Assembly (NCBI GenBank): GCA_019448385.1
Contig: JAGTXO010000055.1
Location: forward strand, 1 to 64,000
DNA length: 64,000 bases
Reading direction: 5' to 3'
DNA from: Diacronema lutheri
Taxonomy: Eukaryota > Haptophyta > Pavlovophyceae > Pavlovales > Pavlovaceae
Shown here: piece after piece, positions 1-64,000 of the stretch
Layout: every line of letters starts with the position of its first letter
How positions within the stretch are numbered: position 1 is the stretch's first letter
Notes under the pieces: generated by a model
Told to the model about the DNA's origin: nothing
The model's database searches: none
What the model saw: only the letters and a program-made list of their open reading frames with translations
Translations under genes and position numbers: made by a program

Positions 1-2620
1 GGCCGTCGCCGCGCCGCTCCCCCGCCTCATCGTCGTCGTCGCCGCCGCCGCCTCCGTCGCCGTCGCCGTCGCCGTCGCCCTCGCCGCCGCCGCCGTCGCC
101 GCTGCCATCGTCGTCGTCGTCGTCGTCGCCCTCGTCGTCGCCCTCGTCGTCGCCGTCGCACTCGTCGTCGCAGTCGTCGCCCTCGCCGTGCACCATGCGC
201 TCCTCACGCTCCCACACCTCGCCGCGCGCCCACCAGGCGAGCACGAGGGCAAAGCGCTCAGGCGTCGACGTGGTGTCGCGCCCGGCCGCGTGCGCCGCCA
301 TGTCGTGCACGTCGTAGAAGATGTTGCGCGCGGCGTTGTAGTCGCGGTGCACGGGCTTCTTGCCGCCGTTGCACGCCGGGCAGATGACGAGCGCGTGCAC
401 CGTGCGCGTGCCGCCCTTTGCCACGGGCAGGCGCGGGTTCTGCGCGAGCTCCGCGCCGCAGCGCTGCAGCCTGCCGCCCTTGGCGAGCCGCGGCATCGAG
501 CAGTGCATCGACGTGTACGGCTCGGGCACGAAGACGGCCGCGACGCCGCGCCGCCGCAGCTCGCGCAGCAGCCCCACTTGGAAGGCGGGCGGCGCGCCCT
601 TGGGCTGCGCGCCCTTGTGGTCGCGCAGCCACTTGCCCACGCACACGAGCAGCCGGTCGCGCGTCACGCCGTCGACACAGTGCGCCGCGATGAGCGCCTC
701 GGCGACGCGCGCCGCGTTGGACCGCCCGCCGCTGTCGCGCCGCCAGCGCTCCTTCCGGCGCGCCGGCGCGTCGTACACGTGCTCGGCGGCGCGCTCGCGC
801 ACCCGCGCGCTCTCGCGGTGGAAGGCGTGGAACTCGCCCTCGCCGAGCACCTTGGCGCTGTGCGCCTCGCCAAGCCGCGCCTCGTCCGCCTCCACGCTGA
901 ACTCCTCGCCGCGCCCGTCCTTGCGCACGCGCCGCCGCGCCGCGTTGGTCTTGGCCGTCTCGCGCGCAAAGCCCGCGGCGCGCGCGCGCGCGCGCTGCGT
1001 GAACTGCCGCCAGACGGCCGCCCGCCCGACGTGCGCAGAGTAGGTGGTGATGTTGCCCATGTTCGGGTCGGCCGCGACGACGACCGCCGCCTCGACGTCG
1101 ATCGCCCGCCGCAGCTCGGAGCCGAGCGCGACGGCGATGCGCCCGTCCGGCCGGCGCCAGCGGTGCAGGACGCCCGAGCCGCCGGCCGGCGCCTGCGCCT
1201 TCGGCACGAGGACGGTCCCGACGGCGTGCACGGCGACGCCATCTGTCACCACCGACTTGACGGGCTGCCGGCCCGGGAGCGGCACGCGCGGCAGCGGCGC
1301 GAGGCCAACCCACGAGCGCCGCGCGTGCCACGGCAGATCGGCCGGCGGCCGCTCGCGCCCGGCGTAGTCGAAGACGCGGTTGGAGATGTCGAAGCGCGTC
1401 GCAAAGACCGCGTACCTGACGCGCACGTCCGACATCGGCGGGGTGTTGCCGTTTGTGCCTGTCCACTTGATCGGCTCGCCATCGTGGTCGCGCAGGTCCA
1501 GCGCCTTGAGCCGCGCGCGCAGCTCCTTGCGCTCGTCATCCGAAAGCGTCACCCAGATGGCGCTCGCGGCGAGGCGCACGTTGCGCGGCACCTGCGCGCA
1601 GCGCGCGGCGCGCGAGCGCGCGGGCGCGTGACCAACCTGGCCGCGGGGCGGCGCGCACGGCGGCGGCGCGCGCGCTTGGGCGCTCGGCGGCGGCAGCGGC
1701 AGCCACGCCTCGCGCGCACATTGTGCGTGCGCAGCGGCGCCACATTGTACCGCGGCGGCCGTCCGGTCAGCTGCGTGTGGATGTGCGCGAGCCGGCAGAG
1801 CAGCGCCTGCCCCTCGGCCACGTGCTGCAGGGTGCGGATCTGCACGAGGAAGTAGCGCGTCGTGTGCCGGTCGTAGTTCCACCTTTTCGTGGGCGTGCAC
1901 TTGTAGTCGATCTTGTGGAGGACCATGTCGGGCAGGTGGCGGTCGAGCGCGGCGGGGCAGCCGACGCGCGCGCCCTCCACGTCGCCGCGCAGCAGCCGCT
2001 CGCACAGCTCGCGCACGCGCGCGTTTCGCTGCATCTCGGGCAGCGCGACGAGCGCCTCGTCGCGCTCGACTGCCGCGCGGACGACGTCGCGGAGCAGCCC
2101 GTTCACGACGCGCGATGGATGCATCAGGCACGCGGTGGACACCTGCGTCGCCTCCGCCTCGAGGATCTCCGTGAGGCCCACCGCGCAGACGGGCTGGACG
2201 CCCTCGGCCATCTCGCCGACGGCGCGCGCCGTCGCCGCCTTGGTCTGCGCGGCGGCTTGCTCGGCGGGCTTGCCTCGGGGCGCTGCACCGTACGTGCTCT
2301 CGTCCTTGTGCCAGCTGATGGCCGAGAAGATCGCACGGACGGTTCCCTTGTCCATCGTGGTCGACGTGTGCACGCTGGTCGACGGGCCGCCCGACGCCGC
2401 GCCGACGGCCTGCGCGCTCGCCACCGCAGCCTCGTCGCGCACCACCTTGTTGATGACGCGGTACGCCTGTGTCGTGAGCCTGTGCACGGCCGCCGCGATG
2501 CGCCGCAGCTCCTTCCGCGCACCGGGCTGCGCCGTCACCGCCTGCGGCCCCGCGTTGAGCGTCGAGCGCTTGACCACGAAGCCCGGGAGCACGCTGACGC
2601 GCGTGCGCGCCGTCGCGCCG
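1..2620 (-). other. Fanzor (TnpB-like, RNA-guided nuclease family) domain
   Basis: N-terminal Fanzor half lies at about 2620-1720 and the RuvC half at 1592 to beyond 1. After splicing, the sequence around the junction reads PLRTHN then VPRNVRL, the usual Fanzor core join. A TDG block follows (VVTDGVAVHAV). RuvC-I is AADPNMGNITTY (Asp at 1069-1067). RuvC-II is VPEPYTSMHCS (Glu at 523-521). RuvC-III is HRDYNAARNI (Asp at 343-341). Cysteines in MHCS, RCG and CPAC form the zinc-finger insert. Fanzors are eukaryotic TnpB relatives, shown for some members to be RNA-guided DNA endonucleases. All catalytic residues are present. The acidic Asp/Gly C-tail is unusual. The guide RNA would be expected at or beyond the gene's 3' end, outside this window. 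Confidence 0.88.
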
Positions 2621-5600
2621 CCGGCGGCGCGCGCGCTCGGCGCAGCGGGCTCGTCCACGCGCGCGCGCTCGACGCCGCGCGCGCGGGGAACGCTCGGCGC
2701 GCGCGCGCCCGCGGCGTCGCGCGCGCTCGCGGCGGCACCCGCCGCGGCGCGCTTGCCCGCGGCGCCCGACTCGCCGTGCGCGCGAAGCGGCGCCGACGCC
2801 AATGCCGACGCCGCGCCCGCGCCGCCGCTGCCGCTGCCCGATACGCCCGCGCGCCGCTTCTGCTCGTCGCGCGTCTTGCGGAACTGGGCGACGAGGTCGC
2901 TGCTCACGTTGGCCTCAGGCTCCCACGTGTCGGCGCTCTCGTCGTAGCCCCGCCACCTGATCCGGAACTGGAACGTCACCTTCTTGCCCGCCTTGCGGCG
3001 CTCGTCGACGACCGCCTCGACCTCGTACGTGCGCGCCTCCTCGTCGACGCTCGCGCCCGCCGCGCTCGCGCCCGTGTCCGGCCACCCAGCGACCGTGCCG
3101 CCCAGCCTCTCGGCGGCCGCGCGCAGCTGCCGCTCGCGCTGGGCGGCCGCGGCGCCTCGCGCGACCAGCGCGGGCAGCATGCCCGCGCCGCCCGCGAGGC
3201 CGTGCGCGCCGACGCTGGCGGTCATCAGCGCGTCGAGGCACGCGAACGTTGCGAGCGCACGCGCGCCATCGTCGCCGCCGCGCGGCTGCGAGCGCACGAC
3301 GGGCGATGGCCGCGGCTCCCCCTCGGCCGCGAGCAGCGGCCAGATCGCACTGGCCAGCGCGACGGCATGCGCGCCGACCGCGACGGCCACGTCCGCGTCG
3401 AGCGGCGCAAAGTCGTAGCGCACGAGCGCGGCCGGGCGCGAGTCGTCCGTCGGCCGGTCGGCGACGAGCAGCCCGACCGGGCGCGGCGGCTCGCCGGACG
3501 GCGCGGCGACGGGCACGCAGAGGAGCACGACGAGCAGGCGCGGCGTGCCGCCGAGCAGCGCGCGCGCGGCATCCGCCCCGTCGGCTCCGCCGCGCGCGGC
3601 CGCGGCGAGCAGCTCGGCCGCGCGCGTCGGGCCCAGCGCCGTGCGCGCGTCCTTGCGCGCGCGTGCGCGGGCCGTGTACGCGGCGCAGGCGTCGTCGAGC
3701 ACCGCCGCGCTGGGCGCGGTGCCAGTCGTCGCCCACGCGCGCAGCGCGTCGCGCACCCGCGTGACGATCGCCTGGTCGACCGCCGCCTCGCCGGCAGCGT
3801 GCGCCGGCGCGCACGCCGGCGGTGCGGCGGCAGGCGCGAGCGCGGGCGCGCCGTCGGCGCCGTCAACGCCGACGGCGCCGTCGGCGCGCCGCCACGCGAG
3901 CTTCGCCTCGATCTGCTGCCGGACGGCGTGGCAGTGCCGGTCGATGCCGCGCGCGTCGTCGAGCGCGGCCAGCGCGTCCTCAGCGGCGGGACGGCCGCTC
4001 GCGTCCGCGACGGCCTGCAGGCAGAGCAGCGCGGCCGCACGCGCGTTGCACGCGCTCTGCGGCTCGGGCGCGAGCGCGAGCTCGAGCTCGAGCGGCGACG
4101 CGCCTCGCGCCGCGGCGATCGCGTCCATCAGCACGTCCAACCGCTGCACCAGCGCCCTGTGCGCGTCGCGCGGCGCGCCCGTCGACGGCGCGCGCGAGCG
4201 CGTCGCCACGAGCCCGAGCGCGCGCGCCGGCGCGCCCGCCGGCGTGTGCAGCACGAGCAGCGCCGCGCCCGCCAAGCTCGCGTTGCGCGTGACGAGCGCG
4301 AAGATGCGCGTCGCCTCGTGCGCGCCCACCGACGCCCAGATCGCAGCGCGATCGGCGTCCGTCTGCGCGTCGCACAGGTCGCGCACGTCGTCCGGCGCGA
4401 GCAGCGCGCCGCCGCCGGCGGAGCGCGCGACGATCGCCCGCGCCTCCGCCACGAAGACGGCCTGCGGCAGGTCGGCGTGGCGCGCGTCGACGATGGCGCG
4501 CGTCGCGTGCACGCCGAGCTCCACGCCGCGGTAGAAGGCGCGCGCGTTGGCCGCGCGCGCGTGCGCCGGCCGTCCGTCCGCGTTGCGCCTCGCGCGCGCC
4601 TGCTTGCTCGTGCGCGCGAGGCCGTCGCGTGGCGGTGGCGGCAGCGTGGCGAGGAAGCGCGCGGCGGGCGGCGGCGCGCGCACGCCGCGCTGCCGCCGTG
4701 CGATGGCCGCGAGCCGCCGGCCCGCCGCGCTGCCGCCCGCGCCGACGTGCTGCCGGCGGCCGAGCGCCGCCGGTGGCGGCGGCGGCGGCGGCGCGGCGGC
4801 GGGCGGCGGCGCGACGGCGGGCGGCGGCGCGGCGGCGGGCGGCGGCGCGGCGGTGGGCGGCGGCGCGGCGGCGGGCGGCGGCGCGGCGGCGGGCGGCAGC
4901 GGCGGCGGCGCGGCGGCGACGGCAGCACCAGTCGGCTTGTCCGCCCACGCACCCGAGACTCTGTCCCAGACCTTGCCCCATGGCGCGCGCCCACGCGGCC
5001 GCGCGAACTGCCCCGGCTCGAGCGCCTGGCCGCGCTTGGCGGCGGCGGCGGCGGCAGGGGGCGGGCGGCCGGCGCGCCAGTCGAAGACAGGTGCAACCGT
5101 GGCGGCAGGCGCCGAGTGCCGCGCGTCGGTCACAGAGCGCGTGGTGCGCGCGGCGACCGTGGCACGCCTGGCGGGCGGGCGGTGAGCAGCGCCCGCCGGC
5201 GCGCCGGCGGGCGCGGCCGCCTCGAGCCCGGCGGAGGCGCCGCGCTTGCGCTTGCGCGTGCCGCCGCGCGTGCGCCTGCGCGCGCGCCCGCCGCGCGCCC
5301 GTTCGGCCTGCGCGTCGCCAGCCGCGTCGCCGGCCGCGTCGCCGCGCCGCACGTAGACGACCGCGAACGCCTCCTCGCCGGTCCCGTCGACGCCGCCGCG
5401 CGCGCGGCGCAGGACCGACCGCCACTGCAGCCGCCGCGCGCGGCCGGGCTCGCACGCAAACCAGCGCCCACCGCGCCTGACGACGGCCACAAAGTCGTCG
5501 TCGCGCCGCCCGCGCCGGCGCGTGCGCAGCAGCACGCACTGCACGTCGAGCCAGCCCTCGTGCCAGTCGGCCGTGCTGGGGGCGACGCGAATCGACTGCG

Positions 5601-8600
5601 GGAGCTCGACGCCAAAGCCGGCGAGGCGCACGATGTGCGCGACGATGACGCTCGAAATGGCGGGGGCGCTCGACGGGTCGCCCGCTGCAGCGAGCACCGC
5701 CCCGCCCCAGTGCTCACGCGTGACGCAATCCGCGTCCTCGACGTGCACGTGCGCCACGCTCGCGCCGAGCTGGTGCAGCAACGCGCAGATGTCGGCGTCG
5801 ACCGTCCTCTCCTCCTCGGCCGCCTCGGCCGTGCCGCGGGCGGCGGCGTCGCCTGCCGGCTGCCCGAGGTACGCGATCGCCCGCTCGACGGCCGCGCGCT
5901 CCGCACGCGCTGCGCTGTCGATCGCCGCATTGCCGACGGGCGCGCGCAGCGCCGCGATCGCGTCTTGCAACGCCGTCGCGTCGCCCGTCGCCGCCGCCGC
6001 CGTCACCGCCGCCGCGCTCGCGGTGCCGTGCGCGACGGCGTGCAGCGCGGCGGCGCGCGCGGCGGGGATGCGCCCGTCCAGCGCGAGCACGAGCGGCGGC
6101 CCGGCCGGCGTCTGCTGCCGCCGGTGCCGCCGGCTCGCAGCCGGGTGGTCGGCGCGCGCGCGCTCGAGCCGCGCGCGCCGCTCGACGACGCGCGCCCAGA
6201 AGGCCTGCACCCTCGGCTGCGCGAATGCAAGCCAGCCGGCGCCGCGCGTCACGACGTGCACGACGATCCGGTCCTCGTGCCTGAGGTACTGCACGTAGAG
6301 CGCTTTGCTCACGCCGAGGACGTGCATGCCGAGCTGCAGCTGATCGCGGTGCGGCTGCGGCGGCCCGTCCTCGTGCGCCGTGGCGCCCGCCTTGGTGAGC
6401 GTCTTCACCTCGACGAGGACCTGCTCGTTGTTTTCGGGGAGGATGGCGAGCCCGTCCGGCGAGAAGGCGAACGGCGCGCTCTTGTCGTGCGGGTCCGCAC
6501 GCACCATCGGCAGGTTGCACACGACGGTGATGCCGTACGCGGCCGCCAGCTTGCGCAGCGCGACGGCCTCGCCGAGGATGCCCGCGGTCGTCGCCTTGGT
6601 CCGCACCTCGCGCCGCCGCCGGTGCACGTACTCGTCGGTGAGCGTCTCGTGCGCGACGCCGGCGTTGTCGTTCACGACGTCGCCAACCTTGCTGCCCGTG
6701 ACCTCCTCCCATCGCTCGTCGTGCCAGCGCGGGCTGCGCTGCGCGGGCGCGCCCGCGCCGACGGCGTCGAGCACGCGGCGCAGCGCTGTGCCGTCGGGCG
6801 CAGCAGGCACGCGCGCGCGGTCCTGGGCCTCGCGAGCGTCGAGGACGCGGCCCGTAGTGGAATCTTGGGGTAGGTCGAGCTTGCTCGCCTCGCCGTAGCG
6901 GCTCTCCAGCTGGCGCGGTGCGTCGGCAGGGCCGCCGTCCGTGCGCGCACCCGACGCGCCCGCCAGTGCACGCGGCGCAGCGTCCGAGGCGCCCGCCGCG
7001 CCCGCGCCGCCGCCAATCGCGCCAGCGCACGCGCGCGCCGCGACCTGCGGACGGCCAGCCGCAGGGACCTCGTCCGCTCGGCCGGCCGCTGCGTCGGCCG
7101 TCCGCTTGGCCACCTCGCGCACGTCTCCGAGCGCGAGCGTGGCTGGCGCCGTCCAGCTCCCGTTGCGTTTGTCCCAACATTTGAGCAGCCCGCCAAGGAA
7201 GGGCGTGCCCGTCGGGCGGTCCTCGGGCACCTCCGCCAGGATCGCGTCGACGCGCAGCGCGGCCGCCACATCGCAGAACGCGCGCGCGGCGCGCGCCATC
7301 CGCTCGGCGCGCGCGCCGCCGTCGTCCGCCGCGCGGCGGATGGCGTGGCTCACGTGCGCGACGCGGAGCGAGACGACGGCGTGCGCCGGCGCGTCGGCGC
7401 CCGTGCCGAGCGTGTGCCGCCGGATGGCCAGCTGCCCATCGCCCATGCGCGGCGGCAGCGACGCGCACGCCGCGACGGTCGTCGTGCCGGCCGCGCTGTC
7501 GCACAGCCAGCTCGCCTCGCCGCCGCCCGCAAACTCAAAGGTCGCGAAGCCCTCGCGGCCGAAAAGCGCGACGAAGTGGTCGAGCACCGCCTTGTTGATC
7601 GCGCGCGCCGCCGGCCGCGTCGATGCGCCGCGGGCAGCGCCACCCGCCGCGCCGCGCGCATCGCTGCACGTCGCAGGGCAGGTGCAGCCGGACGCGCGCA
7701 CGCCGTCCGACCGCGTCCGCGGCAGCTCGAGCTCGCGCACCTTGGGGCAGAACCAGAGCGGGTTGGACGCCTCGAGGCACAGCACGACGAGCCGCCCGTC
7801 CGTGCCGGCCAGCGCGCGCGCGTCGCGCAGCAGCTCGACGGCGAGCTCGGACGTCGCCGCGTGCACCGCCGGCTCGCCCGTCGCGCGGTCGGGCGGGAAG
7901 AGGCCGCCGCCGACGAGCGGGCTGGGGCAGCGGCCGAGCATCACGAGAAGCGGCGGCGGCGGCGTCTGCGGCGCCTGCTGCCCGACCGCAGCCGCCGTCA
8001 GCCCGGCCAGGTCGGAGCTCGTGCGGAGGGCCTTGAGCGCGACGCGCGAGCCGGTGCCCGCCTGCTCGGAAAACGTGGCGAGCATGGCGCACGTGCTCGC
8101 CCTCGCGCCGCACTGCCAGCTGACGCGCGCGAGGAGGCCTTCCAGCGTGTCGTTTTCGCGCGGCCGCGTGACCGCGTCGAGCGCCGCCGGGCCGAGCTGG
8201 AGGCTGCCGGGCGTGACGCACAGCACCGCCTCGTGGTAGGCGCGCAGCAGCTCCCTCGGCAGCTGCTCGGCGGGCGTCGCCGCCTGCCCGCCCACCCACC
8301 GTGCACCGTGGCCGCCGTCGCCCGCGCCCGCGAGCCGGACCGCCGGCCCGCCCGTGATCGCCGAGGTCGGTGGCGTGCCGAGCGCGTCGACGAGCGCGCG
8401 CACGGGCGCGACACGCCTGCGCGCAGCGTCCGCGCCGACGGCGAGCGCGGCGATCTGAGCGCCGTCCCATGCGCGCTCCCTCGCGTCGTCCCGCGCGGCC
8501 GCCGGCGCGGCGCCCGGCCGCGCGCCGGGCGGCACCGCGCACGCCGCCGCGACGACCTCCGCGCGCGCGCCGGCGGCGTCGGGCGCGTGCAGCTGCGCGA

Positions 8601-10440
8601 GCGCGCCAAAGAGCGCGGCGGCCGAGCGGTAGCGGCCGTGCGCCGCGACGAGCGCGTAGAGCACGCGCAGCGCGGCCACGCCCGCCTGGTCGGGCGCGTC
8701 GCCAGCGATTTGCTCGACCTCCCACGTGCGCGTGGGCGGCGGGCTGCCGTCGGCCGGGTCCGGACGCAGCGCCCACGCGCGCTCGACGATCGCGTTGAAC
8801 ACGCCGTGCGCGGCGCCCTCGTCAAACTCGGCGGCGCCCGCCGCGTGCGCGCACCACCCGTGCACGCGCGACGTGGGCGCGTCCACGGCGCGCTGCACGA
8901 CGAGCACCGCCGGCCGGTCGACGCAGCCGAGGCTCACCGCCGCGTGCTTGCCCTCGAGCAGCGCCGCCGCCGCAGCCTCGACCAAGGCGTCATCAGGCGC
9001 GTCGCCGACGACGACGGCACAGCCGTCGCCGTACTCGGCCTGCATCGCGGCGACGCACGACGCGACAAAGTCGCCGCCCGCGGCCGCCGCGTGTCGCGCC
9101 GCCAGCATCCGGCGCGCGATGGCAAGCCAGACGTACTCGGCCGGCGCGCGCGCGGCGCGCGCGCGAGGCGCGCCGGCCGCGCCGCGTGCGCCCGCGCGTG
9201 CGCCTCCAGCGGCCGCAACGGCCGAGGCGGCTGGAGCGGCGGTGAGCGTGCGCCGCGCGCGCTTCGCCGGCCGCGTGATGGGCGATGCACCCGCCATCGC
9301 ACCGCCCGCAGCAGCCGGTGCGGCCGCCACAGCGCCCGCCGCAACGCCACTCGTCACGACGCCCGTGGCGGGCGGCGCGGCGGCGGACGTGGCCGCCTCG
9401 ACGGGCGTCGCGCAACTACCGCCAGCGGTCGCGGACGCGCCCGGCGACGCGTCGGCGAGGAGGTGGCGCAGCACGCCGCGCGCGAGCGCGACTCGCACGG
9501 CGAGCGTCAGCGCGCGCAGGCGGTCGGAAGGCGAGGCGTCGCGCTCGGCGTCGGCGGACGTGGCGGCAGCAGGCGGGGCGGCGGGCGGCACGGCGGCGGG
9601 CTGGGCGGCCGCCGGCGCAACCTCGTCGGCCTTGGCCAGCCAGACGAGCCCGGCGACTGCGAGCACGACGCTGTACGCGCCGACATCGTCACCCGCAACG
9701 CGCGCCAGCCGGGCGTGGGCGTCGGCCTCGGACACGGCGACGTGGAAGAGCACGTCGTCGCGGGCAGCTTGCTCGGCAAACTGACGCAGCTGCTTGGCCA
9801 TCGTCACGCCGGCGACGCACGCCTCGCCCGCCTCTGCCTCGACCTGCTCGTCCTGGCCGATGGCGGACGCGCCGGCCTCGGCGCCAGCGTCGAGTGTCCG
9901 GCGGCGCTCGAGGGCGAAGCCACGCACACAGACGCGCTGGAGGCCGCCGAGCGCGCCCGCCTTCTCGTGCAGCGCGCACGACAGCTCGACCACCGAGTCC
10001 ACGCGCCTCGCGGCGGCGCCCCCCCGCTCGCCGCGCGTGGCCGCGCGCACGACGAACACCGTGAATTGCGCGCGCTTCGCCGCGCGCGCCGACGCGCACG
10101 CGTGCTTCAGGAGCCGGCAAAGCGCGGGCCTTTGCGCCGCTGCGCCCCGCGTGCACAGCAGCAGTTGGCCGCGCTCGTCGCCCAGCTCCTGCTCGACGGC
10201 GGCCTCGAGCGCGTCGTCCGTCAAATCGCCGTGCTCCGTCGAGGCGAGCGCGCGCGCAGCCGCGAGCGCCAGCTCGCCTGCGCCCGCGCGCCGCCGGCGG
10301 CGCGCACCGGCGGGCGCGTGCGGCGCCGACGCGTGTGACGACGCCGCCGCGTCCGCGCGCGCACACGCGGCGCGCAACGCCTCACGCGCCGAGGCGGCCG
10401 CGCGCGCCCTGGGCGCGAGCTTCAAGAACGTGCGCGCGGC

Positions 10441-10519
<79 letters not shown>

Positions 10520-13500
10520 TCGCCCGCGTCGCCGGCCGGCGGCGGCGGTGGCGGCGGTGGCGGCGCGGCCACGGCGGCGGCAGCAGCGGCGGCGGCGGCG
10601 GTGGCGGCGGCGGCGGCGCCCAGCGCGGGCGGCGGCGGCGTGGCGGCGGCGGTGGCGGCGGCGGTGACGCCAGCGGCGGCCTTGGCGCCGCGCGTCTGCG
10701 GCGGCGTTTCGGCGCGATCGGGGCTGCCCCCGCCACGCACCGCGCTCGTGACCGCGCAGACGCCGCCCGGCGCACGATCGCTGGCCGCGCCGGTCAGCGC
10801 GACGCGGAGGCGCTCGCCGACAGCGTACATGTCCGCCACGCTGAACGTGCGCGGCGCGGACGAGCAGCCCGCCGCGGCGAGCGCGTCGTTGAGCGCGCCC
10901 ACTATCGCGAGGCCGCACGTCGCGCCACGCTGCGCCGCCTCGTTGAGCAGCAGCGCGCGGCGCACGCGCGAAATGTCGAGACCCGCCGCGTGCAGCGTGG
11001 CAGTTATCGCCTTGGCGAGCATGAGCGCCTGCCTGCAGGGCGACGCGAGCGTGTCGACGAGCACCGCGTCGTAGCGATGCTCGCCCGCGCGCGCGACGCG
11101 CACAAGGCGCAACGCGGTGAAATGGCCGGAGGCGAGCTGCGCGCCGTCGTCACCGCCCGCGCCGCCGCGCTCGTCCGACGGGCTCCACACGCCGATGACA
11201 GCCTGCGTTGTCGCCTCGCTGCGCAGGCGGTGCAGCAGCGCGGCGCGCTCGGCGTCGTCCTGAAACACCGCGGGTTGCGCGGCGAGCGGCACGTGGCAGA
11301 CATGCCCGCCGCCGGCCTGCCCGTGCACGCGCAGCACGACCTCGCAGCACGCGTCGACGGTTGAGGCGAGCATGTCGCCGCTGGCGATGCGCTCCACCTC
11401 TGCCTGCGGGAGGCCGGCGCTCGCGGCGGCGGCGGCCAGCCGGCGCGCAGCCGCGTCGCCCGCCCACGCAAGCAGCGCCGAGTTGGCGGGTTGGAGGGGA
11501 AGCTCAAGGGCGGCTGGTTCGGTGGCGGTAGCCTCGTTGGCAACGGGCACGTTGGCGGTGCGCGCGTTGGCGGCGGGCGCGGCGGCGATGGCTGGTGGGG
11601 CGGAAGACGCGCCCGCGGCGGCGGGCGCGGACGCGGCAGCGGCAGCGGCTAGTGGGGCGGGGAAAACGCCGTCGGTGGCAGGCGCGGAGGCGAATGCAGG
11701 AGCAACTAGTGGGGCGGGAAAATCGGCGGCAGGCGCGAAGGCGGATGCAGCAGCGGCTAGTGCGGCGGGGAAAACACCGTCGGCGGCAGGCGCGAAGGCG
11801 GATGCAGGAGCGCCCAGCGGGGCGCAGAAAACACCGTCGGCGGCAGGCGCGAAGGCGACAGCAGCAGCGGCCAGTGGAGCGGAGGCGCAGGGCCACGCGC
11901 GCGCCAGCCGTGCAAGCCCAAGCCGCGCGCGAGCGACGCACGCGCCGATGGCCGAGGCGGCGGCGCAGGCCACGACGTGGCCTGGCACCGGTGTGGCCAG
12001 CCGCTCGCGGGTGTGCACGTCGAGCCGCGCCCCACGCCAAGAGCGGCGGCGCGCTGAACGGAGGCGCGCGACCCCGATCGATCCGCCCGCGCACGCGCGC
12101 GCCGGCTCAGTGTGGCCAACGCGCGCCGCTATGCAAGGCGCGCGCGCGATAACGGCGGCTGTCGGCCGTGGCGTGCGCGTGGCGGCGCCGCGGCGACGGG
12201 CGCGGCACACGAGCCGCTCGGGCGCGCCGCCGCCGCGCGGCACGATGTCGAGCAGCACGGTCACGCCGCGCGCGCGCGCGACCGCCGTGCACGCGAGCCG
12301 CACGGGCAGCGGCGGCCCGTCCGGGCGCGCGAGCGCCGCCACCTCGGCGTCGGTGAGGCTGTGCAGCTCGCGGCGCGCGCGCGCGAACGCGGCGATGTCC
12401 GCGCGCAGCTCCGCGTCCGTGCCGAGCGCGGCACGCGCGTGCACGGGGAGCGACGCGCGCAGCGCGTGGAGCACGCCGCCGCGCGCGCCGCGCGGCGCCG
12501 GCGCGCGCTCGCGCTCAGCGCGCGCGGCGCGCGTGAGCTCGCGCACCGCGCGCGCGAGATTGCGCCGCGCGGCCGCGACGGGAGGGCTAGGTGCGCGCGC
12601 GCGCCGGTTGTAGCGCGGCCGCGCCGAGTCGAGGGGCGGCGGACGCGGTGCGTACGCCGCGGCGCGGCCCGCGCGCCAAAAGGCCGGCGGCGGGCGCAGC
12701 TCCGTCGCGTCGACCGCGGCCGCGAGCGCGCCGAGCGCGGCGTCGCTGTCGCCCGCCGCGTCGGCCGCGTCGACGAGCACGAAGAGCGCGCCGAGCGCGC
12801 GCGACGCGGCCGCCTGCGCGGCGGTGGGGCGGGCGCAGGCAGCGACGCATGCGGCCGCCATGCCGCGCGCCGCGGCGAACGCCGGTGACGTGACGGCCGC
12901 GCCGATGGCAACGGCGGCGGCGGCGACGGTGGAGGCGGCAGCGCCGGCGATGGAGGTGGCAGCGGCGGCGGCGCTTGCCATCGCGCGGCGCGCGAGACGC
13001 GAGGCGCCACCGACCGCCGCCGCCGCAGCGCGCGCTGCGCGCGCGCCGGTGGCGCGCATCGTCGCCGCGCCAGGCGCCGCCGCGCCGACGCCGCCGGCGC
13101 CCGCGCCGTCGCCGCTCTCGGCCGTGCAGGGCTCCGATGGCGAACCCGGCGTGCGCTGGCGCGTGATGCGCGCGCCGAGGCGCGCGCTCCGCGCCGCGCG
13201 GCCGGCGACGTCGAGGAAGCGCCGTGCGCGCGCCGCGCGCAGGCCACGCGCGCGCGGCGGCGCACCGACAGGCGCCGAGCGCCGCGGCGCGCACGCCGGC
13301 GCGTCGCTGTCGGGTTGCGCAGCGCGCGCGCGGGAACTCGGCGCGGCGTGTGCGGGCGGCGGGCGCGCGCCCGCGCGGCGCAGAGGCGCGAGGCGCCGGC
13401 CGCAGACGAGGCGTGTGCGCAACCAGGACGGCGAGGGCCGCAGGGCGCCGTCGACGTCGCGCATCGGCGGGCCGCGAGCCCGCCGCGCAGCCGTGCGGCG

Positions 13501-16500
13501 CGCGCGAGGCGCTCGGCGGCGCGCGCGCCGCACGGCGCGCGCGGCGGCGCGCACGCCAGCGACGGCTGCGGCCACGCCGCGCGCCAACACGGCCGCGGCG
13601 TGCGCCATCGCACCGAGCACGGCGCGTGGCGCGCCGAGCAAGCGCAGCAAGCGCGACGCCGTCGCGCGCGCCGGCGCACCGTGTGCAGGGGCCTCGCCAG
13701 CGCCAGCACCGACGCCGCCATCGCCGCAGCCGCAGGTGGCGTCGCCGCCGCCGCAGGCGTCGCGACGGACGCCGCCGCCGCCGAAACAACCGCCGCACAC
13801 GTCGCCGCCGACGTTGCCACCCCAGCCGCCGTTGCGTGCGCAGGTGGCTGCGGCGCGTGCGTGCGGGAGGCGTGCCGTGCGGCGCGCATCACACGGGCTG
13901 CGCGACGCGAGCGACGCCGCCGGGGTCCCCGCTGCGCCAGGCGCGCCGTGCGCGCCAGCCTCGCCGGCCTCGCCGGCGCGCGGTCGCGCGCTCGCCTCGA
14001 CGTGGCCGCCTCCGCCGCCATCGCCGCCGTCGAACCGGGCGGTGGAGGGCTGCCGCTCGAACCGCTCGTCGGCGTCGGCCGCCACCGCCGCCTCGCGCTC
14101 CGCCGCCGCGGCGGCCGCACGGCGCGCGTGGCGGAGCGCGCGGCCGCCGTCCGCTGCGCGGCGTGGCGGCGCGGGCGCGGGCTTCGGCGCGCGCGGCCCC
14201 TCGGCGCGCTCGCGGAGCACGGCGAGCGGCGTGCCCGTGGCGACGCTCGTGCAGACGCGCCGCAAGGCGGCGCTTACGCACGCGTGGACGACGCGCGCCG
14301 TCCGCTTGTCGGCGGCGCGCGCGGCGCGGCGCGCGGCCTTGGCGGCGGCCTTTTTGGCGCGCCTCTGCTCCGCCTGCTCCGACAGCGCGCGCGCCTGGCG
14401 CTCGGCTGCGAGCGCGTCCTCGGGCGAAACGGTCGGCCTCGGCGGCCGCGCGCGCGCGCTGCGACGCTGCGCGCTGCGGCGGTCGGACGGCGGCTGCCGC
14501 GGCGGCGAGGACGGCGAGCGCGAGCTCGGCGTGGGCGACCAATCGCCGCTGACGGTTGCGAGCGGCGCAAACGGGTTGTCGTCCCCGCGACCCGCGGCGT
14601 GCGACAGTGCACGCGGCGTCGGGCGCCGGCCGACCGCTGGCGGGCCCCACTCGGACGGCGGCTCCGAGGGCGAGCGCGCCGTCGGCGCCGCGCGTTGCGC
14701 GGCCGGCGGCGCCTCCCGGTCCAGCGCCGCCTGCTCTCTCGCCGCGGCCTGCTCGTCACCCTCCGGCACGCCACGCGGCGCGAGCACCGCGGTGGCGCAG
14801 CGCGTCGCGTTGAGCAACGCCGCCTCCATCTGCCGCACGCTGGCCTTGGCGCACGCCACACCCTCTCTCGCCCGGCGCAGCGCCTCGTGCGCGCGGCGCA
14901 CATCCGCGTCGGCATCTTCGCGCATGCCAAAGTGCGCCTGTTGCAGCCGCAGGTCCGCAGGGCGCCCCTGCGCGCGAGGGGCACGGGCGCGGCGGCGCGC
15001 AGGTGACGGAGCTGGCGCGCCGTTCTGCGCTGCGCGCACGCCAATCGACGGGCGCGCGCGCGGCGGGGCGCGCGCGCGCGCGCGCGCGCGCGCTGCCTAC
15101 CCAGCCGCCGGCCGGCTCGCGCGAGCGCGCCAGCTGCTCCGCCGCCTCGGCGTCGAGCACGCGCTGCTGCGCCTCCTCCTCGCCCAGTGCAGCGAGGTGC
15201 AGCCGGCGGGCTGCCTTGCGGCAGTTGCCCTCCGCCTTGCCCACGGCCTTGCGCGCCGCGTCGACGGGGTCGTCGTTGGCTCTGGCGCGCCTGCGCTTGC
15301 CCTTGTCGGCGGGCGGCGGCTTGGCGCGCTGCAGCGTGCCGAGCGCGTCGTCGGCTCCGCGCGCGGCCGCCCGCGGGCGGCGGGCCCCAAAAAGCGCACC
15401 GGTCGCCGTGCGCGCCGCGCAAGCAACGACCAGCGCTGACATGCCGGCGAAGACCGCACCGCCCAGCGCCACGGTTGCCACGATGCGCAGCGTCCCGTGC
15501 GCAAGCTGCGCTGCCTCCGCCGCTTTGGCGGCCTCGCGCGCGCGCGCATCGGCGGCTCTCATCTCGTGCAGCAGCCCGGCCGCGCCGCTCGCGCCGTCGC
15601 GGCCGCGCGCGAGCTCGCACAGCACCGCCGCCGCGCGCCGCGTGGGCTCGCGCGCGAGCAGCTGCGCGCCGCCGTCGGGGCGCAGCTTCTCAACGAACTC
15701 GACAAACGTCGCGTCGCGCCAGAGGGACATGCGGAAGGCCCTGTGCACCGCCCCCTCCTGCTCGCGCATCCGCCGTGCCGCCCGCCTGCCGTCGCGCGCG
15801 TGCGCGTGCGCGGCCGCGTCGAATCCCGCGACGCCGCGCTGCGCGTCGCGCGCGGCCGACGACGGCGCCGCCGCGCTGCCCGCCAAGGGCGCCGCAGCGG
15901 CGACGCGCGCGTGCGGAGCGACGGGATCGCCGGCGGCCGGCGGCTCGGCGCGCTGCGGCGTGCCGTTTGCTCCGCGCGCGGCCGTCCCGGGGGAGATGGC
16001 CGCGATGGCGCCGCCAGCCGCGCCGCGCGCCAGCCACGCGCATAGGCTGCCGACGAGCTCGCCGAGACCCCCGACGGTCGCCGCGGCGGCGAGTGCGCCG
16101 GGCTTGCCGGCCGACAGCGGCTCGCGAGCGTCGTCGTCGCAGCCGCCGGCACCCGTCTTGGCGAGTGCGTCGCGCTCGCCCTCGACGCCCGCCACGACCG
16201 CCGCCCCTCCGTCGTCCGCCGCGCCGGCCGCGCGCGCGGCCGGGCGCAGAGGAGGCGTGCCGGTGCAGCCGTCGCCGCTCGTCTTCGCCGTTTCCTCCAC
16301 TTTGGTCACTTCGTCGCCACCTGCGCCATCTCCGACGCCGGGGCCCTTGGTCACGCTTGCCGCCATGCGCGCCGTGCCCGCCGGCCAGCCCGCCGACTGC
16401 TCGAGCGCGGCGGCGAGCGGCGCGACGCGCGTCGACTCGGGCGCGCTCTCGTCATCGGGCTCGAGCGCGTTGTGCAGGCGCGCGAGCGCGCGCTCGACGG

Positions 16501-18775
16501 CCGCGGCGCCACTGCCGGGGGCGCGGCTCGCCGCGCGCACCGCGCGCCGCCAGGCCGGCGCGAACATGAGCGCCGGCTCGAGCGCCGCGAGCGCGCGCGC
16601 CTCGCGCGCGTCGCTCGCGCCGAGGCGCGGCGGCACGCGCGCGGCTCCGCGCGGCGCGGTGCCTCGGAAGCGTGGGCTCAGCGTGTAGGCGAGGTGCTGC
16701 GGCACGCCGCGCGCCTCCGCGCGCGCGCGTCCGTCCTCGACCTCGCGCCGCGCCTTCGCGATCGCCGGCGTGGCGCGCGCGAGCCAGTCGGGGTCGGCGG
16801 GCAGGTGGATCACGACGAGAATCGGCGCCCAGTCCAGCCGCGGGTTCTTGTGACGGTCGGGCACGACCCACACGAGCAGCACCGTGCCCTCCGCGCCGCA
16901 CGCCGCCTCGTAGATCCTGGGCTGCGAGCGCCAATCGGGCCTGACGCGCAGCGCCCGCGCGTGGTCGATGGCGGCGGCGCGGTCGCCATTGAAGTGAACC
17001 GTCGTCACCTCGCCGATGACGGACCGGCCGGACCGCCAGCAGAACACCGCGTCCGCCGACCCGCCGGCGATGGCCGCGAGCGATTCGGGCGCGGCGAGCC
17101 GCGGCAAGCCCTCGAAGGCGGCAAAGTCCTCGTGCGCATTGTACACGCCGCCCCAGCCGTCGTGCGCGTACGCGCGCGCGGCCGCTCGTACCGCGCGCGG
17201 CTGGTTCTCCACGCCCGACGTCATGTGCCATGTCGTCCCCGCGAAGCCGGGCTCGCCCAGCTCGGCCCGCACGACGGTACCGTACCCCGCGCCCTGCGTC
17301 GGGGCGGCGAGGTGGTGCATGCCCGCGCCGGTCACGCCCTCCGTGCGCTGCCGCGTGACGATCGTGCCCGTCGCGTGCGCGAAAAGCGTGTCGACCACGG
17401 CGGGCGCGCGCCCGCTGTTCGCCCGTAGCCGCGCCCTGCCCGCTTTTAGCTGCTCGGGGTCCTTGGCGTCGTACACGCGCGCGTCCGCGTCGCCCTCATC
17501 AGGCGCAGTGTAGACGCAGCGGCGTTCGAGCGGCGCCGAGCCACCGCCGTCCGCCGCCGCCGGCGAGGTTGGTGCCGCGCCCGCCGCCACCGCGCTCGTC
17601 GCCGCCGTGCCCGTCGCCACCGCCGCAGCCGCCGCGCCCGCGGGGTCGTCGTCCCCGTCCTCCGCGCCCTCCCCGTCGTCAGCGGTGGTGGCGTCGCCAT
17701 CGTCCCCGTCGCCCTCGCCCCCGCCGAGGCTGCTGAATGGTCGGGGCCCCCACGCCGAGGCGGCGCGCCGCTGCGGCGCACGCGGCGGTGGCGCTCGCGA
17801 CGGCGGCCTTGGCGCCGCCGCGCCGCGCGGCCTGGCCGCCGTCGACAGCGCGCGGCCTGCAGCGCCCGTGAGCGCGTCGAGCGCGGCCGTGCGTGCGATG
17901 CGGTCGTCGGGCGCGCGCAGCGCCGCCTCGACGGCCTGCAGCAGCCCGTCGGGCGCGGATCCGCCGACACTGGCATCGCACGCCTCGGCGAGCCGCGCGG
18001 CCTCGGCGAGCCGCGCGGCCTCGCGGGTGAACGGGCCGAAGCGCCTGGCGCGGTCGCCGAGCAGAGCGCCGATGGCGGCGCGGAGCGTGCGCGCGCGGGT
18101 CTCCTCGTACGCGGCCGTCGTGAGGCGCGCGAGGCGCGCGTCCAAAGCCTTCTTGATGTCGACAAGGACACTCGCGCGGCGGCCGTAGAGCGTCGATGCG
18201 CTCGCCACGACCTCGGCCGCGACTGTTGCCGCGGCGAAGCAACACGCGGCCCCACTCTGCGGGGGCGCCTTGAAGGCATCGATGGGCGGCGCTGTTCTGC
18301 CGATGCGCTGCGCAAGCTTCTTGATGAGCACGCCGGCCGCCGTGGCGTACGCCGATTCGCCGTTGCCCAAGGTGCGCGAATCGGCGAGCAGGGCGAGCGC
18401 GGCGCCGGGCGGCGCGCCGCGCTGCGCGGGCGGCGCGAGGAGCAGGTACGCCGCCGTCCAGTGCACGAGGCCGCTGGACGCGCGGAGGCAGAGCGGTAGC
18501 ACGACCACGAGCACCTGCCCAAACCGGTCCGCATCCGCGCATGCTTTGCGCAGGTTGCGCAGCGCCACCTTGAGCGCATGCTGCGAGCACCCCGTGTCGC
18601 CCACCCTAACCCTGCTCGTGCCGAAATCCGCGTAACGCAGCAGGGCGATGAGGCAAGTGGATGGGACCACGTGGGGGTGGGTATCTCCCGGCGACAGAAT
18701 GGTGCTGAGGGCCAGCGAGAAACTGTCCGAGCCGCCCCGCCCGCCGGGCAAAGCGTCCTTCACGGAGTCCTCCAT
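1..18775 (-). CDS. Giant multidomain protein: Ulp1-like protease ... YqaJ nuclease, chromodomain, C-terminal Fanzor nuclease (3' end beyond window)
   Basis: Model: complement(join(<1..1592, 1720..14967, 15101..18775)). The ATG at 18775 opens 1,225 codons. A 133-nt intron (donor GTAGGC at 15100, acceptor CGCAG ending 14968) and a 127-nt intron (donor GTGCGC at 1719, acceptor CGCAG ending 1593) join three frames at codon boundaries, and in both cases the homology or coiled coil continues across the junction. Order N to C: C48/Ulp1-like protease (H105, D132, Q173, C179); one hydrophobic helix and a coiled coil near 15.5-14.7 kb; Arg/Ala-rich stretch; second C48-like module near 11.1 kb; poly-Ala and Pro/Ala-rich linkers; YqaJ nuclease near 6.5 kb; degenerate protease-like modules near 4.3-3.2 kb; chromodomain near 3.0 kb; Fanzor. 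More than 6,000 residues with an acidic Asp/Gly tail still open at base 1. Seen: the open frames and motifs. Inferred: that they form one polypeptide; unseen introns or separate transcripts are possible, since chance ORFs are long at this GC. Confidence 0.55.
2850..3035 (-). other. Chromodomain inside the giant protein
   Basis: In frame with the Fanzor half, the translation contains FQFRIRWRGYDESADTWEPE preceded by YEVEAVVDERR, the classic chromodomain core (aromatic cage positions Y/W, WRGY and the DTWEP motif). Chromodomains bind methylated histone tails, and chromoviral integrases and some transposases use them to target chromatin. Here it lies immediately N-terminal to the Fanzor, separated by a Gly/Ser/Ala-rich linker. 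Role in steering the nuclease to chromatin is inference. Confidence 0.85.
3100..4500 (-). other. Two degenerate C48-like protease modules (tentative)
   Basis: Between the Pro-rich linker and the chromodomain the giant protein has two segments resembling the C48 fold in layout: hydrophobic strands, an Asp-bearing strand, then a helix with a conserved-looking entry such as PQSACNARAAALLCLQ near 4.05 kb, which fits the Gln...Cys helix of Ulp1-type peptidases. The second segment (about 3.5-3.2 kb) keeps the strand pattern but I cannot place a full triad. They may be inactive tandem copies. This is pattern recognition only and could be wrong. Confidence 0.3.
4760..4916 (-). repeat. Coding GCC/GGC-rich tract (Pro/Ala linker)
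   Basis: Near-perfect 15-nt periodic repeat encoding alternating APPPA and AAPPP units in the giant protein, between the middle and C-terminal modules. Probably a flexible spacer that expands by slippage. Confidence 0.75.
6140..6860 (-). other. YqaJ / lambda-exonuclease-type nuclease domain
   Basis: The frame contains the family's ordered signature: TAGILGEAVALRKLAA (conserved Glu), AFSPDGLAILPEN (Asp), VLVEVKTLTK (Glu-x-Lys) and RDQLQLGMHVLGV (Gln helix). This is the PD-(D/E)XK core of YqaJ viral recombinases, which resect double-stranded DNA 5' to 3' for single-strand annealing. All metal-binding residues are present. It sits mid-protein, between degenerate protease-like segments. Involvement in recombinational integration or repair of cut targets is inference. 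Confidence 0.85.
10434..10520 (-). repeat. Poly-alanine-coding (GCC)n tract
   Basis: About 29 consecutive triplets encoding an uninterrupted alanine run, flanked by a proline run and further Ala-rich sequence. Simple trinucleotide repeat inside the giant gene, in frame. Confidence 0.8.
10690..11400 (-). other. C48/Ulp1-like cysteine protease module
   Basis: The translation gives SGHFTALRLV (His), DAVLVDTLAS (Asp about 24 residues on) and then AAQRGATCGLAIVGAL (Gln followed by Cys), the order and approximate spacing of Ulp1-type SUMO proteases. It resembles the module at the protein's N-terminus (VHWTAAYLLL, LLADSRTL, PPQSGAACCF), suggesting an internal duplication. Substrate unknown. Confidence 0.6.
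11590..11880 (-). repeat. Coding minisatellite, AFAPAADGVF-type repeats
   Basis: Four to five diverged copies of a roughly 60-nt unit encode variants of AFAPAADGVFPAPLAAAA. Unit length keeps the frame. It lies just upstream (N-terminal) of the second C48-like module. Confidence 0.75.
18200..18520 (-). other. N-terminal C48/Ulp1-like protease core
   Basis: Residues about 85-190 of the giant protein: hydrophobic strand, His105-Trp106, Asp132, Gln173 and Cys179 six residues later. This order and the Gln-to-Cys gap of six match the deSUMOylase family. Being N-terminal on a more than 6,000-residue chain, it could process the chain itself or host conjugates; both are inference. Confidence 0.6.
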
Positions 18776-20130
18776 CTGCAGACTGTGGGCACGTCAGTGT
18801 CCGGATGGCGGCCCGGATGATACTTGGGAGAATTTACATGATGCCCTGGAGAATGCCCCGCTCTCCCACAACCAGGACCCGCCAGCGCGCCGAGCCTACT
18901 CGTTTGCCCGCGCCGCCTCTCTTTGCGCGCCCGAGCGCGGCCTCCGAGCGCGGCCAACGTCCTCCGGGGGCGTGCATCGTGGCTGCTCGGAGGGGCTGCG
19001 ACGCGGCGAAAGCTCGCTGCGCGGCCGCAACGTGAGCGCGCGCGCGCGGCCGCGCGCCGGCCTGCGCTGCTCTGCACGGCCGCGCGCCGGCCTGCGCAGC
19101 CTCGTCGCGCAGCGTGAGCGCGAGCGCGCGCGAGGTGAGCTCGGCGGATGGGTGCGCGGCGGCGTTGGCGGCGGGTGCGGCGGCAGGCTGGGCGGCGGGT
19201 TTGGACGGAGAGTGTCGGGGAAGAACGGGGCGCATCCTGGCTGGGAGTTGGACGGCGCCCACCACGCGCTGGCGGATCCTGGTTGCCACCACCACCCCCC
19301 CCCCCCCCGGAGACGAGGACCAGGGGCATGGCCGACTCGCTGCGCCGCACAGCGCGCGGCGCGCGGCATGCTGCGCGACCTCAAGCACATCCAGCCGCGC
19401 TCCGCCCACGCAACGCGCGCAATGCCGCGTTGCACTGCAGGTGTGCACGTGCGGCTCTCACGCGCACTGTGTTGCACGAACGGCATCACGCCACCGAGCT
19501 GCGTCCGGACCACGCGCCGCGCGCAGGCGACCACACAGGGGCGCGCCGCGCCGCGCGTGCGCGCCCTCGCAACCGTTGCAGCACGCTCTGCCTTGCACTG
19601 CGCCGAGCCGCCGCGCGCTGTGCGCGTGCATGCAGGGCGCACGCGTGCGACGAAGCGCGCGCGCGGCGAGGCGCGCGGGCGGCTCGCTGCGCGGGCGGCA
19701 ACGCGCCCAGCTGCGCCCAGGCCAGGCGCGCGCCCGCGAGTGCCACCGGGACGCACTGCCCCCGCCGGGGTCGCCGCGCGCTCTGTGTGTGCGCTCGCGC
19801 GCTGCGAGCGCGGCGGAACGTTCGTGCATGGCGCGAAGAGCGCGGCACCCGAAGACGGCTGCCCCGAGCCCGCGCCGGGTGGCAGCGAGCGGCGGCACCT
19901 CCTCGGCGAGCCCGCCCCGCGCCTTCCCCTCCACGTGGCGTTTTGAGGCAGACGGACACGCGCCCACACTGCGACTGGGCACGCTGCTCGAGGCAGACAC
20001 GCACCCAACGCGCGCGCACCACGCGCCCGCGTCGGCGGGCCGGTGTGAACGAGCGAGAGCTCGGTGTCGCCAACGGGGGCACGGGCGCGACTTCGGTCCG
20101 CCTCTCGACGGACGCAGGCGACGCTGCCGG
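18776..20130. other. Upstream region of the giant gene; no gene recognised
   Basis: Holds the presumed promoter of the giant gene next to 18775 and Arg/Ala-rich ORFs on both strands without recognisable motifs. A C14 run lies at 19295-19308. I see no supported gene. Confidence 0.4.
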
Positions 20131-21400
20131 GAACTTCCCCGACGCCTGCACATCCAGGGCTTCGAGGTACAGAGCTGGGCAACAGTGCCGCTCGTCACCG
20201 ATGAGGCGGCCAAGCTCGCTATCCTTGCTGCCCTCGGCTCCACCAAACAGCCGGGCGACCCAACGGTTCGTGATCGCCTGGCCGCCAGGTGCGAACCGCG
20301 CCCGTGCAAGCGCTTCACCCGCATTCTCCGCCCCGCTGCGGACGTCCGCCTGCCGGCCGCGAACACGGCCGGTGCGCGTTGCCGCCTGGCCCAACACGAA
20401 AACCCGCCCGCCCCCGAGGCCGCAGGTCCTACCTGCCCAAGCGCAGCCCAACGGCACGCAGACAGCCCGCCTTGGCAACCGACTCGTGCGCGAGCGCTCC
20501 GCCCTCCACAAGAGCCTGCCCCACGCCACCGCCGACGCGGAGCCAGCGCAGCCGACGCCCCTCCGCGACGCTCGCGCCGCAAGGCGCAAGGGCCCCGGCG
20601 AGACGGCGTCAACCAAGCCCGCCGCTGGCACAGCGCCGGCACCCGGAGCCCACCCCAAGCCCCCGCGCACGCCTCGCCCCCCCCCCCCCCCCCCCCCCCC
20701 CCCCCGATCGGCGGACCGATTGCGTTTTGGTGCGCCAGGCTCAATGCGCCATCGCAGTGGCGGGCCCGCAGACGCAGACGCTGACATGCCCAACGCTGGG
20801 CACTGAGGCCGCAGGCCGGCCCTCCTGGACCTGGCGGGCGAGCTGCCCGCGCAGCGGCCACGCGAGCCTCGCACTGACCGTGGCGGTCGCTGCCACCGTG
20901 ATAGCTGCGGGTGCGGCGGCCTTGGCCCCAACCCCATCATCCGTCTTCATCCCCGCCCTGCTCGCGCTCGCGGCCTACGTCGGCAATCCCTGCACCGGGA
21001 TCCGCCCCGCGAAGTCCACACAAGACTTATCCGTGCTGCACGCCAGCCGCGCGCGCCGACGCGCGCCGCTCCCACACGCTCACCTCCGTTTCCGCGGGCG
21101 GCCCAACGCCCCCCCCCCCCCCCCCCCCCCCCCCTCCCCCCCCCCCCCCCCCCGGCAGGCGGCCATCGAGCCGCATTAGCACACCCGCCCGGGGCCTCCC
21201 GCCGCACCCGCAGCGGCTCGGCGCCTTGAATCCTCCCGTCCCCCGGGGTGAGGCCTTCAACCCGGGCCCAGCGCGCTCCGACTGCCTCACGCGCGCCAGC
21301 GCCAACCTCGGCGGCATGGTAGACCCCGAGCGAAAAGCCGCACTTCTCGCCGTCCTCGTCAGGCGCAAGTACGTTATCCTGCTCCTACTGCCGACGCGGC
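20130..21400 (+). CDS. Possible multi-exon hypothetical membrane protein
   Basis: Three plus-strand stretches look protein-like rather than random. About 20148-20300 gives WATVPLVTDEAAKLAILAAL. About 20850-21000 gives a hydrophobic pair of segments (SLALTVAVAATVIAAGAAAL then FIPALLALAAYVGN), likely two membrane helices. About 21210-21390 gives MVDPERKAALLAVLVRRK. They are in different frames and separated by C-rich tracts at 20677-20705 and 21109-21153, which in this window tend to lie near intron ends. Start, splice sites and product are not established. It is the only candidate plus-strand gene inside the left block. Confidence 0.25.
20677..21153 (+). repeat. Two long poly-C tracts
   Basis: C29 at 20677-20705, and C26 plus C18 around a single T at 21109-21153. 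If the hypothetical plus-strand gene here is real, both fit the intron-end placement seen elsewhere. Confidence 0.8.
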
Positions 21401-21491
21401 TCCCGCGCGCGCGGACTACTACGCCGGGCAGATCGCCGCAGACGCACGTGAGTGCACACGTGCGGACAAGGCGCACACGCTCGACGTCCAG

Positions 21492-21696
21492 TTAGCGCAC
21501 GTGCACGTGCGCGCCACTGGTCACATTTGAGCGTCCGTGCTCGCCCACAGCGTCGCCATCCACAAGATGCGCGCTGGAGCCATCCAAGCAGGGCTCTGCC
21601 TGCTCGGCTTCCGCAAGGCAATTTGGGCCGCGGACAGCGGACAGCGGACGGCGTGCGCGTGCGAGGTGCGAAAGGAGGAAGAAGGTAGGGAGAGTT

Positions 21697-21743
<47 letters not shown>

Positions 21744-23167
21744 CGGCCGCCGGAGACGAGGACGCACTCACCGCTGTTGGCAATGCGCGCGTCACGGAGA
21801 CAACTTGGCGGGCCTCGCACGCAGCTGGGCCGATCGCCGCCGTAGAGATGTCTGCAGCCGTCTCCGCGATGCCGATCGTCGCATCTGTTGGCACCGCTGC
21901 CATCTGCCGCACCCGCGGCCAGGCTGCCGGCAAGGTCGGCGCGTCGGGCTCCGAGCTCGGCCACGCAGGCGATGCGGCCGACGGCGGTGACGCTGAGCCC
22001 AGCGCCGGGTCCAACGGCTCCACGTCGAGCCGGCTGTGAACGAGCATGCTCGCACCACTTGCCCACGCCAGCGCGTCGGACTCAGGCACGTTGTAGATCT
22101 GCGCGGGCAACGCGCGTGCGTGCGGCAGGCGCGCGCGCGAGCTTTCAGGCCACGCGCGCGTGCCGCGCGGGAGGACGGGGCGGTCGCGGCTGCGCTCGAC
22201 CGCCGGTCGCGGCACCGAGCGACCGTGCGCGCCGCCGCACGTTGTAGTCGTCGCACGGAAACCAAGCCTCGTTGCGGAGCACGATGGCGACAAGGTGCCC
22301 GCTCATCGGCCCCTCGCCCACGTGCACCACGCCGGCGACGGGGAGGTGGTCGCGCCCGCCGAGCAGCAGCCGCGGCGCGCACACGAGCGCGCGGTTGTTC
22401 TTGCACTGCGAGCCATTGCCGCGCGTCGTGCGCGGCGCCTCGACAGCAATGCTGGCTGGCGTGAGCACGCCCGAGTGGCCCGCGTTCGTGTGGCGATCCC
22501 GCGGCGGCCCAGCGGCGCCCCCCAGAGCGTGTGCAAGCGCGCGCGCCGCATCGCCGCCGACGCTGACGAGTACGGCGATGCCCTCGCCGGCCTCTGAAGG
22601 CACGGCGATCTGCTCGAGCACTGGCCCGACGCGTGTGTCGGCTTCAAAGGCCGCAGCGAGCCCGGGCACTCGGCCGAGCAGCAACCGGAAGAACTCAGCG
22701 GCATCCTGCGGCGTCCTTCGCGCGCCACGGCCCGAGATGACGTCGATGACGGACACAAGACACAGCCGTGTCGGCGCCCTGGTGTCCTCGATCAGCGTGC
22801 CAAAGTCCCGAAAACGCGCCCTCTCGACGCTGTTGGCACGGCGCGAAGCGGAGCGAAGCATCGCACGGAGCATGTTCAGGGCGAAGAGCGATTGCATAAG
22901 GACGGTCGTGTAGCACGCGCTGCCCTCGTTTTTCGCGCCTGCGCCGCGCCGCGCAGCGCCGGGTGTGCGGGGTGCGCACGCACGGTTTGCGGCGGGATGG
23001 AGGGAGGCTGGCTGGGCGCGCGCCGAGCCCGGCAAGCCGTGCAGGCGCTCACCACGCGGCACGCCGGGCACTCTCACCGGCCACATCGGGCCGTCAAACG
23101 CGTCTTCCACAGGCTGCCGACCGACGACGTAAAACTTGCTCAAGGCGCCGCGCCGTGCACGCGCCAT
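21492..23167 (-). CDS. Ubiquitin-specific-protease-like (C19) protein
   Basis: Model: complement(join(21492..21599, 21772..22098, 22241..23167)), 453 aa. Cys box: GAKNEGSACYTTVLMQSLF, matching the USP pattern GLxNxGNTCYMNxxLQxLF. Middle block TPQDAAEFFRLLL matches the usual QDAxEFLxxLL. His box: MSGHLVAIVL followed by WFPCDDYN. After the intron the chain continues IYNVPESDALAWASGASMLV, the usual USP end. Intron 22099-22240 starts GTGCGG; intron 21600-21771 has a perfect GTGAGT donor and a C28 run, and its acceptor is less certain. Catalytic Cys, His and Asp are present. The start at 23167 is the most plausible in-frame ATG, but an upstream exon is possible. It lies between the helicase gene and the giant gene on the same strand, so it probably belongs to the same element. 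Substrate (ubiquitin or another modifier) is unknown. Confidence 0.6.
21711..21738 (-). repeat. C28 tract (G on plus strand) in USP-like intron
   Basis: On the coding strand the intron reads GTGAGT, then C28, then a CA dinucleotide repeat and a pyrimidine-rich stretch before the acceptor. Confidence 0.85.
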
Positions 23168-24066
23168 GCGCGCGCTGTTGCGGGCTGCGCAGCAGGGACG
23201 ACGGGGGAATTGGCGAGCGAGGGTTGGGCGCAGATCAGCGTGGTGGCGCGGCAAGACGAGCGCGCGCCGGGCGCCTGGCGCGGAGGCGCCCCGCGCGAGG
23301 ACGCGAGCCGCTTCTCGCACCGGACGGGCGCCCACGCGCAAGCCGGCTTTCGAGGGCTGGTGGATGGTGGCAGATGCCGAAACGGACACATGGAATGATG
23401 CGTCGGCGGCGCGAGCGCGGGACGATCTTGCCCGGGCAATTTTGCGCACGCTGCCAGCGCGCGTATGCGTGCGCATGCAGCGGGCGGCGCGCACGTTGCG
23501 CGTGACGGGGCGCCGAGCGGCACACCGGCGGGGACGCGCTCGCCGCTGCCGTGGCATCGTACGCTGCCTGCGTGCTGGCCCGCACGCACGTTGCCGGCGC
23601 GAGGGGACGGCGAGTGCGCCTCGGCCGAACAGGCGCGAACGTTACGCCCGAGCGCGTGGCCGGGCCCCGCCGACTGCACGCAGCGCCGGCCCAGGCGCGC
23701 ATCCGCCCGACGCGGATTTGGACGACGCATCGACCGGCACGCCGAGCGTCTGCGCCCGCCTCGCGGCCGGTCGCGCCGGCCCCTCTTCGGCCCGAGGCCG
23801 CACGTCCGCCGCGCGCCGCTTTGGCGCGCGGCGCGGCGCTCCCGGAACGCGCATGGCACACGCGCGGTGCGCGGGCACGCCCGCAACGCGCCATTCCAGC
23901 GCGAGCAGTTCGGCAAGCTTGCAGCGCGCGAGCAGCCGGGCATGTGCCGCGGAAACACAGTTCGCTGTGTGCGCCGGCCGCGACGACACGGCGTAGCGGC
24001 GCGAGGCTGGCCGCCGGGGCCACGGGCGTACTGCCGTGGCGCGACGCCATGGTATGAGCATTAAAT
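23168..24066. other. Gap between helicase and USP-like genes; no gene recognised
   Basis: Both strands are open in several frames but the translations are Arg/Ala-rich and show no motif. The helicase transcript could run through here into the USP-like gene, since both are minus-strand and a C21 run with downstream AG sites follows the helicase end. I cannot support a defined exon. Confidence 0.35.
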
Positions 24067-27000
24067 TCATCGGGGGGTGGGGTGGGGGGGGGGGGGGGGG
24101 GGGGCGCGTTGTGCGCACTTGGCGCGCGAGTAGTGCGAGTGGCGGGCGAGCCTCGTCGCCCACGGAGCCCGCCCCCGGCTCGGCGGCGCGCCGCCTGCTC
24201 GCCGGGTCGCGCACCGCCGTCGCCGCCGCTGCGCACTTGCCCAGCTTGCCGGCAGGCGGCAGGCGGCGGCGACGGCGGCGGCGGCGGCTGCGGCTGCGGC
24301 GCGAGCGCGACGCCGGGCGGCGGCAGCGCCGACGGCACGCGCGCAGCGGCGACCCACGCGGCGGCGGGCAGCGCGCCAGCGTGAGGCCCCTGCGCGCCGG
24401 CCGCATTGGCGCCGCCCTGCGCGCCCTAGAAGGGCGCGCAGGTACGCGGGCCGGTCGCGCGGCGCGCGGTGCTGGCGAGCACCCGACGGCTGCGCGTCGG
24501 CGCGAGCGGCGCGGCGGGCGTCGCGCCGGCGGGTGCTGGCCAGCACCGCGCGCCGGCGGCGCGCCCGCCGCCAGCGCGCCGCCCGCCGCCGGCGCCGCGC
24601 GCGCCGTCCGCGCCCGCCGCCACCGCGCGCCGCCGCCGCGCATTCGCGCGCGGCGGCGACGGCGGCCGCGGCGAGCGCCGCCGCCGCCGCCTCGCCACCG
24701 CTGACCGCGCGGAGCACCTCTTTGAAGACGACGCTGCGCGTCACGAGGTCCGCGCCGAGCGCAAAGCGGACGCGCGACGTGTGCCCGACGCGCGAAGCGG
24801 CCACGTGGAGCTGGCCGTGCGTGAAGCACGGCTCGGCGAGCCACACGCCCGCGCACCCGAGCGCTTGCCCCTGCGCCTCGTTACGCCGGCCGCACCGGGG
24901 AACTGGCGGCGCATCCGCACAAGCGCGAACGTGCCGTCGTCGGGCGAGTGGTGGTCGACACGCGCGACGAGCACGGTGCTGTCGCGCCCGGCGGCCGCGC
25001 CGGGGCGTGCGCACTCGAGCAGCCGGCCGCCGGCGCGCACGCCGCGCACGATCAGCCGCGTGCCGCCGCACAGCCCCTCGCCGGGCGAGAGGTTGCGCGG
25101 CAGCATCACCACCATCCCGGGCTTCAGGTCGAGGACGCGGTGCGGCATCTGCGCGTGCTCGAGCGAGTCGAGGAATTCGACCGACGCCAGCGCAATCTGC
25201 TTGCCCGCCCCGTCGTCGCGCCAGCTCGTCCGCCGACGCGCACCTCGCCGCCGCGCCCGGGAAGCGGCCGATCGCCAGCCAGTTGATCCGCGCCACGTCC
25301 GTCTGCTTGGCGCAGAGCACCGCGCGGTCGCACAGCGAGCCGTCGTCGGTCCAACACGTCGCGCCGTGGACAAAGTCGTCACGAGCTCCGTCGGGTATGC
25401 CGAGCCCACGCGGATGGGGACGCCGCCGACGGCCTCGGGCAGCTGCACGGGATCGAGCGGGAATGCGCCGGGCATGGCCCCGGCCGCCGGCACCGCCGCG
25501 GGAACGGCGCCGTCGCCGGGGCTGCGCAGCAGCTCCGCCCACTCGCCCGCGCCGAGCGCGTCGCCCGTGTCGCGCGCCGCGCTCGAGGCGCGAACGTTCT
25601 CGACCAAGGCGTGCTGCCGATCGTGCTGCCACGGCGCCGAGTACTTGAGGCAGGAGCGCACGATCTGCGCGCGCGAGCCGCGCCGCACCACCGGCAAGCA
25701 CTGGCGAAAGTCGCCGGCGAGCAGCAGCGTCTCGCCGCCGAAGCGCTCGTCGACGCCCGTCACGTCGCGCAAACACCGATCAGGCGAGTCGAGGTGGCAC
25801 CGCGTCTGCATCGGCGCCTCGTCCCACACGACCAGCCGCCGCGGCGGCCAGGGAGCGCCCGCGCTCGGAGCGCGGCACGCCATTGAACGGCTTGCCCGTC
25901 GGAGTCGGCACCGCCGGGCACCTTGAAGGTCAAGTGGAAGGTGCGGCCGTCGGGCAGCAGCGTGGCGGCGACGCCCGAGGACGCGCCCACGACGACCGCG
26001 TGCCCATCCGCGCGCACGGCGGCGATAATGGCGCGCTCGACGAACGTCTTGCCCGTTCCGCCCGGCGCGTCGCAAAGATGCAGCCGGTTGCCCACGCCGC
26101 GCAGCGCCGATTTGACGACCGCGCCGTGGAGCGCGCACTGCTGGCCGCCCTCGGCCATCGCCGCGCGCGCCGCCGCCGCGCTCGCAGCCCGCTCGGCGCG
26201 ATGGTAGCCCTGCGCGCGCGCGAGCTCGCGCCCGCCCGGCCCGGCCGGCGCGCGCGCCGTGCGCAGACCGGCCACCGCCGCGAGCGCCGCCGCGCGCTCG
26301 CGCTCGTCGGGCACGTACAGCCCCGTGGAGTCGAACGTGTCGGCCCAGGCGGGCACGCCGTACGAGGCGAAGGCGTCCGAGCCGGGCTGCGGCCGCTGCT
26401 CGGCGCGCTTCAGGAGCATGACCCCGCACACGTTCCACTTGGTGCCAAACATCGAACCCGTGAGCCCCGTGTAGACGCGGTCGAGCTGCGTGGCGATGGC
26501 GCAGACGTCCTCGTGCCGGATCTCGTCGACCGGTTCGCGCCGCGCGTCGACGAGCGGCACGACGCGCTCGGAGCCCGCCCACGTGAACGTGCGCGTCGAC
26601 ATGTTCAGCCGCGTGTGCGCGAGCGTGTCGTCCTCGTACTTGGGCTTGACGGCGGGCGAGAGCTTGCCGCGCACCTCCTCCTTCGAGAGGCCGCGCGTGT
26701 TGAGCAGCTCCTTCTGGCGCGCGTGCACCGTCTCGACGCGCTGATCGTCGATGGCGCGCAGGGCGCCAAAGTAGGCGTCCATCTGCGCGAGCGGCGCGCC
26801 TTCAATCGGCAGCTCCTTGTCGGTCACGCCGGCCGTGTACGCCGCCTTGTCGACGTCCGTCGGCCCGTACATGGTGCCAAAGTTGCCGTCGCCCGTGAGC
26901 TCGGGCCAGTCGACGACGCAGGGCGGCGAGACGAAGGCGAGCGCGCGGCGCGACGGCCCGTAGCTCAGCTTGTCGACCGTGCGCGCCTGCTCGCTCGGCT

Positions 27001-27073
27001 TGACCGGCCGCGTGCTCACGATCTCGCAGTTGACGAGCGCCGCGTCGAAGGCGCGCAGGTCGATGGCGGCCAT
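24067..27073 (-). CDS. PIF1-family helicase with an unusual N-terminal region; frame not continuous
   Basis: ATG at 27073 in the context ACCATGG. Residues 1 to about 260 (MAAIDLRAFDAALVNCE onward) are a well-formed but unfamiliar domain; its placement before a helicase suggests single-strand DNA binding, which is inference. Then come Walker A (CDAPGGTGKTFVERA), the PIF1 block GASSGVAATLLPDGRTFHL, Walker B (LVVWDEAPM), LLAGDFRQCLPVV, a late block MVVMLPRNLSPGE, and near the end AQGQALGC, HGQLHVAASRVG and the terminal VVFKEVL typical of PIF1/Helitron-type helicases. These blocks occur in the right order over about 3 kb but in more than one frame. At least two frame changes are not explained by clean introns, so it is probably damaged or imperfectly sequenced. 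No HUH Rep motif was seen. Family call is secure; function today is not. Confidence 0.7.
24084..24104 (-). repeat. C21 tract (G on plus strand) at the helicase 3' end
   Basis: Homopolymer just inside the end of the last helicase frame, where it would translate as polyproline. More likely it marks an intron or the 3' untranslated region. Confidence 0.7.
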
Positions 27074-27284
27074 GGTCGTTGTGCGCGGGAGATCACGCTG
27101 CAGGCGGCTCCACAGTAGGTTCGAGAAAAAAAAAAGCTGGGCCAACGGTCAGTCGAGCGCCACAAGCAATCCTCGGGAGCCGGTGGCCCAACCCAACCCA
27201 ACGATCTTCGTCGCCACCCTTCGCGCGTTTTCCGTTCGCGCCCAAGCAGACAATGAGACCACAATCTCGGTGCTGCTCGGCGCG

Positions 27285-27548
27285 ATGATGGGCCTCAGCG
27301 GCTCGGTGGCGATCGTGCTCTACGTGCGCGCGCGACGTCGCGAGGTGCAGCACGGGCGCGTGGCGACGCCGCGCATCATCCAGCGCCAGCTCGAGCTGCA
27401 GCTGCCGTGGGGCCGGCCGGACGAGGCATCCGTCGCCTCGCGTGCCGAAACGCCGGGCGTCGAGGCCGCGTCGCGCTCGGTGCGCGACGCGGCGCCCGAG
27501 CCGGACCCGGACGAGGGCTACGTGCGCGTGGCGAGCGCGGCGTTCTGA
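27285..27548 (+). CDS. Small putative membrane protein (start uncertain)
   Basis: The frame ending at the stop of 27546-27548 encodes TTISVLLGAMMGLSGSVAIV followed by LYVRARRR, one membrane helix with a basic stop-transfer, then an acidic, proline-containing tail (PEPDPDEGYVRVASAAF). First ATG in this part is 27285, inside the helix, so the true start or an upstream exon is probably near 27150-27250 and divergent from the helicase gene. No family recognised. It could be an element gene or a host gene at the element's edge. Confidence 0.35.
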   Translation: MMGLSGSVAIVLYVRARRREVQHGRVATPRIIQRQLELQLPWGRPDEASVASRAETPGVEAASRSVRDAAPEPDPDEGYVRVASAAF

Positions 27549-27658
27549 GGCGCGCACGACGTCGCCCAGCCAGAGCAGCCCGGGGCGGGGCGAGTCCGGC
27601 TGCGCGGAGGTCCGGCTCGAGCGGGCGGGCGCCATGCTCTGAGGCGCCGCCGCTTTCT

Positions 27659-27950
27659 AAAAGGGTGTAGGGTGTAGGGTGTAGGATGCAAAACAAGCCC
27701 TCCCCACATTTGGGCCCGACGTCATTCCTTCTTCGAAGCCGTGACGTTACTCACATACGAGTACTTTTACTTAGTGTAGGATGTATCTATTCTCTAAGTA
27801 TTTGCATAGTGTAGGGTGTAGGATAAGTACGGTTACGAAAGTCCTACAGGGAGTGAAGGAATGACGCTGTGACGAAAGAAGGAATGACGTCGGGCCCAGA
27901 TGTGGGGAGGGCTTGTTTTGCATCCTACACCCTACACCCTACACCCTTTT
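27659..27950. mobile_element. Non-autonomous TIR element (MITE), copy A
   Basis: 292 bp with 75-bp terminal inverted repeats (27659-27733 and 27876-27950) differing at one position. Ends are AAAA followed by GGGTGTA repeats. Interior is AT-richer than the surroundings and has no ORF. Copy B at 28210-28502 carries the same interior in the opposite orientation. Flanks on both sides are themselves inverted (GGCGCCGCCGCTTTCT left, its complement right). Family not recognised. Confidence 0.85.
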
Positions 27951-28209
27951 GAAAAGCGGCGGCGCCTCAGAGCATGGCGGCTCGACAGCATGGCGCCTAT
28001 ACAGCATGGCGTCGTCCAGCGTCACGCCGCGTCGTGGTCCTGCCGCTCCTCCGTGGCGCACGGATGGCGCTCCTCCGTGACGCAGCCGAACGACGTCGCG
28101 GCGTCACGGCCCGGGCGCAGTCGCCATCCTGGACGCCACGCTGGACGACGCCATGCTGTATAGGCGCCATGCTGTCGAGCCGCCATGCTCCGAGGCGCCG
28201 CCGCTTTCT
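27951..28209. repeat. Central foldback unit between the two MITE copies
   Basis: Arms of about 75 bp (roughly 27951-28030 and 28131-28209) are near-perfect inverted copies, including GGCGGCTCGACAGCATGGCG and its complement. The outer 28 bp of the same arm also occurs left of copy A (27631-27658). The spacer holds a short direct duplication, GCTCCTCCGTG. The junction sequence CTTTCT/AGAAAG is palindromic, so the MITEs appear to sit at dyad centres. Confidence 0.8.
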
Positions 28210-28502
28210 AAAAGGGTGTAGGGTGTAGGGTGTAGGATGCAAAACAAGCCCTCCCCACATTTGGGCCCGACGTCATTCCTTCTTTCGTCACAGCGTCATT
28301 CCTTCTCCCCCCTATGGGACTTTCGTAACCGTACTTATCCTACACCCTACACTATGCAAATACCTAGAGAATAGATACATCCTACACTAAGTAAAGGTAC
28401 TCGTATGTGAGTAACGTCACGGCTTCGAAGAAGGAATGACGTCGGGCCCAAATGTGGGGAGGGCTTGTTTTGCATCCTACACCCTACACCCTACACCCTT
28501 TT
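28210..28502. mobile_element. Non-autonomous TIR element (MITE), copy B
   Basis: 293 bp, interior reversed relative to copy A with a few substitutions and small indels. Same 75-bp inverted repeats ending in three GGGTGTA-type repeats. Right flank AGAAAGCGGCGCC mirrors the left flank except for a 3-nt difference. Confidence 0.85.
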
Positions 28503-28825
28503 AGAAAGCGGCGCCGAAGGTGGGAGGATGCCACCCGTATGCGCGCGTTTGAACGTGCGCGGACGGCCGTTGGCTTCGCGCCCTTTCGCCCACGGTTTGC
28601 GCGCCAACGGACCAGTCCTCCGCGGGCGCCGCGCATCGTCTCAGGGGCGGTCGGTGTGGTACGCCGCGCGCATCGTCAGCGCCGCGGCGTCGAGCTCGGC
28701 GAGCGAGGGCGCGTACGTGACGCCGCTCAGCACCTCGTCCGCGCCCGCCCTCGTCGCGCTCGCCGCCTCCGCAGTGCGCGCAGGCGGCTTCGTGACGGCA
28801 CGCGAGGCCACGCCGCGCGCCGCAG

Positions 28826-29762
28826 GTGCCTTCGCGCGCTGCATCGTCTGTCTGCCGGTCCGACGCGCTCTGCTCTGAACGAACGGACGGCACGCCCGAC
28901 GAGATCTCGTCGCGTGCACGCTCGCACAGCATGTACCCCCAGAACGTCTCCGAGCTGCTGCCCGACGAGATCTTCGGCGACGAGCTGCTCGTCGACCGGC
29001 ACTACCGCGTGCGCATCCTTCAGCGCGTCGCCCGCCGCCGCGATGCGGCCGAGGCCAACTTTTGGCTCGACGGCGGGCCCGCCGACTCGGTCGTCGGCGC
29101 GTGCATGTGCGGCCGAATCTACGCGCTCAAGTGCATGGGCCGGCTCGTCCGCGGCGCCCGGATCCTCGCGCTGCTGCGCAAAAATGTGGCGCTCGCCACG
29201 TGCCGCGCACACCTCATGGGCCACATGCTCCAGCGCATCGTCGGCGACAGCGGCGTCGCGCGGCTGCTGCAGCTGGTTGCAGCTCGTTCGCGAGGATCAC
29301 GACACGCTCAACGCCGAGCACCAGGCCTTGGAGCACAGCATGACACCGGCCAAGTCATGCGACGGCATGTGCGCGCGCGCCGACGCGCTCTCCAAGGACC
29401 TCGCACGGGCGCACGAGCACGCTCACAAGCTCGATGGCTATCTGGTGTGGTGCAGCGAGCGCCTCGGTGAGAGTGACTCTTTCAACGGAGCGCTCGAGAA
29501 CCTGAACACGCGGTGCAGCATGAGATGTGCTGGCTCCACGCCGAGATGTCGTCGCTCGTTGCGAGTTCGCCCGAGGCTTACGCGAACGACAGCGAGGCCA
29601 CCGACTTCAAGGACCACGGCGTGTGCGTCGAGTTCGATGTCTTCAACCGCGACGGGGTCGAGGGCGCGCCCGTGCCCGCGACCGCGCCCACGAAGGCAGA
29701 GCCGGGCATCGAGTCCGAGTGCATCGCGCCCGCACAGGCAGAGCCGGGCAGCGAGTCCGAAG

Positions 29763-29795
<33 letters not shown>

Positions 29796-29830
29796 GGCAG
29801 AGCCGCGCACCGAGCCCAAGTGAGCCAACG
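28826..29830 (+). pseudogene. Decayed gene, coiled-coil-like, family unknown
   Basis: A protein-like run starts MYPQNVSELLPDEIFGDELL (about 28931) and continues through FWLDGGPADSVVGACMCGRI and LRKNVALATCRAHLMG. The chain then continues in a second frame (VREDHDTLNAEHQALEHS, a heptad-like helix) after a 10-nt tandem duplication near 29270 (CTGCAGCTGG/TTGCAGCTCG), and in a third frame from about 29515 (CWLHAEMSSLVASSPEAY, FKDHGVCVEFDVFNRDG). Each segment looks coding, but no consensus splice sites separate them, so frameshift decay or sequencing error is likely. The tail is Pro/Arg-rich. No recognised family. Confidence 0.45.
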
Positions 29831-30231
29831 TGCCGCCGAACTCGCCCAAGCTCTCGTCGGTCGACAGTCAGGCCACCGAGTACAAGACCTCCTACGCGAA
29901 CTCACGTGCTCGCCACCTGCAACGCCTCGAGTTTACGCACGCGTTCGAGTCTGTGCAGGCCGAGGTCGCTTAGCCAAAGCGCGCCAAGGTTCCGGCCACC
30001 GGCGCATCCAGCCGCTGGCTGCGCAACACGGCGGTGCGCAACACCCGCAGCTCGGCCAACGGCAAGTAGCGCGCCGGCGCAGCGCACGGTATGCCGCGGC
30101 GAGCTCAGTCGCGAAGAGTGTCCGACTGGCCGCGCCCTCCACGGGGTGCACGCGCACTCGGCGCGGTCCGGTCAGTCAGGGGGCCTCAGCTTGCGCGATG
30201 CCAGTTGCGAGCCCCCCCGGAATCCGCCATT

Positions 30232-31554
30232 CTATTCTACTAGGCGTAAATCACCCAAGCCCTTCCGGTCGCCCGCATTCCGGGGTCGGACCCTCCGTCG
30301 GCCCGGCTCGGGCCCTCCGTCCGCCGCGCCCGCTCGACCCCGAATTCTACTCCAAATCGGCCGGTCAGGAGGGTGTCTCGGTCCTAGGCTCGTCATAAGC
30401 CTCGCCCCGACCCCTCGAGCGCTCATTGGCTGGCTTTTAACCCTTAATTGTACGACCCGGGTCGTACTCTCAGCCTTACACTGGCCGGACCAGCCCGGAC
30501 CGCGCCCTATATAGCGGCCGCGCACAGCGCGTGGGACGAAGTCTGTTTTGCCGAGCGGCACACTCACAGCGCGGCGCACGACGGCGCAGGCGACGGCGAG
30601 CGCGGCCGTGGTGCCGAGCACGGCGAGGAGGACAAAGGCGGCGAGTGCCGTCAGCGCGTGCGGACCGTGCGGCATCGCCGCCCATCTGTGCGGCTCGCGG
30701 TAGTAGCGCGCGAGGTGCACAAACCACGCGCCCGATGTCGTCATGAGTACGGCGCGCAGCAGCGCAGAGAGCCACGCCTGCTCGGGCTCGTCCACCGCCG
30801 CCTCGATGGCCGCCGCGAGCGCGGCAAATCCCAAGAGTATCACAAGGACCGCGTGTGCCGCCGCAAAGAAGCGCGGCGCTTCGGGTGCGCTCGCGTGGAA
30901 GGCGAACTGGATGGCGCAGTGTGCGAGCGCCACGCTCAATGCCGCGAGCTCGACACGCCGCGCGACCCGGCGCGCAGCCGTCGGGTGCGCCGCTGCCCCA
31001 ACGCGCGACTCGGCGATGCGATCGGCCTTCGTCTGCTCACGTGCGGCGGCGGCGCTCTCGGCGTCGGCTGCGTCGTGCTCGAGCGCAGGGCCTAGCACTC
31101 GTGCATGAGCATTGCTCGCCACTGCTCCAGCCTGTGCGGCGGCGGCGGTCCGGACGTGGCAGTCCATCGCGAAGTCGACGACGCCCGAGAGCGCGAAGAA
31201 CGAGTACATGGCCGCGTGCGCCCAGATGTTCACGTTCACAAAGTCCCCCGCTGGGCTGAAGAGCGGGCGGAAGAAGACGCGTCCTGGGCGCATATCCTTG
31301 ATCAAGACTTCGACGAGGGCGCCGAGCATCGACAGGCCCGCCTTCAGCGCGGGCTCGACAGGCCATGCGTGCGTCCAAGTCCCGGGCAGCGGGTACCACG
31401 CGCGGCTCGCCTCCGCGCGGTGCCCCGCGACGAGGTGGCTGACGACCGCCACCGTCCAATGCACGCCAAGAAGCAGGAAGCACACGCCCGGGAGCACGTG
31501 CCCGCCCACCGAGCCGGAGATGTGAGGCGGCCCGTGGGCGGACGAGTGCGCCAT
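30232..31554 (-). CDS. TMEM45 (DUF716) family multipass membrane protein
   Basis: ATG at 31554. The N-terminal block GSVGGHVLPGVCFLLLGVHW and the block MYSFFALSGVVDFAMDCH are signatures of the TMEM45/DUF716 family. Later hydrophobic segments (CAIQFAFHASAPE, AVLVILLGFAALAAAIE, ALTALAAFVLLAVLG) bring the total to about seven helices, as usual. Function of the family is poorly defined (endosomal or Golgi membrane proteins in animals). The last ~110 codons of the open frame are doubtful: a consensus donor GTGAGT begins at 30567, right after the last helix, and the remaining translation is Arg/Gly-rich. Divergent from the pantothenate kinase gene. Confidence 0.75.
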   Translation of the reverse strand: MAHSSAHGPPHISGSVGGHVLPGVCFLLLGVHWTVAVVSHLVAGHRAEASRAWYPLPGTWTHAWPVEPALKAGLSMLGALVEVLIKDMRPGRVFFRPLFSPAGDFVNVNIWAHAAMYSFFALSGVVDFAMDCHVRTAAAAQAGAVASNAHARVLGPALEHDAADAESAAAAREQTKADRIAESRVGAAAHPTAARRVARRVELAALSVALAHCAIQFAFHASAPEAPRFFAAAHAVLVILLGFAALAAAIEAAVDEPEQAWLSALLRAVLMTTSGAWFVHLARYYREPHRWAAMPHGPHALTALAAFVLLAVLGTTAALAVACAVVRRAVSVPLGKTDFVPRAVRGRYIGRGPGWSGQCKAESTTRVVQLRVKSQPMSARGVGARLMTSLGPRHPPDRPIWSRIRGRAGAADGGPEPGRRRVRPRNAGDRKGLGDLRLVE

Positions 31555-31878
31555 CTCGGGAGCAAAATTCCCGCCATCAAGCACGGTGATCGCCGAAAAG
31601 TCCTGCAGCTCTCAGATCAATCACACTCATGGAGAGCGCGCGCAGGACGGGCCGAGCGGGCGCCAAATGCGCCTGCTCGCAGCGCGGGCAAGCGAGGTCG
31701 GCGGAATGGCCCGCGCGATCCGGTCACCTCTCGACGGATGCGCGCACAGCGCGTCAGTGGCGAGCGCCCCATCGTCCGGTCGCGGTCGCGCGGCCCCGCG
31801 TGGGTCGTCATCAGCTCCCCTCGGCACACATGCCGAATTTTGATTTTCGCGCGCGCAAGGAATCTGCCGTGGTCGGAG

Positions 31879-33525
31879 ATGGTGCTCCGACGAACCGCGC
31901 TGCTCGCGCTCGCGCTGGCGGCGGCGGCAGGCGAGCAGCCGCGCGTGCGGCGGCGGGCGTCCGAGGCGGCGGACGATTTTCTCCCCTCGGCACACATGCC
32001 CCCACCCGAGCGCGCGCTCACGCGCGTCGACGCGTTGCAGCTGCTGCGGCGGGTGAACGTGCTCGGCGACGACGGCGCGTGCTCGCTCGACATTGGCGGC
32101 TCGCTGGCCAAGGTGGCCTTCTTTCGGCGGCGCGACCCGTCCGCGCCGAGCTGCTCCGCACTGCTCGGCGGCAGCGCGTCGCTCGCCGCCGAATCGCTGC
32201 ACGTGCCCGCGCTCGGCGGCGATGTGCACTTTGTCCTCTTCGAGACCAAGGACATCCGCAGCTGCATCGACTTTGTGCACCGCTTTTGGGTGCGCGGCGA
32301 GGGCGGCGAATCGCGCGCGCGCGCGCGTGCGCATGCCGCCGCCGCCGCCGACGCCGCCACGCCGCGCCGCCGCGTCGTGATGCGCGCGACGGGCGGCGGG
32401 AGCGTCAAATACGCGAGCGCGTTCGAGCGGATCGGCGTCGCGCTGCAGCCGCGTGATGAGATGCGCTCGATGGTGCACGGGCTCAATTTCCTGCTGACGA
32501 GCGTGGAGGGCGAGGCCTTTTGCGTCGACGCGGGCGACCCGCTCTCGCCGCTCTCGCCCGAGCGCGCTGCCGCGCTTCCGCGCCGGTACCTGCGCGCACA
32601 GCCGAGCCCCTTCCCGTACCTGTTCGTCTCGATCGGCTCGGGCGTGTCGATCATCGAGGTGACGGGCTGGGGCGAGCAGTTCCGGCGGGTGGACGGCTCG
32701 AGCATTGGCGGCGGCACCTTTTGGGGCCTCTGCCGACTCCTCCTCCAATGCGGCTCCTTTGATGAGCTGATTGCCCTCACAGAGCGCGGTGTCTCGTCAA
32801 ACGTGGACATGCTCGTCGGCGACATTTACGGCGGCGATTGCGCGGCGCACAATTTGAACAAGGACGTGATCGCCGCCTCGTTCGGCAAGGTAGTCATGCG
32901 TCGCGAGCAGCCCGCGCCGCGCCGCGCGCTCGCGCAGCTCGCGCACGCCGCCGAATCGTCGGTGCTCAGCGTGGCGCTGCTCGCCGGCCGGCTGCCCGGC
33001 CTCGGCTTCGTCGCGCGGCGCGCGGGCGTGCGCAGGCTCGCGCGGCGGCGGCGCGCGCGGCTGGCGAACGCGCGCCTCTCCGCCGCCTTCCGCGCCGAGG
33101 ACATCGCGCTCTCGTTGCTCCGCCTCGTCTCGAACAATGTCGGGCAGCTCGCATGCCTCAACGCGCAGCGGCACGGGTTGGGCCGCATCTTCTTCGGCGG
33201 CTCCTTCATCCGCAACCACCCGTACACCGTCGCGACGCTCGCCAACGCCGTCAAGTTCTTCTCAAAGGGCACCGTCGAGGCGCACTTTTTAAAGCGCGAG
33301 GGCTTCGTCGGTGCCTTGGGTGCACTCCTCGATGCAGACGAGCCGCTCGTCCGCGCGGCCGCGCCGCGCGGCGCGCCTCGCGCCAGCAGCGCCGATGGCT
33401 GGCCCGCCGACGCGGGCGGCGAGGCGCGCGTCGACGCCGACGACGGCGCCGACGCCGCGGGCGCGCTTTCTGACCTCGATCCGGGCGGGCCGAGCCCGCT
33501 GCCCGCGCGGCCGCCGCCGAGGTGA
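31879..33525 (+). CDS. Pantothenate kinase, eukaryotic type II
   Basis: First step of coenzyme A synthesis: ATP-dependent phosphorylation of pantothenate. Seen in order: SLDIGGSLAKVAFF (ATP phosphate loop), ATGGGSVKYASAFERIGV, PYLFVSIGSGVSIIEV, DGSSIGGGTFWGLCRLL, NVDMLVGDIYGGDC, ASFGKV, NNVGQLA, and near the end FFGGSFIRNHPYTVATLANA and VKFFSKGTVEAHFLKREGF. 548 aa, single open frame. An Arg/Ala-rich insertion of about 60 residues (near 32920-33080) separates ASFGKV from the NNVGQ block. The N-terminus MVLRRTALLALALAAAAGEQ looks like a signal or targeting peptide. The later ATG at MPPPERAL would give an untargeted form. Confidence 0.9.
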   Translation: MVLRRTALLALALAAAAGEQPRVRRRASEAADDFLPSAHMPPPERALTRVDALQLLRRVNVLGDDGACSLDIGGSLAKVAFFRRRDPSAPSCSALLGGSASLAAESLHVPALGGDVHFVLFETKDIRSCIDFVHRFWVRGEGGESRARARAHAAAAADAATPRRRVVMRATGGGSVKYASAFERIGVALQPRDEMRSMVHGLNFLLTSVEGEAFCVDAGDPLSPLSPERAAALPRRYLRAQPSPFPYLFVSIGSGVSIIEVTGWGEQFRRVDGSSIGGGTFWGLCRLLLQCGSFDELIALTERGVSSNVDMLVGDIYGGDCAAHNLNKDVIAASFGKVVMRREQPAPRRALAQLAHAAESSVLSVALLAGRLPGLGFVARRAGVRRLARRRRARLANARLSAAFRAEDIALSLLRLVSNNVGQLACLNAQRHGLGRIFFGGSFIRNHPYTVATLANAVKFFSKGTVEAHFLKREGFVGALGALLDADEPLVRAAAPRGAPRASSADGWPADAGGEARVDADDGADAAGALSDLDPGGPSPLPARPPPR

Positions 33526-33610
33526 GAATCGTCCGTAGACACACCGCACACGTCAGATGAATGATGATGTCCACCATGCCACGGTGCCAAGCAGCCATCC
33601 TCGCCGCACG

Positions 33611-35682
33611 ATGGCGGAGGAGATGTGCGCCGCGCCTTTGAGCGCGGCCAGCCCGCGCGTCCTTCCCCTCACGCCGGTCTCCGCACGGCTCCTCTCCTCC
33701 CTCGGCAGGTCCTTTGATGGCCTCTCGATCGAGCCGCTGCTCGCGCAGCCGCACGCCTCCGTCGACGAAGCCTGCCCGCTCGACCTCATGGCGGCGATCG
33801 AGGAGGTCGCGGACGGTGCGCGCGCCCACGCACAGCTCGCGCGCGGCGCACGGATGACGCGCCGACCGCGCCGTGTGCATGGTGCTGGGCCTCTGCATCG
33901 CGCCGCGCAGGCCTCGCCGTCGGCGAGCTCCTGCACGGCAAGCTCTTCAGCCTGGGCGAGGCGATGTCCGCGCTCGAGGTGCGCGCGCGCGCGCGCGCGC
34001 GCGCTCGCGGCGGCGGAGGCGGCCGGCGCCGAGGAGTGTGCGGCTCTCGGCGGTATCGACACGCTTGCCGTGTGCCGCGCCGCGCCGCGCCGCGCCGCGC
34101 CTCGCCGCACCGCGCGCAGATGATGGACGCGCAGATGGACTCGGGCATGGCCAAGCCGCACCGCGCAGCCGCGACGGCGCCAGCCGTCGAATTGAGCGCG
34201 TGGAACGCGGACGAGCTGCGCCCCGTGTGGCCGCGCGCGCTGAGCGCGCCCGAGACGATCGGCGCGATGGACGAGCTGCTCGCGCTTCTGATGCTGCACG
34301 TGCGCGGGCACGCGCTCGCACAGACGATCTTCCGGTGCGCGTGGGCGCACGAGCCCGACACGGTGGCGTGCGCGCTTCTCCGCCTCACCCTCGTCGCCGT
34401 GGTGCGCATCGCCGACGCGGCGCACGTCGCCGTCGTACGCGCCGCCGTGTGCGAGGAGGAGGACTACGTGACGGCCACGGCCGGGCTGCCGCTCGCCGAG
34501 GGCGTGGGCGAGGCGGAGCTGCTCGCGCAGCTCGCGAGCGCCGACGCGCTCCTCGAGCAGCGGCTGCAGCCGCGCGCGGCCGACGGCGGCGTGGCGACGG
34601 CCGCGGCGGCCGCGCCGCCCGCCGGGTGGGAGGCGCTCGACGGCGCGACGGTCGCGCAGCTCCGCGCGTGGCGCGCGCGGCTGCTCGCCGTGCGCGCGCT
34701 CTTCGTGCTCGTCTCGCCGCTGCGCAGGCACAGCGCCAAGGAGCCGGTGGCGCTGCGCGGCGAGGCGGCGGGCGCGTCCGCCGCGCTGCTCGAGCAGCTC
34801 GCCGCCGTGCGCGCGAGCGCGCGCGAGGGCTGCACGGCGGCGCAGCTGCGCTTCGCGTTTGGCGACGAGTGCACGGCGCACGTGCGCGGCAGCGCGCCGC
34901 AACGCGTCCTCCCGCCCGTCGAGCGCGACGAGGCCTTTGGCGCGTGCGAGGAGCTCGCGCGGCAGCTTGGCCGCGTGCCCACCCTCCTTCAGCATGGCTG
35001 CCTCGACGACTTGCTCAACGCCTACGCTGACCTGTGCGTTCGCACGCGGCTGCAGCCCCTCGCGCGCACCGCGCTGCGCATCGTCGTGCTCTGCGCGCAC
35101 GAGGAGGAGCGCGACGACGACGACGCGCTCTCGCTCCGCGCGCTCGTGCGCGCCGCGGTTGTCGAGCGGCAGCGCGCGCTCCTGCCCGCGGACGCGCTCG
35201 AGCGCGCGCTCGCCGCCGAGCAGGGCGTGGAGGCGCTCGGCCGGTGCGTGCATGCGCTGCTCGTCCACCTGCAACTGTTCTGCCACAACGACGCGCGCCG
35301 CCGCCGAAAGCTCGGTGCGCGCGCGCTCGCGCGCGCGCGCGCGCGCGCGCGCGAGGCGGGCGCCGTGCCGAGCCAGGCGCGCGCCGTGCGCGCGCGGCGC
35401 GCGGCGCGCAGGCAAGCTTCTGCTCGAGTGGGGCGGCGTGCAGCTCGAGGTGGAGGACTTTGACCTGGCGTTGCACAGGGCGGGCGCGCTGCCGCGCGAG
35501 TGCGCGCCCTTCTCCGCCTGGCTGAGCGCCCACACGACGCTGCTCTGCGCCGAGCAGCTCCGTCTCGGCTTCCGCTTGCGCCTCTACCACCTCACCGAGC
35601 TCCACGCGATCCTCTGGTACTTGTATGCGACCTTTGCCCTCGGCGCGCAGCTCCTCGCGCCGACGCCGCCGCCGCCCGCGCG

Positions 35683-35715
<33 letters not shown>

Positions 35716-36349
35716 CGGGCCGCGCGCCAAGGGGTGGGCGAAGCGACGGCAGCAGGGGCCGGACGGCGGCGCGCGCGCGTCGCCGCCCGGCGCGACGGCC
35801 GCCGCGCCGCCCGCGGGCCGCACGCCCACGCAGTCGACATATGAGGCGCAGCGTGAGCTGTGTCGCGGCGTGCATCTCCTCCTCTCGGGCCTGATCAAGC
35901 AGGGCGCGGTGGGCACAGGCGAGCACTCCTTCATGTCCCACCGCGAGCGCTTCGAGCGCCGCCTCGCGCCGATGCGCGCGCTGCTGCACCCGACGCCGCC
36001 GCTTTTTGAAGAGTACGAGCGGATGCTCTCCGTCGATGCGCACAGCGCGTCCACCCTCTACTCGGCCGCCGCCGCGTGCCTCAAGGCGGCGCGCGTGCCG
36101 CTCGAGCTCGCGCTCCGCTCGCCGCACGGCACCCTCTCGACCGAGCTCGCGTGTGAGCTGCGCGACATGGTGAAGGTGGCCGTACAGAACGGCGTCGCTG
36201 CCGCACAGCTCGCGCAGCGCGCCGCCGCGACGCCGCCTGGCGCGCCGCCCACGCACGTCGCGTGGGAGTGCGCGCGTCACTGCGACTTCCCGGTGATCGT
36301 GCTCGAGCTCACGCCCACGGCCGCACACTCCGCGCCAAAGCCGCCGTGA
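33611..36349 (+). CDS. NAA35: NAA35/MAK10, auxiliary subunit of the NatC N-terminal acetyltransferase
   Basis: Model: join(33611..33815, 33911..33978, 34120..35314, 35412..36349), 801 aa. Anchors/regulates the NatC catalytic subunit at ribosomes. The splice-joined core GELLHGKLFSLGEAMSALE then MMDAQMDSGM is the family hallmark (EAMSALE-MMDPKMDxGM). Further matches are GHALAQTIFRCAW, EEEDYV, RVLPPVERDEAF, WGGVQLEVEDFDLALHRAG and YHLTELHAILWYLYATF, plus a C-terminal FPVIVLEL like animal MAK10. Three introns of 95, 141 and 97 nt all start GTGCGCG and end CAG; phases agree. The second is nearly pure CG/GC repeat. An Ala-rich insert lies near 35.70 kb. Identification is confident; exon 1 is inferred from donor phase. 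Confidence 0.88.
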
Positions 36350-36397
36350 CGCGGCGGCGGCGAACCTCGCCGTCTTCCCCGCGCTCCGCTGTAGATT

Positions 36398-36428
<31 letters not shown>

Positions 36429-36759
36429 CCGTGGGGGCGTGGGTGTAGCCGTGCGCAGGTCGGGCAGTCGCCACTTGCCGTCGCCACTCGTCAGCGCATC
36501 GCGTGCGGGTGTCCAGCAGTCAGCGCGACCGCCGACCCGAACCGCGAGCGGGTGTGACTGTGATGGGCGTCACTGTGGCGTCAGTGTCGGCGTCATCCTG
36601 CCGCCCGAACGGCGCGTTCCACACGGCACGGGACCCCCGGACTGCCAGTCTGCCACTGTGGGCGAGAGAAGTGCGCCCGGGGCACCGAGCCGGACCGTCT
36701 GCCTCCGCGCAAACTAAATCCAAGACCGAAGGCGCAGGAAGGCCGTCCTCCCTCCAAAC
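36350..36759. other. NAA35-FtsH intergenic region with C29
   Basis: C29 at 36398-36426 about 50 nt after the NAA35 stop, probably in its 3' untranslated region or an intron there. The remainder should hold the FtsH promoter. No gene seen. Confidence 0.5.
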
Positions 36760-37648
36760 ATGATCGCGTGCGTCGTCGCGCTGCTCAGCGTGCACGCGCA
36801 CGTCGCGGTGCGCCCTCCCCTCTCGACGCACGTGGTGCACCACGCGCCCTCGCGTGTCTGTCATGCGCTCGCGCCGGCCGCCGTCCGGATGATGGCCGAC
36901 GGCGACGGCGGCGGCGGCCCACGGAAGAAGCGCGACGACGACCAGCGCGGCAATGCGCTCTCGCCGGCGCGGATCGTGCCTGGCCTGCTCGCGCTCGGCG
37001 TGGCGGGCTCGCTGCTCTTCCAGGCGTACGGGCCCCTCGAGCGCGCGCCGACGCCCGCGACCATCGCCTACTCGCAGCTGATCAACGAGATCAAGTACGA
37101 CGAGGTCGCCGAGGTCCTCTTCGCGCCGACGGACCGCGAGGTCTACGTGCTCACCAAGAAGCAGCAGGCGCAGCGCGCGGACATCTTTCCGACGGGCCAG
37201 CCGCAACTCCTCGCACTCCTCGAGCAGCGCGAGGTCCCCTTCTCCGTCGCGCGCCCGCCTACGCCCAACGGGATCGCCCAGCTCGGCGGCCTGGTGCTCA
37301 ACCTGGCGTTTCCCGCCTTCCTCCTCTTCACGCTCTTTGGCGGCCGCTTCGGCGGCGGTGGCGGCGGACCGGCGGGCTCGAGCGGCGGCGGTGGCCCGCT
37401 CGGCATGATCTCGCAGCTCGGCAAGGCCAAGTCCAAGGTGCAGCTCGAGCCGGACACGGGCGTCACCTTCCAGGACGTTGCGGGCTGCGATGGCTCCAAG
37501 CTCGAGCTGAGGGAAGTTGTCGAATTTTTAAAGACGCCCGACAAGTTCACCGCCGTGGGCGCTAGGGCGCCACGCGGCGTTCTCCTCGAGGGCCCGCCGG
37601 GCACGGGCAAGGTGCGCGCCGGGGTGGAGGAGGGGTGGAGGAGGAGGT

Positions 37649-37697
<49 letters not shown>

Positions 37698-37729
37698 AAG
37701 TGCGCGCCAAAAGCCAGGGAGGGGTGGGA

Positions 37730-37767
<38 letters not shown>

Positions 37768-37840
37768 AGCGGGGAGGTGCGCGCCGCGCACACTCTGCGC
37801 CGCGCCGCTGCCGAGGGTATCGACGCGCGCTCTCATGCCC

Positions 37841-37879
<39 letters not shown>

Positions 37880-39288
37880 CCTTCCCCACCCCCCTTCCCC
37901 CCCCCCCCCCCCCCGCGCGCCGCGCCCCTCGCAGACGCTCCTTGCGCGCGCGGTGGCTGGCGAGGCAGGCGTTCCATTCATCTCCGCGTCGGGCTCCGAG
38001 TTTGTCGAGGTGCGCGCGGCCGGCACGCCGCGCACGGCATGCCGCGCCCAGCCTTCCCCCCGCCCCAAATCCGCCGCCGCCGACGGAGCCCGCGCGTGCC
38101 CCACGCGGCGCCGCGCGCGCGCAGATGTTTGTCGGCGTGGGCGCGAGCCGGATCCGCGACCTGTTCGCGCAGGCGAAGGACGCGTCGCCGTGCATCATAT
38201 TCATCGACGAGATCGACGCGATTGGCAAGAGCCGCGCCGGAGCGGCGGGCGGCGGCCTCGGCGGCGGCAACGACGAGCGCGAGCAGACACTCAACCAGAT
38301 CCTCACTGAGATGGACGGCTTCGACAAGGCGACGGGCGTCGTCGTGCTCGCTGCAACCAACCGCGCCGACGTGCTCGACTCGGCGCTCCTCCGCCCCGGC
38401 CGCTTCGATCGTCGCGTGCCCGTCGAGCTGCCCGACCGCGCGGGCCGCCTCGCGATCCTCAAGGTGCACGCGCGCGATAAGCCGCTCGGTCACGATGTCG
38501 ACCTCGACGCGATCGCGAGCCGCACGACCGGCTTCTCCGGCGCGGCGCTCGCCAACCTGCTCAACGAGGCAGCCATCGTGACCGCGCGGCGCGACAAAGG
38601 CGCGATCACGATGGCGGAGGTCGAATACGCGCTCGACAGGCTGACCGTTGGGCTGGAGAAGCGGACAGGGATGGCGTCGGACGCTCGGAAGAAGCTCGTC
38701 GCCGTGCACGAGGCCGGCCACGCCATCCTCGCCGCGCTCACGCCCAGCTTCGACGCGGTGGGCAAGGTGACGATTGTGCCGCGCAGCGGAGGCGCGGGTG
38801 GCTTCACGCTCTTCGTCCCGTCCGACGAGCGGCAGGACTCTGGGCTGTACTCGCGCTCATACCTCGAGGCGCAGCTGCAGGTCGCGCTCGGTGGGCGCGT
38901 CGCCGAGGAGCTCGTGTACGGCGCCGACGAGATCACGACCGGCGCGTCGTCCGACCTGCAGCGCGTTGCGGACGTTGCGCGCCGCATGGTGACGCAGTGG
39001 GGGTTTGCGGCGGACACGCTCTCCGCGACGGCGTGGGAGTCGCCGATGGGCACGTCCTTCCAATCGCCCAAGATGGCGTCGGAGGCGACGCAGCAGCGCA
39101 TTGACGCGGCCGTCGAGGCGATCGTGCGCGGCGCGTACGAGCGGTGCAAGCGCACGCTCACCGAGAACCGCGCGCTGCTCGACCGGCTTGCCGAGCTGCT
39201 CGTCGAGCAGGAGACCATCGGCAACGACGAGCTGATGGAGCTCGTCGGCGCGTACGCCGCCGGCCGACCAGCCGGCGCCGCGCAGTGA
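36760..39288 (+). CDS. FtsH-type ATP-dependent zinc metalloprotease, probably plastid
   Basis: Model: join(36760..37611, 37935..38009, 38125..39288), 696 aa. Membrane-anchored AAA+ protease that degrades damaged thylakoid proteins in plastid homologues. Leader [20 protein letters not shown] looks like a signal peptide followed by transit-like sequence, fitting a complex plastid. Two membrane helices follow ([16 protein letters not shown] and [19 protein letters not shown]), then GPPGTGK/T (Walker A, split by intron 1 between K and T), [12 protein letters not shown] (Walker B), the SRH arginines in [19 protein letters not shown], and the zinc site HEAGH. Intron 1 (37612-37934) is packed with opposing poly-G and poly-C; intron 2 is 115 nt. 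Both begin GTGCGCG. Confidence 0.93.
37665..37914 (+). repeat. Poly-G/poly-C array inside FtsH intron 1
   Basis: G31 (37665-37695), G34 (37733-37766), C33 (37844-37876) and C18 (37897-37914). G runs sit in the 5' half, C runs before the acceptor, so the transcript could fold into a long G:C hairpin or G-quadruplexes. Confidence 0.9.
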
Positions 39289-39512
39289 GCGCGCGCGCGC
39301 GCCCCGCTCGCCGCTGGCAGCGGCCGAATCCGCTCCGTCCATGCGCGCATGCGCTTCAGCATCTTCCCCTTCAGACCCTGCATGATGACTGTACTCCATT
39401 TTTCACCTCATTCAGACGCTGATTCGCGCTCTCCGCGCCTCTCCGCGCCTAGCTGCTGCAGACTGAACAGCCAAACTCTTTGGCACAATGGCCGGGAGGA
39501 TGAGTCCCGCGC

Positions 39513-41351
39513 TCACATGCTCCGTTGGAAGGACGAGTCGTGCACGCGCCGCACGCGCGTACCAAACGGCGCGTCCGCCTCAAAGTCCGTCTCCTCGATT
39601 GCGCCCAGCGTATACGCCTGCATGCGCCGCGACGGGCCGCTCGGACGGGGCCGTGAGCCGCGGCTGCGCACGCGCGCGTGGCGCGAAAGGTACGCGAAGG
39701 CTAACGCGCGTGAAGCGCGCACGTGCTGCGCGAAGCTGTAGGCGGTCGGAATCGGCGACCACATCACCGAGTTCTGCCGCCGCGCCCACGCGGCGTTGGG
39801 CGTGGGCGCAACGACCCTGTGCGCCGGCGGCGCGCCGAGGCGCCGTCAGAGAGCGGGCGGCGCGCGGCGATGAGCGCGCGCGCGCGCGCACATGCCAGCG
39901 CGCGGCGCGGCGCGCCGCCGGCGCGCGCACCCGCCGTCAAGTTTTGGCGGCATCGTCGCGTAAAGCTGATCGCCGGGAGGCAGCCCGTCGAAGAAAGGGT
40001 GCGCACGGATCGCGTCAACTCCCGCGCCTCCGCCGCCGAGCCGCTCGGCCGGCGTCGCGACAAGGAGCGCGAAGATGAGTTGCTGGGCGCTGTGCGAGAC
40101 ACCGTGCGGGAACTCGTCGAGCTGCGCGCTGTCAAAATGCACGATCCGCCGCTCCATCTCCGCGGACGCCTCCGCCCACAGCGGCGGCCTGCCGACGAGC
40201 ATGTGGTAGATCGTGCATCCAAAGGCCCACGCGTCGCTCTCAACCGACGGCCGGCCGCCGCCTGCCACCAGCTCGGGCGAGAGATACGCGACCGTGCCCT
40301 CGAGGCGGCCGTCGTCCGCCTCGTCGCCGGTCGTGTTGCTGCCCGCCGCGCCGTCCGCCCGACGCTCGTCGACGCCCATGCCGACGCCCGCGCCCTCGCC
40401 CTCGCCCTCGCCCGCGCCCGCGCCCGCGTCGGCGTCGACGTCGACGCCCATCTCCGCGCCGCCACCGCCGCCACTCGCGGCGCTCGCGCGGCGCGCGCCC
40501 GCGTGCTGCGCCGCCCGCCAGTCGCCGTCGCGCAGCTCGCGCAGCGCGTGCCGGCCGGCGGCGACGATGGCGCGCGCGCGCGCGTGCCCGTCGAGCGGCC
40601 GCGCGGCGCCGAAGTCGGCGAGCTTGGCGTGGCCCGACGCGGTGAGTAGCACGTTCTCCGGCTTGAGGTCGCCAAATGCAAACCCGCAGCCGTGCACGTA
40701 GCGCAGCGCACACAGCACCTCGGCAGCCACAAAGCGCGCGCTCGGCTCGGACAGAGAGCCGAGCGACCGGACGTGCGTGTGCAGGTCGCCGCGCGCGGCG
40801 TACTCGACGAGGAGGTAGACGTCCTCCTTCCACCGGAACGAGGCGACGAGGCGCGCGACGCTCACGTGCCGCATCTGCGCCAAGATGGCGACCTCGCGCT
40901 CGGCGTTGGCCAGGTAGCCGCGCTGCGCGACGGTGCGCGAGCTGATCACCTTCGCGCCGTACTCTGCCCACGCCGACGCCGGCCGCGTGCGGTCGATGTG
41001 CTTGCAGTACCACACGCGCGAGAAGGTGCCCTGTCCGAGCTCGTGCCCAAAGACGAGGTCCTGGAAGGCGACTGTGTGCAGCTGCGCCGGTTCGGCGAGG
41101 AGGTGCTCGCGCTCGGCGACGCTCAACGCAGCGCCCTCGTCGGCGGTGGGCTCGACGAGGCGCATGAATGCCGCCATCTGCTGCAGCGCGCGCTCGCGCT
41201 GCGTGGTCGGCGGCGCGCCGGCGTGCGCCGCCGCGCCGGGCGGATCGCGCGTCGCGTCCGCGCCCGCGCGCGTGTTCGACGCCGCAGCGGCCGCGCCATC
41301 CGCCGCGCAGCTCACGCGCGCAAAGTCGAGACGAAACGGCCCACCGCCGCT

Positions 41352-41392
<41 letters not shown>

Positions 41393-43532
41393 ACACCTCC
41401 GCCTCAGCGGCCGCCAGCATGGGCGGGTCCGCCTCAGCGGCCGCCAGCATGGGCGGGTCCGCATCGGCGGCCGCCAGCATGGGCGGGTCCGCCTCAGCGG
41501 CCGCCACTATGGGCGGGTTTGCGCCCACCGGCGACGCGCGCGGTGGCGCGTGGGCGAGCGCATGCTGCCCGCGTGGCTGCGGCTGCGGCAGGCGGCGCCA
41601 CGCAACTGGCGGCGCGCCGCCCGCAATCGACGGCGCGACGCCCGCAGGCTCGGCGGCGGGCACGTCGGCGGTGCAGCCCCTCGGGCAGGCGAGCGCGGCG
41701 AGCTTCCGGTCAAGCACGCCGAGCGCCACGGCCGCCGGCTGCGCCGGCTGCTGCCGCGCCCACGGCGCGACCGTCATCACGCGCGGCCGCGCGGGCGGCG
41801 GTGGCATTCGCCCGGCGTCCGATGGCGTGGGCGTTGCGCGGTGCGCGCCGGCGGCGGCGGGCAGCTCCGCGGCGGGCGCGTCGGCGGCGTGCGCGTGCGC
41901 CGAGGCGGCGCGTCGGATGAGCAGGCGAGGCACAGCCGTTGGCGAGAGCGGCGACGGCTTGCGCGACGGCGAGCCCATCGACGAGCGATGGGTGCGCAGG
42001 CCGCCCGACGCCGGCCGCGCGGCGCTGCCGCCCGCGCCCGCGGCGTCGGCATCGGCGGCGGCGTCGGCGGTGGGCCCAGCGGCGACGAGCGGCTCTGCGC
42101 TCCCGGCGCACCACTTCTGCCCCGCCGCGTCGCCGTCCAGCGCCGCCTCCATCGCCGAGTGCGCGCGCTCGGTGATGCCCTTGTCGAGCAGCGCCCACGC
42201 GTACTCGGTGCTCTCGTCGAAGAGGGCGGCGTCGCGCTGCTGCAGCCGGCTGAGCGCGGCGAAGGTCATGCGGTTCACTGTCGGGTTCCAGTGCGGCTTG
42301 CCCTGCCGCAGCAGCGCGTGCACGAGCGGCGGCATCGCGAGCCGCGCGCACGCGAGCAGCACGTCGCACACGCTGTCCGACGCAAGGAGGAGGAGGGCGC
42401 GCTCGGCGACGCGCGCGTTCTCCGACTGGAGGGAGAGGAGCACGAGGGGCGCGAGGTGCGCGGCGCACTCGCGCGCGAGCTCGGGGGGCACGGGCACGGC
42501 GGTGAGCACCATCTCGACCTCGTGCAGCAGCAGCACCTCCTTGGCCGAGTTGCCCTCGCGTTCTGACGGCCACGTGCGGCCGAGCTCGGCAAGCGCACGA
42601 GGCAGCAGCACGGGCTGCGCGCGCAGGAGCTGCACCTCGCACTGGACGAGCTGCTTGTGGTAGGCGGCAATTGACGGCCCGTACCCGTCCACCTTGCCTG
42701 CCGGCCGGTGCAGCGGAAGCAGCACGTGCAGCAGCAGCGCACCGCGCGCGTCGCGCGACGGCTCGTCCTCGCGCGCGCACACACCGGCTGTGACGGCGAC
42801 GAGCACGTCGAGCACGTACGACGTGCCCGCGGGCGGGACGGCCAAACCGGCGGCGCGGACGAGCGCGTGCCCGATCCGCGTGCGCAGCGCCGGCCGCAGC
42901 TCGGGCGCGCTCGCGTACGCCCAGTGCAGCACGGTGCGCAGCCAGCCGAACTCGTCGGCAGCGCCGTCCGTGCCGCCCGCGCCTGCGCCGGCGCTGCCGA
43001 GCTTGGCGCCGGCGGCGGGGTTCACCACGCTCGCGCCCGCGGTCGCGCCCACGGCGCTTGTCACCTCGCAAAACCCGCGCGGCAGCCGCCCCACCGGCCG
43101 CTCCGCGCCGAGCCGCTCGAAGAGCGCCGAGAGGAATTCGGCGCCGATCGCGCGCGCGGCGGCGTGCGCGTCGAGCTCGGGGATGTGCAGCATGCCGGTG
43201 AAGAAGAGGTAGGTCAGGCGCAGCAGCGGCGGCTCAAACTCGACGCTCCACGCGCGCGCGAGCAGCCGCACGAGCAGCGCCGGGAAGTCGGCCGAAAAGT
43301 CGGCATCGCGGATCTGGCGCGACACGGTGAGCGCGACGAGCGTCTCGAGCTTGCGCAACGCGTCGGGCGCGGGCGCAGCGCTCGAATGTGCGCACAGCTC
43401 GGCGAGCCACCCGTCGAGCTCCACGAGCGCCTCGTCCGCCAACGCGGCGTCCACCGCCTCGCTCGGGCGCATGCTCAGTGAGCGCCGACGGATGCGCTCG
43501 CAGGAAAGTATAAGCGAGGTTACCCGTTTCAT
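39513..43532 (-). CDS. Fusion of PP2A B56 regulatory subunit and PDK1-like AGC kinase
   Basis: Model: complement(join(39513..39617, 39723..39816, 39931..43532)), 1,266 aa. Residues about 20-450 are a PP2A B56 (B') subunit: LLLHVLLPLHRP, QLVQCEVQLLR, KEVLLLHEVEMVL, SENARVAERALLLL and HALLRQGKPHWNPTVNRM. A Ser/Pro/Ala-rich linker includes a tandem MLAAAEADPP repeat and a Gly run. From about residue 820 comes a kinase: LGQGTFSRVWY, YGAKVIS (Lys), DVYLLVEYAARGDL, GFAFGDLKPENVLL, LADFGAAR and EGTVAYLSPELVAG. The HRD His-Arg is replaced by Phe-Gly while the Asp is kept. The activation segment carries a ~110-residue acidic Gly/Ala-rich insert, and the PDK1 T-loop serine is not evident. The single 3.6-kb exon joins both domains without a break. 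Small 3' exons encode RRQNSVMWSPIPTAYSF and a conserved-looking tail. Divergent from the 43587 gene, 54 bp apart. Confidence 0.85.
41400..41520 (-). repeat. Coding 30-nt tandem repeat, four units
   Basis: GCGGCCGCCAGCATGGGCGG-type unit repeated four times with single changes, encoding MLAAAEADPP variants in the kinase-fusion linker, beside a (CCG)n/Gly run at 41342-41393. Confidence 0.9.
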
Positions 43533-43586
43533 TACTCATTCGGTTTGGCTCTATCCGTGGCTGCTGGTCGAGCTCGGCGCTCAAGC
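43533..43586. promoter_or_regulatory. 54-bp divergent intergenic promoter
   Basis: Only 54 bp lie between the kinase-fusion ATG and the ATG at 43587. It is less GC-rich than its surroundings (ATTACTCATTCGGTTTGGCT). It must hold both start regions unless the 5' untranslated regions overlap. Confidence 0.5.
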
Positions 43587-44345
43587 ATGGTGGCGCATCG
43601 CCGCTCGAAGCGCGCCTCGCGCGAGGGCCTCGCGCCGCTCGTGCTGCTCATCGCGGCGCGGGTGGGCGCGCTGAATGGCGCGCCGGGCAGCTCGTCGCTT
43701 TTTCCGGTGGGCGCTGGGCCCGCCGGTGGGCCCGCATTCCGCTCGCAGCGCGCCGCGCCCGTCGGCGCGGATGAGATCCCGGGGCTGTGGCGCGTGTTTG
43801 ACCAGCTCGCGGCAGTCGACGCCGCGGCGGACGATGCTTCAGAGGTAGCACCGCCCGAGTGTGGGCTCACCGCCGAGCAGAGCAGGCGCCTTTCCGCGAC
43901 GCTCCTCCTCGCCGCCGACGGCGGCGCGCTCCGCAGCACGACGAGCGCATTTGCGACCGGCCGGTGGCGGTTGGTCGACGCGCCCATCGGCCCGCCCGCG
44001 CTCGAGGTCGTGCTCGACAATAAGCCTGGCTCGCAGCGCCTGCTCTACCGCGGCATCGTGCTCGTCGACCAGGACGCCGCCGCCGACCTCGCCGCGGCCG
44101 AAACCGCCGCGGGCAGCCGGCTGTACGGCATGCCGGCACAGCTCGGCGTGTACGGCAGCGTCGATCATCTCTGCACCGCGCCGATGCCCGAGGGCGAGGG
44201 CGCAGAGGCCGCAATGGCCGCCGAGACGGCCGCCTCGCTTGCGGGCGCGTTCACGATGCGCAAGGAGATGGGATTGGGCATGCCCTGGCCGGGCGGCGCT
44301 GTGGCGTACACGTGCGAGGTCGGCGAGTCGCGTGGGCTGGCCTGA
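43587..44345 (+). CDS. Unknown protein, probably plastid- or secretory-targeted
   Basis: 252 aa in one exon from ATG 43587. N-terminus MVAHRRSKRASREGLAPLVL then LIAARVGALNG resembles a signal peptide with basic n-region followed by a transit-like stretch. The mature part has a compact domain: FATGRWRLVDAPIGPPALEV, LDNKPGSQRLLYRGIVLVD and AAGSRLYGMPAQLGVYGS, with alternating strands reminiscent of small beta-barrel (lipocalin/fibrillin-like) plastid proteins. That resemblance is loose, and I do not recognise the family. Confidence 0.6.
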   Translation: MVAHRRSKRASREGLAPLVLLIAARVGALNGAPGSSSLFPVGAGPAGGPAFRSQRAAPVGADEIPGLWRVFDQLAAVDAAADDASEVAPPECGLTAEQSRRLSATLLLAADGGALRSTTSAFATGRWRLVDAPIGPPALEVVLDNKPGSQRLLYRGIVLVDQDAAADLAAAETAAGSRLYGMPAQLGVYGSVDHLCTAPMPEGEGAEAAMAAETAASLAGAFTMRKEMGLGMPWPGGAVAYTCEVGESRGLA

Positions 44346-44499
44346 TGCACGAACGGCGCATCCGGGCGAGTCAAGGTGCGGCAGCGGCAAAGGAGCGAAA
44401 GAGCCATCCACGTCGTCGACGCCCGCACATCCAGGCAACGCGACTTGTTCCCACCCTTTTTTTTACTTTCTTTTTCTTTCCCTTTCTATCGAGGCCATC
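44346..44499. promoter_or_regulatory. Pyrimidine-rich leader before the 44500 gene
   Basis: Contains a T/C-rich run (about 44453-44489) ending shortly before the ATG at 44500; striking in a GC-rich window. It could be an initiator/TOP-like 5' leader or the tract of a leader intron or trans-splice acceptor, although no AG sits close behind it. Confidence 0.35.
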
Positions 44500-45141
44500 A
44501 TGAGCACGTTCGCGCTACAAGGGCACCGGCCGACGTCGGGCGCGAGGACGCCGCGCCGTCCGACGTCGGCGCGGATGCCGCGCGCGCGCGACGCGCCCGA
44601 GGCTCCGCCGCCCGCCGACGACAAGCCCTGGGTGTTCGGCATCGACAGGGCCCTCACGTCGGCGGACATGTCGGCGATGGGGTTCACGCGCGTGCTCGTG
44701 TTCGACGCGGACGGCTGGGTGGACGAGGCCGCCGCGGCAGAGGTCGTGTCTGACGCGTTCCGCCTCCCGGAGCCGCTGCGTAGCCTTGGCCTCGCCGAGC
44801 GGCCGGCGCTCATGCGCGCGATGCACGCCGCCTTTTCGGGCTGCGCGTCGGGCGGCGACCTGCTCGTCGTCATCCGGACGGAGCGGCTCATCGACCTCGA
44901 GGATGGCTCGGCCGATTCTGAGCGCTGCTACACGTGCGTCGGCCGCGTCGTCGATGCGATCGCACGCGCGTGGGAGGCCGCCAATGACGCGGGCGATCGG
45001 ACGCTCGCGGCCGTGATCGTTGTGCTTGAGATGTTCCCGAAGCGGCGAGTCGAGCCCGTTTGGGGCGAGCCGGCGGACGCCGAGCGGCCGGCGCACACCG
45101 TCGTCGCGCTCGAGGATGACCTCAGCAATTTCTTTGAGTAG
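44500..45141 (+). CDS. Unknown 213-aa protein
   Basis: Single open frame from ATG 44500. A basic, proline-containing N-terminus (about 45 residues) leads into a folded-looking domain: PWVFGIDRALTSADMSAMGF, VLVFDADGWVDEAAAAEVV, DLLVVIRTERLIDLEDG, ARAWEAANDAGDRTLAAVIV and VLEMFPKRRVEPVWG. It ends ALEDDLSNFFE, an acidic-aromatic tail that could be a short interaction motif. I do not recognise the family. Codon choice is like that of the neighbours, so I take it as real. Confidence 0.6.
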   Translation: MSTFALQGHRPTSGARTPRRPTSARMPRARDAPEAPPPADDKPWVFGIDRALTSADMSAMGFTRVLVFDADGWVDEAAAAEVVSDAFRLPEPLRSLGLAERPALMRAMHAAFSGCASGGDLLVVIRTERLIDLEDGSADSERCYTCVGRVVDAIARAWEAANDAGDRTLAAVIVVLEMFPKRRVEPVWGEPADAERPAHTVVALEDDLSNFFE

Positions 45142-45142
45142 T

Positions 45143-45254
45143 GCTGAGCCCGGCGGTGGGTGACTGGGTACGCCAGTCACAGCCGGACCCGGACCGGAGA
45201 CTCAGAGCAGGTCGCACCGCCTGGCGTACCCAGTCAACCATCGCCGGGCTCAGC
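45143..45254. repeat. Large imperfect hairpin upstream of beta-tubulin
   Basis: Arms 45143-45176 and 45221-45254 (34 nt, two mismatches) around a 44-nt spacer. Further complementarity extends outward: 45174-45190 pairs with 45281-45297, and 45188-45200 with about 45307-45319, so alternative hairpins compete. It lies between the 44500 gene's stop and the tubulin ATG. Could be a MITE relic or a cis-regulatory structure. Confidence 0.75.
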
Positions 45255-45401
45255 GCCGGACTCAAGCGTCCGGAGTCCGTCGGGTCCGGCTGTGACTTCT
45301 CCGCCTTCTCCGGTCCGGGGCGAGCCGTTATTCCCAGGACACCTCTGCTCCACCGACCGAACGGAAAACCAGTTGCGTCGCGTCAGCAAGACTCAAAAAC
45401 C

Positions 45402-46899
45402 ATGCGGTGAGGCGCCCGTTGGCGATCGAGGCGCCCCGGCGCGCGGCCCGCGGCGCGGAGGCGAGGCGGGGCCGCGGGGGGCGCGTGCCTGTCTTCTTCC
45501 TGCGTTCATTGCGCCCCGCCGCCCCCGCTCACCCCTCGCGCCTCACCCCTGCGCCGTTCGTCGCACCCGCAGTGAGATCGTCCACATCCAGGGTGGCCAG
45601 TGCGGCAACCAGATCGGCGCCAAGTTCTGGGAGGTGATCTCCGACGAGCACGGTGTCGACCCGACGGGCACCTACCACGGCGATTCCGACCTCCAGCTCG
45701 AGCGCATCAACGTCTACTTCAACGAGGCGACGGGCGGCCGCTACGTGCCGCGCGCGATCCTGATGGACCTCGAGCCGGGCACGATGGACTCGGTGCGCTC
45801 GGGCCCGTTCGGCCAGATCTTCCGGCCGGATAACTTCGTCTTCGGCCAGTCGGGCGCCGGCAACAACTGGGCCAAGGGCCACTACACCGAGGGCGCCGAG
45901 CTCATCGACGCCGTGCTCGACGTCGTGCGCAAGGAGGCCGAGTCGTGCGACTGCCTGCAGGGCTTCCAGATCACGCACTCGATGGGCGGCGGCACGGGCT
46001 CGGGCATGGGCACGCTGCTCATCTCCAAGATCCGCGAGGAGTACCCCGACCGCATCATGGCCACCTACTCGGTCTTCCCGTCGCCAAAGGTGTCGGACAC
46101 GGTCGTCGAGCCGTACAACGCGACGCTCTCCGTGCACCAGCTCGTCGAGAACTCGGACGAGTGCTTCCTGCTCGATAACGAGGCGCTGTACGACATCTGC
46201 TTCCGCACGCTCAAGCTGACCACGCCCACCTTTGGCGACCTCAACCACCTCGTCGCCGCCGTCATGTCGGGCGCAACGTGCTGCCTCCGCTTCCCGGGCC
46301 AGCTCAACTCGGACCTGCGCAAGATGGGCGTCAACCTCGTGCCCTTCCCGCGCCTGCACTTCTTCATGATCGGCTTCTCGCCGCTCACCAGCCGCGGCTC
46401 GCAGCAGTACCGCGCCCTCACCGTGCCGGAGCTCACGCAGCAGATGTTCGACGCCAAGAACATGATGGCCGCCGCCGACCCGCGCCACGGCCGCTACCTC
46501 ACGTGCGCCGCGCTCTTCCGCGGGCGCATGTCGACCAAGGAGGTGGACGAGCAGATGCTCAACGTGCAGAACAAGAACAGCTCCTACTTCGTCGAGTGGA
46601 TCCCGAACAACATCAAGTCGTCGATCTGCGACATCCCGCCAAAGGGCCTCAAGATGGCCGTCGCCTTTGTCGGCAACTCGACGTGCATGCAGGAGGTGAT
46701 GAAGCGCATCTCGGAGCAGTTCACCGCCATGTTCCGCCGCAAGGCCTTCCTCCACTGGTACACGGGCGAGGGGATGGACGAGATGGAGTTCACCGAGGCC
46801 GAGTCCAACCTCAACGACCTCGTCTCCGAGTACCAGCAGTACCAGGACGCGTCGGCCGAGGAGGAGGGCGAGCTCGAGGAGGAGGGCGAAGAGTACTAG
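45402..46899 (+). CDS. Beta-tubulin
   Basis: Model: join(45402..45406, 45573..46899), 443 aa. Microtubule and axoneme subunit. The ATGCG exon splices through a 166-nt intron (GTGAGG...CGCAG) to give [17 protein letters not shown], including the MREI tetrapeptide known to mediate co-translational autoregulation of tubulin mRNA. GTP loop [27 protein letters not shown] and an acidic glutamate-rich tail ending in EEY are intact. Length and sequence are typical of the highly conserved family. Confidence 0.97.
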
Positions 46900-47579
46900 G
46901 CGCCTGGTAATCCTCGCGGCAGTGGCTCGCCGCGACCTCGCCCCGCGCTGGCGGCACCGTCGCCGGCACGCAGCGATGCCGCCCGCACGCGGTGCGCCGG
47001 CGAGCTGTGCCATGCCCACCGGGCTGAAGGCGGGCGCGGCGCCTGCACTTGCGCCCCCCTTTGGCTGGTGGCAACATTGACCCCCTGCACCCGGGGCACG
47101 CGCGCGGCGCGTCGGCTTGACGCCGACCGCCGCCAACCGTGCGGAGGGCGCGCGAGCGAGCGTGACGGCCAGCAACGCCCATTGCCGGCCAAAGTACCCG
47201 ATCGCTCGGGCGCATCCGGCGGACGCGCGCCTTCAGTGGCCAGGCGTTTCAGCACAGCCGGAAATTCTGAAGGTCGCGGAAATTCTGAAGGAGCTCGAGT
47301 GGTGAAAGAAGTTTTGAACTCAAGCCAGCTTTGGAGGGCTTCTGGGCTGCCAGCTTTGGAGGGCTTCTGGGCTTGATCTCTTCGGGCGCTTCCTGCGCCG
47401 CGAGATTTCACTCCTCCTCGGAAACGTTCGCGCCCAGCCATCGCGCCATCAGACAGAGGGCCTCAAGGCCAAGACGGCAAGCGAGGCAAGCCCGGCGGAC
47501 TCCCGCAGTCCAGCACCGACGAGGCTCCGCAGACGAGCGACGTCAACCGCTCGTGCGCACGGCGCTCAGCCACGCGCGC
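46900..47579. other. Tubulin-EF-hand intergenic region with short tandem repeats
   Basis: Convergent 3' ends. GGAAATTCTGAAG is present twice near 47260-47292, and a 25-nt unit GCCAGCTTTGGAGGGCTTCT repeats directly at about 47327-47376. No gene seen. Confidence 0.5.
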
Positions 47580-48384
47580 TCACGAGCCGAATATGCCTGG
47601 GGGGGGGGGGGGGGGGGGGGGGTTGCGGGATGCATCGCGTGAGCAGCGTGCCAGGCGGCGAGCGTGGCCAGGGCGGGCATGCGCGCGGCGCGCGGCGCGC
47701 ACCGCCGGGGATGCTCGAGACGTTGGTGCGGCTGCCGCGCTTGGATCCGCGCGTAGCCTCCGGCGCCATGCCAAAGATGCCGCCGGGGATTGACGAATCA
47801 TTGGACTGCTTCTTGTGGGCGGGCGGGGACGCAGCGGTCGGCGGCTCGTGGTGGTACGCGGCGGCCATGGCGTGCTCATTCGCCTCCTCGTGCGCGGCTG
47901 CGACGTGCGGCTCGTGGCGTCGTGCCTCGGGCGGGGGCATGTCTCTCGTGAGCGGCCCGCCCGGCAGCGACGGCGCATTGGACGACATCCGCTGCCTGGG
48001 CGGGCCGGCGCGCGGCGTGTTGTCGGGCGAGAAGACGCCGCCGATGAGGCCCGACTCGGAGATGATCGTCGATGCCGCGCCGCCCTCGCCAAAGAGATCG
48101 CTCGCAAAGCGGTGCCCGTCGAAGCCCGTACCGTCGGCCGAATAGACAGTCAGGAGGAGGTCGAGGTCGCTCGGCGAGAGCTTAGTGCCGATCCGCTCCA
48201 TCGCCTGCATGAAGTCGTCGGCTGAAAGGAGCAGCTGGCCCTCCGTCTTGTCAAAGTGCTTAAGGATCTTGCGCAGCACGCGGTTTGGCCCCTCCCCTCG
48301 GCTGCTCTTGAGCTCGAGCCTCTGCACAATCTTGTCGCACGCGTGCCTGTGCTGCAGCCGCAGCTCATCGACGGTCGCGGCCAT
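47580..48384 (-). CDS. EF-hand-like protein with SSIPGGIFG repeats
   Basis: Model: complement(join(47580..47596, 47703..48384)), 232 aa. ATG at 48384. An EF-hand-like helical region (KILKHFDKTEGQLLLSADDF, LDLLLTVYSADGTGFDGHRF) resembles calcyphosine-like proteins, though the loops are not fully canonical. The C-terminal half carries three short motifs: SNAPSLPGGPL, NDSSIPGGIFG and TNVSSIPG. The last is completed across the intron: AGC ATC CCC GGC G joins GC ATA TTC GGC TCG TGA, giving SIPGGIFGS-stop. The final coding exon is thus 17 nt. The intron starts GTGCGC and ends in a C24 run abutting the CAG. I associate such PGGIFG repeats with flagellar proteins of algae, but this is from memory. 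Confidence 0.8.
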
Positions 48385-48926
48385 CGGCTGGCGCGGCAAT
48401 GGCGAGGCGAGAAGCGGGGAAGGGGATGCATGGCACAGGCCGGCGCGTGGGTCCGTCGCGCGGCACGCACGCTCCTCACCGTGGGCGGCTGCGCGCGGCC
48501 GGCGCCGTCCGCGGGGCGCGTACAAACTGTGGCGGTTTGATGTGTAGCGGGGGTCGTAATGCTAGGCCCTCTTTGAAATTTCTCACGGACCTGGGCTAGG
48601 TCCGGGTGAGCTCCTGTGCACGGTGGGCTAACAGCTCGGACGGCTTCAGGCTCGGTACAGCTTGGAGTCCGTGCGGCTGGGCGCACGCGGCGCGCGCAGC
48701 GGCATCGTGACGCGTGGTCGTGGGTCGGGGCGGCTCCTGCGGGCGGCGCCGCCGCGGCGGTTGCCGGCCGCGGCGGCGCCAACCACGAGACTTTCAGGAA
48801 ACCGACCGTCATGTTTTGACCGCCGCTGCGCACGCACGCTCGCCACGCGCACGGAGCTCGCCGCGCGCGCGCGCGCCGCCGGCCACAAGGCCAGACGCCG
48901 CGCATCGCGCGCCGAGTCGCCACCGG
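48385..48926. other. Upstream of EF-hand gene and 3' region of the FrnE-like gene
   Basis: No gene seen. Should contain the 3' untranslated region of the FrnE-like gene (minus strand, leftward from 48926) and, if that gene is a selenoprotein, its SECIS element. An ATGA at 48812-48809 with an AAA 14-17 nt later lies between GC-rich complementary flanks, but I could not place the 3' GA partner. Weak candidate only. Confidence 0.3.
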
Positions 48927-49711
48927 CTAGGCGCTCGCCTGGCGCGCCTTGGCGAGCGCGTCCTCAAAGATCTCCTCCCACGCGTCCTGCGGCTGCGCGC
49001 CGCTCACGACGAGCTTGCCCGAGTCGACGATGAAGTGCGGCACGCCGCGCACGCCGCGCGCGTAAGTGCGCATCTGCGCGCGCACCTCGTCCGCCAGGTA
49101 GCCCTCATCCTCGGTCACGAGCCGTGCGTCCGGCACACCGGCGCGCTCGGCCGCGTCGAGGAGGACGGCCGGCGAGCCAGGGTAGCGGTCGCGCGCAAAG
49201 TAGTCGAGGAAGAGCTCGTCCATAAGCTTATTCTGCATTGCCACGCCGCCCACCTTCTCGGCGTGCGCGATCAGCCCTGCGCCCATGTCGGCGCGCCGGC
49301 GCGCGCGGCCATGAGCGGTGCGCGCGCACGCCGCCGAGGGTGGGCGGGCGGCGGCGCAGGGGACCTAGAAACTCGCGTGCGCGCACGGTGCGCGTCGAAC
49401 GTCTGCCCCGTGAGGCCCTCGTAGCTGACCTCGATACCCAGCTCGCGGAAGCGCTGCACCATCGGGTTGGACGGGCTTAGCATTGCCGCCGCGCGCTGCG
49501 GGCCGAACTTGAGCGCGTACGCCTCGCGCTTGGTGACGCCCTCGCGCGGCGCGTGCGGGTCCAGCTGGAAGGGACGCCACGTCACCTGCACGTCGATATC
49601 ACCCGCGAACCGCTCGGCCGCGCGCTCAATGTAGCGCTTCCCGAGCAGGCAGAAAGGTCACACGACGTCGGAGACCGCGTCGATCTTCACAACGATCCGC
49701 CTCATCGTCAT
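48927..49711 (-). CDS. DsbA/FrnE-like thioredoxin-fold protein with in-frame TGA at the first catalytic Cys (probable selenoprotein)
   Basis: Model: complement(join(48927..49276, 49387..49711)), 225 codons. The 110-nt intron (GTGCGC...CGCAG) completes TFDAHRLIAHAEK, a FrnE hallmark. Other landmarks are VTWRPFQLDPHAP, the YLADEVRAQMRTYARGVRGV helix and the cis-Pro loop GVRGVPHFIV. The N-terminus reads MTMRRIVVKIDAVSDVV, then TGA (49660-49658), then PFCLLGKRYIERA. Relatives have SDVVCPWCFIGK, so TGA replaces exactly the first Cys of CxxC, as in known Sec-containing UxxC oxidoreductases. All else is intact: 224 residues, family length, clean splice. Sec insertion is inference until a SECIS is found; nonsense mutation is the alternative. 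Confidence 0.8.
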
Positions 49712-49801
49712 CGCGGTGGCCCCCTCGGTGGTTACGAGTCGGCACACCGGAAAAATACTTTATAGGCGGAAGCCCCGATGGTACTGAAAGTCTCCGCGCG
49801 G

Positions 49802-51550
49802 TCACCTCGCGCAACCCGCCGCTGGCTCTCCGGCTCGCTCGGCCTCACCGACCGCGCTGCCGCACACCACCGAGAAGCACGCGAGCCCGGCAGCGCCCGG
49901 CTCGTCGTCGGCAAAGAGCGCGCGCCGCTTGCGGTAGGCGAGCGCGGTCGGCCGGCCCTTGCGCCAGCGGAGCTCCTGGCGCGTGAGGCTGGCGAAGCTG
50001 CCCGCCGTGAAGTCGTCGACGTCGAGCCGCCCCACCTTTGCGCCCGCGCCGTGCATCTGCAGCGCAAACTTGTGCGCGAGCTGTGAGACGGCGGGCAGGT
50101 AGTGCGCGCGCAGGCTCTCAACCTCCCACAGTGAGCTCTCGAGCGCGCGGCTCCGCTCGGGCAGCGGCTCGTTGGGCAGGTACGGGTCGCCATCGATCGG
50201 CGGGCGCGCGTCGGCCGGCGCCGCCGCGTCGCCGCCGGCCGCCGTCTCGCCGTCGGCCGAGCCGCCGAGCGCCGGCGCGCGGTGGACAAGCGAGCAAAGC
50301 TCAGGGTGGCGGATGAGTAGGTTGAGCGCGAGGGCGAGCGCGATCTGGCAGCCGTCGGGCGGCGCGTGGAAGGCGAGGCGCGCGAGCCGCTTCGCGAACG
50401 CGGCCGTCAGGTGCGCGGGCAGCAGCGCCGACGAGAGGAAGAGCTCGCACATTAAAAAGAAGCGCTCGCGGTATGCGCTCCGCAGCGCGCGCTCGTCAAG
50501 CAGCGCGTAGAGCTTGGCGAAGAAGTCGGGGCACTCGAGGTTGTGCTCCTGCATGAGCACGTGCAGCGACGACAGCGCGAGCAGCGAGAGCAGCCCGCCC
50601 CCGCTGTACGCCTGTAACAGATAGCCCGAGAGAAGTAACGGCCGTGCAAAGTGCGGCAGGATCCGCTCTTCGCACCGCAACAGCACGCGGCGCACGTCGG
50701 CTCGCGCGAGCGGCAGCTTGAGCAGCGCGAGCCACGCCGCCTGAAACGCCAGCCGGTGCACGCGCGCAGACAGCAGCCGGCGCGCGTCCGCCGGCAGCAC
50801 CGCCTCGACGGGCGCGGCACGCTTGCGCGTGCCGCGCGCCGGCACCGCGCCGGCGTCGAGCGCTTCGAGCGCCAAGAAGCGCGTGGCCGCCGGGTCAAAG
50901 TCACCGGCAGGCGGACGGACGAGCATCAGCACGTCGAGCACGCGCGCGCATTTGGCCGCCGTGCACCGGTTGCGCGCGCCGAGCCGCTCGGCGAGGCGCG
51001 CGGCGTGCTGCGTCACGTAGTAGCTCACGTCGCAGAACTGGAGCAGGTAGCCCTTCTTGAGGTGGGCAAGGAGCACGGGCTCGCAGCTCGCGCACGCGGT
51101 GAGTGCCGAGCACGCAATCCCGAGCGCGCCGTCCACCCGGCCGAGCGTCGCCGTGCGCGGCGCGTCGTCGCGCGCGACGCGCGCCGCCTCGCCGCGCGCC
51201 ATGTGCAGCAGCGTGTCGAGCGCGGGCAGGCGCACGCCCATGCTCTCGTGGCGCGCGACGAGCACGCCAAGCGTGTCGAGCCAGCCCGCGTACTTGTCCG
51301 CAAGCCACCGCCGGTACACGCCCGTCGCGTCGCCCGAGTCGACGCCGGCCGCCGCGACGAGGTCGGCCGAGCGCGACCAGCCGTCAAACAGCGCGCGGCA
51401 GCTCTGCACGGCGGCGAGCGCAACGCGCGGCTCGTCGGACGAGCACAGCGCAATAAGCTCGACCAGGTCGTTGGCGTGCCGCCGGCTCGCGCCCACGTGC
51501 GCGGCCAGCGCGCGCACGCGTGCCACCTCGGCGTCCGCGTCGTCGGCCAT
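49802..51550 (-). CDS. NOC4: NOC4-like nucleolar protein (CBF/Mak21 family)
   Basis: 582 aa in one exon from ATG 51550. NOC4 partners NOP14 in 40S ribosomal subunit maturation and export. Helical-repeat N-terminus, then the CBF domain: FQAAWLALLKLPLARADVRR, RILPHFARPLLLSGYLLQAY, GGLLSLLALSSLHVLMQEHN, LECPDFFAKLYALLDERALR, RERFFLMCELFLSSALLPAH and QIALALALNLLIRHPELCSL. The stretch YLPNEPLPERSRALESSLWE and LAHKFALQM matches the family C-terminus. Starts about 90 bp upstream of the FrnE-like gene on the same strand. Confidence 0.9.
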   Translation of the reverse strand: MADDADAEVARVRALAAHVGASRRHANDLVELIALCSSDEPRVALAAVQSCRALFDGWSRSADLVAAAGVDSGDATGVYRRWLADKYAGWLDTLGVLVARHESMGVRLPALDTLLHMARGEAARVARDDAPRTATLGRVDGALGIACSALTACASCEPVLLAHLKKGYLLQFCDVSYYVTQHAARLAERLGARNRCTAAKCARVLDVLMLVRPPAGDFDPAATRFLALEALDAGAVPARGTRKRAAPVEAVLPADARRLLSARVHRLAFQAAWLALLKLPLARADVRRVLLRCEERILPHFARPLLLSGYLLQAYSGGGLLSLLALSSLHVLMQEHNLECPDFFAKLYALLDERALRSAYRERFFLMCELFLSSALLPAHLTAAFAKRLARLAFHAPPDGCQIALALALNLLIRHPELCSLVHRAPALGGSADGETAAGGDAAAPADARPPIDGDPYLPNEPLPERSRALESSLWEVESLRAHYLPAVSQLAHKFALQMHGAGAKVGRLDVDDFTAGSFASLTRQELRWRKGRPTALAYRKRRALFADDEPGAAGLACFSVVCGSAVGEAERAGEPAAGCAR

Positions 51551-51691
51551 GCACGTGGCCCCTGTTCGGACTGTGCTTAAGGGCCCCCAGTCAAGAGTCT
51601 CGGGACGGTGCTGAAGGTCTAGCACACTCTCCGGACTCCGGCGCGGTCCAAGGGAGGCGCGGGCGCCCCGAGCGACGCGCGGCGGGGCCGC

Positions 51692-53904
51692 TCATCTGCC
51701 GGCGCGCTCGGGCCGCAGATCAACGGCCACCAGCGTGCGGCCCCCATCCGCGGCCGTCGCCGCGCGCGGCCGCGCAGCGCTCGCGCGCTCGGCCGGCCGG
51801 TCCGCGCGCGCCGCCGCGCGCGCGCCACCGCCGGCCTCGCCAGCCGGCGCGCGCGCGCCGGCCGAACGCGTGCGCCCGTGCTCGGTCCACTCGCCGCGGA
51901 TCAGACCGCTCGGCGCCTTGGTCGTGCTCGCCGGATGCACGTTCTGCGTCAGCTGCAGGCGGAGCGGCTCGCCGCCGCGCAGCGTCTCGCGCGCAAACTG
52001 GGCGGTTGGCGGCGGGCGAGTGCCAAGGCGCATGTCCGGCGCGCCGCTCGCGTCGAGCACGCGCGCCGTGACGAGCGGCTCGTCGCGGAACGCGTGCGCG
52101 GACGGCTTTCCGTTGAGCAGATCGATGGGGCGCGGTGGCGCCCACTCGACCGACCCGTCGGCGCGGCGCTTGTCCGCGGCGGCGAGCGCGCGCATCTGCT
52201 GCGGCGAGAGCGGCTTGTGCAGCAGCGACGTGAGCGTGAAGCCGAGGCGCGCGCGCGCGTCCGCCGCGACCCGCTCGGCCGCGTGCGCGATCGGCCGGCC
52301 GCCGGTGCGCCGGCGCTCGAGCAGCTCGAGGGAGGGCGTGATGCCCTCGTTGACGGCGAGGCGCAGCGGCTGCCACGGCTGCGTCTCGTCGTCGATCCCG
52401 CCGCGCATCACCCCGTCGCGCCGCACGGCCGTCGTGTCGCGCGTGGCGGGCACGTAGTGGTCGCCCGCCGCCGTACCCGTGCGTGTCGCGCCGACCAGTT
52501 CGCGCAGCTGGCGGGGCGGCGGCGCGTGCGGCAGCGCGTCGCGCGTGTGCGCCGGGCGCGGCTCGGGCCACGACGACGCGCGCTCCGACCGCTCGTGCTG
52601 CCCGCGCACCGCCGCGTCGAAGGTGCGCGTCGACTCGAAGGAGACGGCGTACCGCGAGCCGAGCACGGGTGCCATCGAGCGGCCGAGCGCGGCGGACATG
52701 TCGAAGGCGCGGCGCGGCGAATCATCGCGCTCGGGCGGCGGGTAGAACTGGCGCACCTCCGCGCGATCCGACAGCGACACCTTCGACTCGATCTCCTGGT
52801 TGATCGCCTGCGCGCGCGCGGTCGCGAGCGGTCGCGCAGGGTCGAAGTGGTGGCGCCGGTCGAGCGCTCGGCGCTGAGGGAAGCGCGTGCGGAGGGAGAG
52901 GCGCACGCGCGGTGGCGGCGGGCGGACACGCCGCGGTGGCGGGCGGGGCGCGCTCTCGACTTCGCCGGCGCGCACACCATTGCAGCGATTGCCGCCATTG
53001 CAGCCTGCGCAGACTGTCGCACAGGGCGTGCGCCGCGCCCGCCGCCAATCGGCGCGAATGAGTCGAGCGTGGCGATGGCGACGGCGGCGTTGGGCTTGGC
53101 CGACGCCTTGGGCGGCACGACGAAGAGCTGGTCGCGCGCCGCGTGCGACTTGGCTGTCGACGAGTCCGGCCGGCGCGATCCGGGCGAGCGGTCGGACGGA
53201 GGCTCACCAACCGAGAAGCGGCGCGGCCGGTACGTGAGGATGTCAGGCGCCATGTCCGCGCCGTCCTGCACCTCGACCTGCATAGGCGGATCGATCGGCA
53301 GCTCGAAGACGTTCTGCGTGCCCGCGAGCATCTCGGCGACCGTCGAGAGGAAGGAGAACCATTCCTGCTTGTGCACGCGCTGCTTGAAACGGCCCGACGC
53401 GGCGGCCGATAGCTCGCGGAAGTCGAGGCGGCCGTCGCCGTTGCCGTCTGCCTCCGTAAACATAGCGTCGATCTTCTCGTCCGTCAGCGGCCACTCCATC
53501 CGCTTCACGTACCGTCGGAACTCGTCGCGCTCGACAACCTGCGCGCGGCGCGAGGCGCGGTGGCGCACGAGCTTACCGGCGGCGCGCGCGAGACAGGAGC
53601 ACGGCGGCGCGCGCTCACGGCGGCACGCGCAGCGATGGGCGACGCGGCGCCGAACCCCATTGTTGTTCTCGTCCATGTCCTCGAGCAGCTTCTCCACGTG
53701 CTCGGCCGCGATCGTGTCGGGCTTGTCGCGGTCCTTGCGCTCGACCGTCTTGTCGCTCAGGCCGGTCGGCTCGGCGGGGATGGTCATGAGCGAACGCAGC
53801 GAGGGGCTGCGCTTCGAAAAGGGCTTCTTCTTCACGGGCGTCGGGTCCGGCGCACGCGTCCGCACCTCGGTCAGGGGCATCGCGGCGCCCTCCTCGCCGG
53901 ACAT
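51692..53904 (-). CDS. EF-hand protein with long uncharacterised C-terminus
   Basis: Model: complement(join(51692..52873, 52978..53538, 53656..53904)), 663 aa. First EF loop DMDENNNG is completed across intron 1 by VVERDEF. The second loop, EADGNGDGRLDFRELS, is canonical, so calcium binding is likely. Intron 1 (117 nt) starts GTTCGG; intron 2 (104 nt) starts GTGTGC and ends CCCTCAG. The rest (about 480 residues) is hydrophilic with conserved-looking blocks such as NQEIESKVSLSDRAEVRQFY and GFTLTSLLHKPLSPQQMRAL and a Gly/Ala/Arg-rich end; no family recognised. A flagellar role is possible but unproven. Divergent from the CS-domain gene, 95 bp apart. Confidence 0.8.
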
Positions 53905-53999
53905 GATGCCCCTGGGCAGTCTGTTCCCGTGACTGTTTCGAGCCTACCAATAATGCACTTCGCGGGATTTCCATTTCCCCCTCTTTTGATCCGGCAGCC

Positions 54000-54869
54000 A
54001 TGGATTACTCAAAGTGGGACACGCTCGACGTCGACGAGGACGAGGGCGAACGCGCGCGCCCGCGTGTGACCCGTCTCGAAGGGCCGGCGTCCTTCACGAT
54101 TGGCCCAAGCGCGAAGCGCGGCGCACCCGCTCCGCCAGCAGTCCCCGCGCGCGCGCGCGTGACCGATTACAACCGGTGGGAGGAGGTTGCGCGCGCGATG
54201 GGCGACGACGAGGATGGCGGTGAGGAGGAGGGCGGCGAGGAGGACGACATCGACGGTGGGATGGACGCGCTCGACGATCACGCCGCTGCCGACGACCGGA
54301 GGCCTGGCCTCGGCTCTCCCGCAACCGCGCCCGCGCCCGAGCTGCGCGCGCCAGCCGCGCCCGCCGGCGTACCGCGCGCGCCCGCTACGGCGAGCACGCA
54401 CGGCGGCGTGACGGCGCGGCACGTCTGGGCGCAGACGAAGAGCGATGTTATCGTGAATTTTATCGTCCCCGCCGGCACGCGCGCCAAGGACGTGACGCTC
54501 AGCGTCGAGCGCGAGCGCGTGGCGATCTTGATCCGCGGCTCGTCGTATGCGCTCGACGCCGAGCTCGCGCATCCGGTCGTGGTGGACGAGGACCCGGACG
54601 AGCTCGACTGGGAGCTGCGCGAGCCCGACGGTGGTGCAGACGGATGCCGCTGGCTCCGCGTCACGCTCGCTAAGCACGCGCCAGTCGGCGTCACGCTCTG
54701 GTGGGATCGCGTGCTGCGCGACGACGCGCCCGTGGACGTGAGCGCGTTCGCGGGCCGCGAAGCGGGCCGGGCGGCGCAGTTTGAGGCAAATTGGAACGAG
54801 GCGCACGAGATGTTTCGGCATAAGGTGGCCACCCGCCAAAAGGTGCAGCTCGATGTGGACGAAGGTTGA
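54000..54869 (+). CDS. CS-domain (p23/NudC-like) protein
   Basis: 289 aa, one exon. Begins MDYSKWDTLDVDEDEGE, like NudC-domain and p23-related co-chaperones. An acidic linker (GDDEDGGEEEGGEEDDIDGG) precedes a CS beta-sandwich: WAQTKSDVIVNFIVPAGTRA, KDVTLSVERERVAILIRG, ELAHPVVVDEDPDELDWELR and CRWLRVTLAKHAP. C-terminus is helical (EANWNEAHEMFRHKVATRQK). Such proteins act with Hsp90 or dynein regulators; specific partner unknown. Confidence 0.88.
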   Translation: MDYSKWDTLDVDEDEGERARPRVTRLEGPASFTIGPSAKRGAPAPPAVPARARVTDYNRWEEVARAMGDDEDGGEEEGGEEDDIDGGMDALDDHAAADDRRPGLGSPATAPAPELRAPAAPAGVPRAPATASTHGGVTARHVWAQTKSDVIVNFIVPAGTRAKDVTLSVERERVAILIRGSSYALDAELAHPVVVDEDPDELDWELREPDGGADGCRWLRVTLAKHAPVGVTLWWDRVLRDDAPVDVSAFAGREAGRAAQFEANWNEAHEMFRHKVATRQKVQLDVDEG

Positions 54870-54923
54870 GGCGTGAGTCGTTGTCCGTGCAGCCTCCTGT
54901 CTCAGGCTCACGCGTCTCACGGA

Positions 54924-54951
54924 CCCCCCCCCCCCCCCCCCCCCCCCCCCC
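54924..54951 (-). repeat. Poly-C tract (C28, plus strand) between convergent 3' ends
   Basis: Lies between the CS-domain gene stop (54869) and the ATG5 stop (54980), followed on the plus strand by TTCCAG. May mark a spliced 3' untranslated region of the plus-strand gene. Confidence 0.7.
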
Positions 54952-54979
54952 ACCTTAGCCTTTTCCAGGCTTCTGCGAC

Positions 54980-56164
54980 CTAGCAACCCGCCTCCACGCC
55001 ATGGTCTGGCCCGGCGGCGCCCTGCGCGGCCGCACCGCCGGCCGCGCGCGCTGCCGTTGGCGCGCGCGCGTGCAACACGACGTGCAAGAAGCCGTCCGGG
55101 TGCGCGCACGCAGCGCACAGCCAGTCGATCGGCGCGCGCAACGGCGCGGGCACCCCGTGAATGAGCACGGTGCGCGTCGCAGCCTCCGCCTCCGCCTCCG
55201 CCTCGCAGCCGCCAAACTCGCCGGGCAGCGCACAGCTGAGAACGCTCGCGAGCGAGCGCGCGTGCCCATCGTCGTGCAGCGCGCTCAGCGCGGGCTGCAG
55301 CCACGCCCCAGCGTCGCGATGGATCCGCACGGCGACGCGCGCCTTGCGCCGCCGCTCGTTGGTCATCGACTGCGGCGGGCTCAGCTGCGCCTGCACCGCC
55401 ACGTAGTCCGCGTAACGGCCCGCCTCGATTGAGCGCTGCAGCGTGCGCTGCGCGTCGGTCGAGAGCGACATCACGGGCTGCGTCGAGCCGCAGCGGAGGT
55501 AAGTCGACTGCTTGAGCGCGTTCATGTAGTGCGCCGCTACCGCCGTCATATCGCGCGCGCCGCCGCCGCGCAGCACGGCAGCGGCCGGGAAGTTTGAGAA
55601 GTGGGCGACGAGCCGCCACGGGAGCAGACGCTCGGCGGCGGAGGTTGGCGCGTGCAGGTCGAAGAGCACGCCGATGGGCACGGTCCTGTGCAGGCGCGCG
55701 ATCGTGCGGGTGCCACGACACGCGCATCGGCATGCAGCGGCCGCGGCACACGTGCGACGCGCCGTCCGCGCGGCGCTTGGCTCTGCGCGCGCGCACCAGC
55801 GCAGCGGCACGCCGCTCGCCTCGAACCAGACCTCGCCGGGGCACGGCGGCGCGTGGGCGCCAAAATGGTCGTAGACCTCACGCGTGGCCGCGTACGGTAG
55901 ATACCCCTGCCGCGGCAGCATGAGCTGGGGCGCGCAGCGCGCGCACGCGCACGAGCGCGCGCGTCGAGGCGCGCACGCGCGCCGATCGGCGCGGCGGCGT
56001 GCGCGCGATGAGGGTGCGCGAGGCGGGTCGCCGTGCTAGCGGGCGCGCACGTAGAGCTCCCGGGGCTGCTCAAGCGTCGTCAGCTCGTCGCGCGCGAGCG
56101 TGATCACCGCTGGGACGCGCCCCTCCCACACCGCGCGTTGGATCCGTCCGACGTCGGCCTCCAT
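54980..56164 (-). CDS. ATG5: Autophagy protein ATG5
   Basis: Model: complement(join(54980..55685, 55797..55924, 56051..56164)), 315 aa. ATG5 is conjugated to ATG12 and, with ATG16, promotes ATG8 lipidation. Exon 1: RAVWEGRVPAVITLARDE. Exon 2: LMLPRQGYLPYA and VWFEASGVPLRW. Exon 3: TVPIGVLFDL, LLPWRLVAHFSNFP, HYMNALKQSTYLR and, near the end, VLIHGVPAPLRAPIDWL and HPDGFLHVVLH. Introns of 126 and 111 nt both start GTGCGC and phases agree. The last ~25 Ala/Gly-rich residues may be readthrough of a missed small intron. The ATG12-accepting lysine should be the one in ALKQSTYL, as in relatives. Confidence 0.9.
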
Positions 56165-56229
56165 CGTGTCGGCGCCGTCAACAGGACGGCCGGCCGTCTG
56201 TTACGACTCGTTGTTTGGGGTCGTAGCAA
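56165..56229. promoter_or_regulatory. 65-bp divergent intergenic promoter (ATG5 / IQ-like gene)
   Basis: Only 65 bp between the two ATGs. Contains GTTACGACTCGTTGTTTGGG, the least GC-rich stretch nearby. Confidence 0.45.
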
Positions 56230-57158
56230 ATGGCCGAGGAGACGGCGCCGGCCACGGCCGAGGCCGTCGACGATGATGCCAAGGCGGAGGACAATGCCAC
56301 CGATGCGCTGCTCAGCGAGAAGGACCAGGCCGCCGCCAAGATTGGCGCGGCCATGCGCGGGAAGAGCGCACGCACGAGTTTGAACGAGCAGAGGGAGGCG
56401 GCGGCCAAGATCAACGCCGTCGGGCGCGGGCACGCGGAGCGCGCGGCACTTCGGCAGCGGCAGCGGTCCGCGACGCGCATCAACACGCGCGCCAAGGGTC
56501 ATCTCGCGCGAGAGCGCCACAAAGCAAAGAGGGCCGCACGCGATGGCATGGCCCAGCTGGAGGAGGAGCCGACGGCGCCGGCGCACGATGCCGGCGAGCG
56601 GGACGGCGCGCACAATCCCGCGGGCGACGAGAGCGCCGCGGCGCGCAGGATCGAGGCGGCGGCGCGAGGCCATTTTGATCGGAAAGCCGTGGGCAAGAGG
56701 CAGGCGGCCGCCGGCACAATCGGCAAGGTTGCCAAGGGGCGCTCGGCGCGGAGCGAGGCGCGCGAGCGGCGCGAGGCGGCGGCCGCCGAGGCCGCCGAGG
56801 CGCAGGCGCAGGCGGAGGCGGGGCGTGCGCGGGCCGAAGCGGCGAAGTCCACACCGACCCGGGCCAAGCCTTCCGTCTCGCTGGTTCCTGTTGCGTCCGC
56901 ACCAGAGCAGACCTTCGCCAAGCCGCCGATCCGCTACCGCTTCGTGGGTACCGCGCGCGAAGACTCGCGCCACGCGCGCTCCTACTGGCAGACGTACACA
57001 GTCAGCGTGCACGGCGTGCACTCCTCTGCCGCCAAGCTCGTGATCACGATCGAGGTTGGCGCGGGTGCACCGTCACCGGCTGTGCCGTCCTCCCGCCCAC
57101 GGCACGATGGTGCGCCACCCGCCCCTGTGCCTGTGCTTGACGCCATCCTTCTCCCCCT

Positions 57159-57210
<52 letters not shown>

Positions 57211-57459
57211 ATCATCCTCTCGCAGGTGCATGGCCAGCTGCAGAACCTGATGTCCGTCGAGCCGGTCAGCTCGAAGATGAGCGACGAGGACTGGTCGGAG
57301 ATCGCAGCGGCGCTTGTCGGTGCCGACTTGGCATCGCTCGGCGCCGCTGACTTTGGCGCGCTCTTCCTCCTTTCGCAGGCGGTCCTCAAGCGCACCGCAC
57401 ACCGCCTGCCCCGCTCCCACTCTGAGGCGAGCAAGGTGGCGCTTGACAGGAAAGACTAG
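56230..57459 (+). CDS. IQ-like repeat protein
   Basis: Model: join(56230..57054, 57226..57459), 352 aa. At least five basic-helical repeats of IQ-motif type (AAAKINAVGRGHAERAALRQ, ATRINTRAKGHLARERHK, AARRIEAAARGHFDRKA) suggest calmodulin or centrin light-chain binding, although the central Gln is mostly replaced. A C-terminal domain YRFVGTAREDSRHARSYWQT and TVSVHGVHSSAAKLVITIE continues across the intron as VHGQLQNLMSVEPVSSKMSD. The 171-nt intron starts GTTGGC, contains C51 (57160-57210) and ends CTCTCGCAG. The frame happens to stay open through the intron as polyproline, so unspliced translation is formally possible. Confidence 0.78.
57160..57210 (+). repeat. C51 homopolymer at the 3' end of an intron
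   Basis: Longest homopolymer in the window, 13 nt before the inferred CAG acceptor. Confidence 0.9.
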
Positions 57460-57633
57460 ACACCGCTCGGGCTGACAGGGTGCTCGACGGTCAAGAGCAC
57501 AGACGATGCTCACGGCGGGCGGCACGCGGGGGACGGAGGAGGGACGGGGCGGCTCCACGGTCGGACGCGGTGGGCCGGCGGCCGAGCGGCGGTGGCGTGC
57601 CGCCGCATCAGGTGCCGACCCTCCGCGCGCGCG

Positions 57634-58683
57634 TCAGCCCAAATTGGCCAACGCCGAGTCGGGCGCGCCCAGCACGGGGAACGCGGCGCGCAAATCCGAG
57701 CCGTCGTGCGCCGGCAGCTCGGGCGCCGCCGGCTCGGCCGCCGCCTGGCCGCCCGCGGGCGACGCGTGGCCGAGCAGTTTGTCCATCGCGCCGCGCGCGC
57801 TCGAGATGCGCGACGAGTCGCCCGCCGAGAGCTTGCACATGTGCCCCTTCTTTGGCAAGCCGCAGCGCGAGCACTTGTACACGCCCTCGGGCGCGCTCTC
57901 CGTCTCGCGCCGGCGCGCCGCGCGCCGGATGCGGTGCCAGCGGTTACGCACTGAAGCGGCCGTGCGACCGGGCACGAGGGAGGAGATCAGGTTCCACTTG
58001 CAGCCAAAGCGCTGCACCGCCTCTGTGGTGATCAGATCCTCCGCCGCCGTCCACTGCGCCGCCGCCTCCTCCGCATCGTCGCTCGGCTCGTCCGTTGGCG
58101 GTGGTGAGCCGGCCGCGTCCGCCGCCGCGAGCACCGGGTAGGCGCGCACCGCCGGGTGCGAGTCGGCGCAAGGGTACGGGAACGCGCGCGGGGTGGACCA
58201 CTGGTTGTGCGAGCGCCACGGACTGACCGGCGAGTGGTACGCCCATGCGCCAGACGCGTGCTGCGATGGCGGCATCGCGAGCAGCGAGTGCGCCGCCGCC
58301 TCCACGCGCTCGGCGAGCGGCTGGCCGGCCGGCGCGTGCGCGAGCAGCTGGTGCGCGGCGTCCTGCTGCGCAGCAGAGTAGTGGGGCGAATAGTAGTCGT
58401 GCGCGAGGTCAAAGCTGTCGGCGCACGGCAACGTGAGCCGCGGCATCGGCAGCTGGCGCGGCGCCGCCTTGCCCTCCTGCTGCCGCTCGACCGTGTGCGA
58501 CGAATCGCGCGACGCCGCCTCGGCCGGCGCGGCCGCGGCGGCCACTGGGCGCGCCGTGGGCGAGGCGGCGCTCATGAGTAAGAGCGCCTCGGATGCGAGC
58601 GTCCAATCGCTCGCGGGCGGCGCGTCCGTCGCGCTCAGGTAGCCGCCGTCGTCCGCATTCGCGCCGTCCGACGGGCGTGACAT
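57634..58683 (-). CDS. Single-repeat MYB/SANT protein with a Cys-His knuckle
   Basis: 349 aa, one exon from ATG 58683. One MYB/SANT repeat: QWTAAEDLITTEAVQRFGCK then WNLISSLVPGRTAASVRNRW, with the three spaced aromatic/aliphatic core positions and a recognition helix. About 15 residues later comes YKCSRCGLPKKGHMCKL, a CxxCGxPKKGHxC knuckle that could bind zinc or support DNA binding. The N-terminal 220 residues are low complexity, probably an activation or interaction region. Likely a transcription factor; target unknown. A GCGCGAAAA (E2F-like) lies at 58706-58714, about 25 bp upstream of the ATG. Confidence 0.88.
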   Translation of the reverse strand: MSRPSDGANADDGGYLSATDAPPASDWTLASEALLLMSAASPTARPVAAAAAPAEAASRDSSHTVERQQEGKAAPRQLPMPRLTLPCADSFDLAHDYYSPHYSAAQQDAAHQLLAHAPAGQPLAERVEAAAHSLLAMPPSQHASGAWAYHSPVSPWRSHNQWSTPRAFPYPCADSHPAVRAYPVLAAADAAGSPPPTDEPSDDAEEAAAQWTAAEDLITTEAVQRFGCKWNLISSLVPGRTAASVRNRWHRIRRAARRRETESAPEGVYKCSRCGLPKKGHMCKLSAGDSSRISSARGAMDKLLGHASPAGGQAAAEPAAPELPAHDGSDLRAAFPVLGAPDSALANLG

Positions 58684-58705
58684 GGCCGTGCGTCCCAAAA
58701 GAGGC

Positions 58706-58714
58706 GCGCGAAAA
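58706..58714 (-). promoter_or_regulatory. E2F-like site upstream of the MYB gene
   Basis: GCGCGAAAA on the plus strand (TTTTCGCGC on minus) fits the E2F core TTTSSCGC. Chance occurrence is possible at this base composition. Confidence 0.3.
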
Positions 58715-58832
58715 GTTTGGAGGGAGTCAGACACGTCCAAATCCAATCCGGAGCACGGTGCCGTCCGGCGTCCACATTTTGAAAGCGCTGTCCGAGGCTG
58801 TGCATGGGGCCACCCCCCGGGGCGTCGGGCGC

Positions 58833-60180
58833 TCACTTCTTCTTCTTCGCGCCGGCCGCCGCGGCCGCGCCCTTGCCCGCCTTGGCGGCCGGCTCAGCCT
58901 TGCGCTTGCCGCTGCCGGCCGCCGCCTTGCCCGCGGGCGCGGCCGCCGGATTCGTTCCCGGCTTCGCGGCGAAGAAGTTCTCGATGCGCACCTGGTTGCC
59001 CTTGCCCTTCGCCTTGACGAGCTTCTCGCACGATGAGCGGATCCGCTTCTCGTCGAAGCCCATCTCGCCGCACATAAAGCCGACGATCCCCTCCACGTCC
59101 GGCTCGCCCCATCGCAGCTCGACCGCCTCCGGATCGGCTGCCTCGGGGCTCGTGAACAGGCGCTGCACCTCCTCGTAGCCCTCGCGCAAGCTGGCGGGCA
59201 CCTTGTCCTCGCCGACGACGAGCTTATCGGTCGAGTGCAACAGCGCGTGCAGCGAGCCGTGCTCGCGGATCTTCTTGAGCGCTGTCTCGGGACCAACGCC
59301 CTTGAGCTTGTCGGTGTAGTCGCAGCCGCACAGGATGCACACGTCGATGAACTGCGCCATGCTGAGCTCGAGGAGGCGGAGGACGTCGGCGAGGCGGTAC
59401 TCCATCGGCGGCATCTTCTTCGTGTCCGAGTAGGTCAGGTGGCGCAGCAGCACCGTCGAGCCGAAGGTGAGCGCGTCCATGTCCTCCGTGCCGACCGCAA
59501 ACACTTTGCCCGCGGCGCACAGCGCGGCGCACGTCGACTCGGCCTCGCACGGCGCGTCGATGACGGGCACGCCCATGAGCTCGAGCAGCTTCTTGCAGTC
59601 GAGCGACTGCTGCTTGGTCGCGCGCACCGTCCGCTTCGAGAACTTCTCAATGTCCTCCTGGTTGCCCTCCTCCTTGGCCTTTGCGAGGTCGGCCGTCGCC
59701 TGCGCGGCGCGCGCGTGCCGCTTGGCGAGCTCGCCGCCCTTCATCGTGGGCGGCTTGCCGTCGAAGACGTAGACCGGCTTGATCCCGGCGTCGATCATTC
59801 GGACCGTCCGGTAAAACATACCGTTCAGGTGCGACGTGACGACGCCGTCCGCGTTGGTGAGCGCGTTCTCCTCGTGCCGCACGGCCACGAGGAACTGGTA
59901 GATGGACGTGGACGCGTCGATAGCAATCTTGCGGCCAAAGTAGTTCTCAAACTTGCCCTCCTTCATCGCGCCGGGCGCATGGTCCGCTGCGCGGCGCGCC
60001 GACGCGCGTTTCGGTGTGGCGAGGCGCGGCGCGCGCGTCGCGCGCGTTGGGCCGGCACTCGCGCAGCGCGCGCGTCGCGCGTCGAGCGGCCTGCGACTCG
60101 GCGCGCGACGGCCGCGCTGGGCGCGCAGGCGCGCCAACGTGCCACGCACCGATCAGCTTGCTCAGCCCGTGGATGCCCAT
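58833..60180 (-). CDS. FEN1: Flap endonuclease 1
   Basis: Model: complement(join(58833..59986, 60150..60180)), 394 aa. Removes 5' flaps in Okazaki-fragment maturation and long-patch base-excision repair. Exon 1 encodes MGIHGLSKLI; a 163-nt intron (GTGCGT...CGCAG) joins to A-DHAPGAMKEGKFENYFGRK. Active-site acids are visible in KIAIDAST, YVFDGKPPT, IDAPCEAES, GTEDMDALTFG and CGCDYTDKLKGVGPETA. PCNA-binding box QVRIENFF near the C-terminus, followed by an Ala/Lys-rich tail ending AKKKK. Highly conserved; identification is secure. Confidence 0.96.
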
Positions 60181-60245
60181 CGCCCTCGCTCTGGGCGCCG
60201 GGGGTGGGGGGGGCGCGGTGGCCAGCGGCACCCGGGCCGGTTCGC

Positions 60246-60254
60246 GCGCCAAAA
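60246..60254 (-). promoter_or_regulatory. E2F-like site upstream of FEN1
   Basis: GCGCCAAAA on the plus strand is TTTTGGCGC read in the FEN1 direction, a full match to the E2F core TTTSSCGC, about 70 bp upstream of the FEN1 ATG. FEN1 is an S-phase gene under E2F control in animals and plants, which makes the site plausible. Confidence 0.55.
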
Positions 60255-60296
60255 CCACGGGAACCGTTACCGACGGTTTTCTGCGGCGATGCGTAA

Positions 60297-60338
60297 CATC
60301 CTGCGCCAGGCCTGGCGCAGGATGTCCGCTCGAGCGGA
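60297..60338. repeat. Two adjoining perfect palindromes
   Basis: 28 bp at 60297-60324 (half-site CATCCTGCGCCAGG) directly followed by 14 bp at 60325-60338 (TCCGCTCGAGCGGA). Both are perfect dyads with no spacer. They lie about 120 bp upstream of FEN1. Confidence 0.9.
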
Positions 60339-61079
60339 CGAGGCGATGTACGGCCCAACCGCTGAGCAGGCGCAAGCACGCGAGCAAGCGCTGCCTTAGA
60401 GATGTAGACGCTGCTCGGGTCATGCACAACGCCCGCGCACCTCGGGGGAGGGAAGGGACAGCGCGTTCGCCATGCGCCCCTACGCACCTGCGTCCGCGCC
60501 GCCCACCTTCGCCGCGCGCGCGGGCGCAGGCCCGCTTCCGTCGCGCGGGCGAGCGCGGCCAGACAGCTGAGCAGTCGCGAGAGCCAGCCGAATCCCAATA
60601 AGTTGTGACCGCGCAGGGCGAAGGTCGCGGCGGCCAAGGGCTGGCGGAAAGTGGCACGATTGGCGCGCCGTGGCCGCGCCTTTGCCGCCGTTGGGCGCCG
60701 CGCTGCGCGCCGCGTCCATCGCACCGGCGGCGCTGGGCGCGCGCCGCGCTGCCCGCGCGGCGAAGCGCCCTGCCCGCACGCTGGGCGCGCGACGCGTCGG
60801 CGCCGACGCGTCACGCGCCCCCGGGCCCCGGCCCCCGCGCCGCCCGCACGCTCGCGCGCACCGCCATCGGCGCTCATCGCGCACGCGCCCGTGGGGTCTG
60901 CGAGGTGCGCATGGCGTGCGGCGGCGTGTGCCGCGCTGCCGCCCGCGTAGCCGAGGTGCGTCCTCGGACTCGTCAGTGGTGGGCACCGCTGGGCCGCAGC
61001 CCGCAAGTTTTCAATTACTGGCCAAGGACGTTTCTCGCGCGATGGCGGATGCCCTGCACGCAGCCGACAGACGACGGGA
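60339..61079. other. FEN1 - right-edge gene intergenic region; no gene seen
   Basis: Very GC-rich, with open but Arg/Ala-only frames on both strands and no recognisable motifs. Presumably promoter of the 61080 gene on its right. Confidence 0.4.
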
Positions 61080-61932
61080 ATGAACGTCGACGACCTGCCA
61101 GAATGGGCGCGCTCGTTGGAGGCTACGCCTCTCGACTACGTGATGCCTTCCTTCCTGGACGACTCGTACCGTGGCCCCACAGCGCACGAGATCCTCGAGC
61201 GCGAGATCGCGCTCCGCACGCGCCCGCACCTCCGCGCGGGCGCGCGCGCGCGCGGCGGGCGCGGCTGCTCGGCAGCGTCGGGCGCGGCAGCCTGCATGCA
61301 CGAGGCGAGCGTGCGCCGTGCGTCCATGCCGGGACTGCCGGCGAGCAGCTTGCTCCACAGGCCGGGCACGGCGGTTGACGCCGCAGCCGTTCCTGCGCGC
61401 CCGATGGCACGCGCGGGCGTCCGCCTGCCGGCGGGCGCGCGCGGGGCGGCTGGCACGCTTCCGCCGCGCGTGCAAGCGTTGGACGCATCGGCGCTGGCTG
61501 CCGAGATCAGCCGGATGAGCAGCCTGCTCGCCTTTTCTCGCGAGGAGCGCGCGTCCGGCGCACCGCCTGTGCTCGCGTGTGGCCAGAGCGGAGGCGCGCT
61601 GCTCGCGGCCGTGGGCGCACGGCCCATCTCGCGCGAAGCGGGCCGGCTGCGGCTGCAGCACTTGCAGCTGCATAGGCGCGTCGCGCTTGGCGCGAGCACG
61701 GCGTACGCCCTTCCGCCGTCGCGCGTCGACGCCGACGCGGCGGCACCCTCCGAGTGGACGACACCCTCCGACTGGACGGACGCGCGGCTTGGCGTGGCGG
61801 CGCCGCCGCGGCGTGAGCCCGTGTCGCCGAGGTGCGGCACGGCGGGCAGCTCATGCTTGAGTGCGCGACGCGCGGCGTGGTCTGCGCTCGCGCAGAGCGA
61901 TGGCGTGGGCTCCGACGCGCGCTCGCTGCCGC

Positions 61933-61982
<50 letters not shown>

Positions 61983-64000
61983 ATGCTCTCGCCGCAGCCG
62001 CGCGGCGTTGCGCACTCGGGCGGAGCGCACGCGCCGTTGCTCGTCGCGCGGGCGGCCACGCCCGACGCGTCGCTGGTCGCGCTCGCGCGCGCGCAGCAGC
62101 TCGGTGGGGCCGACGCGGCGCAGGCCGTGGCCGTCGAGGTGCACGCGCGCGCGCCCATTACCGTCGCCACCGCCGCCGAGCGGCGCGCCGCTCGGCGGCC
62201 AGCGAGCGGCGCGCGCGCGCCGGCGGCCGGCAGCTCGCCAACCTCGTCGTCACGCCGTTCGGACGATCAGGGAGCAGCGCAATCAGTGAGGGAGGCACGC
62301 GAGCAGCCAGACGGGTGCACGAGCGCGCGCGGCATGCTCCCCTCCCTGATTGCGTCCAACGGCTCGCCCGCCCCGTCGCGACGCAGCGCGGGCGTGCTCG
62401 GCGCCGCCCTGTCCACCGCCACACGCACCGGCGCACACGCAGTGCCCGTCGACGCGACTGATGGAAGGCGCGTGCACCCGTCGTGCCCGCCCATTGTCGA
62501 GGGCGACGCGCACGGCGCCGGGCAGAGCGGCATCCCGCATCCGCTTCGAGCCATGGGCGGTGCGATGGCCGACTACCCACCGTTACCGCTGGCCGACTGC
62601 CCACCGTTACCGCTGGCCGACTGCCCACCGTTACCGCTGCACCTGCCGGCGGCGGCAGGTGGCGGCGGCGGTGGCGGCGCGGCGGCCGGCGGCGGCGGCG
62701 CGGCGGCCGGCGGCGGCGGCGCGGCGGCCGGCGGCGGCGGCGCGGCGGCCGGCGGCGGCGGCGCGGCGGCCGGCGGCGAGATCGGCGGCGCACGTGCGCG
62801 CGCGCGCTCGACGCCGCCGAATCCGCCCGACGCGGCGCTCGCATTCGTCGCCGAGCTGCTCGCGCACGTGGGCGCAGCGGAGATGCGCATGGGTAGCGTG
62901 CCGCGCGGCGCGCGCCCGCTCGCGCGTGCCGATTCGGACGATGGCGGCGTGCCGCTATTTGCCGTGGAGTCGCGCGGGCCGCGCGCGCTCGGCCGCGCTG
63001 GCGACGGCGCGGACGGCGCGGCGCCGGCGGCCGCGCGTGGCGCGGCGGTCGCCGCGCACGCCACGGCGCTGCTGCTCGGCCTCGACGAGGCCGGCCGCAG
63101 CCGCGCGGTGCGCTGCGAGGAGCAGTACAACCGCATCGCCTTCTGGCCCTTCACGGCGCTCGGTCGGCACGCGCGGAAGAAGCGCGCGCGCAGGGCGAAG
63201 GGGCGGCAGCTCGCCCTCATCTGGCACGCGCTGCTGCAGATGCGTGTGCTGCGCGCGTGGCGCAACGCCGTCCTCTTTGACGCCGCCGTCCACACGAGCG
63301 TCGCCGAGCTGTCGGCGCTCTTTTTCAAACGCCTCGTCGCGCAGCTCATCGCCGGCTGGGCGGCGTGGGCGCACCGCCGGCGCGTGCTGCGCGAGCGCTC
63401 GGCGACGCGCGCCGCGCGCCAGCTGCGCGCGCAGCGGCTCGCGCGACCGTTCATCGCGCTGCGCACATATGGCGCCGCGCGCCTCGGCGCGCGCCGCCGT
63501 GCGCGCGCCGAGGACGCGGCGACGTACGCCTCCCTCTTCGCCAGCTGCTGCTCGGCGCGCAGAAGCTCTACCGAGTCGGCCGTCGCGCTGCTCGCATACG
63601 CCGTCGCGCCGTCGCCGACGCGCGCGGCTGGCGGTGCTTCGCACGGCGCGGGCGGGCGCGGCGACCTCGCGCGCTTCGCCCACCCGACAATGCTGCCCGC
63701 GTGGGGCTTTGCGATGGTCGAGGCGCAGCTGCGCAAGGTGGGGCGGCTTCGCGCGGCTGACACGCTGCGCAGGCGTCGCCTCGCCCCTTTGCTCCTCGCG
63801 CTGCTGCGCGCACACGTGTCCTACTGCCAGAAAGACCGCTGGTGCACGCGGCGTGGCTTTGCCCTCATCCTCCGCCGCAGGATGCGCCAGTGGGTCCTCT
63901 TTGTACTTCTCGCCCTCGCCGTTACTGATGGCGGGTGCGCGCAGCCGATGCGCGCAGCCGATGCGCGCAGCCGATGCGCGCAGCCGATGCGCGCAGCCGA
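61080..64000 (+). CDS. Unknown large protein, possibly Sfi1-like C-terminal region (runs off the window)
   Basis: Frame open from ATG 61080 (MNVDDLPEWARSLEATPLDY) to the end of the window, about 970 codons, which supports coding even at this GC. The N-terminal part has a short conserved-looking block (MPSFLDDSYRGPTAHEILER), followed by long low-complexity Ala/Gly-rich sequence with small tandem repeats (ADCPPLPL three times at about 62571-62637; Gly/Ala run at 62657-62779). From about 63.1 kb it becomes helical with regularly spaced Trp and basic residues: ALLQMRVLRAWRNAVLF, LIAGWAAWAHRRRVLRERSA, FIALRTYGAARLGARRR and RRRMRQWVLF. These resemble the centrin-binding repeats of Sfi1, but loosely. 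3' end not in the window. Confidence 0.5.
63936..64000 (+). repeat. 13-nt tandem repeat at the right edge
   Basis: Five units of GCGCGCAGCCGAT run to the window end. The unit length is not a multiple of three, so either the coding frame ends or splices out before it, or the repeat cycles through all frames (all remain open here). Confidence 0.9.

What the first reader, a model, noticed from the sequence alone, without database searches (positions are those of the whole stretch)
1..18775. Fanzor nuclease as the C-terminus of a >6,000-residue multidomain protein
Two introns with matching phase join an N-terminal Ulp1-like protease, internal protease modules, a YqaJ nuclease, a chromodomain and a complete Fanzor RuvC core into one reading frame. 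Fanzors are usually described as stand-alone or as smaller fusions in transposons and large DNA viruses. An architecture combining modifier proteases, a recombination exonuclease, a chromatin reader and an RNA-guided-type nuclease would be a new type of mobile-element machinery.
Basis: partly seen in the sequence, partly recalled or inferred. Interest (0 to 1): 0.95.

Follow-up and report, generated by a model that had tools for sequence, protein, structure and literature searches.

The report
Giant algal transposon with fused Fanzor
A 31,000-base jumping DNA element, present in very many nearly identical copies in a marine microalga, appears to carry a gene for an enormous protein that ends in a CRISPR-like (Fanzor-type) cutting domain, which is unlike any Fanzor I could find described.

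Summary
The window is the start of contig C79 of a 43.49-Mb, 103-contig assembly that matches the haptophyte Diacronema lutheri. The reported gene is part of a mobile element whose left end is window 30514; the contig start cuts off its right end. A full copy measures 31,016 b. In this genome 101 matches to the Fanzor core were scored, each at 99% identity or more. Thirteen copies show no target-site duplication.

The predicted product is about 6,215 aa: two Ulp1-type motifs (motif level only), a RecE/YqaJ exonuclease, a chromodomain and a Fanzor-type RuvC/zinc-finger nuclease. A PIF1 helicase and a USP lie upstream. Chance ORFs are excluded; codon bias changes frame at both proposed introns; two further full-length copies keep all three exons open. 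Exon 3 has no ATG until codon 53, so its join to exon 2 is well supported; exon 1 could be a separate gene.

The Ulp1 identity has no profile support. No transposase was recognised, the empty-site search did not complete, and no transcript was available. Propagation by RNA-guided cut-and-copy is favoured but inferred. The listings and passages I saw do not describe this architecture.

The parts
1..30514 (-). Mobile element, left end at 30514; right end missing (about 502 b lie beyond the contig start, by comparison with the 31,016-b copy C71)
   Evidence: Left boundary shared by copies C34, C36, C71, C82 and the window; copy C71 is 31,016 b
30508..30514 (-). Left terminus [C/G]TATATA followed by [G/C]GGCGCGG; the scored match includes the first base C in 29 of 40 left ends and starts one base later in 11 of 40 (G in the 4 of these that were read)
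15101..18775 (-). Giant gene, exon 1 (1,225 codons), with an unassigned region
18239..18463 (-). First Ulp1-type H-D-Q-C motif (exon 1 residues 105-179)
   Evidence: motif only, no profile match
14968..15100 (-). Predicted intron 1, 133 nt, GT-AG, phase 0
   Evidence: frame switch
1720..14967 (-). Giant gene, exon 2 (4,416 codons)
10912..11124 (-). Second Ulp1-type H-D-Q-C motif (exon 2 residues 1282-1352)
   Evidence: motif only, no profile match
6175..6750 (-). RecE/YqaJ-type exonuclease (P0002 residues 2764-2955)
   Evidence: PHROG 434 5.9e-15; TIGR03033 3e-5, below cutoff; YqaJ 0.031, below cutoff
2875..3027 (-). Chromodomain (P0002 residues 4005-4055)
   Evidence: Pfam 5.7e-12; solved chromodomain chains down to 8e-9
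1592..1719 (-). Predicted intron 2, 128 nt, GT-AG, phase 0
   Evidence: first ATG of exon 3 is only at codon 53
1..1591 (-). Giant gene, exon 3: Fanzor-type RuvC with zinc finger, continuing beyond the contig start
   Evidence: TNB 2.1e-6; D355, E537 (E x6 C), C544/C558/C584/C587, RD596-597; relatives P0011 and P0012 at 45% and 44%
24741..27073 (-). PIF1-type helicase gene (spliced; exon borders not resolved) with an unassigned N-terminal stretch
   Evidence: PIF1 1.5e-24 and 3.6e-14, Pif1_2B 5.4e-13
22145..23557 (-). USP-type deubiquitinase ORF
   Evidence: UCH 3.6e-8, above cutoff
28595..30150 (+). Possible small antisense gene near the left end, no family match
   Evidence: codon signal (model trained on the giant gene itself); P0005 without match
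27630..28516 (.). Nested palindromic (hairpin-like) repeat inside the element
   Evidence: also in copies C34, C36 and C71

Best explanation
This is a roughly 31-kb, recently amplified, high-copy DNA element of Diacronema lutheri. Its main gene most likely makes a roughly 6,215-residue protein with Ulp1-type modules, a RecE/YqaJ exonuclease, a chromodomain and a C-terminal Fanzor-type nuclease. Proposed working: an RNA from the 405-nt non-coding right end, reading into the flank, guides the nuclease to the unoccupied homologous site. The exonuclease and the PIF1 helicase process the break so that repair copies the element in. The chromodomain anchors the complex on chromatin, and the Ulp1-type and USP domains strip SUMO or ubiquitin from host factors. 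First insertion at a new site needs a recombinase I could not identify. Shown: the element, its copies, the frames, and the chromo, exonuclease, TNB, PIF1 and USP matches. Inferred: splicing, translation as one chain, the guide RNA, and every step of mobility.
For: Element: common left end in the window and 4 copies, full length 31,016 b; right end ...GACCATCTATAC in 22 distinct copies in which it was read, and 40 of 40 scored right-end matches cover the whole 200-b query; 101 scored matches at 99% or more, from 398 candidates; full-length spacing for 15 of 40 scored left ends, a lower bound. Coding. One chain: exon 3 has no ATG before codon 53, with conserved residues upstream of it; all three exons open in C36 and C71, exon 3 open for 574 codons in 5 of 5 copies checked. 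Nuclease type: the published Fanzor motif (PMC3627910) and the E x6 C arrangement (PMC10711439) are met. Exonuclease; helicase and USP. Consistent with copying between copies: the last 405 nt are identical in 11 of 12 distinct copies (13 loci, of which L004 and L014 are the same place), and divergence is patchy: C34 against the window has 54/1496, then 2/1494, then 0/1500 differences in successive stretches (the first holds a tandem repeat).
Against: No transcript was available; exon 2 has an ATG at codon 15, so exons 1 and 2 could be two genes. Copy C34 has a broken exon 2, and C82 and C13 lack most of the gene. Comparing young copies shows little purifying selection (dN/dS 0.74-1.92 where synonymous changes exist, few changes). 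The RuvC-I triplet is DPN, not DPG. The right end does not fold better than shuffles (z -0.97 and -0.84) and has no Rfam match. Patchy identity also arises by ordinary gene conversion. No empty site was obtained. Both structure models were poor (mean pLDDT 46.0 and 35.7).
Confidence: 0.5

Rival explanations
1. Two or three neighbouring genes in one element: exon 1 ends at its own stop, exon 2 starts at the ATG at 14925, and the Fanzor core is a separate product (or is cleaved off by the Ulp1-type modules). The element is still real, but the 6,215-residue fusion is not.
For: Exon 2 has an ATG at codon 15; the exon 1 frame stays open past the donor to 14756. Relatives P0011 and P0012 are listed as proteins that start exactly at our exon 3. 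The Fanzors in the passages read are separate proteins (PMC3627910, PMC10432273).
Against: Exon 3 has no ATG before codon 53, downstream of conserved residues. P0004 begins with M where the window has GTG, so these listed starts look like those of a bacterial gene caller. Codon bias runs up to the donor and resumes at the acceptor.
Confidence: 0.35
2. A tyrosine-recombinase (Crypton- or Starship-like) element with an unrecognised recombinase; the Fanzor fusion is an accessory, as in Crypton-associated Fanzor1s.
For: Both ends carry a short direct repeat (CTATA[TA]C in some left ends, CTATAC right), no duplication and no long inverted repeats. Fanzor1s are reported with Cryptons (PMC10711439, passages).
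Against: No such domain in the ORFs scanned; an H-x-x-R..Y pattern occurs twice, once in the exonuclease stretch and once at the end of exon 2.
Confidence: 0.3
3. A Helitron-like rolling-circle element whose Rep part is too diverged to recognise.
For: PIF1 helicase, no duplication, no long inverted repeats, a palindrome GGGGCGCGATCGTGCCCC 28 nt before the right end, a 5'-truncated copy (C13). Helitrons are known Fanzor1 carriers with 5' truncation (PMC3627910).
Against: No HUH Rep domain by profile in the ORFs scanned; two HUH-like strings, in exon 1 and exon 2, without other support. Ends are not 5'-TC / CTRR-3'. The stretch before the helicase has no Pfam match, and its best PDB chain has E 0.88.
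Confidence: 0.2
4. A chance run of long GC-rich ORFs.
For: Very high GC gives many overlapping ORFs.
Against: Simulations, codon bias and domain matches in frame; same frames in copies C36 and C71.
Confidence: 0.01

Closest known systems
Fanzor1-carrying transposons (Bao and Jurka 2013; Saito et al. 2023; Yoon et al. 2023)
   Same: Eukaryotic mobile element with a Fanzor-type RuvC/zinc-finger core, rearranged catalytic glutamate, core near the right end, non-coding right end
   Different: Those in the passages read are separate proteins (for example SpuFz1 in a roughly 2.1-kb locus); here the core is the last exon of a gene for about 6,215 residues in a 31-kb element without a recognised transposase; RuvC-I reads DPN
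Helitron / Helitron2 (RepHel)
   Same: PIF1-type helicase, no TSD, no TIR, a 5'-truncated copy, Fanzor association known
   Different: No Rep domain found, different ends
Crypton and Starship (tyrosine recombinase elements)
   Same: Large size (Starships), short direct repeats at the ends, no TSD
   Different: No tyrosine recombinase recognised; Starships are described from fungi
Polinton/Maverick
   Same: 15-40 kb elements with a cysteine protease (PMC6431247, passage)
   Different: No PolB, DDE integrase, ATPase or capsid match in the ORFs scanned; no TIR
Burro, a giant planarian Gypsy-like element (passage seen in PMC6431247)
   Same: Very large element with ubiquitination-related domains
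   Different: Burro is an LTR retrotransposon; no reverse transcriptase match here in the ORFs scanned

Membership tests
Fanzor | D-X(125,275)-[TS][TS]-X-X-[C4 zinc finger]-X(5,50)-RD (PMC3627910) | tested here: met
   D355, 184 residues, T540 S541, C544/C558/C584/C587, R596 D597
Fanzor | Rearranged glutamate, E x6 C (PMC10711439) | tested here: met
   E537-PYTSMH-C544; also in P0011 and P0012
Fanzor | DPG at RuvC-I (PMC10711439) | tested here: not met
   DPN in the window, DTG in P0011, DPG in P0012; so I say 'Fanzor-type', not a canonical Fanzor
Fanzor | TNB/zinc-finger profile above its curated cutoff | tested here: met
   PF07282 28.2 bits against 26.3; P0011 and P0012 stay below it
Fanzor | Guide RNA from the right end; RNA-guided cleavage | not testable with these tools
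   405 nt of non-coding right end, no significant fold
Helitron | HUH Rep domain with the helicase | tested here: not met
   No profile match in the ORFs scanned; exon structure of the PIF1 gene unresolved
Helitron | 5'-TC and CTRR-3' ends, or Helitron2 ATIRs | tested here: not met
   Ends read; ATIRs looked for by eye only
Crypton/Starship | Tyrosine recombinase domain | tested here: not met
   No profile match in the ORFs scanned; pattern scan of 7 sequences without support
Crypton/Starship | Short direct repeat that is present once in the empty site | tested here: inconclusive
   CTATA/TATAC at both ends; the empty-site search was sent nine times (63, 70, 73, 81, 93, 112, 120, 123, 126) and not answered
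Polinton/Maverick | PolB, DDE integrase, capsid, TIR | tested here: not met
   No profile match in the ORFs scanned; no long TIR
Ulp1/C48 protease | Profile similarity | tested here: not met
   No Ulp1 match in Pfam up to E 10 for the modules
Ulp1/C48 protease | H-D-Q-C catalytic order | tested here: met
   One match in exon 1 and one in exon 2 against 0 and 1 of 500 shuffles; pattern written after seeing the modules
YqaJ/RecE exonuclease | Profile similarity over the catalytic core | tested here: met
   PHROG 434 5.9e-15 over 52-240 of 372; Pfam YqaJ 0.031 and TIGR03033 3e-5 are below their cutoffs; D and E-V-K read by eye in P0002

The most novel reading that the evidence does not exclude
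A new class of giant eukaryotic mobile element in which one polyprotein of about 6,200 residues joins SUMO-protease, recombination exonuclease, chromatin-reader and RNA-guided nuclease functions and is itself the machine of propagation: RNA-guided cutting of empty sites, resection by its own exonuclease, and repair from an occupied copy, with no conventional transposase.
Probability: 0.2. Interest if true: 0.95.

Novelty: new variant of a known kind. Interest (0 to 1): 0.8.

Why it matters
The role of Fanzors in eukaryotic mobile elements is an open question. Here a Fanzor-type nuclease sits in what looks like one gene with an exonuclease, a chromatin reader and modifier-protease motifs, in an element that has recently multiplied in a culturable alga with published RNA-seq. 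That makes the cut-and-copy idea for Fanzors directly testable, and it would be a natural example of an RNA-guided nuclease fused to its own end-processing and chromatin-targeting parts.

Tried and rejected
Chance ORFs: rejected. Host gene rather than mobile element: rejected. Viral origin: three IMG/VR scans found no relative; one scan of prokaryote genomes found none either. Telomere-targeted insertion, suggested by copies at contig starts: I take these as assembly breaks in a 31-kb repeat, not proven. Right-end RNA structure: not above shuffles. Structure prediction: both models too poor to search with, so no fold search was run. Homology among the protease modules: of 28 pairs one was above z 3 (3.4). 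A search for giant proteins with the chromodomain and the following stretch found none. Missing-base arithmetic at two insertions inside genes (C5, subtilase-like; C11, sterol-desaturase-like; names by recall) needs 2, 5 or 8 bases between the flanks; it does not single out one target model.

Full report
What is there. The window lies at the very start of contig C79 of a genome of 43,492,796 bases in 103 contigs. A published table gives 43.5 Mb and 103 contigs for Diacronema lutheri (PMC11347835, passages). The genome paper gives 43,502,671 bp (about 10 kb more than here), 103 contigs, 73.25% GC and a longest contig of 3.042 Mb (PMC8379373, passages); contig C9 here is 3,042,068 b. I take the host to be D. 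lutheri NIVA-4/92. Genes right of the element (Fumble, kinase with PP2A B56, tubulin, CBF, XPG) fit a eukaryotic chromosome.

Reading frames. On the minus strand the reported gene has three exons: 18775-15101, 14967-1720 and 1591 to beyond the contig start, with GT-AG introns of 133 and 128 nt, both in phase 0. In copy C71 exon 3 runs 574 codons to a stop 405 nt before the element's right end, so the predicted product is 1,225 + 4,416 + 574, about 6,215 residues, with the window's exons 1 and 2. In full-length copies C36 and C71 exon 1 has the same 1,225 codons, exon 2 is open past its donor, and exon 3 has 574 codons; exon 3 is also open for 574 codons in C34, C82 and C13, but C34 has a stop in exon 2 after 1,380 codons and C82 and C13 lack most of the gene. 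The 4,515-codon open run is twice the longest in 300 simulations. A codon model from two host ORFs prefers the expected frames in 53 of 61 windows of 600 b, and the preferred frame changes near both proposed introns. Exon 3 has its first ATG only at codon 53, after residues conserved in relatives, so independent initiation there is unlikely; exon 2 has an ATG at codon 15, so exon 1 could be a separate gene.

Domains. Chromo (5.7e-12) and Cas12f1-like_TNB (2.1e-6) pass their cutoffs. The exonuclease is weak in Pfam (0.031) but clear in PHROGs (RecE-like, 5.9e-15), with a sub-cutoff lambda-exonuclease match (3e-5). The proposed Ulp1 proteases match no Ulp1 profile; two complete H-D-Q-C motifs occur, one in exon 1 and one in exon 2, against 0 and 1 of 500 shuffles, with the caveat that I wrote the pattern after reading the modules. 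Further modules look like degenerate versions by eye; of 28 pairs compared only one exceeds z 3 (3.4).

The Fanzor part. The published motif for Fanzor proteins (PMC3627910, passages) and the rearranged glutamate six residues before the first zinc-finger cysteine (PMC10711439, passages) are met; RuvC-I reads DPN rather than DPG. Of 8,000 scored candidates, three proteins matched: P0004 (99%, longest contig 2,435 b), P0011 (45%) and P0012 (44%); an earlier search with the whole ORF found P0004 only. A PDB search gave a Cas12f1 chain at E 0.37 and 0.075 with the alignment, i.e. not significant. Whether the last part of exon 2 is the Fanzor N-terminal half is inferred from position only (no Pfam match).

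The element. Comparing the window with stretches of five other copies gave a common left boundary at window 30514 for four of them; the fifth (C13) is 5'-truncated. Full-length copies are 31,016 b (C71) and 31,004 b (C36). The right end ...GGATTTGGCTTGACCATCTATAC was the same in the 22 distinct copies in which it was read; two other fetched loci (L005, L007), which lie at contig ends, gave no match. In a search with the last 200 b, 40 of 40 scored matches covered the whole query. No target-site duplication was seen by eye in 13 copies with both flanks read, and no inverted repeat beyond about 7 of 10 terminal bases. The first base of the left end is C in 29 of 40 scored left ends, and G in the 4 of the other 11 that were read. 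Copies include internal deletions (C82, and C34 with about 2 kb of unmatched sequence in place of about 7.7 kb) and the truncated C13. The own-genome search scored 101 of 398 candidates, each at 99% or more, one of them with a stop inside; only the best are scored, so this is a lower bound. Fifteen of 40 scored left ends lie at full-length distance from a scored Fanzor match, again a lower bound.

Other genes in the element. A PIF1-type helicase gene (1.5e-24) and a USP-type ORF (3.6e-8) lie upstream on the same strand. A possible antisense gene near the left end has no match. No transposase, integrase, Rep protein or reverse transcriptase was recognised in the ORFs scanned; not every ORF of the element was scanned, and the PIF1 gene is spliced with its exact protein unresolved, so a diverged recombinase can be hidden there or in the unassigned parts of the giant protein.

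How it may work. The 405-nt non-coding right end is where guide RNAs of TnpB/Fanzor systems lie (established knowledge; PMC10432273 and PMC10711439, passages). If it is used here, the flank beyond the right end would be the guide, and the nuclease would cut the empty homologous site; the exonuclease and helicase would then prepare ends for copying from an occupied site. The uniform right end (11 of 12 distinct copies identical over 405 nt) and the patchy divergence along copies are what frequent copying between elements would leave, but recent spread or gene conversion without any nuclease would do the same. The chromodomain and modifier proteases suggest action on chromatin and host repair factors. 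Each of these steps is inference. Right-end folding gave no support, and changes between young copies show little purifying selection.

What it is not shown to be. It fails the tested marks of Helitrons (no Rep found, other ends), Cryptons/Starships (no recombinase found) and Polintons (no PolB, integrase or capsid found), as listed in the membership table. It works in part like a Fanzor element and is filed as Fanzor-type, with the DPG mark not met.

Literature. Searches: 'Fanzor' with 'haptophyte' (1 paper, listing only); 'Diacronema lutheri' with 'genome' and 'transposable' (3); combinations of Fanzor, transposon, Ulp1, YqaJ, helicase and Replitron (67 papers, 20 listed); Fanzor with RNA-guided and eukaryotic (74, 25 listed); giant transposon with tyrosine recombinase (94, 15 listed); D. 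lutheri genome assembly; combinations of Fanzor, chromodomain, Ulp1, Pavlova, YqaJ and polyprotein (427, 15 listed). Passages were read in PMC3627910, PMC10711439, PMC10432273, PMC11347835, PMC8379373, PMC6431247 and PMC6338049; no paper was read whole. In what I saw, no paper describes this element or a Fanzor fused to such a protein. In the D. lutheri genome paper the word starts 'transpos' and 'helitron' do not occur in the main text, and 22.9% of the genome is called repetitive. The library holds open-licence papers only, so a description elsewhere, including in the supplementary tables of Fanzor surveys, is not excluded.

Checking note. The copy count for the right end was corrected (L004 and L014 are one place), one motif coordinate was moved by one base, and the open frames of the other copies were checked, which also showed the broken exon 2 of C34.

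Noticed in passing
window 27630-28516: A nested palindromic repeat (arms of 207 and 174 nt at 97-98%) inside the element, present in copies C34, C36 and C71 too; looks like a hairpin-type small repeat.
   Followed up: partly
window 28595-30150 and 27155-27634, + strand: Coding-like codon signal on the antisense strand near the element's left end, possibly a small spliced gene interrupted by the palindrome; no family match.
   Followed up: partly
G000 C5:257856-279439 and C11:767391-799603: Two element copies appear to interrupt conserved genes (a subtilase-like and a sterol-desaturase-like reading frame, names by recall); the frames need 2, 5 or 8 bases between the flanks.
   Followed up: partly
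G000 contig starts, e.g. C26, C29, C79, C83, C90: Seven of 101 scored Fanzor matches lie within 3 kb of a contig start; probably assembly breaks in the repeat, but targeting of chromosome ends is not excluded.
   Followed up: partly
C34 copy (L015-L018) against the window: Divergence between copies is patchy (3.6% in one 1.5-kb stretch that holds a tandem repeat, then 0.1% and 0%), which suggests recombination or conversion among copies.
   Followed up: partly
window 39846-43532, - strand: One 1,228-aa ORF holds both a PP2A B56 regulatory-subunit match and a protein kinase match.
   Followed up: no
window 57160-57210, 37844-37914, 21109-21153: Long poly-C tracts (51 C in a row at 57160-57210).
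   Followed up: no
window 63936-64000: Five perfect copies of a 13-nt tandem unit at the window end.
   Followed up: no
C4, C8 and C13 flanks (L035, L047, L048, L011, L013): Another repeat family ending in CGTTAGTA (or a near variant) lies directly beside or close to several insertions.
   Followed up: partly
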